From contig NZ_LT635448.1 of the NCBI RefSeq assembly GCF_900120005.1, positions 310,001 through 374,000 on the forward strand: a stretch of 64,000 nt of DNA, read 5' to 3'. Source of the stretch: Holdemania sp. Marseille-P2844 (GTDB taxonomy: Bacteria > Bacillota_I > Bacilli_A > Erysipelotrichales > Erysipelotrichaceae). Position numbers and translations under genes: made by a program. Position 1 is the first letter of the stretch, and every line of letters begins with the position of its first letter. Shown one piece after another: positions 1 through 64,000 of this stretch. The notes beneath the pieces were generated by a model. That model was not told the DNA's origin, searched no databases, and saw only the letters and a list, made by a program, of their open reading frames with translations.

Positions 1-2
1 TG

Positions 3-725
3 TCCTCTCTGATGGTGCTGACGTTAACAGCTTGCGGCAACAGCGGCAGCGGAACGCAGAAGCCAACTCAGGGAACTGAGGGCGGTTCATCCACCCCATG
101 TACAGCGGAGGGTGAAATCACGCTTGACAGCATTAACGAGTATCTGAACACAAGCGCCGACATGGGCGAAGGTTCGATGGCAAACGTCGTTGCGGTCGTA
201 CCGATCAGCCATATCAATGGTCCGCGTGAAGAAACCGATTTCTATGCCTTCGTCAATTTCAAGTATAAGGCGAGAAATTACATCAAGTATCAGATCACGT
301 ATTTGTCCTGCACCTGCCGCTCGGCGGATGTCAATTACTGGATGACAGCGTATGTTGAACTGACATTGCCGGAAAGCAAGAAGCTGGACGACGCGCAGGT
401 TCGTTTCCTGTCGTTTGACCGCGACAGCGCCGATAAGTACACGGCGGGTTTCTGGGGCGACAGCAATCCGACCCCGGCGGGAGCGACTTACGACATGTTC
501 AAGGCGGAATACATCCCGTATTTCATCGACAAGGACTATGCTTACATTAAGACGCTGAGCACGGTCGACGATATCGCAGCGGAAGATTACACTGCCGGCG
601 AAGGCCGCGAAGGGCTGACGCTGGATACGTTTACCGGGTCTTCGGTTTCATCCAACAACATCATCAGAATGCTGAACGCGCTGATGGAATATCACGGCAC
701 TGACGATTATTTCAGCGCTGAATAA
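3..725 (+). CDS. Lipoprotein with possible FMN-binding domain (5' end outside window)
   Basis: The reading frame is open to the left edge, so the true start and most of the signal peptide lie outside the window. The first visible residues form a hydrophobic stretch ending in a lipobox (L-T-A-C, then G-N-S-G-S), so the mature protein should be lipid-anchored on the outer face of the membrane, followed by a Gly/Ser/Thr-rich linker. Near the C-terminus (about residues 205-211 counted from the ATG at 12) is D-T-F-T-G-S-S followed by V-S-S-N-N. This resembles the DxxTGA(S/T) signature of FMN_bind domains, in which the last Ser/Thr receives FMN from ApbE. Ala is replaced by Ser here, so flavinylation is inference. 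The gene sits 23 bp upstream of a second lipoprotein, probably in one operon. An unrelated solute-binding or adhesin-type lipoprotein is the alternative. Confidence 0.6.
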   Translation, partial: SSLMVLTLTACGNSGSGTQKPTQGTEGGSSTPCTAEGEITLDSINEYLNTSADMGEGSMANVVAVVPISHINGPREETDFYAFVNFKYKARNYIKYQITYLSCTCRSADVNYWMTAYVELTLPESKKLDDAQVRFLSFDRDSADKYTAGFWGDSNPTPAGATYDMFKAEYIPYFIDKDYAYIKTLSTVDDIAAEDYTAGEGREGLTLDTFTGSSVSSNNIIRMLNALMEYHGTDDYFSAE

Positions 726-748
726 AAAAGGGAAAGAGGAAAAATCCA

Positions 749-1432
749 ATGAAAAAGTTATTTGCGATCGCTCTGTCTGTTCTGCTTCTGGCCGGCTGCG
801 CTTCCGCACCGCAGGAATGCCCGCCATGCGCAACTCCGGACGCGGCTGAACCAACGACGGCTGCTCCGGCACCGCTGCCTGAACCACGCGATACGACGAA
901 GACCTACAAGCCTTCCAAGGATGCGGCGGATGAAGCCTGCACTGCGGAAGTCTGGGCTACCGGCTGCTCCAGCATCAACGTTGACAATCTGACGGAATAC
1001 CTGAACCGCGACGATGTTCTGTACATCGACCTGCGCGATTACAACGACTATGCGAAAAAGCATCTGAGAAACTTTGAAGTTATTCCGTACTTTGCGCTGA
1101 TTTTTGACGAAGCCGCAGGCACGGAAGGCAAGCCGCAGCTGTATGGCGGAACGCTGGAAGAACCAGTCGCTACGTATGAAGAATCCGCAGCGCTGTTAGA
1201 AGCCATGTTCCCGAAGGATAAGACAATCTTCTTAATGTGCCAGTCCGGCGGACGTGTCGCACAGATGATGAAGCTGATGAATTCCTTAGGCTACGACATG
1301 AGCAAGATCTACAATGTCGGCGGCATGGGCCAGTTCACAGATTCCAAGTTTGCTCCATATACGACGGACAACGCGGAAATCGTTCTGGAAGCGACCTATT
1401 CGTTTGAAGGTTTGACACCGGCTACGAAATAA
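749..1432 (+). CDS. Rhodanese-domain lipoprotein
   Basis: A 227-residue protein with a clear type II signal peptide (M-K-K-L-F-A-I-A start, lipobox L-A-G-C) and a Pro/Ala/Thr-rich linker to about residue 50. The rest is a single rhodanese-like domain: a V-L-Y-I-D-L-R-D strand and the active-site loop C-Q-S-G-G-R, with the Cys that would carry the persulfide, followed by the N-V-G-G-M motif usual at the end of the fold. It should act outside the membrane in sulfur or thiol chemistry. The substrate is not evident. The ribosome site GGGAAAGAGG lies just upstream, and a strong terminator follows, so it ends the operon begun by the preceding lipoprotein. Both proteins share a short segment before the folded domain (I-x-x-D-x-x-x-E-Y-L-N), hinting at a common surface role. 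Confidence 0.85.
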   Translation: MKKLFAIALSVLLLAGCASAPQECPPCATPDAAEPTTAAPAPLPEPRDTTKTYKPSKDAADEACTAEVWATGCSSINVDNLTEYLNRDDVLYIDLRDYNDYAKKHLRNFEVIPYFALIFDEAAGTEGKPQLYGGTLEEPVATYEESAALLEAMFPKDKTIFLMCQSGGRVAQMMKLMNSLGYDMSKIYNVGGMGQFTDSKFAPYTTDNAEIVLEATYSFEGLTPATK

Positions 1433-1452
1433 GCACTTTTTAAACGCAAGGA

Positions 1453-1482
1453 AGCAGCGCCGAATTCAGCGCTGCTTTTTTT
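1453..1482 (+). terminator. Intrinsic terminator after the lipoprotein operon
   Basis: Perfect 8-bp stem AGCAGCGC/GCGCTGCT with an 8-nt loop, followed by a run of seven T. Confidence 0.9.
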
Positions 1483-1517
1483 GCGCCGTTTTTACCAATT
1501 CTGGTCGACTGTGCCCG

Positions 1518-1547
1518 TTGTGTACGCCGCTCCAACAATGGTATAAT
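1518..1547 (+). promoter_or_regulatory. Candidate promoter for the Hpt/c-di-GMP operon
   Basis: TATAAT at 1542-1547 with a weak TTGTGT 18 bp upstream. The rest of the 330-bp gap 1433-1762 holds the terminator above, a CGGCC-rich hairpin at about 1566-1592 and otherwise nothing recognised; I looked for a c-di-GMP riboswitch and did not see its conserved core. Confidence 0.35.
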
Positions 1548-1762
1548 AACAATGTTTTTATAACCCGCCGGCCGCATGGAAACAGGCCGGTTTATTAACA
1601 AATACAGAGGAAAACAACGATAGTCTTGATCAGAAGAGGATCTGATTCCAAGGCAGATTCCAGCATGTTTTCCAAGATCCGGCACGCTGGGGCCGGGCGT
1701 TTTGACCGTTGTGATGAGCGGTGAAACGTGGAAGCTTCAAAAAAGAAGGAGGAAATCATCTC

Positions 1763-2128
1763 ATGATGACTGTCGAACAATGCTATACTCAGCTCGGCGG
1801 CGATTACGCGGATATTACTCGGCGGATGGGAACGGACGAACGGGTGATAAAATTTCTGGGTATGCTTTTGCGGGACAACTCGTTTGAACAGCTGAAAACG
1901 GCGCTGGAAAAGGAAGACTATGGGACGGCCTTCCGTGCGGCGCATACTCTGAAGGGAGTGCTGCTGAATTTAAGCCTGACGTCCCAGGCCAAGGTGATCA
2001 GCGAATTAACGGAGGTTCTGCGTCCGCAGCAGGCGAATGACCAGATCGGACCGCTGTTTGAAAAAGCGAAGGCTGCCTACGCGGAACTGACGATGGGGAT
2101 TGAAGCGCTGTTGGGAAAGAATGAATAA
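1763..2128 (+). CDS. Histidine phosphotransfer (Hpt) domain protein
   Basis: A 121-residue stand-alone Hpt protein. The motif A-A-H-T-L-K-G around residues 52-58 is the hallmark of the four-helix Hpt fold; the His is the phospho-accepting residue. It would shuttle phosphoryl groups between a hybrid kinase elsewhere and a receiver domain. The obvious partner is the receiver at the N-terminus of the next gene, whose ATG overlaps this stop codon by one base. The start was placed at 1763 because AAGGAGG at 1746-1752 precedes it by 10 bases; a longer frame from 1721 has no such site. A second ATG follows directly at 1766. Confidence 0.8.
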   Translation: MMTVEQCYTQLGGDYADITRRMGTDERVIKFLGMLLRDNSFEQLKTALEKEDYGTAFRAAHTLKGVLLNLSLTSQAKVISELTEVLRPQQANDQIGPLFEKAKAAYAELTMGIEALLGKNE

Positions 2129-4182
2129 TGATGAAAGCTCGCGATAAAGTATTGATCGTTGATGATTCTGATATCAACCGGTTGCTGCTGGCCGATATGC
2201 TGGCGCAGGATTACGAGTTGTTGGAAGCGGCGAACGGATTGGAAGCCGTCACGATCATGAGTCAGCAATACAATGAAATTTCATTGGTCTTGTTAGACAT
2301 CGTGATGCCGATGATGGATGGCTTCGAGGTGCTGGCTTCCATGAATAAGGCCGGGTATATTGATCATATCCCGGTGATTATGATTTCTGCGGAAACCTCC
2401 TCCGCTTATATTGATCATGCCTACGATCTGGGAGCGGCGGAATATATCAGCCGGCCGTTTGACGAGAAAACGGTCAAGCGGCGTGTGAAGAATACTATAA
2501 TGCTGTATGCCAAACAGAAGTATCTGGAAAACATGGTTACTGAGCAGCTGCTGGAAAAAGAAAAAAACAATCTGGTGATGGTTGAAATATTAAGTCATAT
2601 CGTCGAGTTTCGAAATGGCGAAAGCGGACTGCACGTCATGCATATCCGCGTCATTACGGAAGCACTGCTGAAACAGCTGTGTCGGATGACGGAACGCTAC
2701 AACCTTACCACGGAACAGATTGCGATGATCTCCAATGCTTCCGCATTGCACGACATCGGGAAAATTTCAATTCCCGAGTCAATCCTGAACAAACCGGGGA
2801 AACTGACGCCTCAGGAATACGCTGTAATCAAAACCCACAGTGCGATCGGTGCGGAAATGCTGGAAAAAATCCACTATTTTGAAACGGAAAAGCTTGTGCA
2901 GGTGGCCCGGGATATTTGCCGGTGGCATCATGAACGGTATGACGGCCGCGGTTATCCGGACGGACTGAAGGGGGAAGAAATTCCGATTTCTGCTCAGGTT
3001 GTTTCCCTGGCGGATGTCTACGACGCTCTGGTCAGCGTCCGTGTATACAAAGCGGCTTATACGCATGAAGAAGCGATGCAGATGATTTTCAACGGGGAAT
3101 GCGGCACCTTTAATCCTTTGTTGCTGGAATGTCTGAAGGAAGCCGGCCCGACATTAAAGAAGGAGCTGAAAATTCGCTCGCTTTCCGGCGCCTCCCGGAT
3201 TGAGCTGCAGGATATGGCGCGGAATCTGATTCAAAGCGGCAACGCCTCCAACCGAACTCTGGCATTGCTGGAACAGGAACGGACGAAATATCAGTTCTTT
3301 GCTTCGATGTCCAAGGAAATTCAATTTGAATATAATTTCCACTCCGATTTGTTAAGCATCTCCGAATGGGGTTCAGCCCAGTTGGGCATCAACGAAGTGA
3401 TCATGCATCCGCTGAAGGATTCGCAGATTCTCAATTTGTTCGACAGCGCAGATTTTAATGATTTCCTGACAAAGATTCGCACGGCAGAGCCGGAGAATCC
3501 CATTCTCAGCGGCACTTATCCGTTAAACATTAAGGGTGTTTCACGGTGGTTTAAGGTTGTTGCGCGGCCATTATGGGTGATGGAGGAATCTTCAGAGCTC
3601 ACCGGGGTGATCGGTAAATTCATTGACGTGCATGATGAACAGATAGAACTGGATCAGCTGAAGCAGATGGCAAAAATTGATTCCCTGACGGGGTTGTACA
3701 ACCGGGCTTACGCGAAGCGGGCACTGGATACGATCTTGAACACCGGGGGCCATGCGAGTCAGAATTTTGCGCTGCTGGTCTTCGATATCGACTTTTTCAA
3801 GAGCGCGAATGATGAATACGGCCACCTGTTCGGTGATCAGGTGCTGGCCAACATCGCCCGCCGGATACAGGCGAACGTGCGCAAATCGGATATTTCTGCC
3901 CGGATCGGCGGAGATGAGTTTCTGATCTTTATGGAATACAAGGATCATCTGGAACAGATGATTGAACGGATCTTTCAGGCGCTCAATGGGAGCTATCAGG
4001 GCTATGATATTACGGTCAGTATGGGCGTCGCCTGTTTTCCGCAGGACGGACTGGATTATCTGACGTTGTTCCATCATGCCGATCAGGCGCTGTACGCCGC
4101 AAAACGCCGCGGCCGCCGGCAGTATTGTCTGTATGAGAGTTCGATGCAGGATTTATTGACCGGGGTATCGGCTGAGGCTTAA
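2128..4182 (+). CDS. Response regulator with HD-GYP and GGDEF domains
   Basis: A 684-residue cytoplasmic signalling protein. Domains in order: receiver (residues 6-120, acidic pocket D12/D13, phospho-Asp D57, with the usual Lys before the conserved Pro replaced by Arg at 109); a short coiled linker; HD-GYP phosphodiesterase (about 150-330, HD at 208-209, GYP at 275-277 within Y-D-G-R-G-Y-P); a PAS-like stretch (about 385-500); and GGDEF diguanylate cyclase (about 520-680, intact GGDEF at 594-598). It therefore has the residues to make and to break cyclic-di-GMP, with the balance presumably set by phosphorylation via the co-transcribed Hpt protein. ATG at 2128 overlaps the upstream TAA; ATG 2131 is an alternative. 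Confidence 0.9.
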   Translation: MMKARDKVLIVDDSDINRLLLADMLAQDYELLEAANGLEAVTIMSQQYNEISLVLLDIVMPMMDGFEVLASMNKAGYIDHIPVIMISAETSSAYIDHAYDLGAAEYISRPFDEKTVKRRVKNTIMLYAKQKYLENMVTEQLLEKEKNNLVMVEILSHIVEFRNGESGLHVMHIRVITEALLKQLCRMTERYNLTTEQIAMISNASALHDIGKISIPESILNKPGKLTPQEYAVIKTHSAIGAEMLEKIHYFETEKLVQVARDICRWHHERYDGRGYPDGLKGEEIPISAQVVSLADVYDALVSVRVYKAAYTHEEAMQMIFNGECGTFNPLLLECLKEAGPTLKKELKIRSLSGASRIELQDMARNLIQSGNASNRTLALLEQERTKYQFFASMSKEIQFEYNFHSDLLSISEWGSAQLGINEVIMHPLKDSQILNLFDSADFNDFLTKIRTAEPENPILSGTYPLNIKGVSRWFKVVARPLWVMEESSELTGVIGKFIDVHDEQIELDQLKQMAKIDSLTGLYNRAYAKRALDTILNTGGHASQNFALLVFDIDFFKSANDEYGHLFGDQVLANIARRIQANVRKSDISARIGGDEFLIFMEYKDHLEQMIERIFQALNGSYQGYDITVSMGVACFPQDGLDYLTLFHHADQALYAAKRRGRRQYCLYESSMQDLLTGVSAEA

Positions 4183-4244
4183 GCGAGGGGCCAGAGGAAT
4201 ATCAGGATCCCGGCCGGATATCCGAATAGTCAAAGAATGAAAAA

Positions 4245-4276
4245 GAGCGGTTTTCTCAAACGACCGCTTTTTTTAT
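4245..4276. terminator. Bidirectional terminator between convergent genes
   Basis: AGCGG/CCGCT stem flanked by A-run on one side and T-run on the other, between the c-di-GMP gene and the convergent XRE gene. Confidence 0.7.
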
Positions 4277-4346
4277 CAGCGTTCTTTTAGTCAGGCAGGG
4301 CTTGAAAATAAAAAAGGAAGCCGCGCTTCCTGTTGAAGAATGAGAA

Positions 4347-5156
4347 TTAATCTTTGATATTTAACAGTTTGCGATAAGCTCCGGAGGTCATGCCGGCGTC
4401 GATGAAATTGCCGACGCTGATTGCGATGAAGGGAAACAAAACGACGCAGTTGACGTCATATTCGCCATACAGGCCGTTCAGCATGAGCATCAGACTGACG
4501 CCGAAGATGATCAACGAAACGCCTACCACAATTTTTCGCGTGAACGTTTTCTGATACCGCTCGTAATCCGCCTGAAGATCGCAGATCAGCTCCCCGCTTA
4601 AATGGAAGTTCTGCTTTTCGATCTTTTCAATCTCCTGATAATCCATTCCGTTTTTGACCAGCAACCCGACGCCGATCGCGATAAAGAACATCATGATCGC
4701 CACGCCCAGATCATTGTCAATCGCGATTACCGGCATGACTCCGCACAGGATAAAACCGACGCCGACGCTGATCCAGCGGGAAAAGCGCTGGTTGAGATCC
4801 AGATAGCGTTCTACCGTGTCGCGGTCTGTGGTGTAGGCGAAGCGTCCGATCAGGGAATCCTCTTCATGGATATCGTCCGGCAGCGTGACCGTGGAACGGG
4901 TTTCTTCCATCCAAGCCTGTTCTTCTTCTTCCAGCGGTTTAAAAGACGCCGGCTGTTGCCGGGTTTCCTTCATCAGTTCATCCAGAGAAATCCCCAGCAG
5001 GTCGCTGAGCTGGATCAGCTTCTCGACTTCCGGATAGCCTTGTCCGCTTTCCCATTTGGACACCGCCTGACGGGAAACGTTGAGTTCAAAAGCCAGCTGT
5101 TCCTGAGAAAAACCAACTTCTTTTCTTCTTTTTTGAAGTTTTTGCGCAAAATTCAT
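4347..5156 (-). CDS. XRE-family regulator with membrane domain
   Basis: A 269-residue protein starting with a classic helix-turn-helix (residues 5-60, F-S-Q-E-Q-L-A and S-R-Q-A-V-S-K-W-E-S-G). The C-terminal half has four hydrophobic segments (two pairs, about residues 130-175 and 205-260), so the regulator is probably tethered to the membrane. This architecture is common in Firmicutes, usually with unknown signal. It is divergent from the AEC transporter gene at 5374, which may be its target, but no operator could be singled out. Confidence 0.8.
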   Translation of the reverse strand: MNFAQKLQKRRKEVGFSQEQLAFELNVSRQAVSKWESGQGYPEVEKLIQLSDLLGISLDELMKETRQQPASFKPLEEEEQAWMEETRSTVTLPDDIHEEDSLIGRFAYTTDRDTVERYLDLNQRFSRWISVGVGFILCGVMPVIAIDNDLGVAIMMFFIAIGVGLLVKNGMDYQEIEKIEKQNFHLSGELICDLQADYERYQKTFTRKIVVGVSLIIFGVSLMLMLNGLYGEYDVNCVVLFPFIAISVGNFIDAGMTSGAYRKLLNIKD

Positions 5157-5318
5157 GCGTGCTCACCAACCTTACATTGTTGCCTTCATTGTATTCGAAA
5201 ATGAACAGGAAATCTACCAAGTTGTGTTTGCGTTTGCGGGCAACTTTAAGTTGCGGGCTTAAAAGCAAGGAAAACAGCGGCAAATTTGCCATATTTTCTC
5301 CCTTTGAAAATTTCTGTC

Positions 5319-5346
5319 TGGACAAAAGGTTCGGTTGTTTTACAAT
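5319..5346 (+). promoter_or_regulatory. Promoter of the AEC transporter gene
   Basis: TGGACA at 5319-5324, 16-bp spacer, TACAAT at 5341-5346. Transcription would start about 20 bases before the chosen start codon, which rules out the longer upstream reading frame. Confidence 0.5.
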
Positions 5347-5373
5347 GAGGGGGTAGAGAGCGGGGGTTTTTCC

Positions 5374-6312
5374 ATGGAGAGTTTAATTTTGTCCCTCAAC
5401 GTCGTGCTGCCGTTGTTATTTCTGATCTTGGTGGGGCAGGGTGTGCGGCGGTTGAAATTGTGCGATGAACGGACGTTAAAACAAATGAATCAGCTGGTTT
5501 TTAAATTATTTCTGCCCTGTACCTTGTTTAATAATATCTTATCGACAGATTTGAAAACGGTGCTGCAGCCGCAGTTATTGATGTATGCGGCGGTCTGCGT
5601 CTTGATCGCCTGCGGTGCGGGCTGGCTGGTCATGCCGCGGATTACAGCCGATCCGCGCAAACAGGGCGTCATGATCATGAATACGTACCGGAGTAATGCC
5701 GTGTTGTTCGGCATGCCGATCGTGCAGCTGATCTATGGGGATTCGCAGTTAGGCGTCATGTCGATGTTGATCGCAGTGATTGTCCCTTTATTTAATATTC
5801 TGTCAGTGATTGTATTGGAATCCTTCCGTGGGGGGAAAGCGCGCTTATCCAGACTGGTTGGAGGGATTGTGACCAATCCGCTGATCATCGCGTCAGCGCT
5901 GGGGTTACTTTGCTTGTTTTCCGGGGTTCATCTGTGGAAGCCGATCGCGTCGGTGATCGGTGATATGGGCAAGGTATCCACGCCGCTGGCGTTGATTATT
6001 CTGGGAGCGGGCTTCCAGCCGGAACACGTCGCTGACAATCAGAAAGAACTGATCGCCTCGGTTTCCGCCCGGCTGATCTGGACGCCGCTGGCGGCGCTGG
6101 GCTGCGCGGTGCTGCTGGGGATTCGCGGAGTGGCGTTAGTCAGTCTGCTGGCGATTTTTGCCTCGCCCAATGCGGTGTCTTCCTATTCGATGGCCGAAGG
6201 AATGGGCAGCGACAGCGAACTGGCGAGTCAGGGCTTATTGTTAAGTACCGTGTTCTGCATCCCGACGATCTTTCTGTGGATTTTCTGTTTCAGTCAGTGC
6301 GGCTGGATTTAA
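5374..6312 (+). CDS. AEC-family (auxin efflux carrier-like) transporter
   Basis: A 312-residue membrane protein with about ten hydrophobic segments in two halves, fitting bacterial AEC permeases (about 310 residues). Typical features are the N-terminal V-V-L-P-L-L-F-L-I-L-V-G segment and a family-like R-S-N-A-V-L-F-G-M-P near residue 110. Bacterial members carry malate, other organic anions or small metabolites; the substrate here cannot be read from sequence. ATG 5374 was chosen over 5335 because the promoter -10 box overlaps the earlier start region. It is transcribed alone, divergent from the XRE regulator. Confidence 0.8.
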   Translation: MESLILSLNVVLPLLFLILVGQGVRRLKLCDERTLKQMNQLVFKLFLPCTLFNNILSTDLKTVLQPQLLMYAAVCVLIACGAGWLVMPRITADPRKQGVMIMNTYRSNAVLFGMPIVQLIYGDSQLGVMSMLIAVIVPLFNILSVIVLESFRGGKARLSRLVGGIVTNPLIIASALGLLCLFSGVHLWKPIASVIGDMGKVSTPLALIILGAGFQPEHVADNQKELIASVSARLIWTPLAALGCAVLLGIRGVALVSLLAIFASPNAVSSYSMAEGMGSDSELASQGLLLSTVFCIPTIFLWIFCFSQCGWI

Positions 6313-6918
6313 CGCGGGGAGGGAACCATTATGCGTATTTGTTTTCAGACCGATCCCCGGTTTTGTCCGGATCTTCAGCTTGAGCATCAGCGGGTGCTTG
6401 CCACAGTCCCGGCTGCCGCTTGGAAGCTAAGATTGTGGGGACTCCCCTTTAACTCTCAGGAAAGCAAATTAAAAATATTGTCCGCAGCTTTAAGACTCTT
6501 ATTCAGTGTCTGGGGCTGGCTTGGCATTTTTATACAAAGAAGCAGGCGGTATAAAGTGTTATGGAAAGAAATGATACCTCCCAGAGTGATTTGGTTATTT
6601 ACCTTGTCTGCTTAAGAGGGTTCATATCAGAAAGCTTTGTACTCCCTGCCTTTTTATCTTGACTGAGTTTGGAAAAGAAGCGGGTTCAGAGTGGTTCAGT
6701 CTATGCTCCAAATTTTATGGAGCAGGCTGTCTTCGCATCGGATGTCAGATATGCCCCTGTGACAGCGGGGGAAAACCCGATTCTCCGCGTCCTCCACTGC
6801 CGTTAAGCTTGTTTTTGTCGTTTTATCCCCTTACCGATCAGTTTATTGACAAAAAAGGTGGAAAAGAAAAAATCATCCGTGTTTCGGAATCCTTTTTCAC
6901 ATTCTTATTCAGGAAACG
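6313..6918. other. Long gap without a convincing gene
   Basis: About 600 bases. A 94-codon frame at 6331-6615 has a plausible GGGAGGG site 7 bases before its ATG, and an 87-codon frame runs 6659-6922, but neither product resembles anything I know. They may be a decayed gene or chance. Confidence 0.4.
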
Positions 6919-6948
6919 TTGACATAAAGCGCGGAGTTCGACTATAAT
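6919..6948 (+). promoter_or_regulatory. Promoter of the attenuated MATE gene
   Basis: TTGACA (6919-6924), 18-bp spacer, TATAAT (6943-6948). Transcription would begin near 6955, leaving a leader of about 100 bases before the MATE start codon. Confidence 0.8.
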
Positions 6949-6977
6949 GACACTGTTCATCGGAGGGGAAATCACAA

Positions 6978-6995
6978 ATGTGGTTTGCTGGATAA
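6978..6995 (+). CDS. Leader peptide MWFAG upstream of MATE exporter
   Basis: A five-codon open frame, ATG-TGG-TTT-GCT-GGA-TAA, preceded by a strong Shine-Dalgarno GGAGGGG (6962-6968) 9 bases upstream. The Gly codon and stop lie inside the 5' arm of the terminator that follows. A small hairpin (AAATCAC/GTGGTTT, 6969-6986) places the ATG in its loop. By analogy with known short upstream ORFs of antibiotic-resistance genes, a ribosome stalled here would block the terminator and let transcription continue into the exporter. The function is inference; the arrangement is seen directly. Confidence 0.6.
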   Translation: MWFAG

Positions 6996-7032
6996 GATGG
7001 CTGACTGAAACGTCAGTGTCTTATCCTTTTTT
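6990..7032 (+). terminator. Leader terminator (attenuator) of MATE gene
   Basis: GGATAAGA (6990-6997) pairs perfectly with TCTTATCC (7019-7026), with an inner CTGAC/GTCAG stem, then six T. It lies between promoter and start codon, so it must be bypassed for expression. Confidence 0.85.
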
Positions 7033-7052
7033 GATTGATGGGAGGTTTTAGG

Positions 7053-8408
7053 ATGAGAGCAGAATTTACGAGCGGCAAAATTTTAGCGCCGTTGATGAAA
7101 TTTACCGTACCGATCATGATCGCGCTGATCCTGCAGGCGCTCTATGGCGCGGTCGACTTGTTAGTCGTCGGCCAGTTCGCTTCGCCGGAGGCGGTCTCGG
7201 CCGTCGCGACAGGCAGTCAGGTCATGCACTCGATGATGGTGATCATCACCGGACTGGCAATGGGCATCACCGTGCTGATCGGTCAGCAGTTCGGCCGGGG
7301 TGAACCGGAAAAAGTAGGGCAGACAGTGGAAAGCGGCGTCTTTCTGTTCGGCTGTCTGGCGATCATCCTGACCGCTGTCATGTTGGCCGCGACGCCGGTA
7401 TTGGTTACGTTAATGCAGGCGCCGGCTGAAGCGGTCGCGTTTACGAATCAATATGTTCTGATCTGTTCCGGAGGAATTCTGTTTATTGCCGCCTACAATA
7501 CGCTGGGCAGTATCTTCCGCGGTTTGGGCGATGCACGCACGCCGTTGTTAGCGGTGGCGATTGCCTGTGCTGCGAATATCGTGCTCGATCTGTTGTTCGT
7601 CGCGGGCTTTAAAATGGGAGCGGCCGGTGCGGCGCTGGCAACGGTGATGGCACAGGCGGCCAGTGTGGTTTTGTCGCTCGCTGTGGTTGCACGTCAGGGT
7701 CTGCCGTTTCCGTTTTCATGGCGGCGGATCCGGTTTCATGGAGAAACTGTTAAAGAAATCGTCAAGCTGGGCGCACCGGTCGCGCTGCAGGATCTGTTAG
7801 TCAGCATTTCTTTTTTGGCGATCACGGCGATTGTGAATCAGCTGGGCGTCATTGCTTCGGCCGGGGTCGGCGTCGCGGAGAAGGTCTGCACATTTATCCT
7901 GTTGGTGCCTTCGGCTTATGCGCAATCCATTTCCGCTTATGTCGCGCAGAACATCGGCGCGAACCAGCCGCAGCGGGCAAAACGGGGAATGGTTTACGGA
8001 ATCGCTACTTCATTGTTATTCGGTGTCTTCATGAGTTATTTTGCGTTTTTCCACGGCAATCTGCTTTCCGGATTATTTGCCCGTGATCCGCAGGTTATTC
8101 TGGCGGCTGCGGATTATTTAAAAGCCTATGCGATCGACACGCTGCTGGTGTCGTTTATGTTCTGCTTCGTCGGTTATTTCAACGGCTGCGGCAAGACGAC
8201 CTTCGTCATGTTTCAGGGATTGATCGGCGCGTTCTGCGTGCGAATTCCCGTTTCCTATCTGGCAAGTAAACTGGTTCCGGTCACCTTGTTCAAGATCGGT
8301 CTGGCCACGCCGTGTTCCACCTTTGTTCAGATCATCCTGTGCGTCCTTTATTTTCTCTGGCTGGGGCGGAAAGAAAAAATGAGTTTGAAACAAGCGGAAG
8401 TCAGATAA
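7053..8408 (+). CDS. MATE-family efflux transporter
   Basis: A 451-residue protein with about twelve hydrophobic segments in two homologous halves, the standard MATE size. The N-terminal segment I-L-A-P-L-M-K-F-T-V-P-I and the Y-G-A-V-D-L-L-V-V-G-Q motif are typical of the DinF/NorM-like Firmicute branch. These antiporters export cationic drugs and metabolites using sodium or proton gradients. Start ATG 7053 follows GGAGG at 7041-7045. The leader with a stop-overlapped terminator suggests induction by a ribosome-affecting compound, making drug efflux the likeliest role. A hairpin terminator follows. Confidence 0.9.
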   Translation: MRAEFTSGKILAPLMKFTVPIMIALILQALYGAVDLLVVGQFASPEAVSAVATGSQVMHSMMVIITGLAMGITVLIGQQFGRGEPEKVGQTVESGVFLFGCLAIILTAVMLAATPVLVTLMQAPAEAVAFTNQYVLICSGGILFIAAYNTLGSIFRGLGDARTPLLAVAIACAANIVLDLLFVAGFKMGAAGAALATVMAQAASVVLSLAVVARQGLPFPFSWRRIRFHGETVKEIVKLGAPVALQDLLVSISFLAITAIVNQLGVIASAGVGVAEKVCTFILLVPSAYAQSISAYVAQNIGANQPQRAKRGMVYGIATSLLFGVFMSYFAFFHGNLLSGLFARDPQVILAAADYLKAYAIDTLLVSFMFCFVGYFNGCGKTTFVMFQGLIGAFCVRIPVSYLASKLVPVTLFKIGLATPCSTFVQIILCVLYFLWLGRKEKMSLKQAEVR

Positions 8409-8489
8409 AACTGAAAGAATTAAAGTATAAAGTCTGACTGCGCTGCAAACATAAGTCAGACTGCGGATAGATCTTACGTTCAACTGTTA

Positions 8490-8530
8490 AAAAAATGAAG
8501 CTTTCCGCAAGCCGCAAGCTTCATTTTTTT
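8490..8530. terminator. Bidirectional terminator
   Basis: ATGAAGCTT/AAGCTTCAT perfect 9-bp stem with flanking A-run and T-run; separates the MATE gene from the convergent RpiR gene. A second inverted repeat (AGTCTGACT 8431-8439 / AGTCAGACT 8453-8461) without T-run lies just before it. Confidence 0.8.
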
Positions 8531-8607
8531 GTTATTCATTTCTTTATGGATGGCAGACGGGAAGTCCGGGACTTTCTCTCTGATCGAGAAGAGCCGGGTT
8601 AGCACGT

Positions 8608-9441
8608 TCAGCCGTTATATTTATAATCCAATAATTTTTCGGATTGAGTGATGATTTTTTCATAATGCTCGAAATCCGTCTTATACAAATTTAAGTAGAT
8701 CATATCTAAAAGACAAAGTTGGGAACACCGCAGCGTCATTGCGTTAAGGCGGGTATTCGTTTCATAATTCACCGTTTTCAACACGATATCCGAGTAACCA
8801 TGAAGCCGGTTCTTCTGGATTCGCGTCATTGAAATCACTGTCACGTTCTGATGGCCGGCAATCCGCGCAGCTTTTAAAATCTCCGGCGTTTCTCCTGATT
8901 CCGAGATCAAAAACAAAACATCCTGCGGCCCAAATTGACTCAGCATCGAAAAAATGATATGCGAATTGGCGCTGCAAAAAGAATCCAGACCCATTTTCAG
9001 CCACTGATTGGAAATGTACTCGGCGAATAAATTCGAGTTGCCAAACCCGAAAACAATGATTTTTCGCGCTTTTCTTAATGCGGAAACCGTCTGATCAATG
9101 ACTTGCGGCGGGTTGAATTCAAGAGTCAGCTGCGCCATTTTCTGATACTGCTGGATGATCTTCTGATTGGTCGACGAAGTTCCCTCGTTGACGACAATTT
9201 CCTCTTTCACTTTTTCTTCCGTGAGTGAAGTCGACAGGTCTTCCAACAATTCCCGAAAACTGCGGTAGCCTAATTTTTTAGAAAACCGGATGATCGTGGA
9301 CTGGCCGATATTCAGCCTGTCCGCAAGCTGATACGACGTAAAACTGCGGGCTTCCAGCGAATGATTCTGAAAGAAATCCGCAATGATTTTTTCGGTCTGC
9401 GTTAATTCATTCCGAACTTGTTTTAATTTTTCCTGATACAT
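8608..9441 (-). CDS. RpiR/MurR-family regulator (first)
   Basis: A 277-residue RpiR-type regulator: N-terminal helix-turn-helix (about residues 1-75, including L-N-I-G-Q-S-T-I-I-R-F-S-K-K-L-G-Y) followed by a SIS phosphosugar-binding domain (about 110-250, with V-F-G-F-G-N-S-N and S-E-S-G-E-T-P-E). Such proteins sense sugar phosphates. It is divergent from the mannose-type EIIC gene, and two good palindromes lie between them, so the EIIC-EIID-NanE operon is the predicted target. Start 9441 was chosen because AGGTG precedes it; the 27-codon upstream extension would run into the palindromic region. Confidence 0.9.
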   Translation of the reverse strand: MYQEKLKQVRNELTQTEKIIADFFQNHSLEARSFTSYQLADRLNIGQSTIIRFSKKLGYRSFRELLEDLSTSLTEEKVKEEIVVNEGTSSTNQKIIQQYQKMAQLTLEFNPPQVIDQTVSALRKARKIIVFGFGNSNLFAEYISNQWLKMGLDSFCSANSHIIFSMLSQFGPQDVLFLISESGETPEILKAARIAGHQNVTVISMTRIQKNRLHGYSDIVLKTVNYETNTRLNAMTLRCSQLCLLDMIYLNLYKTDFEHYEKIITQSEKLLDYKYNG

Positions 9442-9510
9442 GAAATCACCTCGGTTGTATAAATCTATTATACATAACCTGGAAAAAAATAACAATTCAA
9501 AATTTCGCAA

Positions 9511-9527
9511 ATGACTTGGCAAGTCAT
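9511..9527. promoter_or_regulatory. Operator candidate 1 for RpiR
   Basis: Perfect palindrome ATGACTTG-G-CAAGTCAT (8-bp arms, one central base) in the divergent gap. Confidence 0.6.
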
Positions 9528-9545
9528 AACAAAATAATTTATTTT

Positions 9546-9565
9546 AAAATTAATGACTTAATTTT
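9546..9565. promoter_or_regulatory. Operator candidate 2 for RpiR
   Basis: AAAATTAA-TGAC-TTAATTTT, perfect 8-bp arms. It shares the ATGACTT half-site with operator 1 and abuts the -35 box of the PTS promoter, where a bound protein would block RNA polymerase. Confidence 0.55.
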
Positions 9566-9566
9566 G

Positions 9567-9596
9567 TTGACAAAAAACAACGTTTTCTTCTATGAT
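9567..9596 (+). promoter_or_regulatory. Promoter of EIIC-EIID-NanE operon
   Basis: TTGACA (9567-9572), 18-bp spacer, TATGAT (9591-9596). Confidence 0.75.
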
Positions 9597-9675
9597 CTGG
9601 TTAGATTCATTCCTGTTTCTTGCGCAAGGTGATGGAATAAGAATTGATGCGAAAGATCGCAAGGAGGAGCGTTTT

Positions 9676-10455
9676 ATGACCTTATTTCAAGCTCTGCTGA
9701 TCGCCTTATTCGGCTATCTTTCTTCCAATTATTCACCCTGGTGTTTCGGCCAGCTGGGCGGCTGGTATACAATGGGGCGTCCGCTGGTTTCCGGCTTGAT
9801 CATCGGCATTATTTTAGGGGACGTACGGACAGGAATCCTGATGGGTGCGGCTGTTCAGACGTTGTATATCGGTTTGGTCACACCCGGATTGTCGATGCCG
9901 GCGGATCTGAATTTTGCGGCATATATGGGAATCCCGCTGGCGATGGCGGCGGGCGCATCGACGGAATATGCATTGAGCCTGTCGGTGCCGCTAAGCTTTC
10001 TTGGTGTTTCCTTAGTCTATGTCGTGGCTTCGGTCAACGTCTGCTGGGTGCGCAAACAGGAACAATGGATTGAACAGGGAAAGATTAAAAAAGCGGCGAA
10101 TGCCCCGGTTTATGCCTCGATATCTCAGTTTATCGCCCGTTTTGTTCCGATTTTTCTGGCCTGTTATTTCGGGCAGGATTTCATTATTTCCGTGGTTGAA
10201 GCAATTCCGGCGTGGCTGGGCGATACGTTTGTGATCTTCGGCAAGATGCTGCCGGCGGTCGGCTTTGCGATGCTGCTGCGGTTTGTGCTGAACAAGAATG
10301 TGGAACTGGCTTATTTCTTCGTCGGCTTTATCATGATTGCCGTGCTGAAAATGCCGATTGTGGCCGCGACGATGATCGCTTGTTTCCTGGCTTATCTGGA
10401 TATCCGTTACACGGCGAAGAAAACGAACGAACTGGAGGTGGAAGTCGATGAGTAA
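9676..10455 (+). CDS. PTS mannose-family EIIC component
   Basis: A 259-residue membrane permease subunit of the mannose/fructose/sorbose PTS family. Visible features are the family core G-R-P-L-V-S-G-L-I-I-G-I-I-L-G-D and M-G-A-A-V-Q-T-L-Y-I-G near residues 35-75, and several hydrophobic segments. EIIC works with EIID as the channel while EIIA and EIIB supply phosphate. No EIIA or EIIB lies in this operon, so those must come from elsewhere, possibly the sigma-54 operon at 17.1 kb. ATG 9676 follows AAGGAGG at 9661-9667. The 3' end overlaps the EIID start by 8 bases. Confidence 0.9.
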   Translation: MTLFQALLIALFGYLSSNYSPWCFGQLGGWYTMGRPLVSGLIIGIILGDVRTGILMGAAVQTLYIGLVTPGLSMPADLNFAAYMGIPLAMAAGASTEYALSLSVPLSFLGVSLVYVVASVNVCWVRKQEQWIEQGKIKKAANAPVYASISQFIARFVPIFLACYFGQDFIISVVEAIPAWLGDTFVIFGKMLPAVGFAMLLRFVLNKNVELAYFFVGFIMIAVLKMPIVAATMIACFLAYLDIRYTAKKTNELEVEVDE

Positions 10456-11272
10456 CCCTTTGAAAAAACTAACAAAGCGTGATTTATTTCATGCCTACGC
10501 ATACTGGATGATGTTCGCGCTGGCCGCACAGAATATGGAACGCATGGAAGCACCGGCGTTTGCCGGGATGATGGGCAAGGTCGCGGACAAGCTGTATGAC
10601 GATCCTGAAGAACAGAAGGCCCTGATGCTGCGGCATACGCAGTTCTACAACAGTCAGCCGATGGTCGGCGTGATGATCAACGGTATCGCGCTGGGGATGG
10701 AGGAACAGCGGGCCGGTGGGGAAAATGTGCCGGATGAATTGATTTCATCCACGAAGACAGCCTTGATGGGACCCTTTGCGGGCGTCGGCGATTCCTTGTT
10801 TATCGGGACTTTGATTCCCATTTTGCTGAGTATCGGTTTGGGCTTGGTGGGAGAGCAGGGCAGCCTGGCGGGACCGTTGTTTTATATCGTCGCCTGGCTG
10901 GGGATCATGCTTCCGTTTACCTGGCTGACCTTCCGGTTTGGCTACCGATCGGGCATCACCGCCATCCACACGCTGTTTGAAAGCGGAATGAAGGACGTCG
11001 CGGTCCGCTTTGCCAACATTGTCGGACTGATCATCGTCGGCTGCATCAGCGCGCAATATGTCAGCGTGAAAATCGGCTGGACGTATGTCTCCGGCGAGAT
11101 GACGATGAGTATTCAGAGCGTGCTGGATGGAATTCTGCCGGGGCTGCTTCCGCTGCTCTTGACATTGGGGGCCTGGGCATTGATGGAGAAAAAGCATTGG
11201 AAAATGGGAAGGGTCTTCGTTCTGATCTTTGCGATGGCCCTGATTGGCCGGTTCTTCGGTATCCTGGCGTGA
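10448..11272 (+). CDS. PTS mannose-family EIID component
   Basis: A 274-residue EIID subunit. The N-terminus (L-T-K-R-D-L-F-H-A-Y), the segment L-M-G-P-F-A-G-V-G-D-S-L-F and the C-terminal hydrophobic helices are diagnostic for the family. It pairs with the overlapping EIIC to import an amino sugar or hexose. The next gene encodes a ManNAc-6-phosphate epimerase, which suggests N-acetylmannosamine or a related N-acyl sugar as the cargo (inference). Confidence 0.9.
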   Translation: MSNPLKKLTKRDLFHAYAYWMMFALAAQNMERMEAPAFAGMMGKVADKLYDDPEEQKALMLRHTQFYNSQPMVGVMINGIALGMEEQRAGGENVPDELISSTKTALMGPFAGVGDSLFIGTLIPILLSIGLGLVGEQGSLAGPLFYIVAWLGIMLPFTWLTFRFGYRSGITAIHTLFESGMKDVAVRFANIVGLIIVGCISAQYVSVKIGWTYVSGEMTMSIQSVLDGILPGLLPLLLTLGAWALMEKKHWKMGRVFVLIFAMALIGRFFGILA

Positions 11273-11278
11273 GTGATT

Positions 11279-12001
11279 ATGCGAAAGGAACTGATTGAAC
11301 AACTGCGCGGCGGATTGGTCGTTTCCTGCCAGGCGTTTGATTACGAACCCTTTTACGGCGCAGAAATGATGGTGAAAATGGCGGTTTCCGCCAAGCTGGG
11401 CGGCGCGGCTGCCATCCGGGCAAGCTGGCCGGAAAACATTCGTGCGATCAAAAAGGAAGTGGATCTGCCGATTTTCGGGATCAACAAAATCATGCCCAAG
11501 GTCTATGATAAGCTGCACGATGTGATCATTACGCCGACGCTGGCATCAGCCCGGGCTGTCATGGAAGCCGGCGCGGATATTGTGGCCGTCGACTGCACGC
11601 TGCGCCAGGGGCGCACGCCGGAAGCGATCCAGGCGTTATTGGAGGAATATAAAGCCGGGCTGAATGTGCTGATCATGGCGGAAATCAGCACTGCGGAGGA
11701 AGGCCGAATTGCCGCGGCGGGCGGCGCGGATATTTTATCAACGACCATCGCCGGATATACGCCTTATTCACGCCATCTGGAGGAGCCGGATTACCGACTG
11801 ATAGAAGAACTGATCGAAACGACGCCGCTGCCCATCAATGCCGAAGGCCGTTTTTATCAGCCGGAACAGGTTGTCCGGGCTTTAAAACTCGGCGCGTGGA
11901 CGGTCACCGTCGGCAGCGCGATTACCCGTCCCCATTGCATCACGCGAACGTTTACTCAGGCGATCGACCGTTTCAAAACGCAGGAAAAAGGGGCAGGATA
12001 A
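11279..12001 (+). CDS. nanE: N-acetylmannosamine-6-phosphate 2-epimerase
   Basis: A 240-residue TIM-barrel protein matching NanE over its length: N-terminal L-R-G-G-L-V-V-S-C-Q-A, the I-F-G-I-N-K strand, A-D-I-V-A-V-D-C-T-L-R-Q-G-R with the family D-x-T-x-R, and G-A-W-T-V-T-V-G-S-A-I-T-R-P at the phosphate-binding end. NanE converts ManNAc-6-P to GlcNAc-6-P, feeding NagA/NagB elsewhere. It follows the EIID stop at once; GTG 11273 or ATG 11279 could start it. I chose ATG because the family usually starts with a short charged helix before the first strand. Confidence 0.88.
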   Translation: MRKELIEQLRGGLVVSCQAFDYEPFYGAEMMVKMAVSAKLGGAAAIRASWPENIRAIKKEVDLPIFGINKIMPKVYDKLHDVIITPTLASARAVMEAGADIVAVDCTLRQGRTPEAIQALLEEYKAGLNVLIMAEISTAEEGRIAAAGGADILSTTIAGYTPYSRHLEEPDYRLIEELIETTPLPINAEGRFYQPEQVVRALKLGAWTVTVGSAITRPHCITRTFTQAIDRFKTQEKGAG

Positions 12002-12015
12002 AAACTGGAATAAAT

Positions 12016-12045
12016 TATTCATAAAATATTGCAAAATATGAATAA
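12016..12045. promoter_or_regulatory. Inverted repeat over the SIS-gene promoter
   Basis: TTATTCATA (12016-12024) and TATGAATAA (12037-12045) form perfect 9-bp arms spanning the -35 box. Likely an operator for a separate control point within the amino-sugar cluster. Confidence 0.5.
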
Positions 12046-12057
12046 AAAGTTTACAAT
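12029..12057 (+). promoter_or_regulatory. Promoter of SIS gene at 12084
   Basis: TTGCAA (12029-12034), 17-bp spacer, TACAAT (12052-12057). Confidence 0.65.
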
Positions 12058-12083
12058 GAGAGCAGAAAGTGGAGGAATTGAAA

Positions 12084-12788
12084 ATGACCAACAAAGTATT
12101 CCCAACGGTTCGTCATCTGGTTGACCAAGTCGAAGAAACGCAGCAGGAAAACATCGAAGCTGCCGCGCAGATGGTTGCAAAGTGCATCATGGACGGCGGT
12201 ATTATTCAGGCCTGGGGCGGCGGCCATTCAATGGCCGGTGCAATGGAAGTCGCGCATCGCGCCGGTGGATTCATTCCGACCAAGAAAATTGTGGAGCCAT
12301 CCAACAATGCGTATGAGACGGTGGAAAGAGCCGGTGAAATCTTTATGAAAAAAGTCGACGTGCGGCCGGGCGACGTCGTGTTTATCATCTCGAATTCAGG
12401 CCGCAACCCGCTGTGCATGGATATCGCGCTGGGCTGCAAGAAAAAGGGGGCGAAGCTGATCGCGATCACCGCGCTGGAGGCTTCTTCTCATCTGACTCCA
12501 AAGCATTCCTGCGGGAAAAACCTGTATGAAATTTCCGACGTCGTGCTGGACAACTGCACGCCGGAAGGGGATTCCTGCATTGATCTGGAAGGCTTTGACG
12601 GCAAGATCTGCGGCATGTCGATGATCACTACCTCGGTTCTGGTGCAGGCGGTAACCTATCGCGCTGCGGAAATCCTGATCGAAAAGGGGATCACCCCGCC
12701 GATCTACAAATCGCAGAATATCGACGGCGGCCGCGAATTCAACGAAGCGCTGGAAGCGGAGTACATCGACCGGTTGTACCGGATTTAA
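12084..12788 (+). CDS. SIS-domain phosphosugar isomerase-like protein
   Basis: A 234-residue single SIS-domain protein. The motifs W-G-G-G-H-S (phosphosugar loop) and I-I-S-N-S-G-R-N-P place it in the group including GmhA-like isomerases and UPF0309 proteins. It should bind or isomerise a sugar phosphate in the cytoplasm; with NanE and the PTS upstream, an amino-sugar phosphate is the best guess. The family is too broad for a substrate call. GGAGG at 12071-12075 fixes ATG 12084. It has its own promoter overlapped by an inverted repeat. Confidence 0.75.
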   Translation: MTNKVFPTVRHLVDQVEETQQENIEAAAQMVAKCIMDGGIIQAWGGGHSMAGAMEVAHRAGGFIPTKKIVEPSNNAYETVERAGEIFMKKVDVRPGDVVFIISNSGRNPLCMDIALGCKKKGAKLIAITALEASSHLTPKHSCGKNLYEISDVVLDNCTPEGDSCIDLEGFDGKICGMSMITTSVLVQAVTYRAAEILIEKGITPPIYKSQNIDGGREFNEALEAEYIDRLYRI

Positions 12789-12801
12789 GCAAGAATAAGA
12801 G

Positions 12802-12833
12802 AAAGCATTCTGAATTTCAGGGTGCTTTTTTTA
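12802..12833. terminator. Terminator between SIS gene and rpoN (convergent)
   Basis: AAAGCA..CTGA / TTCAG..TGCTTT imperfect hairpin followed by T-run; A-run on the other side supports rpoN. Confidence 0.65.
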
Positions 12834-14010
12834 AAGCTTTGCGGCGATAGGAATTGGGAATGTTGAGCCGTTTGCGGACATCGGCGATCCGCCTGCGGGA
12901 AAGGATCAGACCTTCATTTTGAAAACGCTGCGCCAGCTGTTCGTCATCCAGCGGTGAATCCGGGTTTTCTTCTTCAATCCATCGTTTCAGCTGCGCTGCG
13001 ATTTCACTGCGGCTGACGTTGTGCAGCGGCTTGCACAACAGATCGGAAAAAGGCCGGATCAATCCGTGATATTCGTAGTATTTATGAGCGCAGGCGCGGG
13101 ACACGGTAGACACATGGAGTCCGGTTTCTTCCGCTACCTCTTTCAGCCGGCAGACCGCCAGCGGCGCCTCGCTCATTAAATGATTTCGCTGGCGGCGGAC
13201 AAGACTTTGAAAGACCAGCTGCATCGTGAGATTGCGCTGGTCGATCTGATCCAATGTCAGCCGGGCTTCTTTTAAGTATTGCTTAAGCGGGGGACTGAGC
13301 GGTCCGGCGGGAATGTCGAGGCTGACCTGCGGCGTCAGCGGGGTGATCGTGAATTCATCGTCGGCAAGAGTAAGCAGGACGTCGGCCTGCACGCAGGAAT
13401 TTTCAGTCTGACCCAGCTGGCAGGGATAAAGTTGGCAGGTGCGGATGATTTCAAGCTGGCGGTTCAGTTCCGTTTCCGTGATATTCAATTTTCGGCAGAG
13501 CGCGTTTGTGCGGTGTGTGCTCAGCTCTGCTGCTCCTTCGTTCAACACGCGTAAAGCTGTCGTTTCATTCCGGGATTTTAACTGGCAGCGGATAAAATCA
13601 AGACTGTCGCGGCAGCCGACACCGAACGGTTCCAGCTGTTGAATTACTTCCAGTGCCGCCGCGATGTCCTCCATCGGAAAACCGGGCGCCGGCTGGGCGG
13701 GATCGTAGAAACCATGATCATCCAGCGCTTCGATGATGTACTCCGCGGCGTCGATGCGGCAGCGCCAGCGGCCGGTATGCAGCTGAGTCAGCAGGTCCGC
13801 GCGCAGATCAGACTCCGGCTGGGCCTGAGCAAACAGCACTTCATCCGCGACGGTGTGCAGAAACGGATTGACGGCGATCAGCGAGCGCAGCTCGGCGGCC
13901 AGCTCCTGTCGGTTTTTTGTTAGGATTTCGATAAAACGACCGCGGGCAGGCGAGAAGGCCTGACGTTGCCGCTGGGCCTGATGCAGGCGCAGACTTTGCT
14001 TGTTTTTCAT
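12817..14010 (-). CDS. rpoN: RNA polymerase sigma-54 factor
   Basis: A 397-residue protein, a little short for RpoN (commonly 430-480). It has a Gln-rich region I at the N-terminus (Q-A-Q-R-Q-R-Q-A-F-S), the core-binding middle, a helix-turn-helix (about residues 290-320), and an RpoN box S-R-R-R-I-A-D-V-R-K-R at about 371-381, the -24 recognition element. It is divergent from a LevR-type activator and next to a PTS operon with a -24/-12 promoter. In Firmicutes, sigma-54 often serves just such PTS operons. The start is preceded by an AGGAGA site. Confidence 0.92.
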   Translation of the reverse strand: MKNKQSLRLHQAQRQRQAFSPARGRFIEILTKNRQELAAELRSLIAVNPFLHTVADEVLFAQAQPESDLRADLLTQLHTGRWRCRIDAAEYIIEALDDHGFYDPAQPAPGFPMEDIAAALEVIQQLEPFGVGCRDSLDFIRCQLKSRNETTALRVLNEGAAELSTHRTNALCRKLNITETELNRQLEIIRTCQLYPCQLGQTENSCVQADVLLTLADDEFTITPLTPQVSLDIPAGPLSPPLKQYLKEARLTLDQIDQRNLTMQLVFQSLVRRQRNHLMSEAPLAVCRLKEVAEETGLHVSTVSRACAHKYYEYHGLIRPFSDLLCKPLHNVSRSEIAAQLKRWIEEENPDSPLDDEQLAQRFQNEGLILSRRRIADVRKRLNIPNSYRRKALKKAP

Positions 14011-14110
14011 ACGATGCTTCTCCTGCTTTCAGTGTAGTCTAATCTGCAAATTCTGGCAACCGCTTTCATTAACAATGCGAAAAATTGACAAACCCTTGAA
14101 AATAAAGGAA

Positions 14111-14139
14111 TTGTAAAAATTATTGATTGAATTTACAAT
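14111..14139 (+). promoter_or_regulatory. Promoter of the LevR-like gene
   Basis: TTGTAA (14111-14116), 17-bp spacer, TACAAT (14134-14139); the transcript start would be about 16 bases before ATG 14162. Confidence 0.5.
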
Positions 14140-14161
14140 GGACTGGAAGAGGAGCAGAGTC

Positions 14162-16987
14162 ATGGAAAATAAAACAAAGCGTCAGCTCTATGAAAGGATC
14201 GAAGCGCAGATGACGGGCCGGTCTGTCCGCGGACTCGATCTTGAACTGTTCTGTGCCCGAAGCTTAGCGGAGAAGCTGGACATCTCCCGCAATCTTGCGT
14301 CCCAATACCTTAACGAATTGTTTTATGAGGGGAAGCTGATTAAAATCGGGGCGCACCCCACCTGTTTTTTAGCGCGCAGTGCATTGGAGAACGACGGTTT
14401 TGCCAGCGTCTATGACAACGCCGAAGATTTATGGAATCAGGCGGATCAGCTGCAGGAGAAACGCTCGGTATTCTCCGATCTGATCGGCGGCAACGGCAGC
14501 CTGCACTACGCAATCGAGCAATGCAAGGCGGCGATGAATTATCCTGGCAGCGGACTGGCAGTTTTGCTTCATGGGCCGACCGGCAGCGGTAAGAGCCTAC
14601 TGGCCGCGAAGCTGTATGACTATTGCGTACAGCGCGGGCTGATCGGCAGCGAAGGAAGGCTGATCACGGTCAACTGCGCGGAATATTCGGACAATCCGGA
14701 TTTCTTTCTGACCAGCTTGTTCGGCTATGTTAAAGGTGCGTACACCGGGGCGGAAAAGGACAGCGAGGGACTTCTGGCACTGGCGGACAAAGGCATGTTA
14801 TTTTTGGATGAAATCCACAGCCTGACGCCGGAATGCCAGGAAAAGTTGTTTTTGTTTATGGATAAGGGCGTCTATCACCGGGTCGGCGATAATCAGAAAT
14901 GGCTTGCCAGCACGGTGCGCTTCGTGTTTGCGACGACGGAAAACCCGGATCAGGCGTTGTTGAAAACGCTGTTCCGCCGAATTCCGATCGTGATCCAGAT
15001 TCCTTCACTGAAAGAACGGCCGCTGACGGAAAAGCGCGAACTGATCCGCCATATTCTTGAAACCGAACAGACCAAGTTTAAAATGCCGGTGCGGATCAGC
15101 GAATCAGCCTATCGCCTGTTGGAGCAGCATGAATTCCGCCACAACATCGGCGAGCTGAAAAACGATATTCAGGTCGGCATGGCCGGTGCGTACATGAAGG
15201 CGATCAAAAACGCCAGTCCGACGCTCGACCTGCACATCAGTGATCTGCCTTCCGGACTGGTTCGCAATCCATTACGGAATCCGTTAATGGATCAAGGCAG
15301 TGTGAGCCGGCTGCTTCCACTCGGCGAGCTGCTGCCGCGGGGCAGCGGGGAAAGCCGGTACCTGTTGTTTTATCAGGCCGCGATGCAGAATTATGAGCGT
15401 TTCCAGAAGCATGAGCTGTCGCTCGACACGTTTCTGGCCACGACGACGCTGCAGCTGGAACAATACGTCGATTTCCTGTTTTTCAACAATGAGAATTTCA
15501 GCTCGCCGCAGGAGGAGATCGTCCAGAGCCTGTTGGCGAATATCAACCGGCTGCTGAACAAGAAATACGGAATGTCCGAGCTGTCCAACAATGAAATTAA
15601 GATCCTGGCCCGCTACTTCACCGATCTGCTTCAGAATGAGCCGATCAGCGCCGTGGAGCTGCGCCGCCGCGGCCGCAGCATCAGCGATTTCCAGGAAACG
15701 TTAAAAACGGTCAATCCCAAGCTGGTTTCGATTGCCAACGAAATCCTGCCGTTGCTGCAAACCGGTCTGAATCTGCCGTTGGGCGCATTTGAGGAAATCA
15801 CGACAACGTTGTTTTTTCTCTACTTTAACCGGGGATACCAGCCGGCGCCGATTCCGGTCGTCATCATGGCGCATGGGTATTCGATTGCCAGCGGGATCGC
15901 GGAGCTGGCGAATCAGCTGCTGCACCAGAATATCTTCACGGCGATCGACATGCCGGTTGAAAGTCATTTTGAAACGATCACCAACAAGCTTAAACAGTAT
16001 TTGAGCGAAATCCGGAATTGTCACGAGATCATCGTCATGGTTGATATGGGCTCCCTGGAAGGCATTCAGAAATATATCGATCAGACTGCCGATCTGGATA
16101 TCGGCATCATCAACAATGTCACGACCAAGCTGGCCCTGGACGTCGGCGCGATGATCATGGAAGGGGATTCGCTGGAAAATATTCTTGAACAGGCCAAGCA
16201 GCGCTCACTGCCGAATTACGTGATCATTAAGAACCGCGTCCGTCCCAAAGCGATTCTGACAGTTTGTTCCTCCGGCATTGGGATCGCGGGCAAGATTGCC
16301 GCGCTGGTGGAAAACAGCTTCCCGAAAAAAATGGATCTGACGGTCATTCCGATCGCTGCCGATACGCTTCAGCACCGTCAGGCGTCAGGGATTTTTGATA
16401 AGTACAATGTTATTCTGATTCTTGGCACGCTGAATCTGAAACCGCAGGGTATTCCGTTTATCTCGATCGAAGATATCATCAATCAAAGCGACAGCTGGGC
16501 GCTTAAAGAAAAGCTGGGAATGTTGATGAACGACGAGGAGCTGACGGTATTTACGCAGAACATGGTGCGCAACTTCTCCCTCGATAATCTGATCGACTAT
16601 CTGACGATTCTCAATCCGGAGAAAATTATCGTGTATGTCGAGGAAATCCTCGAACAGATACAAAAACGGCTGGAATTCACGTTGTCCAACAACATCCTGA
16701 TCGGTCTTTATCTGCATATCAGCTGTCTGATCGAGCGGCTGATCATCGACAAGCGCTTCGTCTACTATCTCAACCTGGAGAAATTTGAAGCCGAGCACGC
16801 CGATTTCATCGCGATGATCCGGGAGGTGTTCGGCCGCGTGTGCCGGGCGTATAACGTCGTCATTCCCACGGCGGAGATCGGTTATCTTTACAATTATATC
16901 GTGCAGGGGAAATCTGTCGAAAAACAGGTTGAATGTGTCGAAGAATCCAAATCGGAACTGATGGAAAGCGTCGGATTTACCGAATAA
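14162..16987 (+). CDS. LevR/ManR-type sigma-54 activator with PRD and EII-like domains
   Basis: A 941-residue enhancer-binding protein. Domains in order: N-terminal helix-turn-helix (1-70); AAA+ ATPase (about 105-345) with Walker A G-P-T-G-S-G-K-S at 138-145, the sigma-54 contact loop G-A-Y-T-G-A at 192-197 (Phe to Tyr variant) and Walker B F-L-D-E at 214-217; PRD1 (about 430-545); an EIIA-Man-like domain with A-H-G-Y-S (His571); an EIIB-like domain with V-C-S-S-G-I-G (Cys702); and PRD2 (about 820-930, His852). HPr- and EIIB-dependent phosphorylation of such domains links activity to PTS flux. It should activate the -24/-12 promoter just downstream. The start follows AAGAGGAGC. Confidence 0.93.
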   Translation: MENKTKRQLYERIEAQMTGRSVRGLDLELFCARSLAEKLDISRNLASQYLNELFYEGKLIKIGAHPTCFLARSALENDGFASVYDNAEDLWNQADQLQEKRSVFSDLIGGNGSLHYAIEQCKAAMNYPGSGLAVLLHGPTGSGKSLLAAKLYDYCVQRGLIGSEGRLITVNCAEYSDNPDFFLTSLFGYVKGAYTGAEKDSEGLLALADKGMLFLDEIHSLTPECQEKLFLFMDKGVYHRVGDNQKWLASTVRFVFATTENPDQALLKTLFRRIPIVIQIPSLKERPLTEKRELIRHILETEQTKFKMPVRISESAYRLLEQHEFRHNIGELKNDIQVGMAGAYMKAIKNASPTLDLHISDLPSGLVRNPLRNPLMDQGSVSRLLPLGELLPRGSGESRYLLFYQAAMQNYERFQKHELSLDTFLATTTLQLEQYVDFLFFNNENFSSPQEEIVQSLLANINRLLNKKYGMSELSNNEIKILARYFTDLLQNEPISAVELRRRGRSISDFQETLKTVNPKLVSIANEILPLLQTGLNLPLGAFEEITTTLFFLYFNRGYQPAPIPVVIMAHGYSIASGIAELANQLLHQNIFTAIDMPVESHFETITNKLKQYLSEIRNCHEIIVMVDMGSLEGIQKYIDQTADLDIGIINNVTTKLALDVGAMIMEGDSLENILEQAKQRSLPNYVIIKNRVRPKAILTVCSSGIGIAGKIAALVENSFPKKMDLTVIPIAADTLQHRQASGIFDKYNVILILGTLNLKPQGIPFISIEDIINQSDSWALKEKLGMLMNDEELTVFTQNMVRNFSLDNLIDYLTILNPEKIIVYVEEILEQIQKRLEFTLSNNILIGLYLHISCLIERLIIDKRFVYYLNLEKFEAEHADFIAMIREVFGRVCRAYNVVIPTAEIGYLYNYIVQGKSVEKQVECVEESKSELMESVGFTE

Positions 16988-17044
16988 CCGGAGAAAAACA
17001 AGGAAAAACGAAGAAAAAATAATGAATTTTAAGAAAGTTGCATA

Positions 17045-17080
17045 AAAAAACGCGCAAAAGCAGAACTTGGCGCGTTTTTT
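17045..17080 (+). terminator. Terminator of LevR-like gene, overlapping the sigma-54 promoter
   Basis: AAAAAACGCGC (17045-17055) and GCGCGTTTTTT (17070-17080) form an 11-bp stem ending in a T-run. The 3' arm is also part of the -24/-12 promoter. Confidence 0.65.
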
Positions 17081-17083
17081 GCT
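17067..17083 (+). promoter_or_regulatory. Sigma-54 (-24/-12) promoter
   Basis: TTGGCGCG-TTTT-TTGCT closely matches the consensus TTGGCACG-N4-TTGCW, with the invariant GG (17069-17070) and GC (17081-17082) ten bases apart. The predicted transcript start is about 17093, just upstream of the EIIA gene. Confidence 0.9.
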
Positions 17084-17114
17084 GATAAGAGGGTGAAGAA
17101 ACGAGGTGAAGCGG

Positions 17115-17534
17115 ATGCGGAAGGTGATACTGACTTCCCATGGTCATTTGGCAGAAGGCATGCAAAGCGCGGTCAATATGATTCTGGGGTGTCAGGCTGA
17201 TCTTGAAGTGTATGACCTGGATCATTATGACGAACCGGATATGATTCTGGAACGGGTGCGGAAAAGGGTGGAAGAACAGCCTAACGATGAATTTATCATT
17301 CTGACCGATATCAACAACGGCAGCGTTCATCATCAGATGATGCAGCTCTGCCTCTGTCCCAATGTGTACGTCCAAACGGGGATGTGCCTGTCGATGGTCC
17401 TGGAAATTCTGCTGGCCAGTCCGCAGGCGGGGATTGAGGAAACGGTAAAGCACGCCGTGGAATCGACGAAGGAAAACATGCTCGGATTCAATTTCAGATC
17501 CATCAGAGAGATGAAGGAGGATGAATTATGGTAA
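17115..17534 (+). CDS. PTS mannose-family EIIA component
   Basis: A 139-residue cytoplasmic EIIA. The N-terminal strand ends in T-S-H-G-H-L-A-E-G-M; the His of S-H-G (His9) is the phosphorylation site. It accepts phosphate from HPr and passes it to EIIB. First gene of the sigma-54 operon. I chose ATG 17115, six bases after GAGGTG, over GTG 17106, which would overlap that site. The 3' end overlaps EIIB by 7 bases, consistent with translational coupling. Confidence 0.9.
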   Translation: MRKVILTSHGHLAEGMQSAVNMILGCQADLEVYDLDHYDEPDMILERVRKRVEEQPNDEFIILTDINNGSVHHQMMQLCLCPNVYVQTGMCLSMVLEILLASPQAGIEETVKHAVESTKENMLGFNFRSIREMKEDELW

Positions 17535-18001
17535 TTCTGATGCGGATCGACGAACGAATGCTTCATGGACAGGTGGCGCTGACCTGGGTCAACGAGGTCC
17601 ATCCGGAAGCGATTCTGATCGCCAATGACGAAGCGGCGGAAAACGACATGGCCAAACTGGCCTTCAAAATGGCGAAGCCTGATGGGGTGAAGCTGGCGAT
17701 CAAATCGATTGACGACGGAGCGAAGCTGCTGAATCATCCGCACGCTCAGAAAATCCGGATCTTTGTTATCGTCAGGACGCTGGCCGACGCTGTGCGGTTA
17801 ATCCGGCAGACAGAGGAAATCCACCGTGTGAATATCGGCGGAATCCGCAAGCGTGAAAACAGCCGTTCATTCAGCTCCGGTATCTTCTTAACGGAGGAGG
17901 ATCTGGTGAATCTCAGGGAACTGCATGAAAAAGTGGATTATCTGGAATTCCGGATGATTCCCAATGAGCCTAAAGTCGATTATGAGAAGTTACTGAAATA
18001 A
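17528..18001 (+). CDS. PTS mannose-family EIIB component
   Basis: A 157-residue EIIB with the signature R-I-D-E-R-M-L-H-G-Q-V (His13 phosphorylated), length as expected for the family. It transfers phosphate to the incoming sugar at the EIIC/EIID pair and probably also to the PRD or EII-like domains of the neighbouring activator, the usual negative feedback in LevR systems. AAGGAGG lies 8 bases before the ATG. Confidence 0.93.
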   Translation: MVILMRIDERMLHGQVALTWVNEVHPEAILIANDEAAENDMAKLAFKMAKPDGVKLAIKSIDDGAKLLNHPHAQKIRIFVIVRTLADAVRLIRQTEEIHRVNIGGIRKRENSRSFSSGIFLTEEDLVNLRELHEKVDYLEFRMIPNEPKVDYEKLLK

Positions 18002-18017
18002 GAGGAGGGAAAAACTT

Positions 18018-18800
18018 ATGTTGATTGTTCAAAGCGTCATCGTCGGGGTGATCTATCTGGTTTTAGGTTTCCTTGAAGAATATCTGTCATTTCCGATGTG
18101 CTCCCGGCCGATGGTTGTCGGTTCGGTCATTGGCTTCTTTCTGGGGGATTTGAAGACCGGCGTTATGATCGGTGCTTCCCTGGAACTGGTCTTCATGGGC
18201 GCCGTTCAGATCGGCGCGTCCACGCCGCCCGATTCATTAGTCGGTACCGCTGTCGGTACGGCGTTCGCGATCATGATGCACGCCGATGTCGAAGTCGCGC
18301 TGGCGCTGGCGGTTCCAGTCGCTCTGTTAGTGTCCATGACCAGCTCTATCTGGCTGACATTGCGTACATTCTGGCATCCGACGATTGAAAAAATGATGAA
18401 CAAAGGAGATTACAAAGGTCTGGAACGGATGTTCTACGTCGTTGCCCTGACATTGTATATTCCGAAAGCACTTCTGGTTACATTTGCGATTATGGCGGGA
18501 TCCACGGTGGTCGAGAAAATGATTTCGATCATTCCGGAATTCGTCACCGGCGGCCTGGGCGTTGCGGCAGGCATGATGGTCGCGGTTGGCTTCGCGATGT
18601 TGTTAAAGATGATGTGGTCCAAGAAAATGTGCGTTTACTATTTCCTGGGCTTCTTATTAGTCGCTTATCTCAACCTGCCGATTCTGGCCGTCGCCTTCTT
18701 CGGCGTCATCCTGTGCGTTATCCTGTACTTTGAGGGCAATTTCAAAATGAATAAAGCAGCCCCGGAAGCTTCAGAGGAGGAGGAATTATTCAATGATTAA
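18018..18800 (+). CDS. PTS mannose-family EIIC component
   Basis: A 260-residue membrane subunit with the family core G-D-L-K-T-G-V-M-I-G-A-S-L-E-L-V-F-M-G near residues 40-62 and multiple hydrophobic helices. It overlaps the EIID start by 8 bases, the same gene junction seen in the 10.4-kb operon. Together with EIIA, EIIB and EIID it forms a complete transporter; GAGGAGG precedes the start. Confidence 0.92.
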   Translation: MLIVQSVIVGVIYLVLGFLEEYLSFPMCSRPMVVGSVIGFFLGDLKTGVMIGASLELVFMGAVQIGASTPPDSLVGTAVGTAFAIMMHADVEVALALAVPVALLVSMTSSIWLTLRTFWHPTIEKMMNKGDYKGLERMFYVVALTLYIPKALLVTFAIMAGSTVVEKMISIIPEFVTGGLGVAAGMMVAVGFAMLLKMMWSKKMCVYYFLGFLLVAYLNLPILAVAFFGVILCVILYFEGNFKMNKAAPEASEEEELFND

Positions 18801-19614
18801 AGAAAGACTGAATTTATCAGACGAAGACGTCAAGATGTGCAAACAGATCGGATTCCGGACGTTGTCGCTGTGCTCCATTATGGAAATGGAAAAAATGCAG
18901 GCGTTAGCGTATGTCCGTGTCATGATTCCGGTCATCAATCGTTACTATCATACACAGGAAGAACGGATCGAAGGGTATAAGCGGCATTGGGAACTGTTCA
19001 ATACGACGCCGACGGTCGCGGGCTTTATCACCGGGTTATCCGCGGCGATGGAAAAGCAGGCGTCGGAAGATCCGACGATGGACAAGAAGTCGATCAACGC
19101 GGTCAAGGCTTCGTTAATGGGACCGTTCGCCGGCATCGGCGATTCCATCTTCTGGGGATCCTGGCGGATTGTCGCAACCGGCATCGGCTTGTCACTGGCC
19201 CTGCAGGGCAATGTTCTCGGCCCAATCTTGATGTTAGTGATCTTCAATATTCCGGCGCATATCTGCCGTTACTATGGCCCGTTCCTCGGCTTCGGTCTGG
19301 GCTCCAAGTTCTTAAGTCAGGTTTCAGAATCCGGTTTAATGCAGTTTTTGACGAAGTGCGCGACGATTGTCGGCCTGATGACCGTGGGAGCGATGACCAG
19401 CTCGATGGTTAGTCTGAACATTGCGTATGTCTTTACGATGAATGAGGTAGAAATGTCCGTTCAGTCGTTAATCGATTCGATCATGCCTTCAGCTTTACCG
19501 CTGGCGTTGGTCTTCGTCTGCTTCTATTTCCTCAAGAAAGACGTCAAGCCGATCACGATCATTCTCGGCATCATCGCGTTCAGTATTCTGGGGCGGTTTA
19601 TCGGCCTGGTCTAA
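18793..19614 (+). CDS. PTS mannose-family EIID component
   Basis: A 273-residue EIID, recognised by M-E-M-E-K-M-Q near the N-terminus, S-L-M-G-P-F-A-G-I-G-D-S-I-F in the middle and C-terminal helices ending I-L-G-R-F-I-G-L. It is a paralogue of the EIID at 10448 (same length and motifs) but clearly diverged, so the two PTSs probably carry different substrates. Confidence 0.92.
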   Translation: MIKERLNLSDEDVKMCKQIGFRTLSLCSIMEMEKMQALAYVRVMIPVINRYYHTQEERIEGYKRHWELFNTTPTVAGFITGLSAAMEKQASEDPTMDKKSINAVKASLMGPFAGIGDSIFWGSWRIVATGIGLSLALQGNVLGPILMLVIFNIPAHICRYYGPFLGFGLGSKFLSQVSESGLMQFLTKCATIVGLMTVGAMTSSMVSLNIAYVFTMNEVEMSVQSLIDSIMPSALPLALVFVCFYFLKKDVKPITIILGIIAFSILGRFIGLV

Positions 19615-19659
19615 GTGAAGGAAGTACGAAAATACAAATAAACAAGGAGGAATTATTCT

Positions 19660-20730
19660 ATGGTTACCATGCTTGAAGTCATCAATCGGATCCCGGCGGT
19701 CTGCACCGATATTTTAAACCATCGTGAGGAAACATTCGCAGCGCTGACGCAAGCCGTCAAAGCACATCCGGAAATCAATCAGATCTTACTGATCGGCTCC
19801 GGCACGTCCAACACCAGCGCCGTCACAGCCCGCCGGTTTATCGAGAAAACTTCGGGCCTGCAGACGATCTGCGTGCTGCCGAATGAGCTGCTTTACAACT
19901 GCTTTGCTTATAATCCGAACGCCTTCTATGTCTTTACTTCCCACTCCGGCACCTCGACGCTGACCTGCATGGCAGCGGAGAAGATCACAAAGCTGGGCTA
20001 TTTGACAGCGGCGGTGACCGATGGCGAGGACAGTCCGATCACCAAGATGGTCGACGTCTTTATCAATCAGCGCAATGGGGTTGAGGAATATCTGATGCGC
20101 ACGATCGGCTACTGTTCCAGCGTTTTAACTCAGATGTTGATGGGCATGGCCATCGGGAAAGCCCGCGGCGTGCTGACAGACGATCAGGCAGCGGTCTATC
20201 TTGATCAGGCGCAGGCCGGTATCGGACACCATACGGCGATTGTCAGGGAAGCAATGGCCTGGTTTGATCGGAATCAGGAAAAGCTGATGGCGGCGGAAAC
20301 CTTCACCCTTTACGGCGTGGATTCGCTGTGGGGTGTAGCATTAGAAGGAGCGTTAAAGATTCTGGAAATCTCGAAGCGTCGGATTGGCGTCGGCTATGAA
20401 TTTGACGATGGCATGCATGGTCCGACGATGGGCTATACGCCATCCAACTGCGTCATTGTCCTGCATGACGGTGGCCGGGAAGACGTGCGCGCGCATCAGC
20501 TGGCGACGTTTGCGAAGAATGAGCTGGGTTATGGCTATCTGATCGGTGAAAATCCAATCGACGGAAGCGATCTTCCGATTCAGCTGGCGGGTGGGGAATT
20601 CATCTTTCTGGAGCTTTCCCCGGTCGTTCAGGTTCTGGCTTACCGGCTGGCGGTAGATTACGGCATTGATCTGGCGGATATGTCGTATCATTCAGAAACA
20701 AAATATTTCAACACGCATAACGAAGCGTAA
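19660..20730 (+). CDS. Double SIS-domain protein, deglycase/aminosugar isomerase-like
   Basis: A 356-residue protein with two SIS domains like the isomerase half of GlmS: first-domain loops I-G-S-G-T-S-N-T-S and S-H-S-G-T-S-T-L, and a second domain from about residue 200. Members include FrlB, GfrE/GfrF and AgaS. A sigma-54-controlled mannose-type PTS followed by such enzymes recalls the glucoselysine/fructoselysine (gfr) operon of Salmonella, so a 6-phospho Amadori-product deglycase is my preferred guess; an amino-sugar isomerase/deaminase is the alternative. AAGGAGG precedes the ATG. Confidence 0.7.
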   Translation: MVTMLEVINRIPAVCTDILNHREETFAALTQAVKAHPEINQILLIGSGTSNTSAVTARRFIEKTSGLQTICVLPNELLYNCFAYNPNAFYVFTSHSGTSTLTCMAAEKITKLGYLTAAVTDGEDSPITKMVDVFINQRNGVEEYLMRTIGYCSSVLTQMLMGMAIGKARGVLTDDQAAVYLDQAQAGIGHHTAIVREAMAWFDRNQEKLMAAETFTLYGVDSLWGVALEGALKILEISKRRIGVGYEFDDGMHGPTMGYTPSNCVIVLHDGGREDVRAHQLATFAKNELGYGYLIGENPIDGSDLPIQLAGGEFIFLELSPVVQVLAYRLAVDYGIDLADMSYHSETKYFNTHNEA

Positions 20731-20756
20731 GGCTTTCTTGCAAGGTTGAAGGCATC

Positions 20757-20795
20757 GGCAGCCGGGGCGTCGCGTCCTGGCTGTCTTTGTTTTGA
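20757..20795 (+). terminator. Probable terminator of the sigma-54 operon
   Basis: GGCAGCCGGGG / TCCTGGCTGTC imperfect stem with G-T pairs followed by TTTGTTTT. Confidence 0.55.
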
Positions 20796-20828
20796 CGTCA
20801 AAGCGGCGGAGGACAGGAGGAAAAGTCA

Positions 20829-22190
20829 ATGCAGAGAAGCAAGAGCCGGTGGATTGGGGACCGGCAGTTTTACAGGACGGCGCTGGCGGTGGGAATTCCG
20901 CTGATGTTTCAGCAGCTGATCACCAGCTCGGTCAATCTGGTGGATAATCTGATGGTAGGGCAGTTGGGCAACGAGGCCCACAGCGGGGTCGCGGCGGTGA
21001 ACCGTTTTACGATGATTGCGATTTTCGCGGTGAATGGATTATTAGCTGCCGCGGCAATTTTTATCGCGCAGTTCTGGGGTGCGGAGGACTCTGAACGGAT
21101 GAAGCAGACCTTCCGGTTTTCATTGCTTGCGGCTGGTTTTATTCTGATTCCGTTCTGGCTGGCGGAAGCCGTGGCTCCCGCGTTAATCCTGGGATTTTTT
21201 ACGAATGTCCCGGAGGTTGTTGCGGCTGGAAGCCGGTATATGGCGATGGCGGCGTGGACCTTGCCCCCAACGGCGCTTTCGTTAACCGCAGCGAGCGCGA
21301 TGCGGGCTGCCGGAGAACCTCGCCTGCCGTTAGTGATCAGCGCCGGCGCGGTTTTAATCAACACGCTGCTGAACTATGGGCTGATCTTTGGCCACTTTGG
21401 ATTTCCTGCTCTGGGCGTGCGGGGAGCGGCGCTGGCAACAGTGATTGCCCGATTGATGGAAGCCGCGCTTTATCTTTATTTCCTGAAGCACAAGCCGTTT
21501 GCGTTTAAAACCAGCTTGCGCGATTTGTTTGCGATACCACGTTCTTTAGCGTGGACGATCTTTAAAAAAGCGCTGCCGCTGGCCTTGAACGAACTGATGT
21601 GGTCGCTGGGCATGGCAACGTTGTTTAAATTCTATTCCCAACGCGGACCTGAGGTCATGGCGGAATATTCGATTGCGAATACGATCAGTGACCTGTTCTT
21701 TGTCTTGTTTGGCGGATTGGCTACGGCAACCACGATTCTGGTTTCCAAGCCTTTAGGCGCGGATCGGATGGAAGAAGCGCGGGATCGGGCCTATCAGCTT
21801 CTGGCTTTTTCAGTCTTTCTCGCGGTTCTTTTTTCCTTTGTGATGTTTGGAACTTCGTTTGTCGTACCGTCCTGGTATCAGGTCAGTGCGCAGGCCAAAC
21901 AGATTGCAGCTCAAATGCTGCGGGTCATGGCAGTGATGTTCTGGACCTATACCGCAAATACGCAATGTTATTTCATCTTACGGGCCGGCGGGGATACGCG
22001 CTCCACTCTGTTTGTGGATTCTGGGTTTATGTGGCTGGTGAATCTTCCATTGATCGGGATGCTGACGTATTTTACCGGATTGAATATCATGCAGATGTAT
22101 TTGATCGGACAAATGACCGAGTTGGCAAAGTTAACGTTGGCTTATCATTTGGTCCGGAAAGAGAAGTGGCTTGTCAATCTGACGGAATGA
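20829..22190 (+). CDS. MATE-family efflux transporter (second)
   Basis: A 453-residue membrane protein with two-fold repeated MATE topology. It shows I-P-L-M-F-Q-Q-L-I-T-S-S-V-N-L-V-D-N-L-M-V-G, typical of the Firmicute MATE group, and about twelve hydrophobic segments. It is diverged from the other two MATE genes of the window, and the cargo is unknown. AGGAGG lies 9 bases upstream of the ATG. No promoter is evident between the preceding terminator and the start, so partial read-through from the sigma-54 operon is possible. Confidence 0.88.
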   Translation: MQRSKSRWIGDRQFYRTALAVGIPLMFQQLITSSVNLVDNLMVGQLGNEAHSGVAAVNRFTMIAIFAVNGLLAAAAIFIAQFWGAEDSERMKQTFRFSLLAAGFILIPFWLAEAVAPALILGFFTNVPEVVAAGSRYMAMAAWTLPPTALSLTAASAMRAAGEPRLPLVISAGAVLINTLLNYGLIFGHFGFPALGVRGAALATVIARLMEAALYLYFLKHKPFAFKTSLRDLFAIPRSLAWTIFKKALPLALNELMWSLGMATLFKFYSQRGPEVMAEYSIANTISDLFFVLFGGLATATTILVSKPLGADRMEEARDRAYQLLAFSVFLAVLFSFVMFGTSFVVPSWYQVSAQAKQIAAQMLRVMAVMFWTYTANTQCYFILRAGGDTRSTLFVDSGFMWLVNLPLIGMLTYFTGLNIMQMYLIGQMTELAKLTLAYHLVRKEKWLVNLTE

Positions 22191-22335
22191 TCTACAAATT
22201 TTAAAGATCATGGACTCCTTTTCTGCTGGAAGAAAATTGGAAACACATGATCCAGACTGAGAAAAATATCGTTGTCCATAGCCGTTTTGCGTGATAAGAT
22301 GAAGAAAAATAAAACTTATGAAAGAAGAGAATATC

Positions 22336-22653
22336 ATGGATGCGCTGGAGATATTGAATGCGAACTGGAAAGCGGAAGACGGAAGCTTCCTTTATTATTT
22401 CCATGAAGAAAATAATTTTCATGAAGCGGCATTTCTGGAACTATGCGGCTGTATTTCCTCTTTATCCCGGCTTCGTCCACGTGATCAGGCAGTTTCCTCT
22501 AAAATCGTCTTTGTTTATGGGCAAGTGTTAAAACATCTTCTCTATCATTTTGATCCTCAGGATCTGAGTTCAATTTCCAATCTGCCTTCCGATAACAGTG
22601 AAAAGCTGGAACTACTTGAAAAAACTGTGTTTCATTACTTTCAATGTGATTGA
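22336..22653 (+). CDS. Small hypothetical protein, possibly Imm41-like
   Basis: A 105-residue soluble protein with several Phe/His-rich segments (D-G-S-F-L-Y-Y-F-H-E-E-N-N-F-H, K-H-L-L-Y-H-F-D). From memory the pattern G-S-F-L..F..N.F.E..F resembles Imm41-type immunity proteins, but this is weak. No toxin gene is adjacent. ATG 22318 is an alternative start; AGAAGAG precedes 22336. Confidence 0.5.
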   Translation: MDALEILNANWKAEDGSFLYYFHEENNFHEAAFLELCGCISSLSRLRPRDQAVSSKIVFVYGQVLKHLLYHFDPQDLSSISNLPSDNSEKLELLEKTVFHYFQCD

Positions 22654-22750
22654 GAAAAACAAAGAGCGTCGATCCGAGCTGATTGATTCGATTTTCAGAT
22701 TATAGATGTGTTTGCATGAACAGGCAAGTCATTGAGGGGATGAGGAGAAT

Positions 22751-23052
22751 ATGAAGAATATTCTGACAGGCGGATTTCTAACCATCGGCGGCATACTTTT
22801 AATGCAAATCAAGCGAGTTAACGATTTATTTCTTTCGATGGGCGGTCTTCGCGGCGCGCCTGAATTTGGTCTGTTGATCAGCGGCCTGCCCGACGATGAA
22901 GAAAATCAGCGTTGTTTAAAGGTGTCATCGACTCAGAATCTCTGTTGAATTCAAGCCTTTCCGCCGTTATTGATCAATTAAAAATTCAGGAATTAAAACC
23001 GGAATACATTGTCGAAGCGTTTAGCTTCGCTAAAGCGCAAAGCATGGTATAA
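22751..23052 (+). pseudogene. Short gene split by an apparent frameshift
   Basis: An open frame starts at ATG 22751 after GGGGATGAGGAG and ends at 22948. From about 22910 the next frame stays open to the TAA at 23050, with sensible composition (L-S-A-V-I-D-Q-L-K-I-Q-E-L-K-P-E-Y). Joined by one base change near 22900-22920 they would give a roughly 100-residue protein. I do not recognise the family. The rest of the 22654-23088 gap holds only the glyA promoter, which overlaps the end of this frame. Confidence 0.4.
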
Positions 23053-23053
23053 T
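23045..23053 (+). promoter_or_regulatory. Extended -10 promoter of glyA
   Basis: TG-G-TATAAT with no good -35; a transcript from about 23060 would carry the GAGAGG ribosome site of glyA. Confidence 0.6.
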
Positions 23054-23088
23054 CAAGACATTAAGAACGAGAAAGAGAGGATCTTGAT

Positions 23089-24318
23089 ATGCATGATGCC
23101 GCAGTCCGCAAGGCGATTGAGCTGGAAACTCAGCGCCAGACCCATAACATTGAATTAATCGCTTCTGAAAACTATGTCTCCCGGGATGTTTTGGAAGCCG
23201 TCGGTTCCATCCTGACCAACAAATACGCCGAAGGTTATCCGGGACGGCGCTATTACGGCGGCTGTGTGGACGTCGATATCATTGAAAATCTGGCCCGCGA
23301 CCGGCTGTGCGAATTATTTCATGCCGAACATGCCAACGTCCAGCCGCATTCCGGCTCCCAGGCCAACATGGCGGTGTATATGACAATCTTACAGCCGGGC
23401 GATAAAGTGCTGGGCATGGATTTAAGCTCCGGCGGCCATCTGACGCATGGGCATCAGCTGAATTTCTCCGGTCGGCTGTACGAGTTCCACAGCTACGGCG
23501 TGGATAAAGAAACCGAACAAATTAATTATGAGGAACTGCGCCGGATCGCTCTGGAGGTGAAGCCGAAGCTGATTGTGGCCGGCGCCAGCGCCTATCCGCG
23601 GGAGATTGACTTTAAGAAATTCCGGGAAATTGCCGATGAAGCTGGCGCGTACCTGATGGTCGATATGGCGCATATTGCCGGTTTAGTCGCGGCAGGGCTG
23701 CACATGAGCCCGGTGCCTTATGCCCATTTCGTCACGTCCACAACCCATAAAACCCTGCGCGGCCCGCGCGGCGGCATCATTCTGTGCAAACAGGAATTTG
23801 CCAGAGATCTCGACCGCAACGTCTTCCCGGGCATTCAGGGCGGCCCGCTGATGCATGTGATCGCTGGAAAAGCGGTGTGCTTCGGCGAGGCGCTGAAGTC
23901 AGAATTCACCGATTATGCCCGCCAGATCATGGCCAACTGTCAGGCTTTCTGCAAGACGCTCCAGCAGGAAGGCTTGCGGATTGTGACCGGTGGTACGGAT
24001 AACCATCTGATCCTGGCTGATGTGAGATCTTCCTATGGCATCACGGGCAAGCAAGCCGAAGCCCTGCTGGATGAAATCAACATCACCTGCAATAAAAACA
24101 CGATTCCCTTCGATCAGGAAAAACCGTTTGTGACCAGCGGTATCCGATTGGGCAGTGCGGCGATGACGACGCGCGGCTTTCAGGAAGAGGAATTCCGTCA
24201 GGTTGCCCGCTGGATTACGATGGTGCTCAAGCACCCGGAAGACGAAGCTTTGAAAGCGAAGCTGCGTCAGGAAGTCATTGAAATGACCTCGCGCTATCCG
24301 CTGATCCGGGAATCCTGA
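23089..24318 (+). CDS. glyA: Serine hydroxymethyltransferase
   Basis: A 409-residue PLP enzyme converting serine and tetrahydrofolate to glycine and methylene-THF in the cytoplasm. Family hallmarks: I-E-L-I-A-S-E-N-Y at 21-29, [15 protein letters not shown] at 44-58, S-G-S-Q-A-N near 88, [10 protein letters not shown] at 191-200, and [12 protein letters not shown] with the PLP lysine at 221. Length is normal. It is monocistronic with its own extended -10 promoter and terminator, a housekeeping gene inside an otherwise catabolic region. Confidence 0.97.
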
Positions 24319-24342
24319 ATGACGCGGTAGCCGAAGGGAAAC

Positions 24343-24402
24343 AAAAAGTCCTGAGCTGTAATGGAATCATCCGATTTCCAGACAGCGCGGGACTTTTTTA
24401 CA
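24343..24402 (+). terminator. Terminator of glyA
   Basis: AAAAAGTCC / GGACTTTTTT outer stem with an inner CTGT/ACAG pairing and T-run. Confidence 0.8.
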
Positions 24403-24444
24403 GAATTTTTGAAATTGCCGAATTCGCCTCTGCCGGAGAGAAAA

Positions 24445-25785
24445 TCAGGCGGCGGCAGGTAAATTCAACAACAGGTTGACGGTAAACGTATCATCGTTCG
24501 GCGTGATTTTTAAAACACCGTGATATTTTGTGCATAATGTGCGGATGGAAGAAAGACCGATGCCTTCCCCTTCCCGCTTGGACGACAGGAACGTCTCATC
24601 CTGCTTCTGGATCTGACCATTATAGCTGTTGCGGCATTGCAGAACCAGTCCGTTATTTCCCTGCATCCGGCTTTTGATCTCGATGAACTGTGTTTCCCCC
24701 GCTTTTTGCCGTAAACAAGCCTCAATCGCATTTTCCAGCATGTTGCCCAGAATCACGGTTAAATCCGTATCCTTGATCGCCAATGCCGGCGGCAATACGA
24801 TCGACGAAGTAAATTCAATTCCACTCTCCTCTGCCATCTCCATGTAATACCGCACGATGGCGCTGAATAACAAATTCTCGCAGACCGGCGTTTTCACCGA
24901 AGATTCAAAATTGTTGATGAACTGATTCAGTGAATCCCGCAGTTTTTCCGTTTCCCCATGATCCATATACGTCTTCAGCGTCAGCAGGTAATGATGCAGA
25001 TCATGCCGCGTCTGCCGTGTAGTGGCGATGCTGGCGGCCAGCCGTTCCGCCTGCTTGTTGCGGATCAGCACCTGATACTCCTGGACCTGCAGCTGCTGCT
25101 GGAGCTGCCGTTTTTCTTCGTTGAAATTGATCATGCTGAGGGTGGCGTAATAGGAGAGAAACGTCCCCGCAGTCCAGACGATCGCCAACAACAGCGGGGA
25201 TGTGATCTCGCTGTGCAGCACGGTGATCGACGAGGTAAACCCCAGCCGGTAAATAAGATAGAACGAAGCGGGAATCAGCCATAACATACTCCAGATTTCC
25301 GGCGTGTCCTCATGTTCCCAGACCGGCAGGACCTGATGGCAGAGAAAATGCGCCATTAACGGAGCACTGAGGGCAAAGACGAGAATCCGGCAGAGCGAAA
25401 CCAGCCCCACTGCCGATAAACCGGTAAAAAGCGGCCCGCAATGGATCTCCAGAATTTCCGAGAACATTAAGACAATATCGGAATAATTCTCAATCAACAA
25501 GATCAGAAACAGGAGCTTGCGCATCGACGTGCGCAGGATGTGATAGGCCAGAAAGAGACAGACCCCAAGGAAGAAACAGGTAAACGGAAACATCCAGATC
25601 GAATCGATTCCATACGTTTCGCCTAAAAGATAAACGCTCAGCGTCGTTCCCAGATAAAGCAGGAATGCATACAGCACACTTTGACGGAAGGAACAGCGCA
25701 GATGATTCCGAAACGGAATTAAGATCAAAAACAAATAGGGCGCCAGCCGGGTGCCCAAGCTTAAAAAGTAATCCGGAAGCGACAT
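24445..25785 (-). CDS. GHKL sensor histidine kinase (AgrC/LytS-like)
   Basis: A 446-residue membrane kinase. Six to seven hydrophobic segments cover residues 1-215, then a coiled linker (E-E-K-R-Q-L-Q-Q-Q-L-Q-V). The dimerisation box R-H-D-L-H-H-Y-L-L-T-L carries the likely phospho-His, and the ATP-binding domain has the N-box G-N-M-L-E-N-A-I-E-A and the G-I-G-L-S-S-I loop. This is the class that works with LytTR regulators and senses peptides or cell-envelope signals. The cognate regulator gene ends 4 bases upstream of its start, so they form an operon. Confidence 0.9.
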   Translation of the reverse strand: MSLPDYFLSLGTRLAPYLFLILIPFRNHLRCSFRQSVLYAFLLYLGTTLSVYLLGETYGIDSIWMFPFTCFFLGVCLFLAYHILRTSMRKLLFLILLIENYSDIVLMFSEILEIHCGPLFTGLSAVGLVSLCRILVFALSAPLMAHFLCHQVLPVWEHEDTPEIWSMLWLIPASFYLIYRLGFTSSITVLHSEITSPLLLAIVWTAGTFLSYYATLSMINFNEEKRQLQQQLQVQEYQVLIRNKQAERLAASIATTRQTRHDLHHYLLTLKTYMDHGETEKLRDSLNQFINNFESSVKTPVCENLLFSAIVRYYMEMAEESGIEFTSSIVLPPALAIKDTDLTVILGNMLENAIEACLRQKAGETQFIEIKSRMQGNNGLVLQCRNSYNGQIQKQDETFLSSKREGEGIGLSSIRTLCTKYHGVLKITPNDDTFTVNLLLNLPAAA

Positions 25786-25789
25786 AGGC

Positions 25790-26506
25790 TTACCCCTCGC
25801 TCAGGCGTTTAAACGAATAATCGGCATACGCCTGCCGGATTTCACTCTTGCGCGCACGGTTGATCGGGATCTGCACCTGATCCTTCATCAAAAAGTCATG
25901 ATCGTCCATCTGCTGCACATAATCCATGTTGATCATGCAGTTGCGGTAGGGACTGAGAAACTGTTTGTATTTCAAAAGCAGCGGTGAAAATTCCGCGAAG
26001 GACATATAGGTTTTGATCATCCGGCCGGGCGTATGGATTTGAATGTAATGATTGTAATAGTCGGTATACATGATATCGCGGATTAAAATGCGCGACATGA
26101 TCCGGCCTTCCTTGACTTCGATGTAATGATTGCGGGAACGAATCGACTTTTCGCTCAAGCGCAGAACTTCGTCAAGTTTGTCCTGCTCGATGGGCTTGAC
26201 CAGATAATGAAAAGCCCGCACATCATAGCTCTCAATCGCATAGTCGCGGCTGGAGGTGGTGAACACGATTAAAGAACTGACGTTGTTTCCCCGCAGCGTC
26301 CGGGCCACGGTCATGCCGTCGATTTCGTTCATGAAAATATCCAGGAAAATGATATCCCAGTCCGTACGTGAAGCCAACAGAAATTCATTTCCTGAAGAAA
26401 ATGAACGGATCTCATAGATCAGCGATTCGCGTAGGCAGAAATTTTGAATTTTTTCAGCCAGCAGCTTCCGATCTTCTGCTGAGTCGTCGATAACCGCAAT
26501 TTTCAT
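25790..26506 (-). CDS. LytTR-family response regulator
   Basis: A 238-residue regulator: receiver (1-120; acidic pocket D8-D9, phospho-Asp in I-I-F-L-D-I-F-M, conserved Lys in V-K-P-I) and LytTR DNA-binding domain (about 135-235; F-L-S-P-Y-R-N-C-M-I-N-M-D-Y-V). Partner of the GHKL kinase downstream. The true start is the ATG at 26506, 10 bases after an AAAGGAG site; the upstream 36 codons of the open frame are non-coding leader. Targets are not evident. Confidence 0.9.
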   Translation of the reverse strand: MKIAVIDDSAEDRKLLAEKIQNFCLRESLIYEIRSFSSGNEFLLASRTDWDIIFLDIFMNEIDGMTVARTLRGNNVSSLIVFTTSSRDYAIESYDVRAFHYLVKPIEQDKLDEVLRLSEKSIRSRNHYIEVKEGRIMSRILIRDIMYTDYYNHYIQIHTPGRMIKTYMSFAEFSPLLLKYKQFLSPYRNCMINMDYVQQMDDHDFLMKDQVQIPINRARKSEIRQAYADYSFKRLSEG

Positions 26507-26608
26507 AACGATTGCTCCTTTCGATCCGCATGCAAGCCGATGCATGATCGGGATAAGGGAATGGATTGTTCGATTTCCTTTGTTTTCTTTATTATAACAG
26601 ATTTTTTT

Positions 26609-26650
26609 TAACAATTTTTATTTTATGATTAATTTGATAATAAATTGTTA
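26609..26650. repeat. AT-rich inverted repeat upstream of the two-component operon
   Basis: TAACAATTT (26609-26617) and AAATTGTTA (26642-26650), perfect 9-bp arms with 24 bases between, flanked by T-run and A-run. An autoregulatory site or a transcription end are both possible. Confidence 0.4.
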
Positions 26651-26948
26651 AAAAAACAGGAATGCCTAATCTGTGAAGCAACAAAAAGCCTGAATTATAA
26701 GGCAAATCTGAACTTTGAACGGCTGAGGCTGAAATCCTGTTTTATTATATCATTAGCGAAGGATTGAAAATTGTACAGCCTCAAAACTCTGAAATGTGTT
26801 GCTTTTTCTTTTCAGAGGAGTCGATCCGTTTTCGTTCCCGCGTCTAAAACACCAATGAATCCAAAGCGAACGGCCAGGGCTGAAAATCATCCTGTCCATC
26901 CGTTCTTTCTTCTGCTTTTTTCTTCAAAAAAAGTCTGGAAAAATGTTG

Positions 26949-27121
26949 CTTTATGATAAAAAATCTCAAGCTAATATCATAAAGTTTTGAGCCGGATCAA
27001 AAAGGAGGAGGGATGGACTTTGCCTGTTTTCCCTCTTGACGTCAGGAATATCCTTAATACAGGCTGGGGACAGATCGGAAAAGTCCGGTATCAATCCAGC
27101 TCGCCGGCTGCGGCTGTTTAA
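26949..27121 (+). other. Structured leader-like segment with a possible 33-codon ORF
   Basis: CTTTATGATA (26949-26958) pairs with TATCATAAAG (26975-26984), and the loop CTCAA (26965-26969) can pair with TTGAG just downstream (26987-26991), a possible H-type pseudoknot. It is followed by a near-perfect AAGGAGGAG (27002-27010). Two starts could use it: ATG 27013 (8 codons) or TTG 27020 (33 codons, stop 27119). No known element recognised. The rest of the 26507-27223 gap shows nothing I can name. Confidence 0.3.
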
Positions 27122-27223
27122 CGATTTATAAAGTGATAATTAAGTGCAGTTTAAGCTTACATTCAAACCGGCAGCGGTGCAAAGACCACGGTCTCTTCGA
27201 AGTAAAAAAATGGAAAATTCTTA

Positions 27224-27253
27224 TTGACAACTTCTCGTGGTATCGCTTACAAT
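27224..27253 (+). promoter_or_regulatory. Promoter of the beta-glucoside PTS locus, with cre-like box
   Basis: TTGACA (27224-27229), 18-bp spacer, TACAAT (27248-27253). TGGTATCGCTTACA at 27238-27251 matches the CcpA cre consensus TGNAANCGNTNNCA with one mismatch and covers the -10 box, so carbon catabolite repression is predicted. Confidence 0.75.
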
Positions 27254-27265
27254 GACGGTGTAATT

Positions 27266-27298
27266 GGATTGTTATTGTTCAATAAAACAAGCAAAACC
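27266..27298 (+). promoter_or_regulatory. RAT: LicT/BglG-type RNA antiterminator site
   Basis: GGATTGTTATTG...GCAAAACC is the signature of the RNA hairpin bound by LicT/BglG proteins. Its last six bases overlap the 5' arm of the following terminator, making the two folds mutually exclusive. Confidence 0.92.
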
Positions 27299-27345
27299 AA
27301 TTTGCAAGAGGACTTTTATGTCTTCTCTGCAAATTGGTTTTTTCT
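27293..27345 (+). terminator. Conditional terminator in the PTS leader
   Basis: AAAACCAATTTGCA...TGCAAATTGGTTTT, a long stem followed by a T-run, 20 bases before the EIIA gene. Read-through requires the antiterminator. Confidence 0.92.
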
Positions 27346-27366
27346 TTTTTCCAAGGAGGTTTAGCG

Positions 27367-27810
27367 ATGGAAATCTGTTATAGCCCGTTAGCGGGCAAAA
27401 CGGTCAATCTGGACCATGTTGCGGATGAAATGTTTTCTCAGCGGATGCTGGGGGATGGAATTGCGGTCGAACCGGAAGCCAGTGAAATTTACAGTCCGGT
27501 CGCCGGCGAGATCACGATGGTTTATGAAACCCAGCACGCAATCGGCATTAAAACGGAGAAGGATGTTGAAATTCTGCTGCATATCGGCATCGACACCGTC
27601 ATGTTGGGGGGAACGCCATTTAAAACAAAGGTGCAGGTCGGCGATCATGTGCGTCCGGGCGATCTTCTGACGCTTGTCGATTGGGATTACATCCGGAAGA
27701 AAGGCTGCGACACGATCGTTCCGATTCTGGCAATCAACCGCAAAGTAAAGCTGCTGAAAGGTGAGGAAAATGTAAAACCGGGCGAAGCTTTATTTGAAAT
27801 CGAAGCATAA
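27367..27810 (+). CDS. PTS glucose/beta-glucoside-type EIIA
   Basis: A 147-residue soluble EIIA of the Crr/BglF-C type. Family features: Y-S-P-V-A-G-E-I near 42-49, H57 in E-T-Q-H-A-I-G, and the phosphorylated H72 in E-I-L-L-H-I-G-I-D-T-V. In many beta-glucoside systems EIIA is fused to EIIBC; here it is separate and the EIIBC encoded at 29028 lacks it, so the two should work together. AAGGAGG precedes the ATG. Expression is gated by the RAT/terminator just upstream. Confidence 0.93.
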   Translation: MEICYSPLAGKTVNLDHVADEMFSQRMLGDGIAVEPEASEIYSPVAGEITMVYETQHAIGIKTEKDVEILLHIGIDTVMLGGTPFKTKVQVGDHVRPGDLLTLVDWDYIRKKGCDTIVPILAINRKVKLLKGEENVKPGEALFEIEA

Positions 27811-27836
27811 CGTAACGCGGAAAGCGAGGTGGCTCT

Positions 27837-28664
27837 GTGATCATCAAACAGATTTACAATAACAATGTCATCCTCTCGGAGAATGAAGCGGGGGACGAAA
27901 TCATCCTGGTCGGCCGGGGAATTGCCTTCGGCATGACCCGCGGAAGTAAAGTCGTGGAAGGCCGGATTGAAAAGAAATTTGAGCTTCAGGACGACGTCGG
28001 CCAGAAATTCAAGACGCTCGTTCAGGAAGTCCCGTATAAAACGATTCTGGTTTCAGAAGAAATTATTGATTATATCAAGACGCAGTCAACTAAACGCATC
28101 AACGATTCCATCTACGTCACGCTGACCGACCACATCGCCAACATGATCGAACGGGTCAAGATGGGAATTGTCTTTGATCCAACGCTGCTGCTCAACGTCA
28201 AATCGCTGTATAAAGAGGAATACCGGCTGGGCTTGAAAGTCACGGAGCTGCTGCGGCAGAAATTGAAAATCGACATCGACGATGGAGAGGCAAGCTTCAT
28301 CGCCCTGCATATCATCAACGCCGAGCTGGATTCCAATATGCAGCAGATGTATGAAATCACAGCGGTGATTGAGGATATCCTCAACATCGTGCGCGAGGAT
28401 TTTCACGTCGATACGGAAAACGGCCAGTGCGACCGCTTTATCACGCATTGCCGCTTCTTTGCCCAGCGCGTTGTCAATAACGAATATCTCAGCACCAAGT
28501 CCGACTACAATCTGAGCACCTATCAGGTGTTCGAACAAACGCATCCGCGCGAAACCGCATGTATCGAGCGGATCGCGCAGCGGATCAAGGAACAGTACAG
28601 CTATGAGGTCAGTACGGATGAAAAGCTGTATATCATGATCCATCTGATCCGCCTGACCGAATAA
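27837..28664 (+). CDS. LicT/BglG-family transcriptional antiterminator
   Basis: A 275-residue RNA-binding regulator. Residues 1-57 are the CAT domain that binds RAT hairpins (I-Y-N-N-N-V-I-L..G-R-G-I-A-F-G). PRD1 (about 65-170) and PRD2 (about 172-275) each keep two His residues for PTS phosphorylation (T-D-H-I-A-N-M, I-A-L-H-I-I-N, T-H-C-R-F-F, M-I-H-L-I-R). EIIB phosphorylation inhibits such proteins when substrate is absent and HPr activates them. GTG start after GAGGTGG. Predicted targets are its own leader at 27266 and the twin leader at 50558. Confidence 0.95.
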   Translation: MIIKQIYNNNVILSENEAGDEIILVGRGIAFGMTRGSKVVEGRIEKKFELQDDVGQKFKTLVQEVPYKTILVSEEIIDYIKTQSTKRINDSIYVTLTDHIANMIERVKMGIVFDPTLLLNVKSLYKEEYRLGLKVTELLRQKLKIDIDDGEASFIALHIINAELDSNMQQMYEITAVIEDILNIVREDFHVDTENGQCDRFITHCRFFAQRVVNNEYLSTKSDYNLSTYQVFEQTHPRETACIERIAQRIKEQYSYEVSTDEKLYIMIHLIRLTE

Positions 28665-29027
28665 CAGGTTATTGCCAGCCCTCATCCGAGCGGGCTGTGT
28701 AATAAAGGTTTTGAAAAAGGACTGGAAGTTTTATCAGCGCACGTTCATTTCAAACAGGCTCAGCTGGCCTGGGAAGATTACCGGCTTAAGACGGGACTTT
28801 CCATTGGAAATGAGGACGTGCCGGTCAGAAAGAAACAGAAGGGAAAAAGGACGAAAGTCGATTCCGGGCGGCCAGGAAGCCGCGCATCAGACGGCCTGTT
28901 TCCACAATGTTTCACGCTTTGCCAGGCGTCTTTCGCGAAGGTGCTGAGGCAGGCTGACCGTCAGAACTTCCAAGCTCCGTTTCAGCCAGCAAATCCAAAA
29001 AAGATTTGAAAGGAGAAATCACCAAGT
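28665..29027. other. 363-bp gap between antiterminator and EIIBC
   Basis: No terminator, promoter or RAT seen. A 91-codon frame at 28672-28947 has low-complexity basic composition and no ribosome site and is not believed. EIIBC is probably transcribed from the upstream promoter. Confidence 0.5.
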
Positions 29028-30416
29028 ATGGGGAAATATGAAGAGTTATCCAGAAAAGCACTGGAAGCTTTAGGCGGCGTGGAGAACATCACGCACGTCA
29101 CGCACTGCGCAACACGTCTGCGGATCAGCTACGCCCGCAAGAGCGTCGTCAATGAGGAAGGCTTGAAAGATCTTCCGGGATCCGCCGGCATCGTCAACAA
29201 AGACAAGCAGATCCAGATCATCATCGGCCCGGGCGTTCATGACGCTTACGAAGAATTCCTGGAAATCTCCGGATGGAGAGAAGGCGGCGCCGTCGCCGCG
29301 GAGGAAGAGGAAGAAACCGGACCGAAGAACGCGATGTACTACCTGAACAAGTTCGGCAACTTCGTCGCTCCGATCTTCATGCCGGTCGTTCCGGCGATGA
29401 TCACCGGCGGTATGATCCTGGCGATCAAGAACCTGTTGGTCAACTACTTCGGCATGGGCGTTGACAGCGGCACAGCACAGCTGATGCTGATGATCTTTGA
29501 CGCCGGCTTTGCCTTCCTGCCGGTTTACGTCGGCTATACGTTAGCTTCCCAATTAAAGATGCAGCCGATCATGGGCGCCTTCTTAGGCGCGACGCTGATC
29601 GCTCCGCGCTTTGCGACCGGAACCGTCACCGACTTCTTCGGCATCGGCATTCCGCAGGTTTCTTACAGCTCGACCGTCATTCCGATCGTGCTGGGCGTCT
29701 TCTTCATGTACTATGTCCAGAAGGTTCTGAAGAAGATCATTCCGGAAGCGCTGACGTTCTTCTTAACGCCGCTGATCACGATGATTGTCGTCGTTCCGGT
29801 TACGTTAATCGTTTTAGGCCCGATCGGCAACCAGCTGTCCGGCTACATTGCGGCCTTCTGCATCTGGCTGACCAATACGCTCGGCTTTATCGCTCAGCCG
29901 ATCCTGTCGGCGATCTATCCGTACATGGTTATGTTTGGTTTGGATAAGGGTCTGTCTCCGATCGGCATCGAACTGATCGCCAACCTCGGCTACAACTCCG
30001 TCACCGGCATTATGGGCTTCGTTTCCAACATCTGCATCGGCGGCACGGCCCTGGCAGTCGCGACGACGATCAAAGACAACAAGGCGCAGAAGGGCATGAT
30101 CGCTTCCTTCGGCGTCACGGCGCTGTGCGGTGTTACTGAGCCGGCCTTCTACGGCGCGCTGCTGTCGCGGCCGAAAGCGTTGATCGGCACAGCCATCGGC
30201 GCGGTTTCCGCGGGCTTAGTCGCAGGTCTGTTCGGCTTGAGAACGTTCGTTCAGGGCGGCTGTCCGGGATATCTGACGTTGTTGTTCTTCGTTGATCAGA
30301 ACGGCGGTCTGCATTATGTCTGGATCGCGATCCTGGTCGCGGCGATTGCGACGATCGTTTCCTTCACGGCGACGAAAGTCATTCTCAGCCGGGATATGAA
30401 AAAGGCAGCGAAATAA
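29028..30416 (+). CDS. PTS beta-glucoside-type EIIBC permease
   Basis: A 462-residue membrane transporter. EIIB occupies residues 1-80 with the phosphocysteine C27 in T-H-C-A-T-R-L-R; an acidic linker (E-E-E-E-E) follows; EIIC spans about 105-455 with G-N-F-V-A-P-I-F-M-P-V-V-P-A-M and C-G-V-T-E-P-A-F-Y-G, both typical of the glucose/beta-glucoside superfamily. It lacks EIIA, supplied by the 27367 gene. It should import and phosphorylate a beta-glucoside, giving substrate for the GH1 6-phospho-glycosidases of the window. AAAGGAG precedes the start. Confidence 0.93.
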   Translation: MGKYEELSRKALEALGGVENITHVTHCATRLRISYARKSVVNEEGLKDLPGSAGIVNKDKQIQIIIGPGVHDAYEEFLEISGWREGGAVAAEEEEETGPKNAMYYLNKFGNFVAPIFMPVVPAMITGGMILAIKNLLVNYFGMGVDSGTAQLMLMIFDAGFAFLPVYVGYTLASQLKMQPIMGAFLGATLIAPRFATGTVTDFFGIGIPQVSYSSTVIPIVLGVFFMYYVQKVLKKIIPEALTFFLTPLITMIVVVPVTLIVLGPIGNQLSGYIAAFCIWLTNTLGFIAQPILSAIYPYMVMFGLDKGLSPIGIELIANLGYNSVTGIMGFVSNICIGGTALAVATTIKDNKAQKGMIASFGVTALCGVTEPAFYGALLSRPKALIGTAIGAVSAGLVAGLFGLRTFVQGGCPGYLTLLFFVDQNGGLHYVWIAILVAAIATIVSFTATKVILSRDMKKAAK

Positions 30417-30433
30417 AAATCAGGCTTCACTTC

Positions 30434-30470
30434 ACGCTGTCGGGATGCTTCATTCCGGCAGCGTTTGTTT
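30434..30470 (+). terminator. Hairpin between EIIBC and first M81 gene
   Basis: ACGCTGTCGGGAT / ATTCCGGCAGCGT, 13-bp stem with two G-T pairs and a 5-base loop, then TTGTTT. Probably a partial or full terminator, so the M81 gene may be expressed at a lower level or from its own start. Confidence 0.65.
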
Positions 30471-30545
30471 AAACGGACCCCCAATACAGGAGTTCGCCAG
30501 ATTTTAGAAGAAAGGGCGAAGCGGCAGGCTTCGCAGGGTAAAATG

Positions 30546-31994
30546 ATGAAAGTATTAATCGGACAATTTATCAATGAGGCCAACGCCAACATTCCCGTCA
30601 AGGACGAGATCACAACCTTCGACATCGCTTTCGGCGACGAGCTGATCGAAAAAATGCAGGTCGGCGATATTTTTGAGCAGGCCGGGATTGAAATCATTCC
30701 GTCGGTGTACGCGGTATCGGGCGCCTCGGGCGTGATCAAGCGTCACACGTTCGACTACATCGAAGCGTGCTTCCTCAATGCGGTGCGCGAGCATCTGCAT
30801 GAAATCGACGGGATTTATCTGATGCTTCACGGCGCGAGCGAGGTCGACGGCTTAGGCTCGGGCGACCATCACATCCTCAAGGCGATTCGTGACCTCGTCG
30901 GGCCGTACATCCCGATCACGGTGGCCTGCGATCCGCATGGCAACCTGTGTCAGGACTATGTTGAAGCGACGACCGCGATCCGCAGCTACCGCCAGTCTCC
31001 GCACACCGATTCCCGCGATACATGGCGGAAGATGGCGCAGATGGTCTGCGATCTGGTCAAGGACCGGCAGAACATTCATTCTGTGTACCGCAAGCTGCCG
31101 ATGATTCTGGGTGGGGAACAGAGCGTATCGGCGGATGAGCCGGTGCGTTCGATCAATCAGTATCTTGATGAACTGGAACAGGATCCGCGGATTTTGAGCT
31201 GTTCCTGGCATGTCGGCTACATCCGTCATGACACCGATGTCGCCGGCTGCGGCATCGTCGTGGTCCCGGCCACAGAGGCAGATCAGGCGTATGCCGAAGA
31301 AGTCGCCGACAAGCTGGCGGACTATGTCTGGAACAAGCGGCATGAGTTCCATTACACCGGCACGACCGCAAAACCGGAAGACGCGCTGGCGATGGCGCTG
31401 GGCTTTGAAGGCAAACCGTTTGTCATCACCGATTCGGGCGATAACACGACCTCCGGCGCGACGGGCTGGAATACATTCATCCTGCGGCAGGCACTGGCGG
31501 CCAAGTCCGATAAGCGGATTCTGTTCGCTTCGATCTGCGATCCGAAGACATGCGATCTGCTCGATGGGCTGGATCTCGGAACGAAAACTGAGATCGAGCT
31601 GGGCGTGGGGCACGACGCGATGTCGGAGAAGGTCAAGCTGGAAGTGACCGTTTTGTCCAAGGGACAGGTCGTCCGGCCGATCGGGATCGGAACCGAAGGC
31701 ATCGCCAAGACATTTGGCAAGTGCGTCGTCGTCCATGTGGAAGGCACGGCGATTGACGTCATCGTCGCCAATCACCGTCAATCCTACGCCCATGCGATTC
31801 AGTTTGAAAGCGCCGGCGTGAACTGGATGGATTACGATGTGACAGTCGTCAAGCAGGGCTATATCTTCCCATATCTGAAAGAGAACGCCGCCGGCTATGT
31901 GATGTCGCTGACCGACGGAGCGACGCCGCAGGACACCGCTTCGATTCCATTCAAGCGGATCATGCGTCCGATGTTCCCGGTCGATCAGATTTAA
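30546..31994 (+). CDS. M81 family metallopeptidase (MlrC-like), copy 1
   Basis: A 482-residue predicted cytoplasmic zinc hydrolase. Putative metal and catalytic residues are E11 (N-E-A-N-A-N), H95 (L-H-G-A-S), D129 and H131 (C-D-P-H-G-N) and H153 (Q-S-P-H-T-D). The spacing H-34-D-2-H-22-H equals what I recall for MlrC of Sphingomonas (H150, D184, H186, H208), which opens linearised microcystin. A G-G-E-Q-S-V-S segment and the tail R-P-M-F-P-V-D-Q-I follow the pattern of the other copies. It closely resembles copy 4. Start: ATG 30546 with AGGG 7 bases upstream; ATG 30543 also possible. It follows EIIBC after a hairpin. The natural substrate is unknown. Confidence 0.88.
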   Translation: MKVLIGQFINEANANIPVKDEITTFDIAFGDELIEKMQVGDIFEQAGIEIIPSVYAVSGASGVIKRHTFDYIEACFLNAVREHLHEIDGIYLMLHGASEVDGLGSGDHHILKAIRDLVGPYIPITVACDPHGNLCQDYVEATTAIRSYRQSPHTDSRDTWRKMAQMVCDLVKDRQNIHSVYRKLPMILGGEQSVSADEPVRSINQYLDELEQDPRILSCSWHVGYIRHDTDVAGCGIVVVPATEADQAYAEEVADKLADYVWNKRHEFHYTGTTAKPEDALAMALGFEGKPFVITDSGDNTTSGATGWNTFILRQALAAKSDKRILFASICDPKTCDLLDGLDLGTKTEIELGVGHDAMSEKVKLEVTVLSKGQVVRPIGIGTEGIAKTFGKCVVVHVEGTAIDVIVANHRQSYAHAIQFESAGVNWMDYDVTVVKQGYIFPYLKENAAGYVMSLTDGATPQDTASIPFKRIMRPMFPVDQI

Positions 31995-32037
31995 TTTTGA
32001 ACTGACGATCAAACCAGATCACAGCTTCCATAAGAAA

Positions 32038-32060
32038 ACCGGCGTGCATTCCACGCCGGT
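32038..32060 (-). terminator. Terminator of the second RpiR gene
   Basis: ACCGGCGTG/CACGCCGGT perfect 9-bp stem with 5-base loop; on the minus strand it is followed by TTTTCTT. Confidence 0.7.
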
Positions 32061-32065
32061 CCTCT

Positions 32066-32935
32066 CTAATCTTCAGGTTCCCGGCGGTTTAACCGCCGGT
32101 GAATCTTCTCATACGTCGTCAGCTTTCGATTTAACAGCTCGTCATATTGGAGCCGGAAGTAAATCGAATACAACGTATCCAGAATATAAAGCAGCGTCAT
32201 CCGCGTCGAAAACGACGAGATCTTCTGATAATGATTTTCATACGACGACATGTAAATCTTATGCAGCGCAAAGCGCGTCAGCGGATTTTTCTGGGTCGAG
32301 GTGATCAGTACGATCGGCGAATGATTGTCGCTTAAGATCTGACAGACGGTGTTCATCGAGCCGCCCCGGCCGCCGAACGAAATGACGATCGACAGATGGC
32401 TGGCGTCGGCGTTGCCGGCCGACAATTTCTGCATGTATTCCGCTTCGGGAACGTTCACGTTCACATTGATCTCCTGCATCTGGAACTGGAAGTTCCGGGC
32501 GAAAAAGAGATTGCCGGCGGAGGCGTACACGTCGATGAACGCCGCTTGTTTCATCAGCGCCGACACGTCCACCAGCACCTGCTGATCGGACAGACTCAGC
32601 GTGTCTTCAATCGTCTGGGTGTAAACGTCCTTTAAATGAAGCAAGATTTCGTTGACCGTATCGGTTGGGGAAATCGGGAAGTCAATGCTTTCCACCGGAA
32701 TCTCGGTTTCCGAGCGCAGGGCATCCTGCAGCTGCAGCTTCAGGTCGTTGACGCCGCTTAAGCCCAGCTTGTTGATCAGGCGGTAGATCGTCGGTACGGA
32801 GACATAGGTCAGGGAAGCAATTTCCTTCGGCTTGGCCGCGATAAAGCTTTCCGGGTCTTTCAGGATCGCGTCGATCAGGATCCGCTCGTTGGGCGTGACA
32901 TTTTCAAGATTTTCAAGTTTTTTTAACAGATTCAC
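32066..32935 (-). CDS. RpiR/MurR-family regulator (second)
   Basis: A 289-residue regulator with an RpiR helix-turn-helix (about residues 1-75, V-S-V-P-T-I-Y-R-L-I-N-K-L-G) and a SIS domain (about 125-260, V-Y-A-S-A-G-N and S-F-G-G-R-G-G). It should sense a phosphosugar. It is divergent from the M24-like/M81/AbrB/MFS gene block, its probable target, which ties that block to sugar phosphate status even though the encoded enzymes are peptidase-like. GTG start, with GGAAG upstream. No clear palindromic operator was found in the 100-bp divergent gap. Confidence 0.88.
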   Translation of the reverse strand: MNLLKKLENLENVTPNERILIDAILKDPESFIAAKPKEIASLTYVSVPTIYRLINKLGLSGVNDLKLQLQDALRSETEIPVESIDFPISPTDTVNEILLHLKDVYTQTIEDTLSLSDQQVLVDVSALMKQAAFIDVYASAGNLFFARNFQFQMQEINVNVNVPEAEYMQKLSAGNADASHLSIVISFGGRGGSMNTVCQILSDNHSPIVLITSTQKNPLTRFALHKIYMSSYENHYQKISSFSTRMTLLYILDTLYSIYFRLQYDELLNRKLTTYEKIHRRLNRREPED

Positions 32936-33035
32936 AACGCATCTTCCTTTTCTGCTTTAACTATACCACGATTGCAGGCAAAGCCGAAAGAGAAGCAGAA
33001 AAAGAAGCGAACCATTGATAAAGGAGAATGAAACG

Positions 33036-34427
33036 ATGGAACAAATCAAAGCCGTTTTAAAACAGGTGAGCGCACCGCAAAAGGACTGCGCGGGCACGCC
33101 GGTCGGATTGAGCGACGAGACGATCGCCGAGCGCAAACAGAAAGTGCTGGACGCGATGAAAGCGCGTGGGTTGGATCAGCTGATCGTGTACGGCGATGTC
33201 GAGCACGGCGGAAATTTCGAGTATTTAGTCGGGTATTTCACCCGCTTTGAGGAAGCGCTGCTGGTGCTGAATGCCAACGGAAAGGCAACGCTGGTCTTGG
33301 GCAACGAAAACCTGAACAAAGTCGCCAAGGCCCGGATCGAAGCCGCGGCCGTGCATGTCTCGCTGTTCTCGCTGCCAAATCAGCCGCATCGTCAGGACAA
33401 GTCGCTGAAAACGCTGCTTCAGGAAGCGGGAATCGCCGAAGGGCAGCGCACCGGCTTAGTCGGCTGGAAACTGTTTACCAGTCCGCTGGAGGATAACCGG
33501 CAGAGCTATGATATCCCTTCTTATGTCGTCGAGGCGGTCAAGGCGATCGTCGGCGAAGCACAGTTAAGTAATGAAACCGGTCTGTTTATCGGGGAAAACG
33601 GCGTGCGTACGACCAACAACGCGAATGAAATCGCGCATTACGAATATGCGGCGGCGCTGGCTTCCGATGGCGTGCTGGACGCGATGGACAAGCTGGAACT
33701 GGGCGTCAGCGAGCTGGAGCTGGGCGACGCGTTAGTGCGCAAGGGGCAGCACACGAGCATCGTCACGATTGCCTCAAGTGGTCCGCGCTTTGTCAAAGCG
33801 AATATGTTTCCGACGGCCAACACCGTCAAGCTGGGCGATCCGATTTCCCTCACCGTCGGCTACCGCGGTGGTTCCAGCAGCCGGGCCGGCGTCGCGGTGC
33901 ATAATGCGGACGAACTGCCGGAAGCCCAACGCGATTATCTCGAGCGGGTGGCTGGCCCGTATTTCAGCGCCTATGCGGCATGGCTGGAAACGATCCACAT
34001 CGGTCAGACCGGCGGCGATTTGTTCAACACGGTGGAAACGGTGCTGCCGCGCGCGCAGTATGGCTGGTCGCTGTGCCCGGGTCATCTGAGCGCGGAGGAA
34101 GAATGGATGGCTTCGCCGGTTTATGAAGGCAGCACGGAAATCCTGAAAAGCGGCATGCTTTTCCAGATTGATATCATCCCGTCCGTATCCGGCTATCCGG
34201 GAACCAGCGCCGAAAGCACCGTCGTTTTGGCGGATGCGGAATTACAGCGTCAGATTCAGCAGGAATATCCGCAGATGTGGCAGCGGATGCAGGCGCGGCG
34301 GACCTACCTGAAAGAAACGCTGGGCATCCGGCTTTCCCAAGACGTGCTGCCGATGTGTTCAACGGTCGCTTATTTACGGCCATTCCTATTAAATAAGGAT
34401 AGCGCGTTTGCTGCAGAACACGTGTAA
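33036..34427 (+). CDS. M24-fold (prolidase/creatinase-like) protein with lost metal ligands
   Basis: A 463-residue protein with an N-terminal creatinase-type domain (about 1-190; I-V-Y-G-D-V-E-H-G-G) and a C-terminal pita-bread domain (200-430). The usual five metal ligands are largely missing: the first Asp aligns with T in S-L-T-V-G, the second with S in S-S-S-R-A-G, and the first Glu with D in F-Q-I-D; only the G-H and A-E-S positions remain. It is therefore probably not a metallo-aminopeptidase; a metal-independent creatinase-type hydrolase or a binding protein is possible. AAAGGAG fixes ATG 33036. The M81 copy 2 start lies 14 bases downstream of its stop. Confidence 0.75.
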   Translation: MEQIKAVLKQVSAPQKDCAGTPVGLSDETIAERKQKVLDAMKARGLDQLIVYGDVEHGGNFEYLVGYFTRFEEALLVLNANGKATLVLGNENLNKVAKARIEAAAVHVSLFSLPNQPHRQDKSLKTLLQEAGIAEGQRTGLVGWKLFTSPLEDNRQSYDIPSYVVEAVKAIVGEAQLSNETGLFIGENGVRTTNNANEIAHYEYAAALASDGVLDAMDKLELGVSELELGDALVRKGQHTSIVTIASSGPRFVKANMFPTANTVKLGDPISLTVGYRGGSSSRAGVAVHNADELPEAQRDYLERVAGPYFSAYAAWLETIHIGQTGGDLFNTVETVLPRAQYGWSLCPGHLSAEEEWMASPVYEGSTEILKSGMLFQIDIIPSVSGYPGTSAESTVVLADAELQRQIQQEYPQMWQRMQARRTYLKETLGIRLSQDVLPMCSTVAYLRPFLLNKDSAFAAEHV

Positions 34428-34441
34428 GCGGGGAATTGAAG

Positions 34442-35890
34442 ATGAAAATATTGATCGGCGGTTGGCTGGCCGAGTCCAACGCCTATGGGAATAAGCCCTG
34501 TCAAATCCAGGACTTTACGATCACAACCGGCGAAGCGATTGCGGATAAGCTGTACCTGCGCGCGCTGGCCGATGCGGAAGGGGTCGAGCTGATTCCTGCA
34601 TTGCATGCCAGCTGCATGGCGGCCGGGGTGATTACTTCCCAGACGTTCGCTTATTTCTTAAACCAGTTTGTGCACGCCGTGAAGCGACATGAGCACGAGA
34701 TCGACGGGATATTCTTCTTTCTGCATGGGGCAAGTTACGTCGAGGATCTGGAAGGGAGCTCCGGCGATCATAAAATTCTGCGGGAAATCCGCAAGATCGT
34801 CGGCCCGTACATGCCGATCGCGATCGCCTGTGATCCGCATGGCAATCTGTGCCAGCGCTATGTCGACGATTGCACTATCCTGCGGACGTTCCGTCATTCT
34901 CCCCATTCCGACCGCGACGTCACCAATCAGATCGTCTTTCGGGGCCTGCTCGACGTCCTCCGCCATCGCCGGCAGATTCATCCGGTATACCGCAAGGTGC
35001 CGATTCTCTTAGGCGGGGAGCGCTGTGTTTCGGCGGATGAGCCGCTTTGTTCCATCAACAAGCTCCTCGATGAAATTGAAGCGGATCCGCGGATCCTGTG
35101 CTGTTCCTATCATATCGGCTACCTGCGCCATGACAGCGAACATTGCGGCGCGGGTATCGTCGTAGTGCCGGATCGTCCGGAAGATACGGATTACGCGAAG
35201 CAGAAAGCGGATGAAATCTATGATTTTGTCTGGGCGCGGCACAGGGAATTTCATTTCACCGGCAACGCCGCCGAGCTGGACGACGCGCTGCGGACCATGC
35301 TTGAGTTTGACGGCAGCCCGTGCTTCTTAACGGATTCCGGCGACAATGTCACAGCCGGAGCGCCGGGCGTGAATACGGATGTGCTGCGGCGCTGCTTAAG
35401 CTGGGAAACGCCGCTGACCAAGTCGATTCTGTTTGCGGCGATCTGCGATCCGGCTGTGTGCGCGCAGGTGCTGGCGGAGAAACAAGCCGGTGATCGGGTC
35501 GCGCTGAACTTGGGCGTAAAGGACGACGAACATTCCCAACCCGTTGCAATTCGCGGCGTCGTGATCTCCCGCGGCGAGCTGCACCGGCGCTATGGCGACG
35601 AAGCGGTGGCCGGACAGTGCTGGACCGTGAAGCTGGACAACGTGCCGGTGAGCGTCGTGATCGCCAGCGCAGCGGTGTCGTTTTCCGAGCGTGAACAATA
35701 TGAAAAGGCCAACGTCGATCTGGACGGCTATGATCTGATCATCGTCAAGCAGGGTTATTTGTATCCGGAGCTGAAAGCGATGGCCAAGCATTACGTCATG
35801 GCGCTGACCGACGGCGCGTGCATGCAGCGGACGGAACGGTTAGTCTATAAGAAAGTCAGCCGGCCGATCTACCCGCTCGATGAAATTTAA
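34442..35890 (+). CDS. M81 family metallopeptidase, copy 2 (subgroup B)
   Basis: A 482-residue M81 protein with E11 (A-E-S-N-A-Y), H95 (L-H-G-A-S), D131/H133 (C-D-P-H-G-N) and H155 (H-S-P-H-S-D) in place. With copy 3 it forms a distinct subgroup: motif W-L-A-E-S-N-A-Y, R-T-F-R-H-S before the last His, G-G-E-R-C-V-S instead of G-G-E-Q-S-V-S, and the tail R-P-I-Y-P-L-D-E-I. Likely a different substrate from subgroup A. It is in an operon with the M24-like gene upstream and copy 3 downstream. Confidence 0.88.
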   Translation: MKILIGGWLAESNAYGNKPCQIQDFTITTGEAIADKLYLRALADAEGVELIPALHASCMAAGVITSQTFAYFLNQFVHAVKRHEHEIDGIFFFLHGASYVEDLEGSSGDHKILREIRKIVGPYMPIAIACDPHGNLCQRYVDDCTILRTFRHSPHSDRDVTNQIVFRGLLDVLRHRRQIHPVYRKVPILLGGERCVSADEPLCSINKLLDEIEADPRILCCSYHIGYLRHDSEHCGAGIVVVPDRPEDTDYAKQKADEIYDFVWARHREFHFTGNAAELDDALRTMLEFDGSPCFLTDSGDNVTAGAPGVNTDVLRRCLSWETPLTKSILFAAICDPAVCAQVLAEKQAGDRVALNLGVKDDEHSQPVAIRGVVISRGELHRRYGDEAVAGQCWTVKLDNVPVSVVIASAAVSFSEREQYEKANVDLDGYDLIIVKQGYLYPELKAMAKHYVMALTDGACMQRTERLVYKKVSRPIYPLDEI

Positions 35891-35944
35891 ACCGGACATC
35901 ATCATTTTGAAGACCGCGGTAAAAACGCGGAAGGAGGAAATCTC

Positions 35945-37402
35945 ATGAAAATCTTAATCGGCGGCCTCGTCGCTGAATCCAACGCCTACGTGGCCAAGCC
36001 CTGCGAAATCCAGGACTTCGTCATCCAGACCGGGGAGGACATTGCCCACCGGATGTATCTGGACGAACTGCAGCCTGAGCTTCAAGCCAACGACATTGAA
36101 CTGATCCCGGCGATCTTCGCCTACGGGGCGGGCGCGGGACGGGTCGCTTACGATACGTTCGATTATATCCTGAAACAATTTAAGCACGCCGTAAAAAAAT
36201 ATCAGGGCGAGCTGGACGGCATGTTTTTCTTTCTGCACGGCGCAAGCAATGTAATCGGTCTGGAAGGCGGCTCCGGTGACCACAAGATCATCGAGGAAAT
36301 CCGCAGGATCGTCGGGCCGTACATGCCGATCGCGGTCGTCTGCGATCCGCATGGCAACGTCGATCAGGAGTATGCAAGCCGGCTGAACATCCTGCGCACC
36401 TTCCGCCACAGTCCGCATACCGACCGCAAGGAAGCGCATCAGATCGTTTTCCGCTGCCTGGTCAACCTGATCCAGAACCGGCGGGAAATTCATCCGGTGT
36501 ACCGCAAGGTGCCGATTCTCTTAGGCGGGGAGCGCTGTGTTTCCACCGATGAACCGCTGGTGTCGATCAACCACCTGCTCGATGAAATCGAAGCCGATCC
36601 GCGGATTTTGTGCTGTTCCTATCACATCGGCTATCTGCGTCATGACAGCGCCAAGTGCGGCGCGTCCGTCGTGGTCGTGCCGAACCAGCCGGAGGATGAA
36701 GCGTATGCCCGGCAGAAAGCGGACGAGATCTATGATTTCGTCTGGGCGCGGCACAAGGAATTCCATTTCACCGGCTATGCGGATGAGCCGGAGGCAGCGT
36801 GGGAAGCGATGCTCAAGCATCCGGGAAAGCCGTGCTTCTTAACGGATTCCGGCGATAATGTCACGGCCGGGGCACCGGGCGGCAACACGGTTGTGCTGCG
36901 TCAGGTGCTGGCGGAAACCGACTATCACGGCAAGCAGATTCTGATCGCCGGGATTACCGACAAGAAGCTGTGCGAAAGCACGCTGGCCGGCAAGCAGGCT
37001 GGCGATCATGTGGAATTTGACGTCGGTCCGGAAATCGACGCACTGTCAGCCAAGGTTCATTTAAGCGGCACGGTGATTTCGACCGGTGATCTGCACAATC
37101 ATTATCATGATCCGAAGGTGGTCGGCGTCTGTTGGACGATCAAGTTGGACGACAAACCGGTCACAGTTGTGATTCAGAGCTATTCCGTTTCATTTGCGGA
37201 GCGGGCTCAGTATGAACAGGCCAACGTCGATCTGGACGCCTATGATCTGATCATCGTCAAGCAGGGCTATCTCTATCCGGAGCTGAAAGCGATGGCGTCG
37301 CATTATGTCATGTCCTTGACCGATGGGGCGTGCATGCAGCGCACGGAGCGGCTGACATACAAGAAGGTCATTCGTCCGATCTATCCGCTCGACGAGATTT
37401 AA
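35945..37402 (+). CDS. M81 family metallopeptidase, copy 3 (subgroup B)
   Basis: A 485-residue close paralogue of copy 2 (tandem, 54-bp gap, AAGGAGG site), with a three-residue insertion before L-H-G-A-S (H98). All putative ligands are kept (E11, H of L-H-G-A-S, D and H of C-D-P-H-G-N, H of H-S-P-H-T-D). The tail is R-P-I-Y-P-L-D-E-I. Long identical DNA stretches around the R-K-V-P-I-L-L-G-G-E-R segment in copies 2 and 3 point to a fairly recent tandem duplication. Confidence 0.88.
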   Translation: MKILIGGLVAESNAYVAKPCEIQDFVIQTGEDIAHRMYLDELQPELQANDIELIPAIFAYGAGAGRVAYDTFDYILKQFKHAVKKYQGELDGMFFFLHGASNVIGLEGGSGDHKIIEEIRRIVGPYMPIAVVCDPHGNVDQEYASRLNILRTFRHSPHTDRKEAHQIVFRCLVNLIQNRREIHPVYRKVPILLGGERCVSTDEPLVSINHLLDEIEADPRILCCSYHIGYLRHDSAKCGASVVVVPNQPEDEAYARQKADEIYDFVWARHKEFHFTGYADEPEAAWEAMLKHPGKPCFLTDSGDNVTAGAPGGNTVVLRQVLAETDYHGKQILIAGITDKKLCESTLAGKQAGDHVEFDVGPEIDALSAKVHLSGTVISTGDLHNHYHDPKVVGVCWTIKLDDKPVTVVIQSYSVSFAERAQYEQANVDLDAYDLIIVKQGYLYPELKAMASHYVMSLTDGACMQRTERLTYKKVIRPIYPLDEI

Positions 37403-37414
37403 CAAGACCGGTGT

Positions 37415-37452
37415 GCCGGGTTGGTGAACGCCACAATCCGGCCGCTGTTTTT
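37415..37452 (+). terminator. Weak hairpin after M81 copy 3
   Basis: GCCGGGTTG / CAATCCGGC stem followed after 5 bases by TTTTT; may lower transcription into the transporter genes. Confidence 0.4.
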
Positions 37453-37493
37453 GATGGAATAAAACGGGAGAGAAGACAAAGGGGGACGAGTGT

Positions 37494-38552
37494 TTGAATT
37501 GGGTTTTAACGCTGTTGGCGGGTATCGCCGGCTGGCAGCTGGCAGCGCGGTGGAAACTGCCGGCGCCTGCGATGTTGGGCAGTATGCTCGCCGTGGGCCT
37601 GACGAATATTTTATTGGGTTACGCCGCCTTGCCGATGGCGGTGAAGGTCTTCGCCCAGGCGATTTCCGGGGCCTTTATCGGCATGCAGATCGGGCGTAAA
37701 GATGTGGCGCGGATGCGTGGGCTGATCGTTCCGTTTCTGTTATTGGCGGTCATGCTGACGATGAATACATTTGTCGTCGGGATCGCGATCCAGAAGCTGT
37801 GCGGCTGGGACTGGATCACGGCCTTGCTTTCCTGCGTCGCCGGCGGGGTAACGGATATCTCGTTAATCGCCATGGAGATGGACGCGGATGTCGGCACCGT
37901 CGCGATGATGCAGACAGCCCGGTTAGTCGGCGTGTTGTTGTTTTTCCCATACTGGATTCAATTCGTGACCCGGCATGAGCCGAAGACCGCACCGGTGACG
38001 GAAGAAAAACCGCTGGATGCGGCCCATACGCCGCTGGACCGGCTGATTTCAACGCGGCCCTCGCGGATTGTCTTCACGCTGCTGCTCAGCATCGGGTTAG
38101 GCTATCTGGGCAATGCGAGCGGTCTGCCGGCGGCGTCGATGGTGTTTCCGATGATCGCTGTCGCGGCGCTCAACTGCACGACTTCGGTCTGCGCCGTGCC
38201 GCTGGCGATCAAAAATATCGCGCAGCTTCTGGCCGGGTCGTTAGTCGGCGTGAGCATCACGGCTGCGACCTTTAGCAGCCTGTCGTCGACGCTGGTGCCG
38301 GTCGGCCTGCTTTTGCTCAGCTACTGGACGGTCAACGGGCTTTACAGCGGAATATGCAGGCGGACAAAGCTGCTGGATCTGAAATCGGCGATGTTCGCTT
38401 CCGCTCCCGGCGGTGCGACGGACATGTCGCTGATCGCCGCCGATCTGGGCGCGGATCTCTCGCAGATCGCGCTGATCCAGGTGCTGCGCGCGGCGTATGT
38501 CGTCGCGGTGATGCCGCCGCTGATCCTCGGTTTTATCCAGGGGATCGGATAG
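37494..38552 (+). CDS. AbrB-family membrane protein (putative transporter)
   Basis: A 352-residue integral membrane protein with about ten hydrophobic segments and two similar halves, each with a conserved G-G-V-T-D-I-S / G-G-A-T-D-M-S loop, the mark of the AbrB (ammonia monooxygenase/duplicated) family. Its biochemical role is unsettled; transport is likely. The TTG start follows GGGGGA by 7 bases; no ATG or GTG in frame gives a complete first helix. It continues the M24-M81 operon and may move a product of those hydrolases. Confidence 0.8.
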   Translation: MNWVLTLLAGIAGWQLAARWKLPAPAMLGSMLAVGLTNILLGYAALPMAVKVFAQAISGAFIGMQIGRKDVARMRGLIVPFLLLAVMLTMNTFVVGIAIQKLCGWDWITALLSCVAGGVTDISLIAMEMDADVGTVAMMQTARLVGVLLFFPYWIQFVTRHEPKTAPVTEEKPLDAAHTPLDRLISTRPSRIVFTLLLSIGLGYLGNASGLPAASMVFPMIAVAALNCTTSVCAVPLAIKNIAQLLAGSLVGVSITAATFSSLSSTLVPVGLLLLSYWTVNGLYSGICRRTKLLDLKSAMFASAPGGATDMSLIAADLGADLSQIALIQVLRAAYVVAVMPPLILGFIQGIG

Positions 38553-38571
38553 CGGAAAGAAAGGGAAAACG

Positions 38572-39786
38572 ATGAAGCGATATTTCTATTTGGGTCTGGG
38601 CTCGCTGGCGATGTGCGTGTTCGGCTTGATGTATAACTGGACGGTCTTTGCCGGGGCGGTCAGCGCCGAGCTGAACGTGTCGGCGGCCAGCGTCGCCAAC
38701 GTGTTCTCAGTCTGCCAGATCTGTTTCTGCGCCGGCGGCGTGCTGAGCGGGTTTATCTATTACCGCGTCCGCTTCCGGGCAAGCATGATCGCGGCCAGTC
38801 TGATGATTCTGGCCGGTTTGTTTCTGACCAGCCGGGCGGAGAACGTGATGATGATTTATGTTTGTTACAGCGTGATGTTCAGCCTGGGCGCGGGGTTTGC
38901 CTACAAGGCGTTATTGACAAGCGTCATGACGTGGTTTAACGACAAGCCGGGTCTGGCCAGCGGCATTCTGGTGATGGGCGCGGGTCTGACCGCGTTTGTG
39001 TTCAATGTGCCGACCTCGCTGATCATCGAAAGCACGGGCTGGCGCACGGCGATGACCTTATTGGCGGGGATCGCGTTCGGACTGTCGCTGCTGACGGCGG
39101 TTGTCGTCCGGCCGCGCGGGGTCGTGAAGCAGGCCGGAACGCTGGCAACCGAGGAGGAAGGTCAGGTCTCCACCGGCCAGATGATGAAAAGCGCGCGCTT
39201 TTACGTTTACTTTATCTGGAGCGTGCTGGTGCTGGCGGGCTGCAGCTCACTGACCGGAACCGCGGTCAGCTGCGGAGTGTCGTTTGGGATCAGCGCGACG
39301 ATGGCGGCGACGCTGTCGATGATCATCTCGCTGTTCAACTCGCTTTCGCGTGTGTTCTACGGGATTATCTACGATAAAATCGGCCGCAAGACGGCCATGG
39401 GCATCGCTACGACGCTGTTTCTGACCGCCGTTGCGATCCTGTACTGCGCCTTTACGCTGGGCAGCACAACGCTGCTGGCGGTGAGCTTTATTTTCGTCGG
39501 ACTCAGCTTCGGCGCGGTGCCGACGATTTCCTCGGCCTATATTCTGACAACCTTCGGTAAGAAATATTACCCGAGCAATTTCAGCGTCCAGGGAACCTAC
39601 ACCCTGTTCAGCCCGTTTTTAGGCACGATGTTGTTCAGCGCGCTATTTACCGCCACCCAAAGCTATCCGGCGTCCTACAGCTATCTGATCGTCTACGCGC
39701 TGCTGGCGGCGGTGCTTTTGACGGCGCTTAACCGGCTGCTGAAGCCCGGGCGTGAAAACAATTTATCAAAGCCGCAAAGCGAATAA
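38572..39786 (+). CDS. MFS transporter (OFA-like)
   Basis: A 404-residue major facilitator protein with twelve predicted helices, N-terminal F-G-L-M-Y-N-W-T-V-F and the loop Y-D-K-I-G-R-K-T between helices 8 and 9. It resembles the oxalate/formate antiporter group of monocarboxylate carriers, so uptake or export of a carboxylic acid freed by the adjacent M81 enzymes is plausible (inference). It lies 19 bases after the AbrB gene and closes this operon. Confidence 0.82.
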   Translation: MKRYFYLGLGSLAMCVFGLMYNWTVFAGAVSAELNVSAASVANVFSVCQICFCAGGVLSGFIYYRVRFRASMIAASLMILAGLFLTSRAENVMMIYVCYSVMFSLGAGFAYKALLTSVMTWFNDKPGLASGILVMGAGLTAFVFNVPTSLIIESTGWRTAMTLLAGIAFGLSLLTAVVVRPRGVVKQAGTLATEEEGQVSTGQMMKSARFYVYFIWSVLVLAGCSSLTGTAVSCGVSFGISATMAATLSMIISLFNSLSRVFYGIIYDKIGRKTAMGIATTLFLTAVAILYCAFTLGSTTLLAVSFIFVGLSFGAVPTISSAYILTTFGKKYYPSNFSVQGTYTLFSPFLGTMLFSALFTATQSYPASYSYLIVYALLAAVLLTALNRLLKPGRENNLSKPQSE

Positions 39787-39849
39787 AACGAAGTTTTGAG
39801 AATTTTATCCAAGCGTCGCTCAGGCGCTTAAAAAACGATAAGAAATCTC

Positions 39850-39855
39850 TATAAT
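39850..39855 (+). promoter_or_regulatory. Possible -10 box for the GH1 pair
   Basis: TATAAT at 39850-39855 without a good -35, about 47 bases before the first GH1 start. Confidence 0.35.
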
Positions 39856-39901
39856 GGAGATCAGAAAGAAATCAGTCGGCAAAGACTGGAAGGAGGTACC
39901 G

Positions 39902-41311
39902 ATGAACGGTAAAGTCAAAAAGGATTTTTTATGGGGCACAGCCAGCGCGGCTTATCAATGTGAAGGCGGCTGGAACGAAGGCGGCAAAGGGGAAAGCAAC
40001 TGGGATCAGTTCTGCCATGGACCGAAGAACGTCAAAGGCTTCACCGGCGACGTCGCGGCGGACTTTTACCACCGCTACAAAGAGGACATCCGGCTGTTGA
40101 AGGAAGGCGGCCACAACACGCTGCGCTTCTCGATCGCCTGGACGCGGATTCTGCCGGATCAAAGCGGCCAGGTCAATCCGGAAGGCGTCGCCTTCTACAA
40201 GGACGTTTTGAAGGAATGCCGGGAAAACGGCATCACGCCGAACGTCACGCTGCTGCACTACGACATCCCGGCCTGGCTGGAAGATCTGGGCGGGTATGCC
40301 AATCCGATTTTCCCAGATGAATTCGCAAAATACTGCAAGGTCGTCTTTGAGCAGTTCGGCAATGAAATCCCATTATATGTGACGATCAACGAATCGACGC
40401 ACAACGCGTACTGTTCCTATCTGACCGGCAACTATCCGCCGAATATCCACAACGTGCAGACGCTGGTTCAGGTCTGCTACAATCTGGTCGTTGCCAACGC
40501 CAAGGCAATCCGCGAGTTCCGCAAGCTGAATCTGACGTCGCAGGTCGGCATCGTGCACACGACCAACACCGTCCAGATCCTCAAGGACACGCCGGAATAC
40601 CGCGTGGCGCAGCGGCGCGGAGATCTGTTTAAAAACAAGTGGGTTACCGATCCGGCGATCCTGGGAAAATTCCCGGATGATCTGTTCCCGCTGTTAGAGG
40701 AAAGCGGCATCGACCTGTCGTTTGTCAAGGAAGAAGATCTCGAGATCATCAAGCACAACACGATCGATTTCCTCGGTCAGAACTGCTACACCCGCGCGCT
40801 GGTCAAACCGTACGAATCCGGGGAAACCAACTATTATCCGAATAATGTCGGAGCCGGGGTCAAGACGATCGAGGGCTATACCGTCAAGGGTTGGTTCCAG
40901 ACCGATGTCGATCCGAACACGCCGAAAAACGCCTGGAGCCGCGAGATTTATCCCAAGACGGTATACGATATGCTGATGGGAATTAAGAAGGACTACGGCG
41001 ATATTCCGGTTTACATCACGGAAAACGGCCATGCCCTCTATGAACAGCCGGATACCAACGGCGAGGTCAACGACGATGAGCGGATCGAATTTCTGAAGTC
41101 GTATCTTGAATGGCTGATCAAGGCAGAAAACGAAGGCTGCAACGTCAAGGGCTACTATGCCTGGTCGACGACCGACTGCTACTCCTGGATCAACGGCTAC
41201 GAAAAGCGTTACGGCTTGATTTATGTCGATTACGCCAACGGTCTGAAGCGGATTCCAAAGAAGAGCTATCACTGGTACCGCGAGTTCATCCATGAACATA
41301 CCGAGGACTGA
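39902..41311 (+). CDS. GH1 6-phospho-beta-glycosidase, copy 1
   Basis: A 469-residue GH1 enzyme. Acid/base E164 lies in T-I-N-E-S (the usual Pro after Glu is Ser) and nucleophile E374 in I-T-E-N-G. The C-terminal Y-S-W-I-N-G-Y-E-K-R-Y has Ser, Lys (+7) and Tyr (+9) at the spacing that binds the 6-phosphate in LacG-type enzymes, instead of the Glu-Trp of free beta-glucosidases. It hydrolyses imported phospho-beta-glycosides to glucose- or galactose-6-P plus aglycone. AAGGAGG fixes ATG 39902. The next GH1 gene begins 3 bases after its stop. Confidence 0.93.
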   Translation: MNGKVKKDFLWGTASAAYQCEGGWNEGGKGESNWDQFCHGPKNVKGFTGDVAADFYHRYKEDIRLLKEGGHNTLRFSIAWTRILPDQSGQVNPEGVAFYKDVLKECRENGITPNVTLLHYDIPAWLEDLGGYANPIFPDEFAKYCKVVFEQFGNEIPLYVTINESTHNAYCSYLTGNYPPNIHNVQTLVQVCYNLVVANAKAIREFRKLNLTSQVGIVHTTNTVQILKDTPEYRVAQRRGDLFKNKWVTDPAILGKFPDDLFPLLEESGIDLSFVKEEDLEIIKHNTIDFLGQNCYTRALVKPYESGETNYYPNNVGAGVKTIEGYTVKGWFQTDVDPNTPKNAWSREIYPKTVYDMLMGIKKDYGDIPVYITENGHALYEQPDTNGEVNDDERIEFLKSYLEWLIKAENEGCNVKGYYAWSTTDCYSWINGYEKRYGLIYVDYANGLKRIPKKSYHWYREFIHEHTED

Positions 41312-41314
41312 TCA

Positions 41315-42727
41315 ATGGCTGAAAAATTTCTCTGGGGCTCCGCGACGGCAGCCTATCAATGCGAAGGCGCCTGGGACGCGGACGGCAAGGGGCCGAGCAT
41401 CTGGGATCAGTTCTGCCACAGCGAAAAGAACACGACCGGGATCACCGGCGACGTGTCCTGCGATTTCTATCATCATGTCGAAGAAGATCTCCGGATGATG
41501 GCCGAGGGCGGTCAGAACACCTTCCGGTTCTCCATCAGCTGGTCACGCATTCTGCCGAAAAACGACCATGTCGTCAATCCGGCCGGTCTGGCCTTCTATG
41601 ACCGCGTGCTGGACGCGTGTGAAAAATACGGCATCGTGCCCAACGTCACGCTGATCCATTATGATCTGCCGGACTATATCGGCGATCAGGGCGGCTGGTG
41701 TTATCCCGGCGTGGCCGATGAATTCGCTTATTACTGTTCCGTGGTATTCAAGCACTTCGGCGACCGGATTCCGCTGTATGTGACGATCAATGAACCGAAC
41801 CACAATGCTTACTGCGATTACTGCGTCGGCAACTATCCGCCAAATGAAACCAATCTGCAGCACTATTGCCAGTGTGCTTACAACATGGCGGTCTGCACGG
41901 CCAAGGCGATCCGCGAGTTCCGCAAGCTGAATCTCAAGGCGCAGATCGGCGTGGTGCAGGGCTGCGGCCCGGCGACGGCGCTCAAGGATACGCCGGAGTA
42001 CCGCGACGCGGTCAAATATTGCAACTATTTCTGCAACGACTGGATTCTCGATCCGGCGATCAAGGGCGCTTATGATCCGGAGCTGATCGCCGCTGTCAAA
42101 GCGAAGGGCATCGACCTGTCGTTTGTGAAGGAAGAGGATCTGGAAATCATGAAGCACAACACGATTGATTTCTTAGGCCAGAACATTTACAGCCGGATGC
42201 TGGTAAAACCGAACACCTCCGGCATCACTGCTTTCACCGTCAACAACGCCGGAAACAACGACGGCTCGGCGAATGCCGCGCGGGAGACCCGGGCGATTGC
42301 CGGCTGGTTTGAAAGCGACCGCGATCCCAATACCAAGCTCAATCACTGGGGCCGCGAGATCTTCCCGCAGTGCGCCTACAACACGCTGATGGAACGCAAG
42401 CGCCGCTATGGCGATATCCCGATCTACGTTACGGAAAACGGCCACGGCTGTTACGACGTCGCGGATGAAAACGGCTATGTTGAAGATGACGAGCGGATTG
42501 AATTCCTCCGCAATTATCTTCATTATATTCTGAAGGCGAAGCAGGACGGCGTGAATCTGAAGGGCTATTACGTCTGGTCGACGATGGATCTTTACAGCTG
42601 GATCAACGGCTACAAGAAGCGCTATGGTCTGGTGCGCGTGGACTATGACGATCCGCAGCGCAAGCGCACGCCGAAGAAAAGCTATTTCTGGTACAAGCAG
42701 TTTATCGCTGAGCATCAGGATCTTTAG
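41315..42727 (+). CDS. GH1 6-phospho-beta-glycosidase, copy 2
   Basis: A 470-residue GH1 enzyme with acid/base E160 (T-I-N-E-P), nucleophile E374 (V-T-E-N-G) and phosphate-binding pattern Y-S-W-I-N-G-Y-K-K-R-Y. It starts 3 bases after copy 1, so it is probably translated by coupling; GAGGA within the end of copy 1 may serve. It is very like copy 4 at 62345 (same N-terminus from F-L-W-G-S-A-T to about residue 45, same length), more than like its neighbour copy 1, so the duplications are not simply tandem. Confidence 0.93.
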   Translation: MAEKFLWGSATAAYQCEGAWDADGKGPSIWDQFCHSEKNTTGITGDVSCDFYHHVEEDLRMMAEGGQNTFRFSISWSRILPKNDHVVNPAGLAFYDRVLDACEKYGIVPNVTLIHYDLPDYIGDQGGWCYPGVADEFAYYCSVVFKHFGDRIPLYVTINEPNHNAYCDYCVGNYPPNETNLQHYCQCAYNMAVCTAKAIREFRKLNLKAQIGVVQGCGPATALKDTPEYRDAVKYCNYFCNDWILDPAIKGAYDPELIAAVKAKGIDLSFVKEEDLEIMKHNTIDFLGQNIYSRMLVKPNTSGITAFTVNNAGNNDGSANAARETRAIAGWFESDRDPNTKLNHWGREIFPQCAYNTLMERKRRYGDIPIYVTENGHGCYDVADENGYVEDDERIEFLRNYLHYILKAKQDGVNLKGYYVWSTMDLYSWINGYKKRYGLVRVDYDDPQRKRTPKKSYFWYKQFIAEHQDL

Positions 42728-42737
42728 GCTTAATTTT

Positions 42738-42797
42738 AAGGCATCCTTCGCGGCAACCGCCGGCCTGTGCCGCAGCTGTCCGATCCGGATGCCTTTT
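42738..42797 (+). terminator. Terminator after GH1 copy 2
   Basis: AAGGCATCC / GGATGCCTT perfect 9-bp outer stem enclosing a GC-rich structured loop, then TTTTC. Confidence 0.7.
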
Positions 42798-42819
42798 CTA
42801 AATGCAAGGGGGAAAACCG

Positions 42820-43752
42820 ATGTTTGATTTGTCTGTTCTGTTGAATGTGGAAATGCAGATTCTGATCTTTTTCGGGCTTGGTCTGCTTTTGAAGAAAAGA
42901 GGAGTGACCGACGGTCCGATCGACGCGTTTCTGTCGACGTTGATTTTGAATCTGATCATGCCGGTCAATATCTTCCTTTCCTTTTACCGCAGCGTTTCCG
43001 TCGCGGTGTTAAAAGAAAGCCTCCTGTTGGTGCTGGCGGGCGTGATCGTGGTCGTGCTCGTGTTGGGAATGGCGCGGCTTTTGCCCAAGTCGATGCCGTT
43101 AGAAAAGAAGCGGATTGCGCAATATTCGATGTTGATATCCAACGGTTCGCTGATCGGTCTGCCTTTGATCGAAGGGCTGTGCGGAAGCATGGGGGTCGTG
43201 TATGCGAACATCTTTATGATTCCGACGCGGATTCTGTCGTTTTCCTCCGGGGAGAAATATTTCAATACGGAGTGGAAGCCGGCAGGGGCCCTATCCGTGA
43301 TGAAGAAATTCTTTTTCAATCCGATCACGATCGCGATGATTCTGGGATTTCTGTTCAACCTGGCACGGATTCCGCTGCCGGGCGGGCTGGATGCGGTGTT
43401 CAGTTCCTTGTCCGGATGCATGAGTCCGCTGGCGCTGTTGTTAGTTGGATCGACGCTGCTGGACAGGGAATCGACAAGCGCGGGATTATCGAAGGACATC
43501 GTGCAGATCAGTCTGTTCCGGCTGATCATCGCGCCGTTCTTGACCTGGATCGTGGGTGTGGCGCTGCATTTAAGCACGCCGCAGCTGATTGCCGCCGTGC
43601 TGGTCAACGCGACGCCGGTCGCCTCCACGGCCACGATCTTCTGCCGCAAGTATAACGGCAACACCAGCTATACCAGCCGCTGCGTTTTCTTTTCCACGGT
43701 TTTTTCCCTGTTTACGTTAGTGTTGGTTTCCGCTACAATGTCGATGGGATAA
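42820..43752 (+). CDS. AEC-family transporter (second)
   Basis: A 310-residue permease with about ten hydrophobic segments, related in size and layout to the protein at 5374 (L-I-L-N-L-I-M-P, S-N-G-S-L-I-G-L-P, and L-V-G-S-T-L near two-thirds). Substrate unknown; organic acid or aglycone export would suit the location after GH1 genes. GGGGGAAAA precedes ATG 42820. It is followed 13 bases later by a MATE gene, possibly co-transcribed. Confidence 0.8.
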   Translation: MFDLSVLLNVEMQILIFFGLGLLLKKRGVTDGPIDAFLSTLILNLIMPVNIFLSFYRSVSVAVLKESLLLVLAGVIVVVLVLGMARLLPKSMPLEKKRIAQYSMLISNGSLIGLPLIEGLCGSMGVVYANIFMIPTRILSFSSGEKYFNTEWKPAGALSVMKKFFFNPITIAMILGFLFNLARIPLPGGLDAVFSSLSGCMSPLALLLVGSTLLDRESTSAGLSKDIVQISLFRLIIAPFLTWIVGVALHLSTPQLIAAVLVNATPVASTATIFCRKYNGNTSYTSRCVFFSTVFSLFTLVLVSATMSMG

Positions 43753-43765
43753 GGGGGAATTTTCC

Positions 43766-45136
43766 ATGACGCGACGTCTTCAATTCAAGGTCGATCTGAT
43801 TCACGGACCGATCTTTCAAAGCTTGCTTTTCTTTGCGATACCGCTGTTTTTTTCCAATGTGTTTCAGCAGTTATACAATACCGTCGATACGATGATCGTC
43901 GGCCATGCGCTGGGCGATTTGTCACTGGCGGCGATCGGTTCCTGCGCCGCGATTTATGATTTGCTGATCGGTTTCGCGTTAGGCATCGGCAACGGTCTGG
44001 CGATCGTGACGGCGCGCAGCTACGGCGCCAACGATACGGAGCTGCTTAAAAAATCGGTGGCGGCTTCGATCGTGATCGGCCTTTTGACTTCGCTGGTGCT
44101 GACAGTAGGCGCGGAAGTGATTTTAATGCCGTTGCTGAAAATGCTGGATACGCCGCCGGAGATCATCGCCGAGGCGTTCAGCTACATTTCGGTGATCACG
44201 CGGTTCACGCTGGTCATGTTCGCGTATAATTTGTGCGCGGGTCTGCTTCGGGCGATCGGCAACAGCTTCATGCCGCTGGTCTTTTTAGTTTTATCGTCAT
44301 GTCTGAACATCGGGCTGGATCTGTTTTTCATCACGCAGCTGCACATGGGCGTCGGCGGGGCGGCGGTTGCGACCGTCATCGCGCAGGGAATTTCCGTCGT
44401 CTTGTGTCTGATTTATATTTTGAAGAAAGCGCCGGTCTTAATTCCGCAGCGCCGGCACTTTAAAATCGAGCGGGGGATTTATGCGGAGATGTTAGGTCAG
44501 GGCTTGTCGATGGGCTTTATGGGCAGCATCGTTGCGGCAGGTTCCGTCGTGCTGCAGTATGGCATCAACAATCTTGGAACGCTGGTGATCGCGGGGCATA
44601 CCGCGGCGCGCAAGCTGTTCATGTTCTTCAATATGCCGTTTTCCGCCATGGCGATGGCGATTTCGACGTTTGTTTCACAGAACCGGGGCGCGGATCAGCG
44701 GACGCGGATTCTCAAGGCGATGCGGTGCGCTGTGCTGTATGATATCGCGATGGCCGCAGGAGTAACCGTGATTCTGTTGTTGTTCGCGCCGGCTCTGGTT
44801 CAGCTGATTTCCGGCTCGCAGGAGGCTGTCGTGCTGAACAACGGAGCCTTGTATCTGCGGGTAGTCGGACCGTTCTATGCCGTTCTGGGCGTCTTGTTGG
44901 AAACCCGGTACGCGCTGCAGGGATTAGGCGCCAAAATGATTCCGCTGGTGTCGAGTGTAATCGAGCTGTTGGGAAAGATTGTATTCGCGTTCGTGTTCAT
45001 TCCAAGGTTTCAGTATCTCGCGGTGATTTTCTGCGAACCGGTGATCTGGTGTCTGATGACGGCGCAGTTGATTTACGCTTATGCTGCCCATCCTTATATC
45101 CGAGGAGAAAAAGGAAAAGCGGAATTATCGGTTTAA
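43766..45136 (+). CDS. MATE-family efflux transporter (third)
   Basis: A 456-residue MATE protein with the expected twelve helices and the sequence Q-Q-L-Y-N-T-V-D-T-M-I-V-G-H-A-L-G, typical of a large Firmicute branch. It follows the AEC gene closely. In this setting it could export toxic aglycones released from beta-glucosides, but no sequence feature proves the cargo. Confidence 0.88.
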   Translation: MTRRLQFKVDLIHGPIFQSLLFFAIPLFFSNVFQQLYNTVDTMIVGHALGDLSLAAIGSCAAIYDLLIGFALGIGNGLAIVTARSYGANDTELLKKSVAASIVIGLLTSLVLTVGAEVILMPLLKMLDTPPEIIAEAFSYISVITRFTLVMFAYNLCAGLLRAIGNSFMPLVFLVLSSCLNIGLDLFFITQLHMGVGGAAVATVIAQGISVVLCLIYILKKAPVLIPQRRHFKIERGIYAEMLGQGLSMGFMGSIVAAGSVVLQYGINNLGTLVIAGHTAARKLFMFFNMPFSAMAMAISTFVSQNRGADQRTRILKAMRCAVLYDIAMAAGVTVILLLFAPALVQLISGSQEAVVLNNGALYLRVVGPFYAVLGVLLETRYALQGLGAKMIPLVSSVIELLGKIVFAFVFIPRFQYLAVIFCEPVIWCLMTAQLIYAYAAHPYIRGEKGKAELSV

Positions 45137-45201
45137 TCAGGATCAACGTTCGTTGAGGCAAGAGAAGGGATGAATGTTCAAGGGAGGAAAAGGGGAAAAG
45201 C

Positions 45202-45993
45202 ATGAAACTGTTTGTATCAGATCTGGATGGGACATTGTATCCGCCTAACGTCACCGACAGCGGCGCGGAAAACCGGGCGGCAATTCAGCGCTGGCGGGCG
45301 GCAGGCAACGTGTTCGCGGTGGCGACTGCGCGGATTCATCAGGCTTATCCGAAAGTGTCGGCGGATCTGGGCTTTGCGGTCGATTATCTGGGCGGCAATG
45401 GGGCCGAGTTGATTTTCAGCGATGGAACGCGGATGACGCGCACCCTGAAGGCGGCGGTTTTTCTGGACGTAGCCGGCTGGCTGGCGCGGCATCATGTTGA
45501 CACGACGGTGAAAATGAATTGTCAGGGGCAATGGATCAGCAGCGACTGCCGGCATTATCCGTATGGACATCCGCACCGGCTGCGCCGTTCCCTGCTGGAT
45601 TCGGTGACGTTGGCAGAAACGACGGTCGATCCGAACGCGGAGATTTTGAATCTGGGGATCATTATCCGTCCGGATCAGCGCGACGGCGTTAAACGGGCCT
45701 TGCGGGAAAAGCTGGCGGGAACCGTGGAGATCGTCAGCTCGGATTTTGATAATCTGGATCTGGTCCGGCCGGATTGTTCCAAAGCGGCCGCGCTGGGCAT
45801 TCTTGCGGAGCGGATGGATGTACCGCTGCGCGAGGTGATTGTGATCGGCGATTCGGAAAATGACGTCGGAATGTTTGACGTTGTGGAAACGAGCTACTGC
45901 ATGGCGCAGGCGGAGCCGGAGGTCAGACAAAAAGCACGGTGGGTCGTGACGTCGGTGGCGGAAGCGCTGACGCGCGAGAGCGGCAGGGGTTAG
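45202..45993 (+). CDS. Cof-type HAD phosphatase
   Basis: A 263-residue HAD hydrolase of the Cof (IIB cap) type: motif I D-L-D-G-T at 7-11 (nucleophile D7), motif II V-A-T-A-R, motif III Lys in S-K-A-A-A-L-G and motif IV G-D-S-E-N-D-V-G-M. Such enzymes dephosphorylate sugar phosphates, flavins or PLP; the position near sugar catabolic genes suggests relief from sugar-phosphate accumulation. GGAGG lies upstream. It is the last GC-rich gene before the AT-rich insert. Confidence 0.9.
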   Translation: MKLFVSDLDGTLYPPNVTDSGAENRAAIQRWRAAGNVFAVATARIHQAYPKVSADLGFAVDYLGGNGAELIFSDGTRMTRTLKAAVFLDVAGWLARHHVDTTVKMNCQGQWISSDCRHYPYGHPHRLRRSLLDSVTLAETTVDPNAEILNLGIIIRPDQRDGVKRALREKLAGTVEIVSSDFDNLDLVRPDCSKAAALGILAERMDVPLREVIVIGDSENDVGMFDVVETSYCMAQAEPEVRQKARWVVTSVAEALTRESGRG

Positions 45994-46236
45994 GAATCTA
46001 TCTTTCCTGCTTAAAAATCGCTCAGCAGATTATGAAGACTTTAAAAAGAGGCGGAATCACGAAAAGTGTTCTGCTTTTCTTTCTATTAGGAAAGTGCATT
46101 ATTTAAGGATAGGGAACAAAGAACCCTGAGCAGAAAGCAAGATAAGAGCAGCAAGCTGCGTTGATTATAAAATCAAATAATTAATAGCGAAGATATTTTA
46201 CCTTTTTGTCAGGTGATGTCTTATTTCATGAATATG
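45994..46236. other. AT-rich gap at the left edge of the AbiE island
   Basis: No ORF, tRNA or repeat of an insertion sequence seen; base composition drops abruptly compared with the preceding gene. Confidence 0.4.
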
Positions 46237-46288
46237 ATTATTCCAAGTTAATACTATGAATATAACTTAAAGATACTATTGGAATAAT
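46237..46288. repeat. Outer inverted repeat at the abiE promoter
   Basis: ATTATTCCAA (46237-46246) and TTGGAATAAT (46279-46288), perfect 10-bp arms; the second arm contains the -35 box. Possible second regulator site. Confidence 0.55.
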
Positions 46289-46316
46289 GTCCTGAATATT
46301 GTATGATATTCGGGAC
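46279..46316 (+). promoter_or_regulatory. Promoter and operator of the AbiE operon
   Basis: TTGGAA (46279-46284), 17-bp spacer, TATGAT (46302-46307). An inverted repeat GTCCTGAATAT (46289-46299) / ATATTCGGGAC (46306-46316), one mismatch, surrounds the -10. AbiEi antitoxins are known to autoregulate by binding inverted repeats in their promoter. Confidence 0.7.
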
Positions 46317-46332
46317 AAAAGGAGGAATTAAC

Positions 46333-46941
46333 TTGGCAAATAGTTATTCCAGAAAGATTCAAGAAAGGATTCGGGATGCTGCAGAAGGAACTGTTTTCAT
46401 TGGCGCAGATTTTGCTGATATTGCAGATACAGAAACGGTAAGACGAAATTTAAATCGTTTGACACAGGCAGGCTTAATCCGACGAATTCTAAAGGGAGTT
46501 TATGAAAAGCCAGAATACAGCGAAATGCTGAAGGAATATGTAGCGGCAGATCCGGAAGTCGTGGCCAAAGCGCTGGCTCGGAATTATCACTGGAGCATTG
46601 CCCCGTGCGGGAATACAGCTCTGAATTTGTTGGGACTTTCTACACAGGTAACCGCGGTTTGGTCCTATATCAGCGATGGTCCTTATAAGACCTATGAATG
46701 GGATTCCACAAAGCTGGAATTTAAGCATCGAACAAACAAAGAGATTACGGGACTTTCCTATATGACGATCCTTGTAATTCAGGCGTTGAAAACATTGGGG
46801 AAAGCAAACGTTACAGAGAAAACGATCCAGATACTTCGTTTTCGATTAAGTAAAGAGGATAAAGAGGTTATGTTAACAGAGGCGGCAGAGTCCACGGATT
46901 GGGTTTATAATACAATTCGGAAGATTGCGGAGAGGGACTGA
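46333..46941 (+). CDS. AbiEi-family antitoxin (type IV TA)
   Basis: A 202-residue protein with an N-terminal winged helix-turn-helix (about residues 5-65; T-V-R-R-N-L-N-R-L..G-L-I-R-R-I-L-K-G-V-Y), then the C-terminal antitoxin region with the A-P-C-G-N-T-A-L-N-L-L-G-L motif common in DUF6088/AbiEi proteins. It should repress the operon and counteract the AbiEii toxin without binding it. A strong GGAGG at 46321-46325 points to TTG 46333 as start; an ATG at 46303 lies inside the operator and is upstream of the promoter's likely transcript start. Encoded in an AT-rich island. Confidence 0.8.
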   Translation: MANSYSRKIQERIRDAAEGTVFIGADFADIADTETVRRNLNRLTQAGLIRRILKGVYEKPEYSEMLKEYVAADPEVVAKALARNYHWSIAPCGNTALNLLGLSTQVTAVWSYISDGPYKTYEWDSTKLEFKHRTNKEITGLSYMTILVIQALKTLGKANVTEKTIQILRFRLSKEDKEVMLTEAAESTDWVYNTIRKIAERD

Positions 46942-46945
46942 GAAA

Positions 46946-47947
46946 GTGATCAATGTTGCTAGATTTTCGGACAATGATAAAAGGATACTCTTCAGAAACA
47001 CAGCTCATAAAATGGGGTTGAATGATACCGTTGTAGAAAAGGACTTCTGGGTTTGCTTTACACTCGATTATTTATTTCATCGGTCTCCTTGGATGGATTT
47101 TATAACATTTAAGGGGGGGACCAGCCTTTCAAAAGCCTTCAATCTGATCAGCCGGTTTTCGGAAGATATTGATCTGATCCTGGACTGGCGGATATTAGGA
47201 TATGGCAAAGACGAGCCTTGGGAACAGCGTTCAAACACAAAGCAGGATGCATTTAACAAAGAGGCCAACATCAGGGCAGAGATTTTTTTAAATGAAATTT
47301 TCTGCCCGGCAATCAGGAAGGATTTATCACAAGAGCTTGGCTGTGAAGTAAACATTAAAATGGATGAAAAAGAAAAGCAAACAGTCATTTTTTCTTATCC
47401 GAAACTGTTTACCAATACCGGAATCCTGCAGGTGATTCGTTTGGAAATTGGAGCCTTGGCGGCATGGACGCCAGCGATGACAGCCGAGATCACACCCTAT
47501 GCCGCGAAGTATTATCCGGATATTTTTCGCCAGAAAAGCACCTCCATTTTGACTGTGGCTCCAGAACGGACATTTTGGGAAAAGGCTACAATCTTACATC
47601 ATGAGGCGAACAGGCCGGAACATTTGGAAATGCCCCAGCGCTATTCCCGACATTATTATGACGTATATCGAATGGCTGATTCCCCAGTAAAGGAATCTGC
47701 CTTTTCGCAGCTTGATCTTCTGAAGAAGGTTGTGAACTTCAAAATGAAGTTTTATCCACGGGCTTGGGCAAAGTATCCGGAAGCTGTGCCAGGGACGTTA
47801 AAGCTTATACCAGCGGAGTATCGTTTTGCAGCTTTGAAGGCAGACTACGAGGCTATGAAAGATATGCTTTTCGGAGATGTTCCTGAGTTTGAGACAGTTA
47901 TCGCTGGAGTCCGGGAATTGGAAAAAGAAATCAACATGCTCAAATAA
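46946..47947 (+). CDS. AbiEii-family nucleotidyltransferase toxin
   Basis: A 333-residue DNA polymerase beta-like nucleotidyltransferase. The diagnostic motifs are F-K-G-G-T-S-L-S-K-A-F and, 10 residues later, S-E-D-I-D-L-I-L (metal-binding Asp pair). Other conserved blocks are E-K-D-F-W-V near the N-terminus and R-T-F-W-E-K-A-T-I-L-H in the C-terminal half. Family members pyridylate or otherwise modify tRNA/GTP-dependent targets and cause growth arrest or phage abortive infection. GTG start after GAGAGGG, 4 bases past the antitoxin stop. Confidence 0.9.
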   Translation: MINVARFSDNDKRILFRNTAHKMGLNDTVVEKDFWVCFTLDYLFHRSPWMDFITFKGGTSLSKAFNLISRFSEDIDLILDWRILGYGKDEPWEQRSNTKQDAFNKEANIRAEIFLNEIFCPAIRKDLSQELGCEVNIKMDEKEKQTVIFSYPKLFTNTGILQVIRLEIGALAAWTPAMTAEITPYAAKYYPDIFRQKSTSILTVAPERTFWEKATILHHEANRPEHLEMPQRYSRHYYDVYRMADSPVKESAFSQLDLLKKVVNFKMKFYPRAWAKYPEAVPGTLKLIPAEYRFAALKADYEAMKDMLFGDVPEFETVIAGVRELEKEINMLK

Positions 47948-47968
47948 GCATAATTCGGTGAGGATTTT

Positions 47969-48237
47969 GTGTTTTTAGATTATTTCCATCGTCCTGTGAT
48001 GGCAACAGAAGAACGGGAAGAACGCTTTAAAACTATTATTTAAAGATCAAGGATCTGCCTCCGCTGATCCTTGATGACGAAGATCGGAATGTTTATTATG
48101 AAGCGCTGCAAGCGTATGACGAACAGGAAGATGCGGAAGCCATGCGGACGTTTATTGAATTTTCGTTGATCAAAGCATGGAAAAAAATGCATGAAAGAAA
48201 GCGCCTGAGAAATCAGTTGCTGGATCATAAACGCTGA
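47969..48237 (+). pseudogene. Fic-family C-terminal remnant with frameshift
   Basis: GTG 47969 opens a short frame ending at 48041. From 48040 the neighbouring frame encodes a 65-residue segment (L-P-P-L-I-L-D-D-E-D-R-N-V-Y-Y-E-A-L-Q-A-Y-D) that matches the usual C-terminus of Fic-domain proteins following the catalytic loop. The catalytic H-P-F-x-(D/E)-G-N part is absent, so this is a dead fragment. It follows the AbiE pair and supports an island made from defence/toxin gene parts. Confidence 0.6.
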
Positions 48238-48259
48238 AGACTGGAAACAGTCTTTTTTG
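48237..48259 (+). terminator. Terminator at the right end of the AbiE island
   Basis: AAGACTG-GAAA-CAGTCTTTTTT, perfect 7-bp stem and T-run. Confidence 0.85.
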
Positions 48260-48398
48260 TTGTTATTTCTTGAGCATCATAGAAAATTGAATCAAATTGA
48301 GAGAGTGAAGGGGAATGAGGGTGAGAATTTCATTCGATCTGACTGCATGGGCTTTTCTTCAATATTGAGAGACGTTAAAGTAAAAGCAGGAAGGGAAC

Positions 48399-50453
48399 GT
48401 GATCGGAATGGAACCTGTTTTAATGGAAGATCTTGAACGTTACTGCTTTTTATCGAAGCTGACCGGAAATCACAATGAGGATCATCCGGTATTTGTCTGC
48501 GTTGTCGGACGGATGGATAAGGAAGCAAATTGTTACCGCTATACATTGAAAATGAATAAAAATGGAGAGTGGCGGACTGTCTGCGAGTTGGAAAAACCAG
48601 GCGTCCTGTTGTTTCTCGACGCGGATACGCTGTTGTTAAGCGGGGTGAAATCCACGGATGTCCCAGCTCAGCCGAATTCTGCCCAAACCCGGTTTTCCAC
48701 ATTCTTGTGTTCGACGGAGGAATGGAAAGAAACGTTTGCGCTGCCGCTGAAGACGGCGGATGTTCAGCGATTAACGAAAACTCAGCTGTTGATCAAGGCG
48801 GAAATTCAGCTGGAAGCCGCCGATGCTTATGCTTTTAATCCGGAACAGGCTGAGGCCTGGCAAAAAACACAGCGGGAAAACGCCGATTATACCGTGCTGG
48901 AAGAACTGCCGTGGTGCGCGGATGGCCGCGGCGTTATTCAGGGAAAACGGATGCGGTTGTTTGTTTACGACACATTAACCACAGAATTATTCCCGCTGAC
49001 CGATCCGCGGATGAACTGCGGCAGCGTTTCCGCTTGTCCTGTATTGGGGAAAGCTTTGTTTACCGGGATGACCTACGAGCGGAAGGCTTCCCAACGCGAA
49101 GGCTTGTATTGCTTCGACGCTCAAACGGGAAGTATGACGACGCTGATTGAAGAAGGGGTTTACCGGCGGATCAAAGAGCCACGTTTTGTCAGCGGAACGA
49201 TCGTGTTCGCAGCGACCGATGGACTGCGATATGGCAAGAATGAATCGCTGAACTTCTACACACTGAACCCGGATACCAGCGCTGTGACGCTGTTGGCAAA
49301 GCTGGATGATCCGCTGGGCAGCTCGATCGTTACCGACTGCCGGTTAAGCAGCGGCAGCGCGGTAAAAACGGACGGGACTTCGCTATACTTTACGATGACT
49401 CAAGGCTGGACGACGCCTTTATTCCAGCTTGATCTGAAAGGAAATCTCAGACGCGTGCTGGATTTCAACGGTTCTATCGACGATTTTGACGTGACAGGAC
49501 AAACCGTGCGGTTTGTCGGTCAGCGGGCCCATCGGCTTCAGGAAATCGAACAGGCACAACTGCCGCAGGGCAAGCTGACTTCGCTGACGGGCTGGAACGC
49601 GGACGCGCTGGCGGATCGCGATGTCATCCAGCCGCGGTATCTGTCATTTCATTCTGGCGGAAGGCAGATCGACGGCTGGGTTCTGACGCCATGGCATTAT
49701 GATTCAAGCCAACGATATCCGGCGGTATTGGAAATCCACGGCGGACCCAATACCGCTTATGGTGAAGTTTTCCACCATGAAATGCAGATGCTGGCGGGCA
49801 AGGGATATTTCGTTCTTTTCTGCAATCCGGTCGGCTCCGTCGGCCGCGGGGACGCGTTTGCGGATATCCGCGGGCGGTATGGCTGCGAGGATTATCAAAA
49901 TTTGACTGATTTTCTCGACGAAGCCATTCAGGCCTATCCGGCGATCGATCCAAAACGAATCGCGGTGAGCGGGGGCAGCTACGGCGGGTTTATGGTCAAC
50001 TGGATGATCGGCCATACACATCGCTTTGACTGCGCCATCAGTCAGCGCTCCATCGCCAATTTTATGACGATCTACGGTCTCAGCGACTTCGGCTATTATT
50101 TCGTGCGCGATCAGCTGAGCGCGGATCCGCTGAATGAACAGGATCAGGCCAGGCTGTGGCGCCATTCGCCGCTGCGCTATGCCGGACAGGTCAAGACGCC
50201 GACGCTGTTTCTGCATTCGGAAGACGATCATCGCTGTTCGATCAGCGAGGGCTTGCAGATGTTTACCGCTTTGAGCGATCGCGGCGTACCGACCCGGATG
50301 GTGTGCTTCAAGGGTGAACATCATGAGCTGAGCCGCAGCGGCAAGCCGCTGCACCGTCTGCGCCGGCTCGCGGAAATCCAGCGCTGGCTTGACCGCTATT
50401 GTCCAGCGAACGGATCATCGGAAGCGACGTTTTCAGGGAAAGAAGGACGTTAA
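48399..50453 (+). CDS. S9-family serine peptidase (acylaminoacyl/prolyl oligopeptidase-like)
   Basis: A 684-residue protein with an N-terminal beta-propeller (about 1-420) and a C-terminal alpha/beta-hydrolase domain. The catalytic triad is visible: Ser527 in G-G-S-Y-G-G-F, Asp in S-E-D-D-H-R-C (about 609-610) and His in G-E-H-H-E-L (about 640). No signal peptide, so it trims small peptides in the cytoplasm. GTG 48399 (AGGA 7 bases upstream) or ATG 48408 could start it. It lies directly before the RAT-controlled M81 cluster but is outside that control. Confidence 0.88.
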   Translation: MIGMEPVLMEDLERYCFLSKLTGNHNEDHPVFVCVVGRMDKEANCYRYTLKMNKNGEWRTVCELEKPGVLLFLDADTLLLSGVKSTDVPAQPNSAQTRFSTFLCSTEEWKETFALPLKTADVQRLTKTQLLIKAEIQLEAADAYAFNPEQAEAWQKTQRENADYTVLEELPWCADGRGVIQGKRMRLFVYDTLTTELFPLTDPRMNCGSVSACPVLGKALFTGMTYERKASQREGLYCFDAQTGSMTTLIEEGVYRRIKEPRFVSGTIVFAATDGLRYGKNESLNFYTLNPDTSAVTLLAKLDDPLGSSIVTDCRLSSGSAVKTDGTSLYFTMTQGWTTPLFQLDLKGNLRRVLDFNGSIDDFDVTGQTVRFVGQRAHRLQEIEQAQLPQGKLTSLTGWNADALADRDVIQPRYLSFHSGGRQIDGWVLTPWHYDSSQRYPAVLEIHGGPNTAYGEVFHHEMQMLAGKGYFVLFCNPVGSVGRGDAFADIRGRYGCEDYQNLTDFLDEAIQAYPAIDPKRIAVSGGSYGGFMVNWMIGHTHRFDCAISQRSIANFMTIYGLSDFGYYFVRDQLSADPLNEQDQARLWRHSPLRYAGQVKTPTLFLHSEDDHRCSISEGLQMFTALSDRGVPTRMVCFKGEHHELSRSGKPLHRLRRLAEIQRWLDRYCPANGSSEATFSGKEGR

Positions 50454-50516
50454 CCGCCTCCCTTTTTCCTTGCTGAAAAGAAAGGAAAATCCCGTCGAAT
50501 CCGGTCCGAAATAAGA

Positions 50517-50545
50517 TTGACACCTCTGACGAAATCGCTTACAAT
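50517..50545 (+). promoter_or_regulatory. Promoter of the M81 cluster, with cre-like box
   Basis: TTGACA (50517-50522), 17-bp spacer, TACAAT (50540-50545). CGAAATCGCTTACA at 50530-50543 matches the cre consensus with one mismatch and covers the -10; the ATCGCTTACAAT core is identical to that in the 27.2-kb promoter. Confidence 0.78.
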
Positions 50546-50557
50546 AAAAACGAAGTT

Positions 50558-50590
50558 GGATTGTTATTGTTTTATAAAACAAGCAAAACC
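50558..50590 (+). promoter_or_regulatory. RAT: second LicT-type antiterminator site
   Basis: GGATTGTTATTG...AAAACAAGCAAAACC, differing from the RAT at 27266 at only three positions, all in the middle of the hairpin. Confidence 0.92.
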
Positions 50591-50627
50591 AATTTGCAGG
50601 GCTTTTGTTCTGCAGATTGGTTTTTTT
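50585..50627 (+). terminator. Conditional terminator in the M81 leader
   Basis: AAAACCAATTTGCAG / CTGCAGATTGGTTTT stem and T-run, overlapping the end of the RAT as in the PTS leader. Confidence 0.92.
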
Positions 50628-50695
50628 GTTTTTCAGGGTAGTTGTCCATAAAATTACAGTTCAGCTTGCAGGACATGGAAAGAGAGGAATTCCTT

Positions 50696-52144
50696 ATGAA
50701 AGTCTTGATCGGCCAGTTTGTTACGGAATCCAACGCCAACATTCCCCATCAGTGTGAAATCACGGATTATGACATCGCCTTCGGCGAGGAATGTATCCAG
50801 AAGATGCAGATCCGTCCGGTTTTTGAGAAGCACGGGATCGAGCTGATTCCTTCGATTTACGCCAATGCCGGAGCGGCGGGCGTCGTCAGTCAACACGCGT
50901 TCGCTTATATTGAAAGCTGCTTTCTGAAGGCGGTACGGGAACATCTCCATGAGATCGACGGAATTTATTTCATGCTTCATGGCGCGAGCGAGGTCGCGGA
51001 GCTGGAAGGCGGATCCGGTGATCATCACATTCTTCAGGAAGTCCGCAAGCTGGTCGGCCCTTATGTTCCGATCGCGGTGGCCTGTGATCCACATGGCAAT
51101 CTGAAACAGGACTATGTCGAATCGATTCAGATTCTGCGCAGCTATCGGCAGTCGCCGCATACAGATAAGGAAGAAACCTATGAAAAGGTGACGAGCTTGT
51201 TATGCGAGCTGCTGAAGCACCGCCAGGCAATTCACGCCGTGTACCGCAAGCTGCCGTTAATTCTGGGCGGGGAACAGAGCGTTTCCGCAGACGAACCGGT
51301 GCGCTCAATCAACCGGTACATGGACGAACTGGAACAGGATCCGCGGATTCAGAGCTGTTCCTGGCATGTCGGCTATATCCGCCATGACTGCGACGTCGCC
51401 GGCTGTGGCATCGTCGTGGTGCCGGCCCGGACCGAGGATCAGGCTTATGCGGAAACGATCGCCGATCAGTTGGCGGCGTATGTCTGGGACCGCCGCCATG
51501 AATTCCATTACACTGGTCTGACCGCAAAGCCCGAGGAAGCGCTGGCGATGACGCTGGAGTTTGAGGGCAGCCCGGCGGTGATCACCGATTCCGGAGATAA
51601 TACGACCTCCGGCGCAACCGGCTGGAACACGTTTGTGCTGCGTCAGGTGTTAGCGGTGGAGGCACTGAAAAAAAGCTTCCTGTTCGCACCGATCTGCGAT
51701 CCGAAGACCGCGGATCAGCTGAAAACCTGTCAGCCGGGCGAAACAGTCCGGATTGATCTGGGCGTGGGCTACGACGCGCTTTCAGAAAGCGTCCCGCTGG
51801 ACGTCGTCGTGAAAAGCCATGGTGAAATCGCGCGTTTTGTCGGCGAGGAACTGATCAAAGTCTTCGGCAGCTGCACGCTGGTAAGCGTCAAAGACCGGCC
51901 GATTGATATTATCATTTCAAACACCAGCCAGCCGATCATCGTCAACCCGCAGCTGCGCCACCTCGGCATCGAATGGACGGATTACGACGTCACGGTCGTG
52001 AAACAAGGCTATATCTTCCCGGATTTCAAAGCGCAGGCCCAATTCTACGTCATGTCGCTGACCGACGGTGCGACCCCGCAGGACACCGCTTCGATTCCCT
52101 TCAAGCGGATCATGCGGCCGATGTTCCCGATCGATCAGATTTAA
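50696..52144 (+). CDS. M81 family metallopeptidase, copy 4
   Basis: A 482-residue M81 protein, first gene of the RAT-controlled cluster. Ligand motifs T-E-S-N-A-N, L-H-G-A-S, C-D-P-H-G-N and Q-S-P-H-T-D are intact; tail R-P-M-F-P-I-D-Q-I. It is the closest match to copy 1 (shared M-K-V-L-I-G-Q-F start, R-Q-S-P before the last His, C-D-P-K-T later), linking the two loci. GAGAGGAA precedes ATG 50696; the open frame upstream is untranslated leader. Its control by a sugar-responsive antiterminator is the strongest evidence that these hydrolases belong to beta-glucoside metabolism. Confidence 0.9.
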   Translation: MKVLIGQFVTESNANIPHQCEITDYDIAFGEECIQKMQIRPVFEKHGIELIPSIYANAGAAGVVSQHAFAYIESCFLKAVREHLHEIDGIYFMLHGASEVAELEGGSGDHHILQEVRKLVGPYVPIAVACDPHGNLKQDYVESIQILRSYRQSPHTDKEETYEKVTSLLCELLKHRQAIHAVYRKLPLILGGEQSVSADEPVRSINRYMDELEQDPRIQSCSWHVGYIRHDCDVAGCGIVVVPARTEDQAYAETIADQLAAYVWDRRHEFHYTGLTAKPEEALAMTLEFEGSPAVITDSGDNTTSGATGWNTFVLRQVLAVEALKKSFLFAPICDPKTADQLKTCQPGETVRIDLGVGYDALSESVPLDVVVKSHGEIARFVGEELIKVFGSCTLVSVKDRPIDIIISNTSQPIIVNPQLRHLGIEWTDYDVTVVKQGYIFPDFKAQAQFYVMSLTDGATPQDTASIPFKRIMRPMFPIDQI

Positions 52145-52187
52145 AGCCAGTAAGTTCGAATCAATGTGTTCCAAGGAGGAAATCAAG

Positions 52188-53630
52188 ATGAAAGTTATGG
52201 TAGGCTTATTTACAACTGAATCCAACGCCAACGTGCCGGGGAAAAACGAGATCGGCAGCTACGATCTCGGCTTCGGCGACGACTGTGTCCGCAAGCTGCG
52301 GGTCGGCGAGGTATTCCAGGCCGCCGGGATCGATGTGATTCCGTCCGTGTATGCCAGCGCCGGGGCCTCCGGCGTGATCACGCGCGAAACCTTCGATTAC
52401 ATCGAATCGCTGTTTGTCCGCACGGTCAAGGAACATCTCCATGAGATCGACGGCATCTATCTGCATCTGCACGGCGCCAGCGAGGTGGAAGGTCTGGGTT
52501 CGGGGGATCATCACATCCTGGCCGCGATCCGCAAGCTGACCGGCCCGTATCTGCCGATCGCTGTAGCCTGTGATCCGCATGGCAACCTGTGCCAGGAATA
52601 TGTGGACAACTGCACGATTCTGCGCAGCTACCGTGAATCTCCGCACACCGACGCGGATGAAACCAAACGTCAGGTCGCGCAGATGTTATGCGATCTGTTG
52701 AAGCACCGTCAGAACATTCATGCGATTTACCGCAAGCTGCCGTTAATCCTCGGCGGGGAACAGAGCGTGTCGACGGATGAGCCGGTTCGCTCGATCAATC
52801 AGTTTATGAATGAGCTGGAACAGGATCCGCGGATCTTGAGCTGTTCCTGGCATGTCGGCTACATCCGTCACGACAGCGACGTCGCCGGCTGCGGCATCGT
52901 CGTGGTGCCGGCTACGGAAAAAGACAGCGCTTATGCGGAAACGGTTGCGGATCAGCTGGCTGCCTATGTCTGGGACCGCCGGCATGAATTTCACTACACC
53001 GGCCTGACCGCGAAACCGGAAAAAGCGATGGAAATGGCGCTGGCCTTTGAAGGCAAGCCGGTATTTATCACCGATTCCGGGGATAACGTTACCTCCGGCG
53101 CGACCGGCTGGAATACGTTTATTTTACGTCAGGTGCTGGCCGTTCCGCAGCTGACCAAGCGCTTCCTGTTTTCCAATATCTGCGATCCGGATACCTGGCT
53201 GCTTCTCGATTCGCTGCCGTCCGGGACAGAAACTCAGATCACGCTGGGCGTTGGCGCTGACGCGAATTCCGCACCGGTTACGCTCGATGTGATCGTGCGA
53301 AGCAAGGGCAGTCTGCGCGGATATCTGATGCATGATCACGACGCGCATTACGGGGATGCCGTTGTCGTGTCCGTCAAGGGTCTGCCGATCGAGATCAGCG
53401 TGGCGTCCACGCGCCAGACGATGTGTGAGAAACATCAGTTTGATGCGCTGGGGATTGATTGGGATGATTACGACGTAATCGTCGTCAAACAGGGCTATAT
53501 CTTCCCGGATCTCAAAGCGAAGGGCCAGTTGTGCATCATGTCGCTGACCGGCGGCGCGACGCCGCAAGATACCGCCTCAATTCCGTTCAAGCGGATTCAG
53601 CGGCCAATGTTCCCGATCGACGAGATTTAG
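52188..53630 (+). CDS. M81 family metallopeptidase, copy 5
   Basis: A 480-residue M81 protein with T-E-S-N-A-N, L-H-G-A-S, C-D-P-H-G-N, E-S-P-H-T-D and tail R-P-M-F-P-I-D-E-I. AAGGAGG lies just upstream of ATG 52188. A much longer frame reaching back into copy 4 is a shadow. In copies 5, 6, 7 and 8 the residue before S-P-H is Glu (Y-R-E-S-P-H), separating them from copies 1 and 4 (Gln) and from copies 2 and 3 (His). Confidence 0.9.
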   Translation: MKVMVGLFTTESNANVPGKNEIGSYDLGFGDDCVRKLRVGEVFQAAGIDVIPSVYASAGASGVITRETFDYIESLFVRTVKEHLHEIDGIYLHLHGASEVEGLGSGDHHILAAIRKLTGPYLPIAVACDPHGNLCQEYVDNCTILRSYRESPHTDADETKRQVAQMLCDLLKHRQNIHAIYRKLPLILGGEQSVSTDEPVRSINQFMNELEQDPRILSCSWHVGYIRHDSDVAGCGIVVVPATEKDSAYAETVADQLAAYVWDRRHEFHYTGLTAKPEKAMEMALAFEGKPVFITDSGDNVTSGATGWNTFILRQVLAVPQLTKRFLFSNICDPDTWLLLDSLPSGTETQITLGVGADANSAPVTLDVIVRSKGSLRGYLMHDHDAHYGDAVVVSVKGLPIEISVASTRQTMCEKHQFDALGIDWDDYDVIVVKQGYIFPDLKAKGQLCIMSLTGGATPQDTASIPFKRIQRPMFPIDEI

Positions 53631-53642
53631 GGGACAGAGTTC

Positions 53643-55085
53643 ATGAAGGTTTTAATCGGCTTCTTCACCACCGAGTCCAACGCGAACATCCGGCAGAAAG
53701 CGACGCTGGCGGATTATGATCTGGCATGGGGTGAAGACTGCCTGAAAAAAAACAAAGTCAGCGACGTTTTCAGCCAGGCCGGGATTGAGATGATTCCCTC
53801 GCTGTATGCCAATGCGGCCGGGGCTGGTGTGATTGAAAGAAAGGCGTTTGAGTATATTGAAACCAATTTCTTAACGGCGGTACGGAAACATCTGCACGAG
53901 CTGGATGGGATTTATCTGCATCTGCACGGCGCCAGTACCGTGGAGGGGTTAGGCTCCGGCGATCATCACATTCTGAAAAAAATCCGGGAGCTGACCGGGC
54001 CGTATCTGCCGATTGCCGTGGTGTGCGATCCGCATGGGAATCTCACGCAGGAATATGTTGAAGCCTGTACGATTCTGCGCAGTTATCGGGAAAGTCCGCA
54101 TACCGACGCGGATGAAACGAAACGGAAGGTGGCTCAACTGCTTTGCGATCTGTTGAAAAACCGCCGGAATATCCATGCGGTTTACCGCAAGCTGCCGTTA
54201 ATTCTCGGTGGAGAACAGAGCTTGTCGGCGGATGAACCGGTGCGTTCGATCAATCGGTATCTGGATGAGCTGGAACAGGATCCGCGGATCTTAAGCTGTT
54301 CCTGGCATGTCGGCTATCTGCGTCACGATTGTCCGGAGGCGGGATGCGGCATCGTCGTCGTTCCGGCCAGCGGAAAGGATCAGGCGTATGCGGAGACGAT
54401 CGCTGATCAGCTGGCGGAGTATGTCTGGCAGCGGCGGCATGAATTCCACTATACGGGATTGACGGCAAAGCCGCAGGAAGCTTTGCGGATGGCGCTGGAA
54501 TTTGATGGCAAGCCGGTGTTTCTGACCGATTCCGGAGATAATGTGACCTCGGGCGCCAGCGGCTGGAATACCCGTGTGCTGCGGCAGTTTCTCGCTGTCG
54601 GTCATTTACAGAAACGCGTCCTGTTCGCGTCGATCTGCGATCCCAAGGCCGTTAACCAGCTGCAGGATCACGCGGTCGGCGAACGCGCGGTCTTTAATTT
54701 GGGCATGAATGCCGACGTTCATTCGGAAAGCGTCGCCTTGAACGGCACGATCATCGCGAAGGGACCGTTAATGGGCAATCTGTGGAGCGGGCGTCAGCGG
54801 GTTTGGGGACAAACCGTCACCGTCCGGCTGGAAACGAAACCGATCGACGTCTTGATCGCTTCCAAAAATAACACGCTGTGCGAACAGCACCAATACGAGG
54901 CTGCGGGCGTGGATTGGGATGATTACGACGTGATCGTCGTGAAGCAGGGCTATATCTTCCCGGAATTAAAGGCGAAAGGGAAACTGTGCGTGATGTCGCT
55001 GACCGACGGCGCGACGCCGCAGGACACCGCCTCGATTCCCTTCAAGCAGATTCAACGCCCGATATTTCCGATTGATGAGATTTAA
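53643..55085 (+). CDS. M81 family metallopeptidase, copy 6
   Basis: A 480-residue M81 protein starting 12 bases after copy 5, without intervening promoter. Motifs T-E-S-N-A-N, L-H-G-A-S, C-D-P-H-G-N and E-S-P-H-T-D are present; the tail reads R-P-I-F-P-I-D-E-I. It has G-G-E-Q-S-L-S where most copies have G-G-E-Q-S-V-S, and L-R-H-D-C-P-E-A-G in the middle, a variant shared only with copy 9. Confidence 0.9.
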   Translation: MKVLIGFFTTESNANIRQKATLADYDLAWGEDCLKKNKVSDVFSQAGIEMIPSLYANAAGAGVIERKAFEYIETNFLTAVRKHLHELDGIYLHLHGASTVEGLGSGDHHILKKIRELTGPYLPIAVVCDPHGNLTQEYVEACTILRSYRESPHTDADETKRKVAQLLCDLLKNRRNIHAVYRKLPLILGGEQSLSADEPVRSINRYLDELEQDPRILSCSWHVGYLRHDCPEAGCGIVVVPASGKDQAYAETIADQLAEYVWQRRHEFHYTGLTAKPQEALRMALEFDGKPVFLTDSGDNVTSGASGWNTRVLRQFLAVGHLQKRVLFASICDPKAVNQLQDHAVGERAVFNLGMNADVHSESVALNGTIIAKGPLMGNLWSGRQRVWGQTVTVRLETKPIDVLIASKNNTLCEQHQYEAAGVDWDDYDVIVVKQGYIFPELKAKGKLCVMSLTDGATPQDTASIPFKQIQRPIFPIDEI

Positions 55086-55098
55086 GGAGGGAAAAAGG

Positions 55099-56541
55099 AT
55101 GAAAGTTATGATCGGCACGTTGTATGCCGAATGCAACGATCAGATTCCAACGCGGGCCCGGCTGGAAAATTTCGATCTGGCCCGGGGCGAAGCCTGTATT
55201 GATAAAATGAAGATCCGGTCTGTCTTTGAACAAGCGCAGATCACGCTCATTCCGGCGCAGTATGCCGACGGCGGATCGACCGGTGTGATCGAGCGGTCAG
55301 CTTACGATTATATTGAATCCCAGATGCTTCAGACGTTAAAAACGCATCTTCACGAACTGGACGGAATCTATTTGTTTCTGCACGGCGCCAGTGAGGTGGA
55401 AGGGATGGGGTCTGGCGAACATCGGCTGCTGAAAAAAATCCGGGAGCTGACCGGGCCGTATCTGTCGATAGCTGTCACCGCTGACCCGCACGGCAACCTG
55501 TGCCGGGACTATGTGGAACAATGCACGATTCTGCGCAGCTACCGTGAATCACCGCACACCGACGCCGACGCGACGAAACGCCGAGTCGCGCAGATGTTGT
55601 GCGATCTGTTAAAAAAACGGCAGAATATCCATGCCCTTTACCGCAAGCTGCCGTTGATCTTAGGCGGGGAACAGAGCGTGTCGACGGATGAACCGGTGCG
55701 CTCAATCAATCAGTATATGGATGAGCTGGAACAGGATCCGCGGATTTTAAGCTGTTCCTGGCATGTCGGTTATATCCGTCACGATACCGACGTCGCCGGC
55801 TGCGGCATCGTCGTGGTGCCGGCCACGGAAAGCGACAGCGCTTATGCGGAAACGATTGCGGATCAGCTGGCGGAATACGTCTGGCAAAAACGCCATGAAT
55901 TCCACTACACCGGTCTGACTGCCGGTTTGGAGGAAGCGCTGGACATGGCTGTCAATTTTGAAGGCAAACCGGTGTTTATCAGCGATTCCGGGGATAATGT
56001 CACCTCCGGGGCGACCGGTTGGAACACGTTGGTATTACGCCGTGTATTGGCGCGGAAGACGCGGACAAAATCATTTCTGTTTGCGGCAATCTGCGATCCC
56101 GGAGCATTTGGGAAGCTTAACGCCCTGGCGGTGGGATCCGCCGCGGAGTTTACGCTGGGCGTCAATCATGACGCCTGCTCAGAAAGCGTGGCGCTGCGGG
56201 GAACGGTCAAAGCCAAAGGCAAGCTGATGGGCTATGCGCTGCATGACGTCAACGCGGTGTTCGGCGAATGTGTCGTTGTATCGCTGCAGGATGAGAACAT
56301 CGACGTGATTGTCAGCAGCACCCGGCAGGTGCTGTGCGAGCAGCATCAGTTTGAAAACGCCGGCGTGAACTGGGACGATTACGATGTGATCGTCGTGAAG
56401 CAGGGCTATATTTTCCCAGAGTGCAAGGCGAAGGGCAGACTGTGCGTCATGGCGCTGACCCCGGGAGCGACGCCGCAGAACACCGCGATGATTCCGTTCA
56501 AGCGGATTCAGCGCCCGATGTTTCCGATCGATCAAATATAA
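55099..56541 (+). CDS. M81 family metallopeptidase, copy 7 (variant active site)
   Basis: A 480-residue M81 protein. The Glu motif is A-E-C-N-D-Q rather than T-E-S-N-A-N, and the metal loop is T-A-D-P-H-G-N (Cys to Ala), while D, H and the later H of E-S-P-H-T-D stay. G-S-G-E-H replaces G-S-G-D-H near residue 105. It also reads T-P-Q-N-T-A-M-I-P-F near the C-terminus, where the others have T-P-Q-D-T-A-S-I-P-F. It looks catalytically able but tuned differently. AAGGAGG precedes ATG 55099. Confidence 0.88.
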   Translation: MKVMIGTLYAECNDQIPTRARLENFDLARGEACIDKMKIRSVFEQAQITLIPAQYADGGSTGVIERSAYDYIESQMLQTLKTHLHELDGIYLFLHGASEVEGMGSGEHRLLKKIRELTGPYLSIAVTADPHGNLCRDYVEQCTILRSYRESPHTDADATKRRVAQMLCDLLKKRQNIHALYRKLPLILGGEQSVSTDEPVRSINQYMDELEQDPRILSCSWHVGYIRHDTDVAGCGIVVVPATESDSAYAETIADQLAEYVWQKRHEFHYTGLTAGLEEALDMAVNFEGKPVFISDSGDNVTSGATGWNTLVLRRVLARKTRTKSFLFAAICDPGAFGKLNALAVGSAAEFTLGVNHDACSESVALRGTVKAKGKLMGYALHDVNAVFGECVVVSLQDENIDVIVSSTRQVLCEQHQFENAGVNWDDYDVIVVKQGYIFPECKAKGRLCVMALTPGATPQNTAMIPFKRIQRPMFPIDQI

Positions 56542-56554
56542 GGAGAACAAGAAG

Positions 56555-57811
56555 ATGGAAATTAATGCCCAACGGTTATGGAACCGGCTTCATCAGTTAG
56601 GCCAGATCGGCGTCGATCCGCAGGGCGGCGTCACACGCTGGACCTTTACCGACGCAGACACTCAGGCGAAGAACTGGCTGATCAGCGAAATGAAGGCGGC
56701 CGGGCTGGACGTGCATGAGGATCCGGTCGGCAACGTCATCGGCGTCTACAATCCCGGCGGCAGCCCGTTAGCGCCGGTGCTGTGCGGCTCCCACTTCGAC
56801 ACCGTGCGCAACGCCGGCATTTTCGACGGCTGTCTGGGACTGTTGGCGGGCGTGGAAGCGGCGCAGACGTTTAAGGAAAATCAAATAGACTTGAAACGGC
56901 CGCTGTGGATTATCGGCTACCGCGATGAGGAAGGCAACCGGTTCAATTCCGGGATGATCGGAAGCAAGACGGTCACCGGAAAGGCGCTGCCTGAAGATTT
57001 CCTGGTTCAGGACGCGGCGGGCATCACGCTGAAGGAGACGATGGAACGCTGCGGATATCATCCGGAAGCGTATCGTCAGGGTCAGATCGATCCGATTTAT
57101 GCCAGCGTGGAGCTGCATATCGAACAAGGCAAGGTTCTGGAACAGAATCAGTGTCCGGTTGGGATCGTCGAAGGCATTCCGTATCTGCGCTTCTATGAAG
57201 TGACGCTGAGCGGATGCAGCGGCCATGCGGGCGCGACGCCGATGAACGACCGGCAGGATCCCGTGCTGGCGATGACCGAATGGATTCGTCAAATCACGGA
57301 ATCGGCCCGTCAGAAGCCCTACACCGTCGCAACAGTCGGCTGCATTCAGACCTTCCCCGGCTCCACGAACGTCATCTGCGATCACGTCACCTTCACGCTG
57401 GATATCCGCAGTCTGGATGAAGCTCAGATTGAAGCCTGTCTGCGGGAGATCGAGACGTTGGAAGCCCGCCTGGAAAGCGAGGGCATTCAGGTCCGGCGCG
57501 AACTGCGGCATATTCTGTATGGCATGGATTGCGATGAACGGCTGAAGCACCAGCTGGAAACGATTGTGGAAAAGCGGGATCTGCCGGCCTTCCGGCTGAT
57601 GAGCGGCGCGGGCCATGACAGTCAGAATTTCAAGGATGTCTGCCCGTGCGCGATGATTTTCGTCCGTTCGGTCAACGGCTATTCACACCGCAAGGAAGAA
57701 TATACGCCGATCGAAGACTGCGCGGCGGGCGCGAATGTGCTGATGGACATGCTTTATCAGCTGGCCAACGAAGAAGATCGTGCATCGGCATCCCCGCAAA
57801 CGATCCTTTGA
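56555..57811 (+). CDS. M20 family amidohydrolase (N-carbamoyl-amino acid/allantoate type)
   Basis: A 418-residue zinc-dependent hydrolase of the HyuC/AllC branch. Metal-site motifs: G-S-H-F-D-T-V and G-I-F-D-G (His, Asp), D-E-E-G-N-R-F (catalytic Glu pair), E-L-H-I-E-Q-G (His) and S-G-A-G-H-D-S (His). The dimerisation domain carries S-G-H-A-G-A-T-P-M. These enzymes cut N-carbamoyl or ureido groups and some amides. Its position inside the M81 series, 13 bases after copy 7, implies it acts on the same compounds. Confidence 0.9.
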   Translation: MEINAQRLWNRLHQLGQIGVDPQGGVTRWTFTDADTQAKNWLISEMKAAGLDVHEDPVGNVIGVYNPGGSPLAPVLCGSHFDTVRNAGIFDGCLGLLAGVEAAQTFKENQIDLKRPLWIIGYRDEEGNRFNSGMIGSKTVTGKALPEDFLVQDAAGITLKETMERCGYHPEAYRQGQIDPIYASVELHIEQGKVLEQNQCPVGIVEGIPYLRFYEVTLSGCSGHAGATPMNDRQDPVLAMTEWIRQITESARQKPYTVATVGCIQTFPGSTNVICDHVTFTLDIRSLDEAQIEACLREIETLEARLESEGIQVRRELRHILYGMDCDERLKHQLETIVEKRDLPAFRLMSGAGHDSQNFKDVCPCAMIFVRSVNGYSHRKEEYTPIEDCAAGANVLMDMLYQLANEEDRASASPQTIL

Positions 57812-57928
57812 AACGATTGCCCGGTGATCAGCGCCGGTTCGTTTCCGAACGCCCTTGATCGAAATGGAAGAAACAAGCGTCATTGAAAAAATCCAATTAA
57901 CCAATCATAAATAAGGAGAGAAGTCACT

Positions 57929-59371
57929 ATGAAAGTTTTGATGGGAACCTTCGTCACAGAATCCAACGCCAACGTCCCGGCTAAAACCCGGATCAACCAT
58001 TATGACATGGCCTTTGGCGAGGACTGTCTGCGCAAGATGAACGTTGCAGACATTTACGCCGCGGCCGGCATTGAAACGATCGGCGCGATCTACGCCGACG
58101 CCGGCGGCAACGGCGTCGTCACAAAAGACGCGTTTGATTACATCGAAGGCTGTTTCGCGGACGCGGTCCAGGCGCACCTGCAGGAGATCGACGGAATTTA
58201 TCTGTTTCTGCACGGCGCCAGCGAAGTCGAGGAGATCGGCTCCGGCGATCATCACATCCTGAAAACAATCCGTGAAATAACCGGCCCGTATCTGCCGATC
58301 GCCGTGGTCTGCGATCCGCACGGCAATCTGTGTCAGGAATATGTGGACAACTGTACGATTCTGCGCAGCTACCGCGAATCTCCGCATACCGATGCCCAAG
58401 CATCCAAACGCATCGTTTCGCAGATGCTGTGCGACCTGCTTCACGACCGCCAGCACATCCACGCCGTATACCGCAAGCTGCCGCTGATCCTGGGGGGCGA
58501 ACAGAGCGTATCGGCGGATGAACCGGTGCGTTCAATCAACCGCTACATGGACGAGCTGGAACATGATCCGCGGATCCGCAGCGTGTCCTGGCATGTCGGC
58601 TACATCCGGCATGACTGCGACGTGGCCGGCTGCGGGATTGTCGTCGTGCCTCAGAACACCGCCGATCAGGCCTATGCGGAAACCATCGCCGATCAGCTGG
58701 CAGAAACTGTCTGGAACAAGCGCCATGAATTCCATTATACGGGATTGACCGCCCATCCGGACGAAGCGTTGAAAATGGCGCTGGACTGCGCGGAAAAACC
58801 AGTGTTCATCACGGATTCCGGCGATAACGTCACCTCCGGCGCAACCGGCTGGAACACGTTCGTTCTGCGTCAGGTCTTAGCGGTAAAGGAGCTGAACAAA
58901 CGCTTCCTGTTTGCGACGATCTGCGATCCGGACGCCTATGAAACGTTGGCAAAGCTGCCGGACGGCACGGAAACAAGCTTGAAACTGGGCGTGGGTTATG
59001 ACGAATACTCCGCCCCGGTGACCCTGGAAGTCGTCGTGAAGTCAAAGGGCGAGCTGCGCGGCTTCATGTACCGCGATCATAACCGGGCTTACGGCTACTG
59101 CGTCACGGTCAGCGTGAAGGGCCTGCCTGTCGAGATCATGGTTGCCAGCAATCGTCAGGCGATGGTGGAAATTCACCAGTTTACCGATGCCGGTATTGCG
59201 TTGGACGACTACGATGTGATCGTCGTCAAGCAAGGCTATATCTTCCCGGAACTCAAGGCTGCGGGCAAGCTGTGCGTGATGTCGCTGACCGGCGGCGCGA
59301 CGCCGCAGGACACCGCGTCGATTCCGTTTAAACGAATTATGCGGCCGATGTTTCCGATCGATGAAATGTGA
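57929..59371 (+). CDS. M81 family metallopeptidase, copy 8
   Basis: A 480-residue M81 protein with T-E-S-N-A-N, L-H-G-A-S, C-D-P-H-G-N and E-S-P-H-T-D; the tail ends R-P-M-F-P-I-D-E-M, the only copy not ending in Ile. It starts after a 117-bp gap behind the M20 gene, which shows no terminator, with AAGGAGAG upstream. The next copy begins 10 bases past its stop. Confidence 0.9.
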   Translation: MKVLMGTFVTESNANVPAKTRINHYDMAFGEDCLRKMNVADIYAAAGIETIGAIYADAGGNGVVTKDAFDYIEGCFADAVQAHLQEIDGIYLFLHGASEVEEIGSGDHHILKTIREITGPYLPIAVVCDPHGNLCQEYVDNCTILRSYRESPHTDAQASKRIVSQMLCDLLHDRQHIHAVYRKLPLILGGEQSVSADEPVRSINRYMDELEHDPRIRSVSWHVGYIRHDCDVAGCGIVVVPQNTADQAYAETIADQLAETVWNKRHEFHYTGLTAHPDEALKMALDCAEKPVFITDSGDNVTSGATGWNTFVLRQVLAVKELNKRFLFATICDPDAYETLAKLPDGTETSLKLGVGYDEYSAPVTLEVVVKSKGELRGFMYRDHNRAYGYCVTVSVKGLPVEIMVASNRQAMVEIHQFTDAGIALDDYDVIVVKQGYIFPELKAAGKLCVMSLTGGATPQDTASIPFKRIMRPMFPIDEM

Positions 59372-59381
59372 GGTGAAGATC

Positions 59382-60824
59382 ATGAAAATAATCGCGGCTA
59401 AATTTACCCTGGAAGCTAACGAACACGTCCCGATGTTCTGCGATCTGGAAAACACCGCCCTGAGCTTTGGCAAAGAGGCGCTGTCGCACATGCAGCTGGG
59501 TGATGTCTTTGACCGTCCGGACATCGAACTGATCCCGGTTCTCTGCGCCGACGCCGGCTGCAGCGGCGTGATGCGCAAGGGTTGTTTCAATTATCTCGAA
59601 CAGCGGATTCTCAATACCGTCCGTGAACATTTGCCAGAGCTGGATGGGATCTATCTGCATCTGCACGGCGCGAGCTTCGTGGAGGAAATCGGCAGCGGCG
59701 AGCAGCATTTAGTGCGGGAAATCCGCAAGCTGACCGGGCCGTATCTGCCGCTCGCGATCGCCTGCGACCCGCACGGCAATCTGACGCGGGACTATGTGGA
59801 AAACACGACGTTTATCCGCTCTTACCGGGAAGCGCCGCACACCGATATCTCGGCGACGGTGCAGCGCACCGCCCGCACGCTGATCGAGCAGATTGAACAT
59901 CCGAAGAACGCCCGGCCGGTGTACCGCAAGCTGCCGTTGATTCTGGGTGGGGAACAGAGCGTTTCGCTTGATGAACCGGTGCGCACCATCAACCAATTCA
60001 TGGATCAGCTGGAACAGGATCCGCGGATCTTAAGCTGTTCGTGGCACGTCGGTTATCTGCGTCACGACTGCCCGGAGGCCGGCTGCGGGATCGTCGTGAT
60101 TCCTCAGACAGAAGCCGATCAGGCATATGCCGAAACGATCGCCGATCAGCTGGCGGAATTCGTCTGGAACAAACGCCATGAATTCCACTACACCGGCACC
60201 ACCGCGGCCCCGGACGAAGCGCTGGCGATGGCTCTGGCCTTTGACGGCAAGCCGGTCTTCATTACGGATTCCGGCGATAACGTTACCTCCGGCGCAATGG
60301 GCGCGAACACGTTCATTTTAAGACAGGTGCTGACTCTGCCGGCGTTGTCCAAGCGCATTCTGTTCGCCGCGATCAACGATCCAGCCGCTTGCCACCGGTT
60401 GATGGCCTGTGCGGAGAACGAACAGGTTTCGCTGCGTTTGGGGATGGGACTGGATGCATACAGCGAACCGGTCGATCTCGATGTCGTTGTGCTGCATCAT
60501 GGCCGCCAGGCGGGAACGGCGATGTATGGTGAGGAAGGCGATTACGGACCGATCGTTACCGTGCGGCTGCCGGGGACACCGATTGATATCGCGGTCACCG
60601 ACAACAATCATTCGTTTGTCGAAATCCGTCAGCTGACCGCCTGCGGCATTAACGTGGAAGACTATGATATTTTCGTCGTCAAGCAAGGCTACATCCATCC
60701 GGAGCTGAAGGCTCTGGGCAAGCTGTGCGTCATGTCGCTGACCGGCGGGGCGACGCCGCAGGATACCCGGCTTATTCCGTTTAAACAAATCCTGCGCCCG
60801 ATGTTTCCGATCGATGAAATTTAA
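59382..60824 (+). CDS. M81 family metallopeptidase, copy 9 (most divergent of subgroup A)
   Basis: A 480-residue M81 protein. The Glu motif is L-E-A-N-E-H, the first helix is shifted (M-K-I-I-A-A-K-F), the last His motif is E-A-P-H-T-D, and it lacks the T-G-W-N segment (M-G-A-N instead). D and H of C-D-P-H-G-N remain; tail R-P-M-F-P-I-D-E-I. GAGGTG fixes ATG 59382. Ends the M81 series; GH1 genes follow. Confidence 0.88.
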   Translation: MKIIAAKFTLEANEHVPMFCDLENTALSFGKEALSHMQLGDVFDRPDIELIPVLCADAGCSGVMRKGCFNYLEQRILNTVREHLPELDGIYLHLHGASFVEEIGSGEQHLVREIRKLTGPYLPLAIACDPHGNLTRDYVENTTFIRSYREAPHTDISATVQRTARTLIEQIEHPKNARPVYRKLPLILGGEQSVSLDEPVRTINQFMDQLEQDPRILSCSWHVGYLRHDCPEAGCGIVVIPQTEADQAYAETIADQLAEFVWNKRHEFHYTGTTAAPDEALAMALAFDGKPVFITDSGDNVTSGAMGANTFILRQVLTLPALSKRILFAAINDPAACHRLMACAENEQVSLRLGMGLDAYSEPVDLDVVVLHHGRQAGTAMYGEEGDYGPIVTVRLPGTPIDIAVTDNNHSFVEIRQLTACGINVEDYDIFVVKQGYIHPELKALGKLCVMSLTGGATPQDTRLIPFKQILRPMFPIDEI

Positions 60825-60902
60825 CGCTGCCCTTGAGCGGTACATCGCCCGGCAATCCCGGAGCTTTACTGCCCTTGCTGGTCTGTGTGGGGGAAGAACG
60901 GG

Positions 60903-62315
60903 ATGCCGCCCATGAACCCAAACGGACAATTCCCCGCGGATTTTCTGTGGTCCGCTTCCACCAGCGCCTGGCAGTTTGAAGGCGGCGCGCTGGATGAGGG
61001 CAAAGGCCCGTCCGTTCAGGATATCCGGCCGGGTCAAGGGGAAATCCTGCGGACCGCCTCCGATCATCTGCATCATCTGGAGGAAGACGTCGCACTGTTG
61101 AAAGCAATGGGATTAAAGGCTTATCGCTTTTCGATTTCGTGGTCCCGCGTGCTGCCGCAGGGGCGCGGTCAAGTCAACGCGCAGGGATTGGCGTTTTATA
61201 CCCGTTTGATCAAGCTGTTGAAGGAAAATCAGATAGAACCGATCGTCACGCTTTATCATGATGATCTGCCCTGGGCGCTGGCCAGGCAGGGCGGCTGGGC
61301 ATGCCGGGAAACGATCGACGCCTTTGAGGACTATTGCGGGCTGATGTTCGATCACTTCGCCGGGCAAGTCCTGTACTGGCAGCCGATTTGCGAACAAAAT
61401 CTGTTGACGATCGACCGGCTGCTTTCGCCCTCCGGTTCGCTGGCGCAGGCGTTTCAGGAAAATCATCATCGGACGCTGGCGCAGGCCCGCGTCTTCCGGC
61501 GGTTTCATCAACGCGGATATCCGGGCTGGATCGGCCCGGCGCTGAACCTGGTGAAGGTTTACCCGCTGACGCCGGATCCCGAGGATGTGGAAGCTGCAAT
61601 GAATATGGAATTGATCCGGAACTGGCTGGATCTCGATCTGGCTGTGAGCGGCCGGTATTCCGCCCCGGCCGCGGCGCTGTTAACCCGGCTGGGCGCGATG
61701 CCGAAGCTGGAGCCTGGGGATGCGGAAACTTTAAAAAGCGGGTTGGCGACGATGGTTTCATTCAGCAGCTATACCTCGGTCACCGTCAAAAAAGGCGCGG
61801 CCGCAAGTTTCACGGATCCCACCGGGATGAAATATGGCTTCAATCTGCCCGGAATCTTTGAAATTGTTAAAAATCCAAAGCTGGGAACGAGCGGCTTCGA
61901 CTGTGAAGTCGATCCGGCGGGAACCCGCCTGATCCTGGAAGACGTGGCGCAGCGCACAGAGCTTCCGCTGTTCATCATCGAACGCGGCCTGGGATTGAAG
62001 GAAACCCCGGATACCCGGGGTGAGATCCGGGATGTCCGGCGGATTGCCTATCTGCGGAAACAGATCGAGCAGGCCCGCCTGGCGGCGCACGGCGTCCCGC
62101 TGATCGGGTACTGCACCTGGAGCGCGTTTGATCTGGCCAGTACGCAAAACGGCTATCAGAAACGATACGGTCTGATCTACGTCGACCGGGAGGATGACGA
62201 TCCCAAAGACTGCCGGCGGATTCCCAAGCTGAGCTATGCCTGGTTTCAAAAGGTCATTGCCAGCAGCGGGCAGGATCTGGAACTGACGGAAGAACTCAAC
62301 GGTAAATCCGAATAA
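60903..62315 (+). CDS. Divergent GH1 glycosidase, copy 3
   Basis: A 470-residue GH1-fold protein clearly apart from the other copies. The acid/base motif N-E-P is replaced by C-E-Q and the nucleophile motif T-E-N-G by I-E-R-G; both Glu remain, but the Asn that contacts the sugar 2-hydroxyl is lost. The phosphate pattern S-T-Q-N-G-Y-Q-K-R-Y keeps Ser, Lys and Tyr at LacG spacing. It may cleave an unusual 6-phospho-glycoside or be a weak enzyme. GGGGGA 8 bases before ATG 60903 fixes the start. Confidence 0.8.
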   Translation: MPPMNPNGQFPADFLWSASTSAWQFEGGALDEGKGPSVQDIRPGQGEILRTASDHLHHLEEDVALLKAMGLKAYRFSISWSRVLPQGRGQVNAQGLAFYTRLIKLLKENQIEPIVTLYHDDLPWALARQGGWACRETIDAFEDYCGLMFDHFAGQVLYWQPICEQNLLTIDRLLSPSGSLAQAFQENHHRTLAQARVFRRFHQRGYPGWIGPALNLVKVYPLTPDPEDVEAAMNMELIRNWLDLDLAVSGRYSAPAAALLTRLGAMPKLEPGDAETLKSGLATMVSFSSYTSVTVKKGAAASFTDPTGMKYGFNLPGIFEIVKNPKLGTSGFDCEVDPAGTRLILEDVAQRTELPLFIIERGLGLKETPDTRGEIRDVRRIAYLRKQIEQARLAAHGVPLIGYCTWSAFDLASTQNGYQKRYGLIYVDREDDDPKDCRRIPKLSYAWFQKVIASSGQDLELTEELNGKSE

Positions 62316-62344
62316 TTTAAAAATCAGAGAACGGAGGATAGGAA

Positions 62345-63757
62345 ATGAAGGAAAAATTTTTATGGGGCAGTGCGACTGCCGCTTATCAATGCGAAGGCGC
62401 CTGGGATGCGGAAGGCAAAGGCCCGAGCATCTGGGATCAATTCTGCCACAGCGAGAAGAACACGACCGGGATTACCGGCGATGTATCCTGCGACTTCTAT
62501 CATCATTATCAGGAAGATATCCGGATGATGGCTGAAGGCGGTCAGAACACATACCGTTTTTCCATCAGCTGGTCGCGGATCGTGCCGAAGGCGGACCGTG
62601 TGATCAATGAAAAAGGCTTTGAATTCTATGACAAGGTTCTGACGGAATGTGAAAAATACGGGATTGTACCGAATGTGACCTTAGTCCATTATGACCTGCC
62701 GGATTATGTCGGCGATCAGGGGGGCTGGTGCTGGCCGGGCATTTCCGATGAATTTGCCTATTACGCAGCGGCGGTGTTCCGCCATTTCGGCGACCGGATT
62801 CCGCTGTATGTCACGATTAATGAACCGACGCACAACGCTTCGTGCTGTTACATGGTCGGCAATTATCCGCCGAACGAACAGGTCAATATGCAGCATTTCT
62901 GCGAGTGTGCCTACAACATGATTCTGTGCAACGCCAAGGCGATCCGCGAATTCCGCAAGCTGAAGCTGAACGCCAAAATAGGGCTGGTGCACGCTTCCTG
63001 CAGCGCTGAATCCGTGCTGGATACGCCGGCGCATCGCGAGGCAGTCGAAAACGGTGATCTGTTTACCAACGACTGGGTGCTGGATCCGGCGATCAAGGGC
63101 GAAATCCCGCAGAAGCTCATTGACAAGGTGAAAGCTTCCGGCATCGATCTGTCCTTTATGAAAGCGGAAGATCAGGCGCTGATCCGGGAAAACACGATTG
63201 ATTTCCTCGGTCAGAACGCGTACAGCCGGCTGCTGGTCAAGCCGTATGTATCGGGAGAAACCTGTGCGACCGTTAACAACGCCGGGAACAATGACGGTTC
63301 CGGCAAAGCGGCGAAGGAAGGCAAGACCGTTAAGGGCTGGTTCGAGTCCGATACCGATCCGCGGGTTCCGCTGAATCCATGGGGACGGGAAATCTATCCG
63401 CAGTGCATCTACAACACCTTGATCAAGCGAAAGCAGAAATATGGCGATATTCCGATCTATATTACGGAAAACGGTCACGGAGCCTATGACGTTGCGGATG
63501 AAAACGGCTGGGTTGAAGACGACGACCGGATCCAGTTCCTCCACAATTTCCTGGAACAGATCCTGAAGGCCAAAGCCGAGGGCGTGAACGTCATGGGCTA
63601 TTATGTCTGGTCGACGATGGATCTTTACAGCTGGATCAACGGCTATAAGAAGCGCTATGGTCTGGTGCGTGTGGATTATGAGAAGGGGCTGAAGCGGATT
63701 CCGAAGAAAAGCTATTACTGGTATAAGCAGTTTATCGAGGAGCATCAGGATCTGTAA
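62345..63757 (+). CDS. GH1 6-phospho-beta-glycosidase, copy 4
   Basis: A 470-residue GH1 enzyme with acid/base E160 (T-I-N-E-P), nucleophile E375 (I-T-E-N-G) and phosphate pattern Y-S-W-I-N-G-Y-K-K-R-Y. Nearly the same N-terminal 45 residues as copy 2 at 41315. CGGAGGA lies just upstream. It should act on the phospho-beta-glycosides imported by EIIBC. A small ATTCAGC/GCTGAAT hairpin (63812-63829) without T-run separates it from copy 5. Confidence 0.93.
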   Translation: MKEKFLWGSATAAYQCEGAWDAEGKGPSIWDQFCHSEKNTTGITGDVSCDFYHHYQEDIRMMAEGGQNTYRFSISWSRIVPKADRVINEKGFEFYDKVLTECEKYGIVPNVTLVHYDLPDYVGDQGGWCWPGISDEFAYYAAAVFRHFGDRIPLYVTINEPTHNASCCYMVGNYPPNEQVNMQHFCECAYNMILCNAKAIREFRKLKLNAKIGLVHASCSAESVLDTPAHREAVENGDLFTNDWVLDPAIKGEIPQKLIDKVKASGIDLSFMKAEDQALIRENTIDFLGQNAYSRLLVKPYVSGETCATVNNAGNNDGSGKAAKEGKTVKGWFESDTDPRVPLNPWGREIYPQCIYNTLIKRKQKYGDIPIYITENGHGAYDVADENGWVEDDDRIQFLHNFLEQILKAKAEGVNVMGYYVWSTMDLYSWINGYKKRYGLVRVDYEKGLKRIPKKSYYWYKQFIEEHQDL

Positions 63758-63807
63758 TAAGCCAACGGAAAGCCGGCGGGCATGAAAAACAGTTCATGAA
63801 CCGATAG

Positions 63808-64000
<193 letters not shown>

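Follow-up and report, generated by a model that had tools for sequence, protein, structure and literature searches.

A conserved candidate RNA switch, absent from the RNA family library searched, upstream of drug exporter genes in Holdemania and other Bacillota

The leader of a MATE exporter gene in the gut bacterium Holdemania sp. Marseille-P2844 does not encode a meaningful short peptide but is one copy of a conserved structured RNA, which precedes several unrelated kinds of drug-resistance genes and probably turns them on when an unidentified compound appears. We examined a window of 64,000 nucleotides (positions 310,001 to 374,000 of contig NZ_LT635448.1, assembly GCF_900120005.1; all features below are on its forward strand), in which a preliminary description had proposed a ribosome-sensing attenuator built from a Shine-Dalgarno (SD) sequence, a five-codon leader peptide (MWFAG) and a terminator. 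The elements that it listed are indeed present. The SD-like GGAGGGG lies at 6962-6968, followed by ATG (6978-6980), TGG, TTT, GCT, GGA and the stop TAA (6993-6995), with the ATG at the loop of a hairpin formed by 6969-6975 and 6980-6986. The intrinsic terminator (6990-7032) consists of a lower stem (6990-6997/7019-7026), an upper stem (7000-7005/7012-7017) and a T6 tract (7027-7032). A sigma-70 promoter matching the consensus at 12 of 12 positions (TTGACA 6919-6924, an 18-nt spacer and TATAAT 6943-6948), conserved in H. filiformis and H. massiliensis, lies just upstream, and transcription is therefore inferred to start near 6955. The downstream gene (7053-8408, 451 aa, starting with ATG and preceded by the SD GGGAGG at 7040-7045) is a MATE exporter (TIGR00797, 232.3 bits against a cut-off of 147.4). 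A hairpin as stable as this one ahead of a T-run arose in 0 of 300 mononucleotide shuffles of 6949-7052, although a simple terminator scan returned 0 terminators in 6300-7200, probably because the stem is interrupted by an internal loop.

The proposed interpretation is only partly supported: a conditional terminator does appear to precede the MATE exporter and the small hairpin matters, whereas the leader peptide is not supported by comparison. Of 4 genomes of the genus, the present one included, 3 hold this MATE gene, and in the two other species, H. filiformis and H. massiliensis, the leader is conserved almost base for base except where the ORF starts. The window's CACAAATGTGG reads CACAAAGGTGATTT in H. 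filiformis and CACATTCGGGTGATTT in H. massiliensis, such that the ATG and the frame (6978-6995) are gone while the flanking stem AAATCAC/GTGATTT is kept. The fourth genome lacks this MATE gene but carries the RNA before another MATE type (locus L122 of genome G003; loci and genomes are hereafter denoted by L and G numbers, G000 being the home genome). Over 72 collected copies of the RNA, an ATG located 4-13 nt after CGGAGG and followed by a stop occurs in 9, whereas shuffling of the loop gives 11.9 on average and 86% of shuffles reach 9; the ORF is thus not beyond chance, and the encoded peptides share nothing. Lack of conservation of the leader peptide in relatives, which had been named beforehand as an outcome that would refute the proposal, is what was observed.

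What is conserved is an RNA, and its conservation extends far beyond the genus. Of 17 loci with more distant homologues of this MATE whose upstream regions were read (L034-L050), 4 carry the same string, CGGAGG, a variable hairpin, GCYGGAUAAG, a hairpin and a U-run: L035, L042 (Orenia), L043 and L049, with best-segment identities of 53-58%. A pattern search found it in 7 of 295 genomes of the home phylum, all in the home order, against one hit of the reversed control pattern. A covariance model, R1, built from 13 copies, found matches at E 0.01 or better in 66 of 315 genomes of the Erysipelotrichales, 57 of them at 40 bits or more, although several of these are training copies and three of the 57 (G556, G358 and G305) lack a MATE gene by tblastn. 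More rarely, R1 matched other Bacillota in searches of groups defined by member genomes, which overlap: 15 of 341 genomes in the class of G301 (E 1e-4; L181-L183 not confirmed), 4 of 119 in the phylum of G299 (two of the four look false), 22 of 250 in the class of G945 (L235 not confirmed, L227 degenerate), 10 of 61 in the order of G1237 (E 1e-3; L242 and L245 false, L238 not confirmed) and 3 of 398 in the phylum of G945, two of them false. Plasmids hold no match to the window stretches tried. In viral contigs, a looser pattern mostly hit unrelated sequence (39 of its 80 loci were rescanned with R1), with one true-looking copy before a MATE-like frame in L284. This copy follows what looks like a Bacteroidota promoter (TAACTTTG), and the range of the element may therefore be wider.

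Weak R1 matches under about 40 bits that look like generic terminators (G000:C16:213231, G479, G105, G316, G563, G519 and G495) were rejected as copies, although some true copies also score under 40 bits (L164 of G526 and L234 of G1237, both tandem). In the home genome R1 finds one strong copy and one weak, probably false one. The latter belongs to a 97-base terminator-like stretch (G000:C16:213231-213327, L163), which looks identical in genomes of different groups (also L160 and L245) and in G986 (L245) lies near a recombinase-like frame, perhaps reflecting a shared integrative element. Before counting, 8 of 70 loci were dropped (L147, L150, L152, L160, L163, L165, L166 and L167), of which L147, L150 and L152, all over 40 bits, may be decayed copies without a MATE gene; one row with the same key as another and three of 14 further rows (one overlapping artefact and two duplicates) were likewise dropped. 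L172 and L176 were missed by the regular expression used for collection and are not among the 72 copies, which were gathered before the search of the class of G945, such that copies of this class are not in the covariation counts.

The conserved RNA is a hairpin composed of a helix P0, a core internal loop (CGGAGG/GCYGGAUAAG) and the helices P1 and P2. In the window, the P0 5' strand (U-CAUC, 6957-6961) pairs with the P0 3' strand (GAUG-G, 6996-7000), the first core strand (CGGAGG, 6961-6966) overlaps the SD of the preliminary description, the P1/P2 hairpin (6966-6989) has a variable loop that contains the accidental ATG, and the second core strand (GCTGGATAAG, 6987-6996) overlaps the 5' arm of the terminator (6990-6997). 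Anchoring the copies on the two core strands shows that the bases before CGGAGG pair with those after GGAUAAG (CAU/AUG, UGC/GCA, CAC/GUG, GGU/ACU, UAC/GUA, GCC/GGC, UCU/AGA, CGC/GCG and others), either directly or with one bulged base whose identity then varies. P0 alone forms 3 or more contiguous pairs in 52 of 72 copies, against a shuffle mean of 21.2 and a maximum of 32 in 2000 shuffles, with at least 11 different pairings, whereas the remaining 20 copies fail this strict test. Inside lie P1 (GGY/RCY) and, after a small purine internal loop, P2 with compensatory change, the P1/P2 loops varying freely in length and sequence. In 35 copies chosen for the bulged P0 register, 93.9% of cells are paired, against 23-49% when the structure is slid by 1-3 columns, 9 of 14 pairs show changes on both sides, and 0 of 500 shuffles reach any of five measures; compensatory changes support P0, P1 and P2. 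In agreement with these results, 62 matches (61 distinct), including more divergent copies, give 92.9% and 11 of 14 pairs, although this alignment is fitted to the structure. The core loop, GGA on one side and GGAUAA on the other, hardly varies in the 72 copies, which is partly built in, as copies were collected by near-matches to it. Additionally, in L102, L136 and most copies with the bulged P0 register, the P2 hairpins share an apical UUCA...GAAA motif absent from the Holdemania and short forms, possibly reflecting an extra tertiary contact or a second subtype. An alternative small hairpin between the 5' flank and the bases just after CGGAGG was rejected as the main structure, since it pairs in 41 of 72 copies at 3 or more pairs against a shuffle mean of 33.6, much weaker than P0; at 4 or more pairs it also exceeds shuffles (34 of 72, mean 21.8), and it may form transiently.

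GGAUAAG belongs both to this hairpin and to the 5' arm of the terminator. Folding the window's leader RNA at growing lengths gives the hairpin from 46 to 66 nt and the terminator from 70 nt on (-20.7 against -28.1 kcal/mol); by sequence overlap and predicted folding, the two structures are mutually exclusive. As the finished terminator fold is 7.4 kcal/mol more stable, it is inferred that something must hold the hairpin for the gene to be read, which is the usual design of an ON switch. Tandem copies (L156, L164, L184, L226, L228, L231, L234, L236, L241, L243 and L244) show the hairpin as an independent unit: although a second copy, in several cases with a variant core, stands between the first copy and the terminator, the first keeps its core, mostly GGAUAAG (as in L164, L184, L234, L241, L243 and L244).

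Of 95 downstream frames (the longest frame starting within about 560 bases), 77 match MatE, 8 MFS_1, 1 the SMR family and 1 ABC_tran, whereas 8 match none of these. At 40% identity the MATE frames form two large groups (46 and 26) and several small ones, and the MFS frames form groups of 5 and 4. NCBIfam models identify two members of the first MFS group as Bcr/CflA above cut-off (205.3 and 206.8 against 200.9), the SMR as Qac-like below cut-off (its frame looks shifted near the end) and the ABC protein as a ribosomal-protection-like ABC-F above cut-off (428.9 against 380); the last is preceded by tandem copies in L234 (G1237:C6:62450-66105). Further tandem copies before the second MFS group came from the order of G1237. 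Loci such as L130 and L172 have only MATE fragments by tblastn, and L233 (G1178:C17:107759-114176) holds two copies about 2.3 kb apart (cores at 1014 and 3338), the first before a MATE that looks frameshifted and the second before what looks like a deleted MATE start followed by a symporter-like frame. In L106 (1242-1339, minus strand), a SAM riboswitch match lies close by on the other strand.

No Rfam 15 family reached its gathering cut-off over the element, whether in the whole window, in 6850-7100 searched to E 10 (best ncr1241, 20.3 bits against 60), in 8 loci of which L030, L032, L035, L042 and L043 carry the element, or in 12 further element loci. Guanidine-I was found beside SMR genes as a working control in the class of G301, whereas an SMR search of the home phylum, meant to provide a guanidine-IV control, gave 0 of 61 genomes and a search of plasmids with E. 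coli EmrE gave nothing of use, such that these results do not bear on guanidine-IV or Gd4v, whose presence in Rfam 15 was not established. The motif was likewise not found in print in literature searches confined to the text of openly licensed papers, without consensus drawings or supplements; passages of PMC11611296, PMC12186494, PMC2965389 and PMC2864571 were among those consulted, and term searches of PMC11109978, PMC6429828, PMC8632094, PMC13273304 and PMC12452182 gave no hit.

Taken together, we are nearly certain that this is a conserved cis-regulatory RNA and consider it probable, although clearly less certain, that it is an antiterminator of the riboswitch type that switches the MATE gene on. 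In this view, the nascent leader first folds into the hairpin; if nothing stabilizes it, the 3' arm (UCUUAUCC), made a few bases later, takes GGAUAAGA away from the core, the terminator forms and transcription stops near 7032. A compound bound in the core loop, presumably one that the exporter removes, would hold the aptamer together and let RNA polymerase read into the MATE gene. Sequence comparison and folding establish the hairpin, its covariation, its overlap with the terminator, its association with resistance genes and its tandem copies, whereas the binding of a ligand, the ON direction and sensing by the RNA alone are inferences made without binding or expression data. The preliminary description also suggested induction by translation inhibitors; that one copy precedes a ribosomal-protection-like ABC-F gene keeps open that the ligand is an antibiotic, by a different mechanism.

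Among alternatives, an RNA-binding protein could be the effector, holding the hairpin and blocking the terminator as LicT/SacY proteins do at RAT hairpins. The anatomy, a hairpin with an asymmetric internal loop overlapping the 5' arm of the terminator, is the same, and there is mostly one copy per genome. However, no regulator gene stood out beside the copies whose flanks were read, in an unsystematic inspection of only about 1.5-3 kb, and unrelated target families and tandem aptamers are inferred to be more usual for riboswitches; we therefore regard this possibility as unlikely.

Membership in the guanidine-IV (GGAM-1, mepA motif) or Gd4v riboswitches is very unlikely, although these are the nearest published neighbors by target genes and by use of a terminator. 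Guanidine-IV is a 5' leader ON switch with an intrinsic terminator and with MATE and SMR exporters among its targets (PMC7736828), and Gd4v, its orphan variant of unknown ligand, is common in gut bacteria and can also precede MATE genes (PMC9788692). Both are described as two hairpins joined by a pseudoknot, with the terminator stem as part of the structure, whereas here a single nested hairpin competes with the terminator. Guanidine-IV most commonly precedes sugE, while the only SMR among our 95 frames scores higher with Qac models than with SugE. Gd4v precedes a transaminase in over 50% of cases, and also GNAT genes, yet neither family appears among the Pfam matches of the 95 frames. The conserved guanidine-IV loop bases (G62, G66, U67, A71 and G72 in Lactococcus construct numbering) correspond to a spacing, G-N3-GU-N3-AG, inferred only from the text on mutants, which occurs in 1 of 72 copies. 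As these comparisons rest on published text rather than on the drawn consensus or models, a distant kinship is not excluded. The yjdF riboswitch, which senses diverse azaaromatic compounds, perhaps for detoxification (PMC4793209), likely follows a similar biological logic, but it controls yjdF and has another structure. It is an Rfam family, whereas no Rfam family matched the present element.

The ribosome-sensing MWFAG peptide is very unlikely: short upstream ORFs do control resistance genes through premature terminators, and an SD-like GGAGG, a complete ORF and one relative before an ABC-F gene would fit, but the comparisons above already contradict it. A plain terminator or constitutive attenuator without sensing, despite the predicted stability of the terminator, is the least likely, as conserved unpaired core bases, covariation of a structure that competes with the terminator and tandem first copies with GGAUAAG are not expected from it.

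About as likely as not, the element represents a distinct riboswitch class dedicated to drug defense, in which one compact aptamer, used singly or in tandem, would sense a toxic, perhaps antibiotic or aromatic, compound and switch on MATE, Bcr/CflA and another group of MFS, and Qac-like SMR exporters and a ribosomal-protection-like ABC-F in gut Bacillota and probably beyond. As a lead only, the core CGGAGG/YGGAUAAG resembles the internal loop of the laboratory-selected FMN aptamer (AGAAGG/AGGAUAU), the letters of which were not found in the literature searched, and flavins or flat aromatic cations may thus be the first ligands to consider. Few RNA sensors are known to be tied to multidrug resistance genes rather than to metabolism, and the ligand can be sought with a simple reporter. 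The home genome, of 3.7 Mb, holds 29 MATE-like genes, only one of them with the RNA switch, and a widespread RNA that marks which exporters in gut bacteria answer to the same signal would give a direct handle on what those "multidrug" pumps are really for.

Follow-up and report, generated by a model that had tools for sequence, protein, structure and literature searches.

Twin LicT-type leaders upstream of M81 hydrolase genes and a glycoside-type PTS operon in Holdemania

Background

Why should genes with the family name of peptidases be preceded by a leader of the type that controls beta-glucoside uptake? The question is raised by a leader at position 50,517 of the window (the whole 64,000-nucleotide stretch of Holdemania sp. 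Marseille-P2844 DNA analyzed here), a near twin of which stands before a PTS operon some 23 kb upstream. The original prediction held that one antiterminator, encoded at 27837, controls both leaders and so ties beta-glucoside uptake to M81 hydrolases. The regulatory device itself is of the ordinary, known bgl/LicT kind; what appears to be unreported in the papers searched is the M81 cargo with its recurrence, along with the matched RAT pairs. In those papers, which included few subscription articles, nothing relevant was found on M81 genes with a PTS or a glucosidase and no link of M81 to sugar transport, and the one M81 activity studied is the cleavage of a linearised cyanobacterial toxin. 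The regulatory wiring offers a direct clue to the conditions under which these enzymes act, and to their substrate class, in a common human gut genus.

Results and discussion

Anatomy of the two leaders

The elements of the two leaders are as follows (window coordinates, strand, feature).

27224..27253, +, promoter 1, TTGACA-18-TACAAT, top promoter match in its region
27238..27251, -, cre-like site 1 (TGTAAGCGATACCA), overlaps promoter 1, 13/14 positions match
27266..27298, +, RAT 1, 42.6 bits with RAT model R1
27294..27350, +, terminator 1, AAACC in common with RAT 1, T-run, -26.0 kcal/mol, z -7.9
50517..50545, +, promoter 2, TTGACA-17-TACAAT, top promoter match in its region
50530..50543, -, cre-like site 2 (TGTAAGCGATTTCG), overlaps promoter 2, conserved position
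50558..50590, +, RAT 2, 42.7 bits with RAT model R1
50585..50634, +, terminator 2, overlaps RAT 2, T-run, -23.6 kcal/mol, z -7.2

Both leaders consist of a promoter, about 12 bases, a RAT, and then a terminator that uses the 3' end of the RAT, and for neither terminator did any of 200 shuffled sequences reach equal stability; the predicted leaders, each with a RAT overlapping a terminator, are thus real. The two RATs share the 33-nucleotide pattern GGATTGTTATTGTT(CA/TT)ATAAAACAAGCAAAACC and differ at two positions (CA versus TT, both in the apical loop), rather than at the three originally counted. Their fold is canonical (G1-C33, G2-C32, internal loop A3/AA, U4-A29 to U7-G26, UA bulge, upper stem), and, together with the intrinsic terminator that it overlaps, gives the two-internal-loop hairpin characteristic of BglG/LicT systems; the upper stem is UUGUU/AACAA, the usual CUG/CAG being shorter. 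Because Rfam gave no match anywhere in the window at gathering scores, we built a RAT model of our own. Across 11 RATs from the window's genome and related genomes, 96.9% of cells pair; sliding the partner strand lowers this to 61% or less. Three pairs are altered on both sides.

Across eight aligned leaders the promoter -10 region shows no change, and neither does the core of the cre-like sites, which overlap both -10 regions. The window holds four cre-like sites where 4.3 are expected, which is not above chance, and the case for these two lies in position and conservation, not in number; on that basis CcpA probably also acts on both promoters.

Gene content of the two transcription units

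The genes downstream of the two leaders, and those between them, are listed below.

27367..27810, +, PTS EIIA of the Glc/bgl family (PF00358, TIGR00830)
27837..28664, +, LicT/BglG-type antiterminator, CAT and two PRD (PF03123, PF00874 twice)
29028..30416, +, PTS EIIBC, nearest the beta-glucoside subfamily (TIGR01995, 361 bits, cut-off 614.7)
30434..30464, +, strong hairpin in the gap between EIIBC and M81_1, weak T-run, also in genomes G002 and G003
30465..31994, +, M81_1 hydrolase, final gene of operon 1 (Pfam)
32066..32935, -, RpiR-type regulator with SIS domain, divergent (Pfam)
33015..45136, +, M24, two M81, AbrB-duplication membrane protein, MFS, two GH1, AEC, MATE (Pfam); no RAT in front
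50696..52144, +, M81_4, directly downstream of leader 2 (ATG at 50696)
52128..56541, +, M81_5, M81_6 and M81_7 (Pfam)
56555..57811, +, M20-type amidase, hydantoinase/carbamoylase (TIGR01879, 399.5 bits, cut-off 204)
57929..60824, +, M81_8 and M81_9 (Pfam)
60885..63757, +, GH1_3 and GH1_4, 6-phospho-beta-glycosidase type (S-x-x-NGYxKRYG)
63859..64000, +, start of GH1_5 (gene end L006:2263; terminator L006:2314-2346)

Unit 1 reads EIIA, LicT, EIIBC, M81 by Pfam: operon 1 also carries an M81 gene (30465), after EIIBC. The hairpin at 30434-30464 may be an attenuator or a processing site, and expression of M81_1 may drop there. Unit 2 comprises four M81 genes, M20, two further M81 genes and three GH1 genes (starts at 60885, 62345 and 63859) before a closing terminator (L006:2314-2346); its short gaps, and the lack of good internal terminators, suggest that this 14.6-kb run is a single transcript. 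The description of leader 2 as preceding peptidase genes, with neither PTS nor glycosidase, is borne out for its first gene, an M81, and for the PTS, but is wrong for glycosidases, the run ending in three GH1 genes. With no PTS gene in unit 2, a sensor for it must act in trans.

The protein at 27837 has a CAT RNA-binding domain followed by two PRDs, with all four phosphorylatable PRD histidines present in the alignment (LTDH, ALHI, ITHC, MIHL); its best-scoring NCBIfam family is the LicT equivalog NF046042, at 273.2 bits, below the cut-off of 300. The EIIBC and EIIA, on separate chains, score 361.1 and 156.8 bits against the beta-glucoside PTS model TIGR01995, whose cut-off of 614.7 is set for a whole IIABC, and the label 'beta-glucoside' for this PTS is accordingly one of family resemblance, naming the best-matching subfamily and a putative substrate class. 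Four of the five GH1 proteins retain TINE as acid/base motif and ENG as nucleophile motif, and all five finish with S...NGYxKRYG, as is typical of 6-phospho-beta-glycosidases. GH1_3 (60885-62315) has the variant catalytic motifs ICEQ and IERG, both glutamates still being present.

Two other observations concern non-coding or accessory DNA in this stretch. We do not count a 91-amino-acid reading frame (28672-28947) as a gene, since conservation there is poor except for a hairpin. That hairpin (28664-28710) lies directly 3' of the LicT stop codon, in an otherwise poorly conserved 363-bp gap; it is kept in three species (z -2.6 to -3.7) with compensatory stem changes (CAGCCC/GGGCTG, CAGACC/GGTCTG, CAGTCC/GGACTG), and perhaps serves RNA processing. 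Between the units, at 46303-47947, a DUF6088 gene stands beside an AbiEii nucleotidyltransferase gene as a type IV toxin-antitoxin-like pair, for which no match was reported in the corresponding H. massiliensis region.

Which antiterminator reads which RAT

The exact RAT pattern occurs twice in the 3.68-Mb genome (the reversed-pattern control, not at all) and still only twice when up to three mismatches are allowed. It was also found in H. filiformis and H. massiliensis and in none of the remaining 143 relatives searched. The leader pair is kept in all three Holdemania species, 23-26 kb apart and with the same gene order, and none of the three genomes holds a third copy at up to three mismatches. 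The window's LicT, the only one in this cluster, is 93-96% identical across the three species, and its nearest paralogues in its own genome are at most 33% identical.

The genome encodes five CAT-domain antiterminators, each with its own RAT. Those of the other four (C13, GGGTTGTAACTTGAAAAAGGCAAAGCC; C14, GAATTGTTACTGGGAACAGGCAAGATC; C15, GGGACATGTAACTGGTAATGCAGGCAGGATCTC; C11:139 kb, GGACTTGTTACTTGATCTTAAGATTAAGGCAAATTCC) are clearly unlike RAT 1 and RAT 2. The two most divergent RATs, those of C15 and C11:139 kb, escape the RAT model and came to light on inspection of the leaders; a census by the model alone is therefore incomplete. Since the other four proteins have their own, different RATs, the window's LicT is the simplest partner of both leaders, and the likely one. 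The evidence for a single antiterminator is indirect: a near-identical, conserved RAT pair, the only two of their type, with the other antiterminators otherwise provided for.

It is known in the BglG/LicT family that an antiterminator can recognize the RAT of another, and with five CAT proteins in the genome, leader 2 might be read mainly by a paralogue (C13 or C14, for instance) or be shared among several that cross-talk; the RATs of both these proteins do retain UUGU/GCAA as their stem core, with scores of 32-34 bits in our model. We consider this improbable, because these RATs differ from the pair in lower-stem pairs, internal loop 1 or the upper stem and serve their own antiterminators in cis, whereas leaders 1 and 2 resemble each other far more than any other RAT and are conserved as a pair. 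Their high similarity could also mean that leader 2 arose recently by copying of leader 1 and has lost its relevance, but this has very little to recommend it: in the orthologous leader-2 sequences of three species the RAT, terminator and promoter are retained within otherwise diverging leader sequence, and leader 2 has loop changes of its own.

A second M81 array, cluster B, was found in H. filiformis and H. massiliensis and not in the window's genome. Its LicT is 26% identical to the window's LicT, and it has two leaders, one before LicT-EIIBC-M81x4-AEC-M81 and one before EIIA-M81-M24. Both cluster-B RATs have C4/U29 in the lower stem where both window RATs have U4/A29; the second otherwise hardly departs from the window RATs, even in the upper stem. 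RATs that match within each cluster are what one would expect of LicT proteins that each read a single pair, and we infer such a private pairing. With their main difference at a single position of the lower stem, the two pairs offer a natural experiment on what keeps paralogous antiterminators separate. In the cluster-B LicT (L087:6825-7628, L088:12286-13089) the second PRD1 histidine is lost, with MNI in place of LHI, and phospho-control of this protein may therefore be different.

M81 genes and glycoside uptake

All nine M81 genes of the window score above gathering with both PF07364 and PF07171, and the zinc-binding D-x-H and P-H-x-D motifs are present in 80 of the 82 M81 proteins compared, including every one from the window. 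M81 occurs in 32 of 295 relatives, in many of which it adjoins EIIBC, EIIA, LicT, GH1, M24, AEC or AbrB genes (for example, EIIA-LicT-EIIBC-M81-M81-M24-GH1 in G187 and EIIA-LicT-EIIBC-M81-M24-GH1 in G084). Each of the ten M81 genes of the window's genome has a GH1 or EIIB gene no more than 10 kb away; of the genome as a whole, about 10% lies within 8 kb of one. The ten genes form about three clusters and so do not represent ten independent events. The tenth (L021, G000:C11:245000-260000) sits in an M24-M81-GH1-EIIBC-EIIA group with no recognized RAT.

In a tree of the 82 proteins, one group of 66 contains 53 members linked to PTS or GH1 genes, 10 whose stretches are too short for a call and 3 that count as unlinked under an 8-kb limit; for at least one of these three (G002r_19019, the M81 directly after leader 2 in H. 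massiliensis) that limit is the only reason. Support for the group is moderate (85/52), and for a 55-member part of it 100/100. The M81 link is therefore broader than first proposed: in one Erysipelotrichaceae M81 clade nearly all members stand beside beta-glucoside-type PTS or GH1 genes, and other BglG-type antiterminators control several of these loci. A strict division into PTS-linked and orphan clades was rejected (14 label changes, compared with 22.6 in shuffles). Two M81 genes in genomes of different families, L106:2131-3567 (G123) and L092:6389-7825 (G050), are near-identical (tree branches below 0.005), which would reflect recent transfer or contamination of one assembly.

The genomic linkage of M81 genes to PTS glycoside control, recurring in other genera and in the second Holdemania array, appears well supported; of the predicted tie to beta-glucoside uptake, the glycoside part stands and the beta-glucoside part is weakened, the cut-off for that PTS not being reached. 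The association suggests that M81 enzymes help to digest sugar-linked compounds. They might instead, like the M20 and M24 enzymes, be peptidases or amidases of a general sort that came under carbon control to serve nitrogen or peptide nutrition and play no part in glycoside use, as their family names, the orphan M81 genes of related genera and the sole characterized M81 found, which cleaves linearised microcystin peptides (PMC9982164), would allow. We regard this as rather unlikely, given that the expanded clade consistently adjoins PTS and GH1 genes, that cluster B repeats the M81-PTS link independently and that no peptide transporter was identified by Pfam among the window genes of this cluster.

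Proposed mechanism

We think it very probable that one LicT (27837) drives both transcription units through the classic bgl mechanism and that the M81 enzymes act in glycoside catabolism, to which shared LicT control would assign them. Without substrate, the membrane EIIBC (29028) would phosphorylate LicT, and transcription would halt at the terminator of each leader. On import of a beta-glucoside-type substrate, LicT would lose the phosphate from EIIBC, be activated through HPr and dimerise; the dimer would stabilise both RAT hairpins and let RNA polymerase read through, as in the established LicT/BglG model set out in the available text of two papers (PMC1489936, PMC12628678). Unit 1 would then yield EIIA, LicT, EIIBC and one M81, and unit 2, in trans, six M81 hydrolases, the carbamoylase-like M20 amidase and three 6-phospho-beta-glycosidases, with CcpA probably regulating both promoters as well. 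The intact M81 zinc motifs, together with an M20 protein of the hydantoinase/carbamoylase amidases, favor amide-like bonds in imported glycosides or aglycones as the most likely targets. Speculatively, aglycones could leave the cell through the AEC, MATE and MFS transporters, in line with the export described for Lactobacillus acidophilus (PMC5698550).

More tentatively, and with somewhat less than even confidence, we propose that the M81 clade and its M20 and M24 partners form an unrecognized catabolic module of gut Erysipelotrichaceae for PTS-imported, nitrogen-containing or acylated glycosides, some Holdemania having two such modules, each with a private LicT and a matched RAT pair.

Relation to known systems

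The B. subtilis LicT regulon also includes bglS/licS. The locus resembles that regulon (bglPH) in having one LicT, a RAT with an overlapping terminator, a PTS EII sensor, a second target in trans and cre control, all of these being predicted roles here; it differs in that an M81 array, accompanied by M20 and three GH1 genes, takes the place of a beta-glucanase as second target, and in the UUGUU/AACAA upper stem, which makes a longer hairpin. Two RATs under one antiterminator are likewise found in Clostridium acetobutylicum bglGTH (one BglG; RAT GGATTGTTACTG-N6/7-CAGGCGAGACC), although both lie in one operon there and M81 genes are not described in the available portion of that paper (PMC12628678). 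The plant-glucoside loci of Lactobacillus acidophilus, also a gut bacterium, share LicT, a bgl-type PTS and a GH1 phospho-beta-glucosidase and are associated with aglycone export, M81, M20 and M24 genes not being reported in the accessible part of the account (PMC5698550). MlrC microcystinase (PDB 7YLQ; PMC9982164) and 3IUU belong to the same M81 family and have the same D-x-H and P-H-x-D motifs; M81_5, the one M81 scanned against the MlrC model (NF041767), scores 53.1 bits where the cut-off is 999, and unlike MlrC the M81 genes here stand in a PTS/GH1 context and have expanded in tandem.
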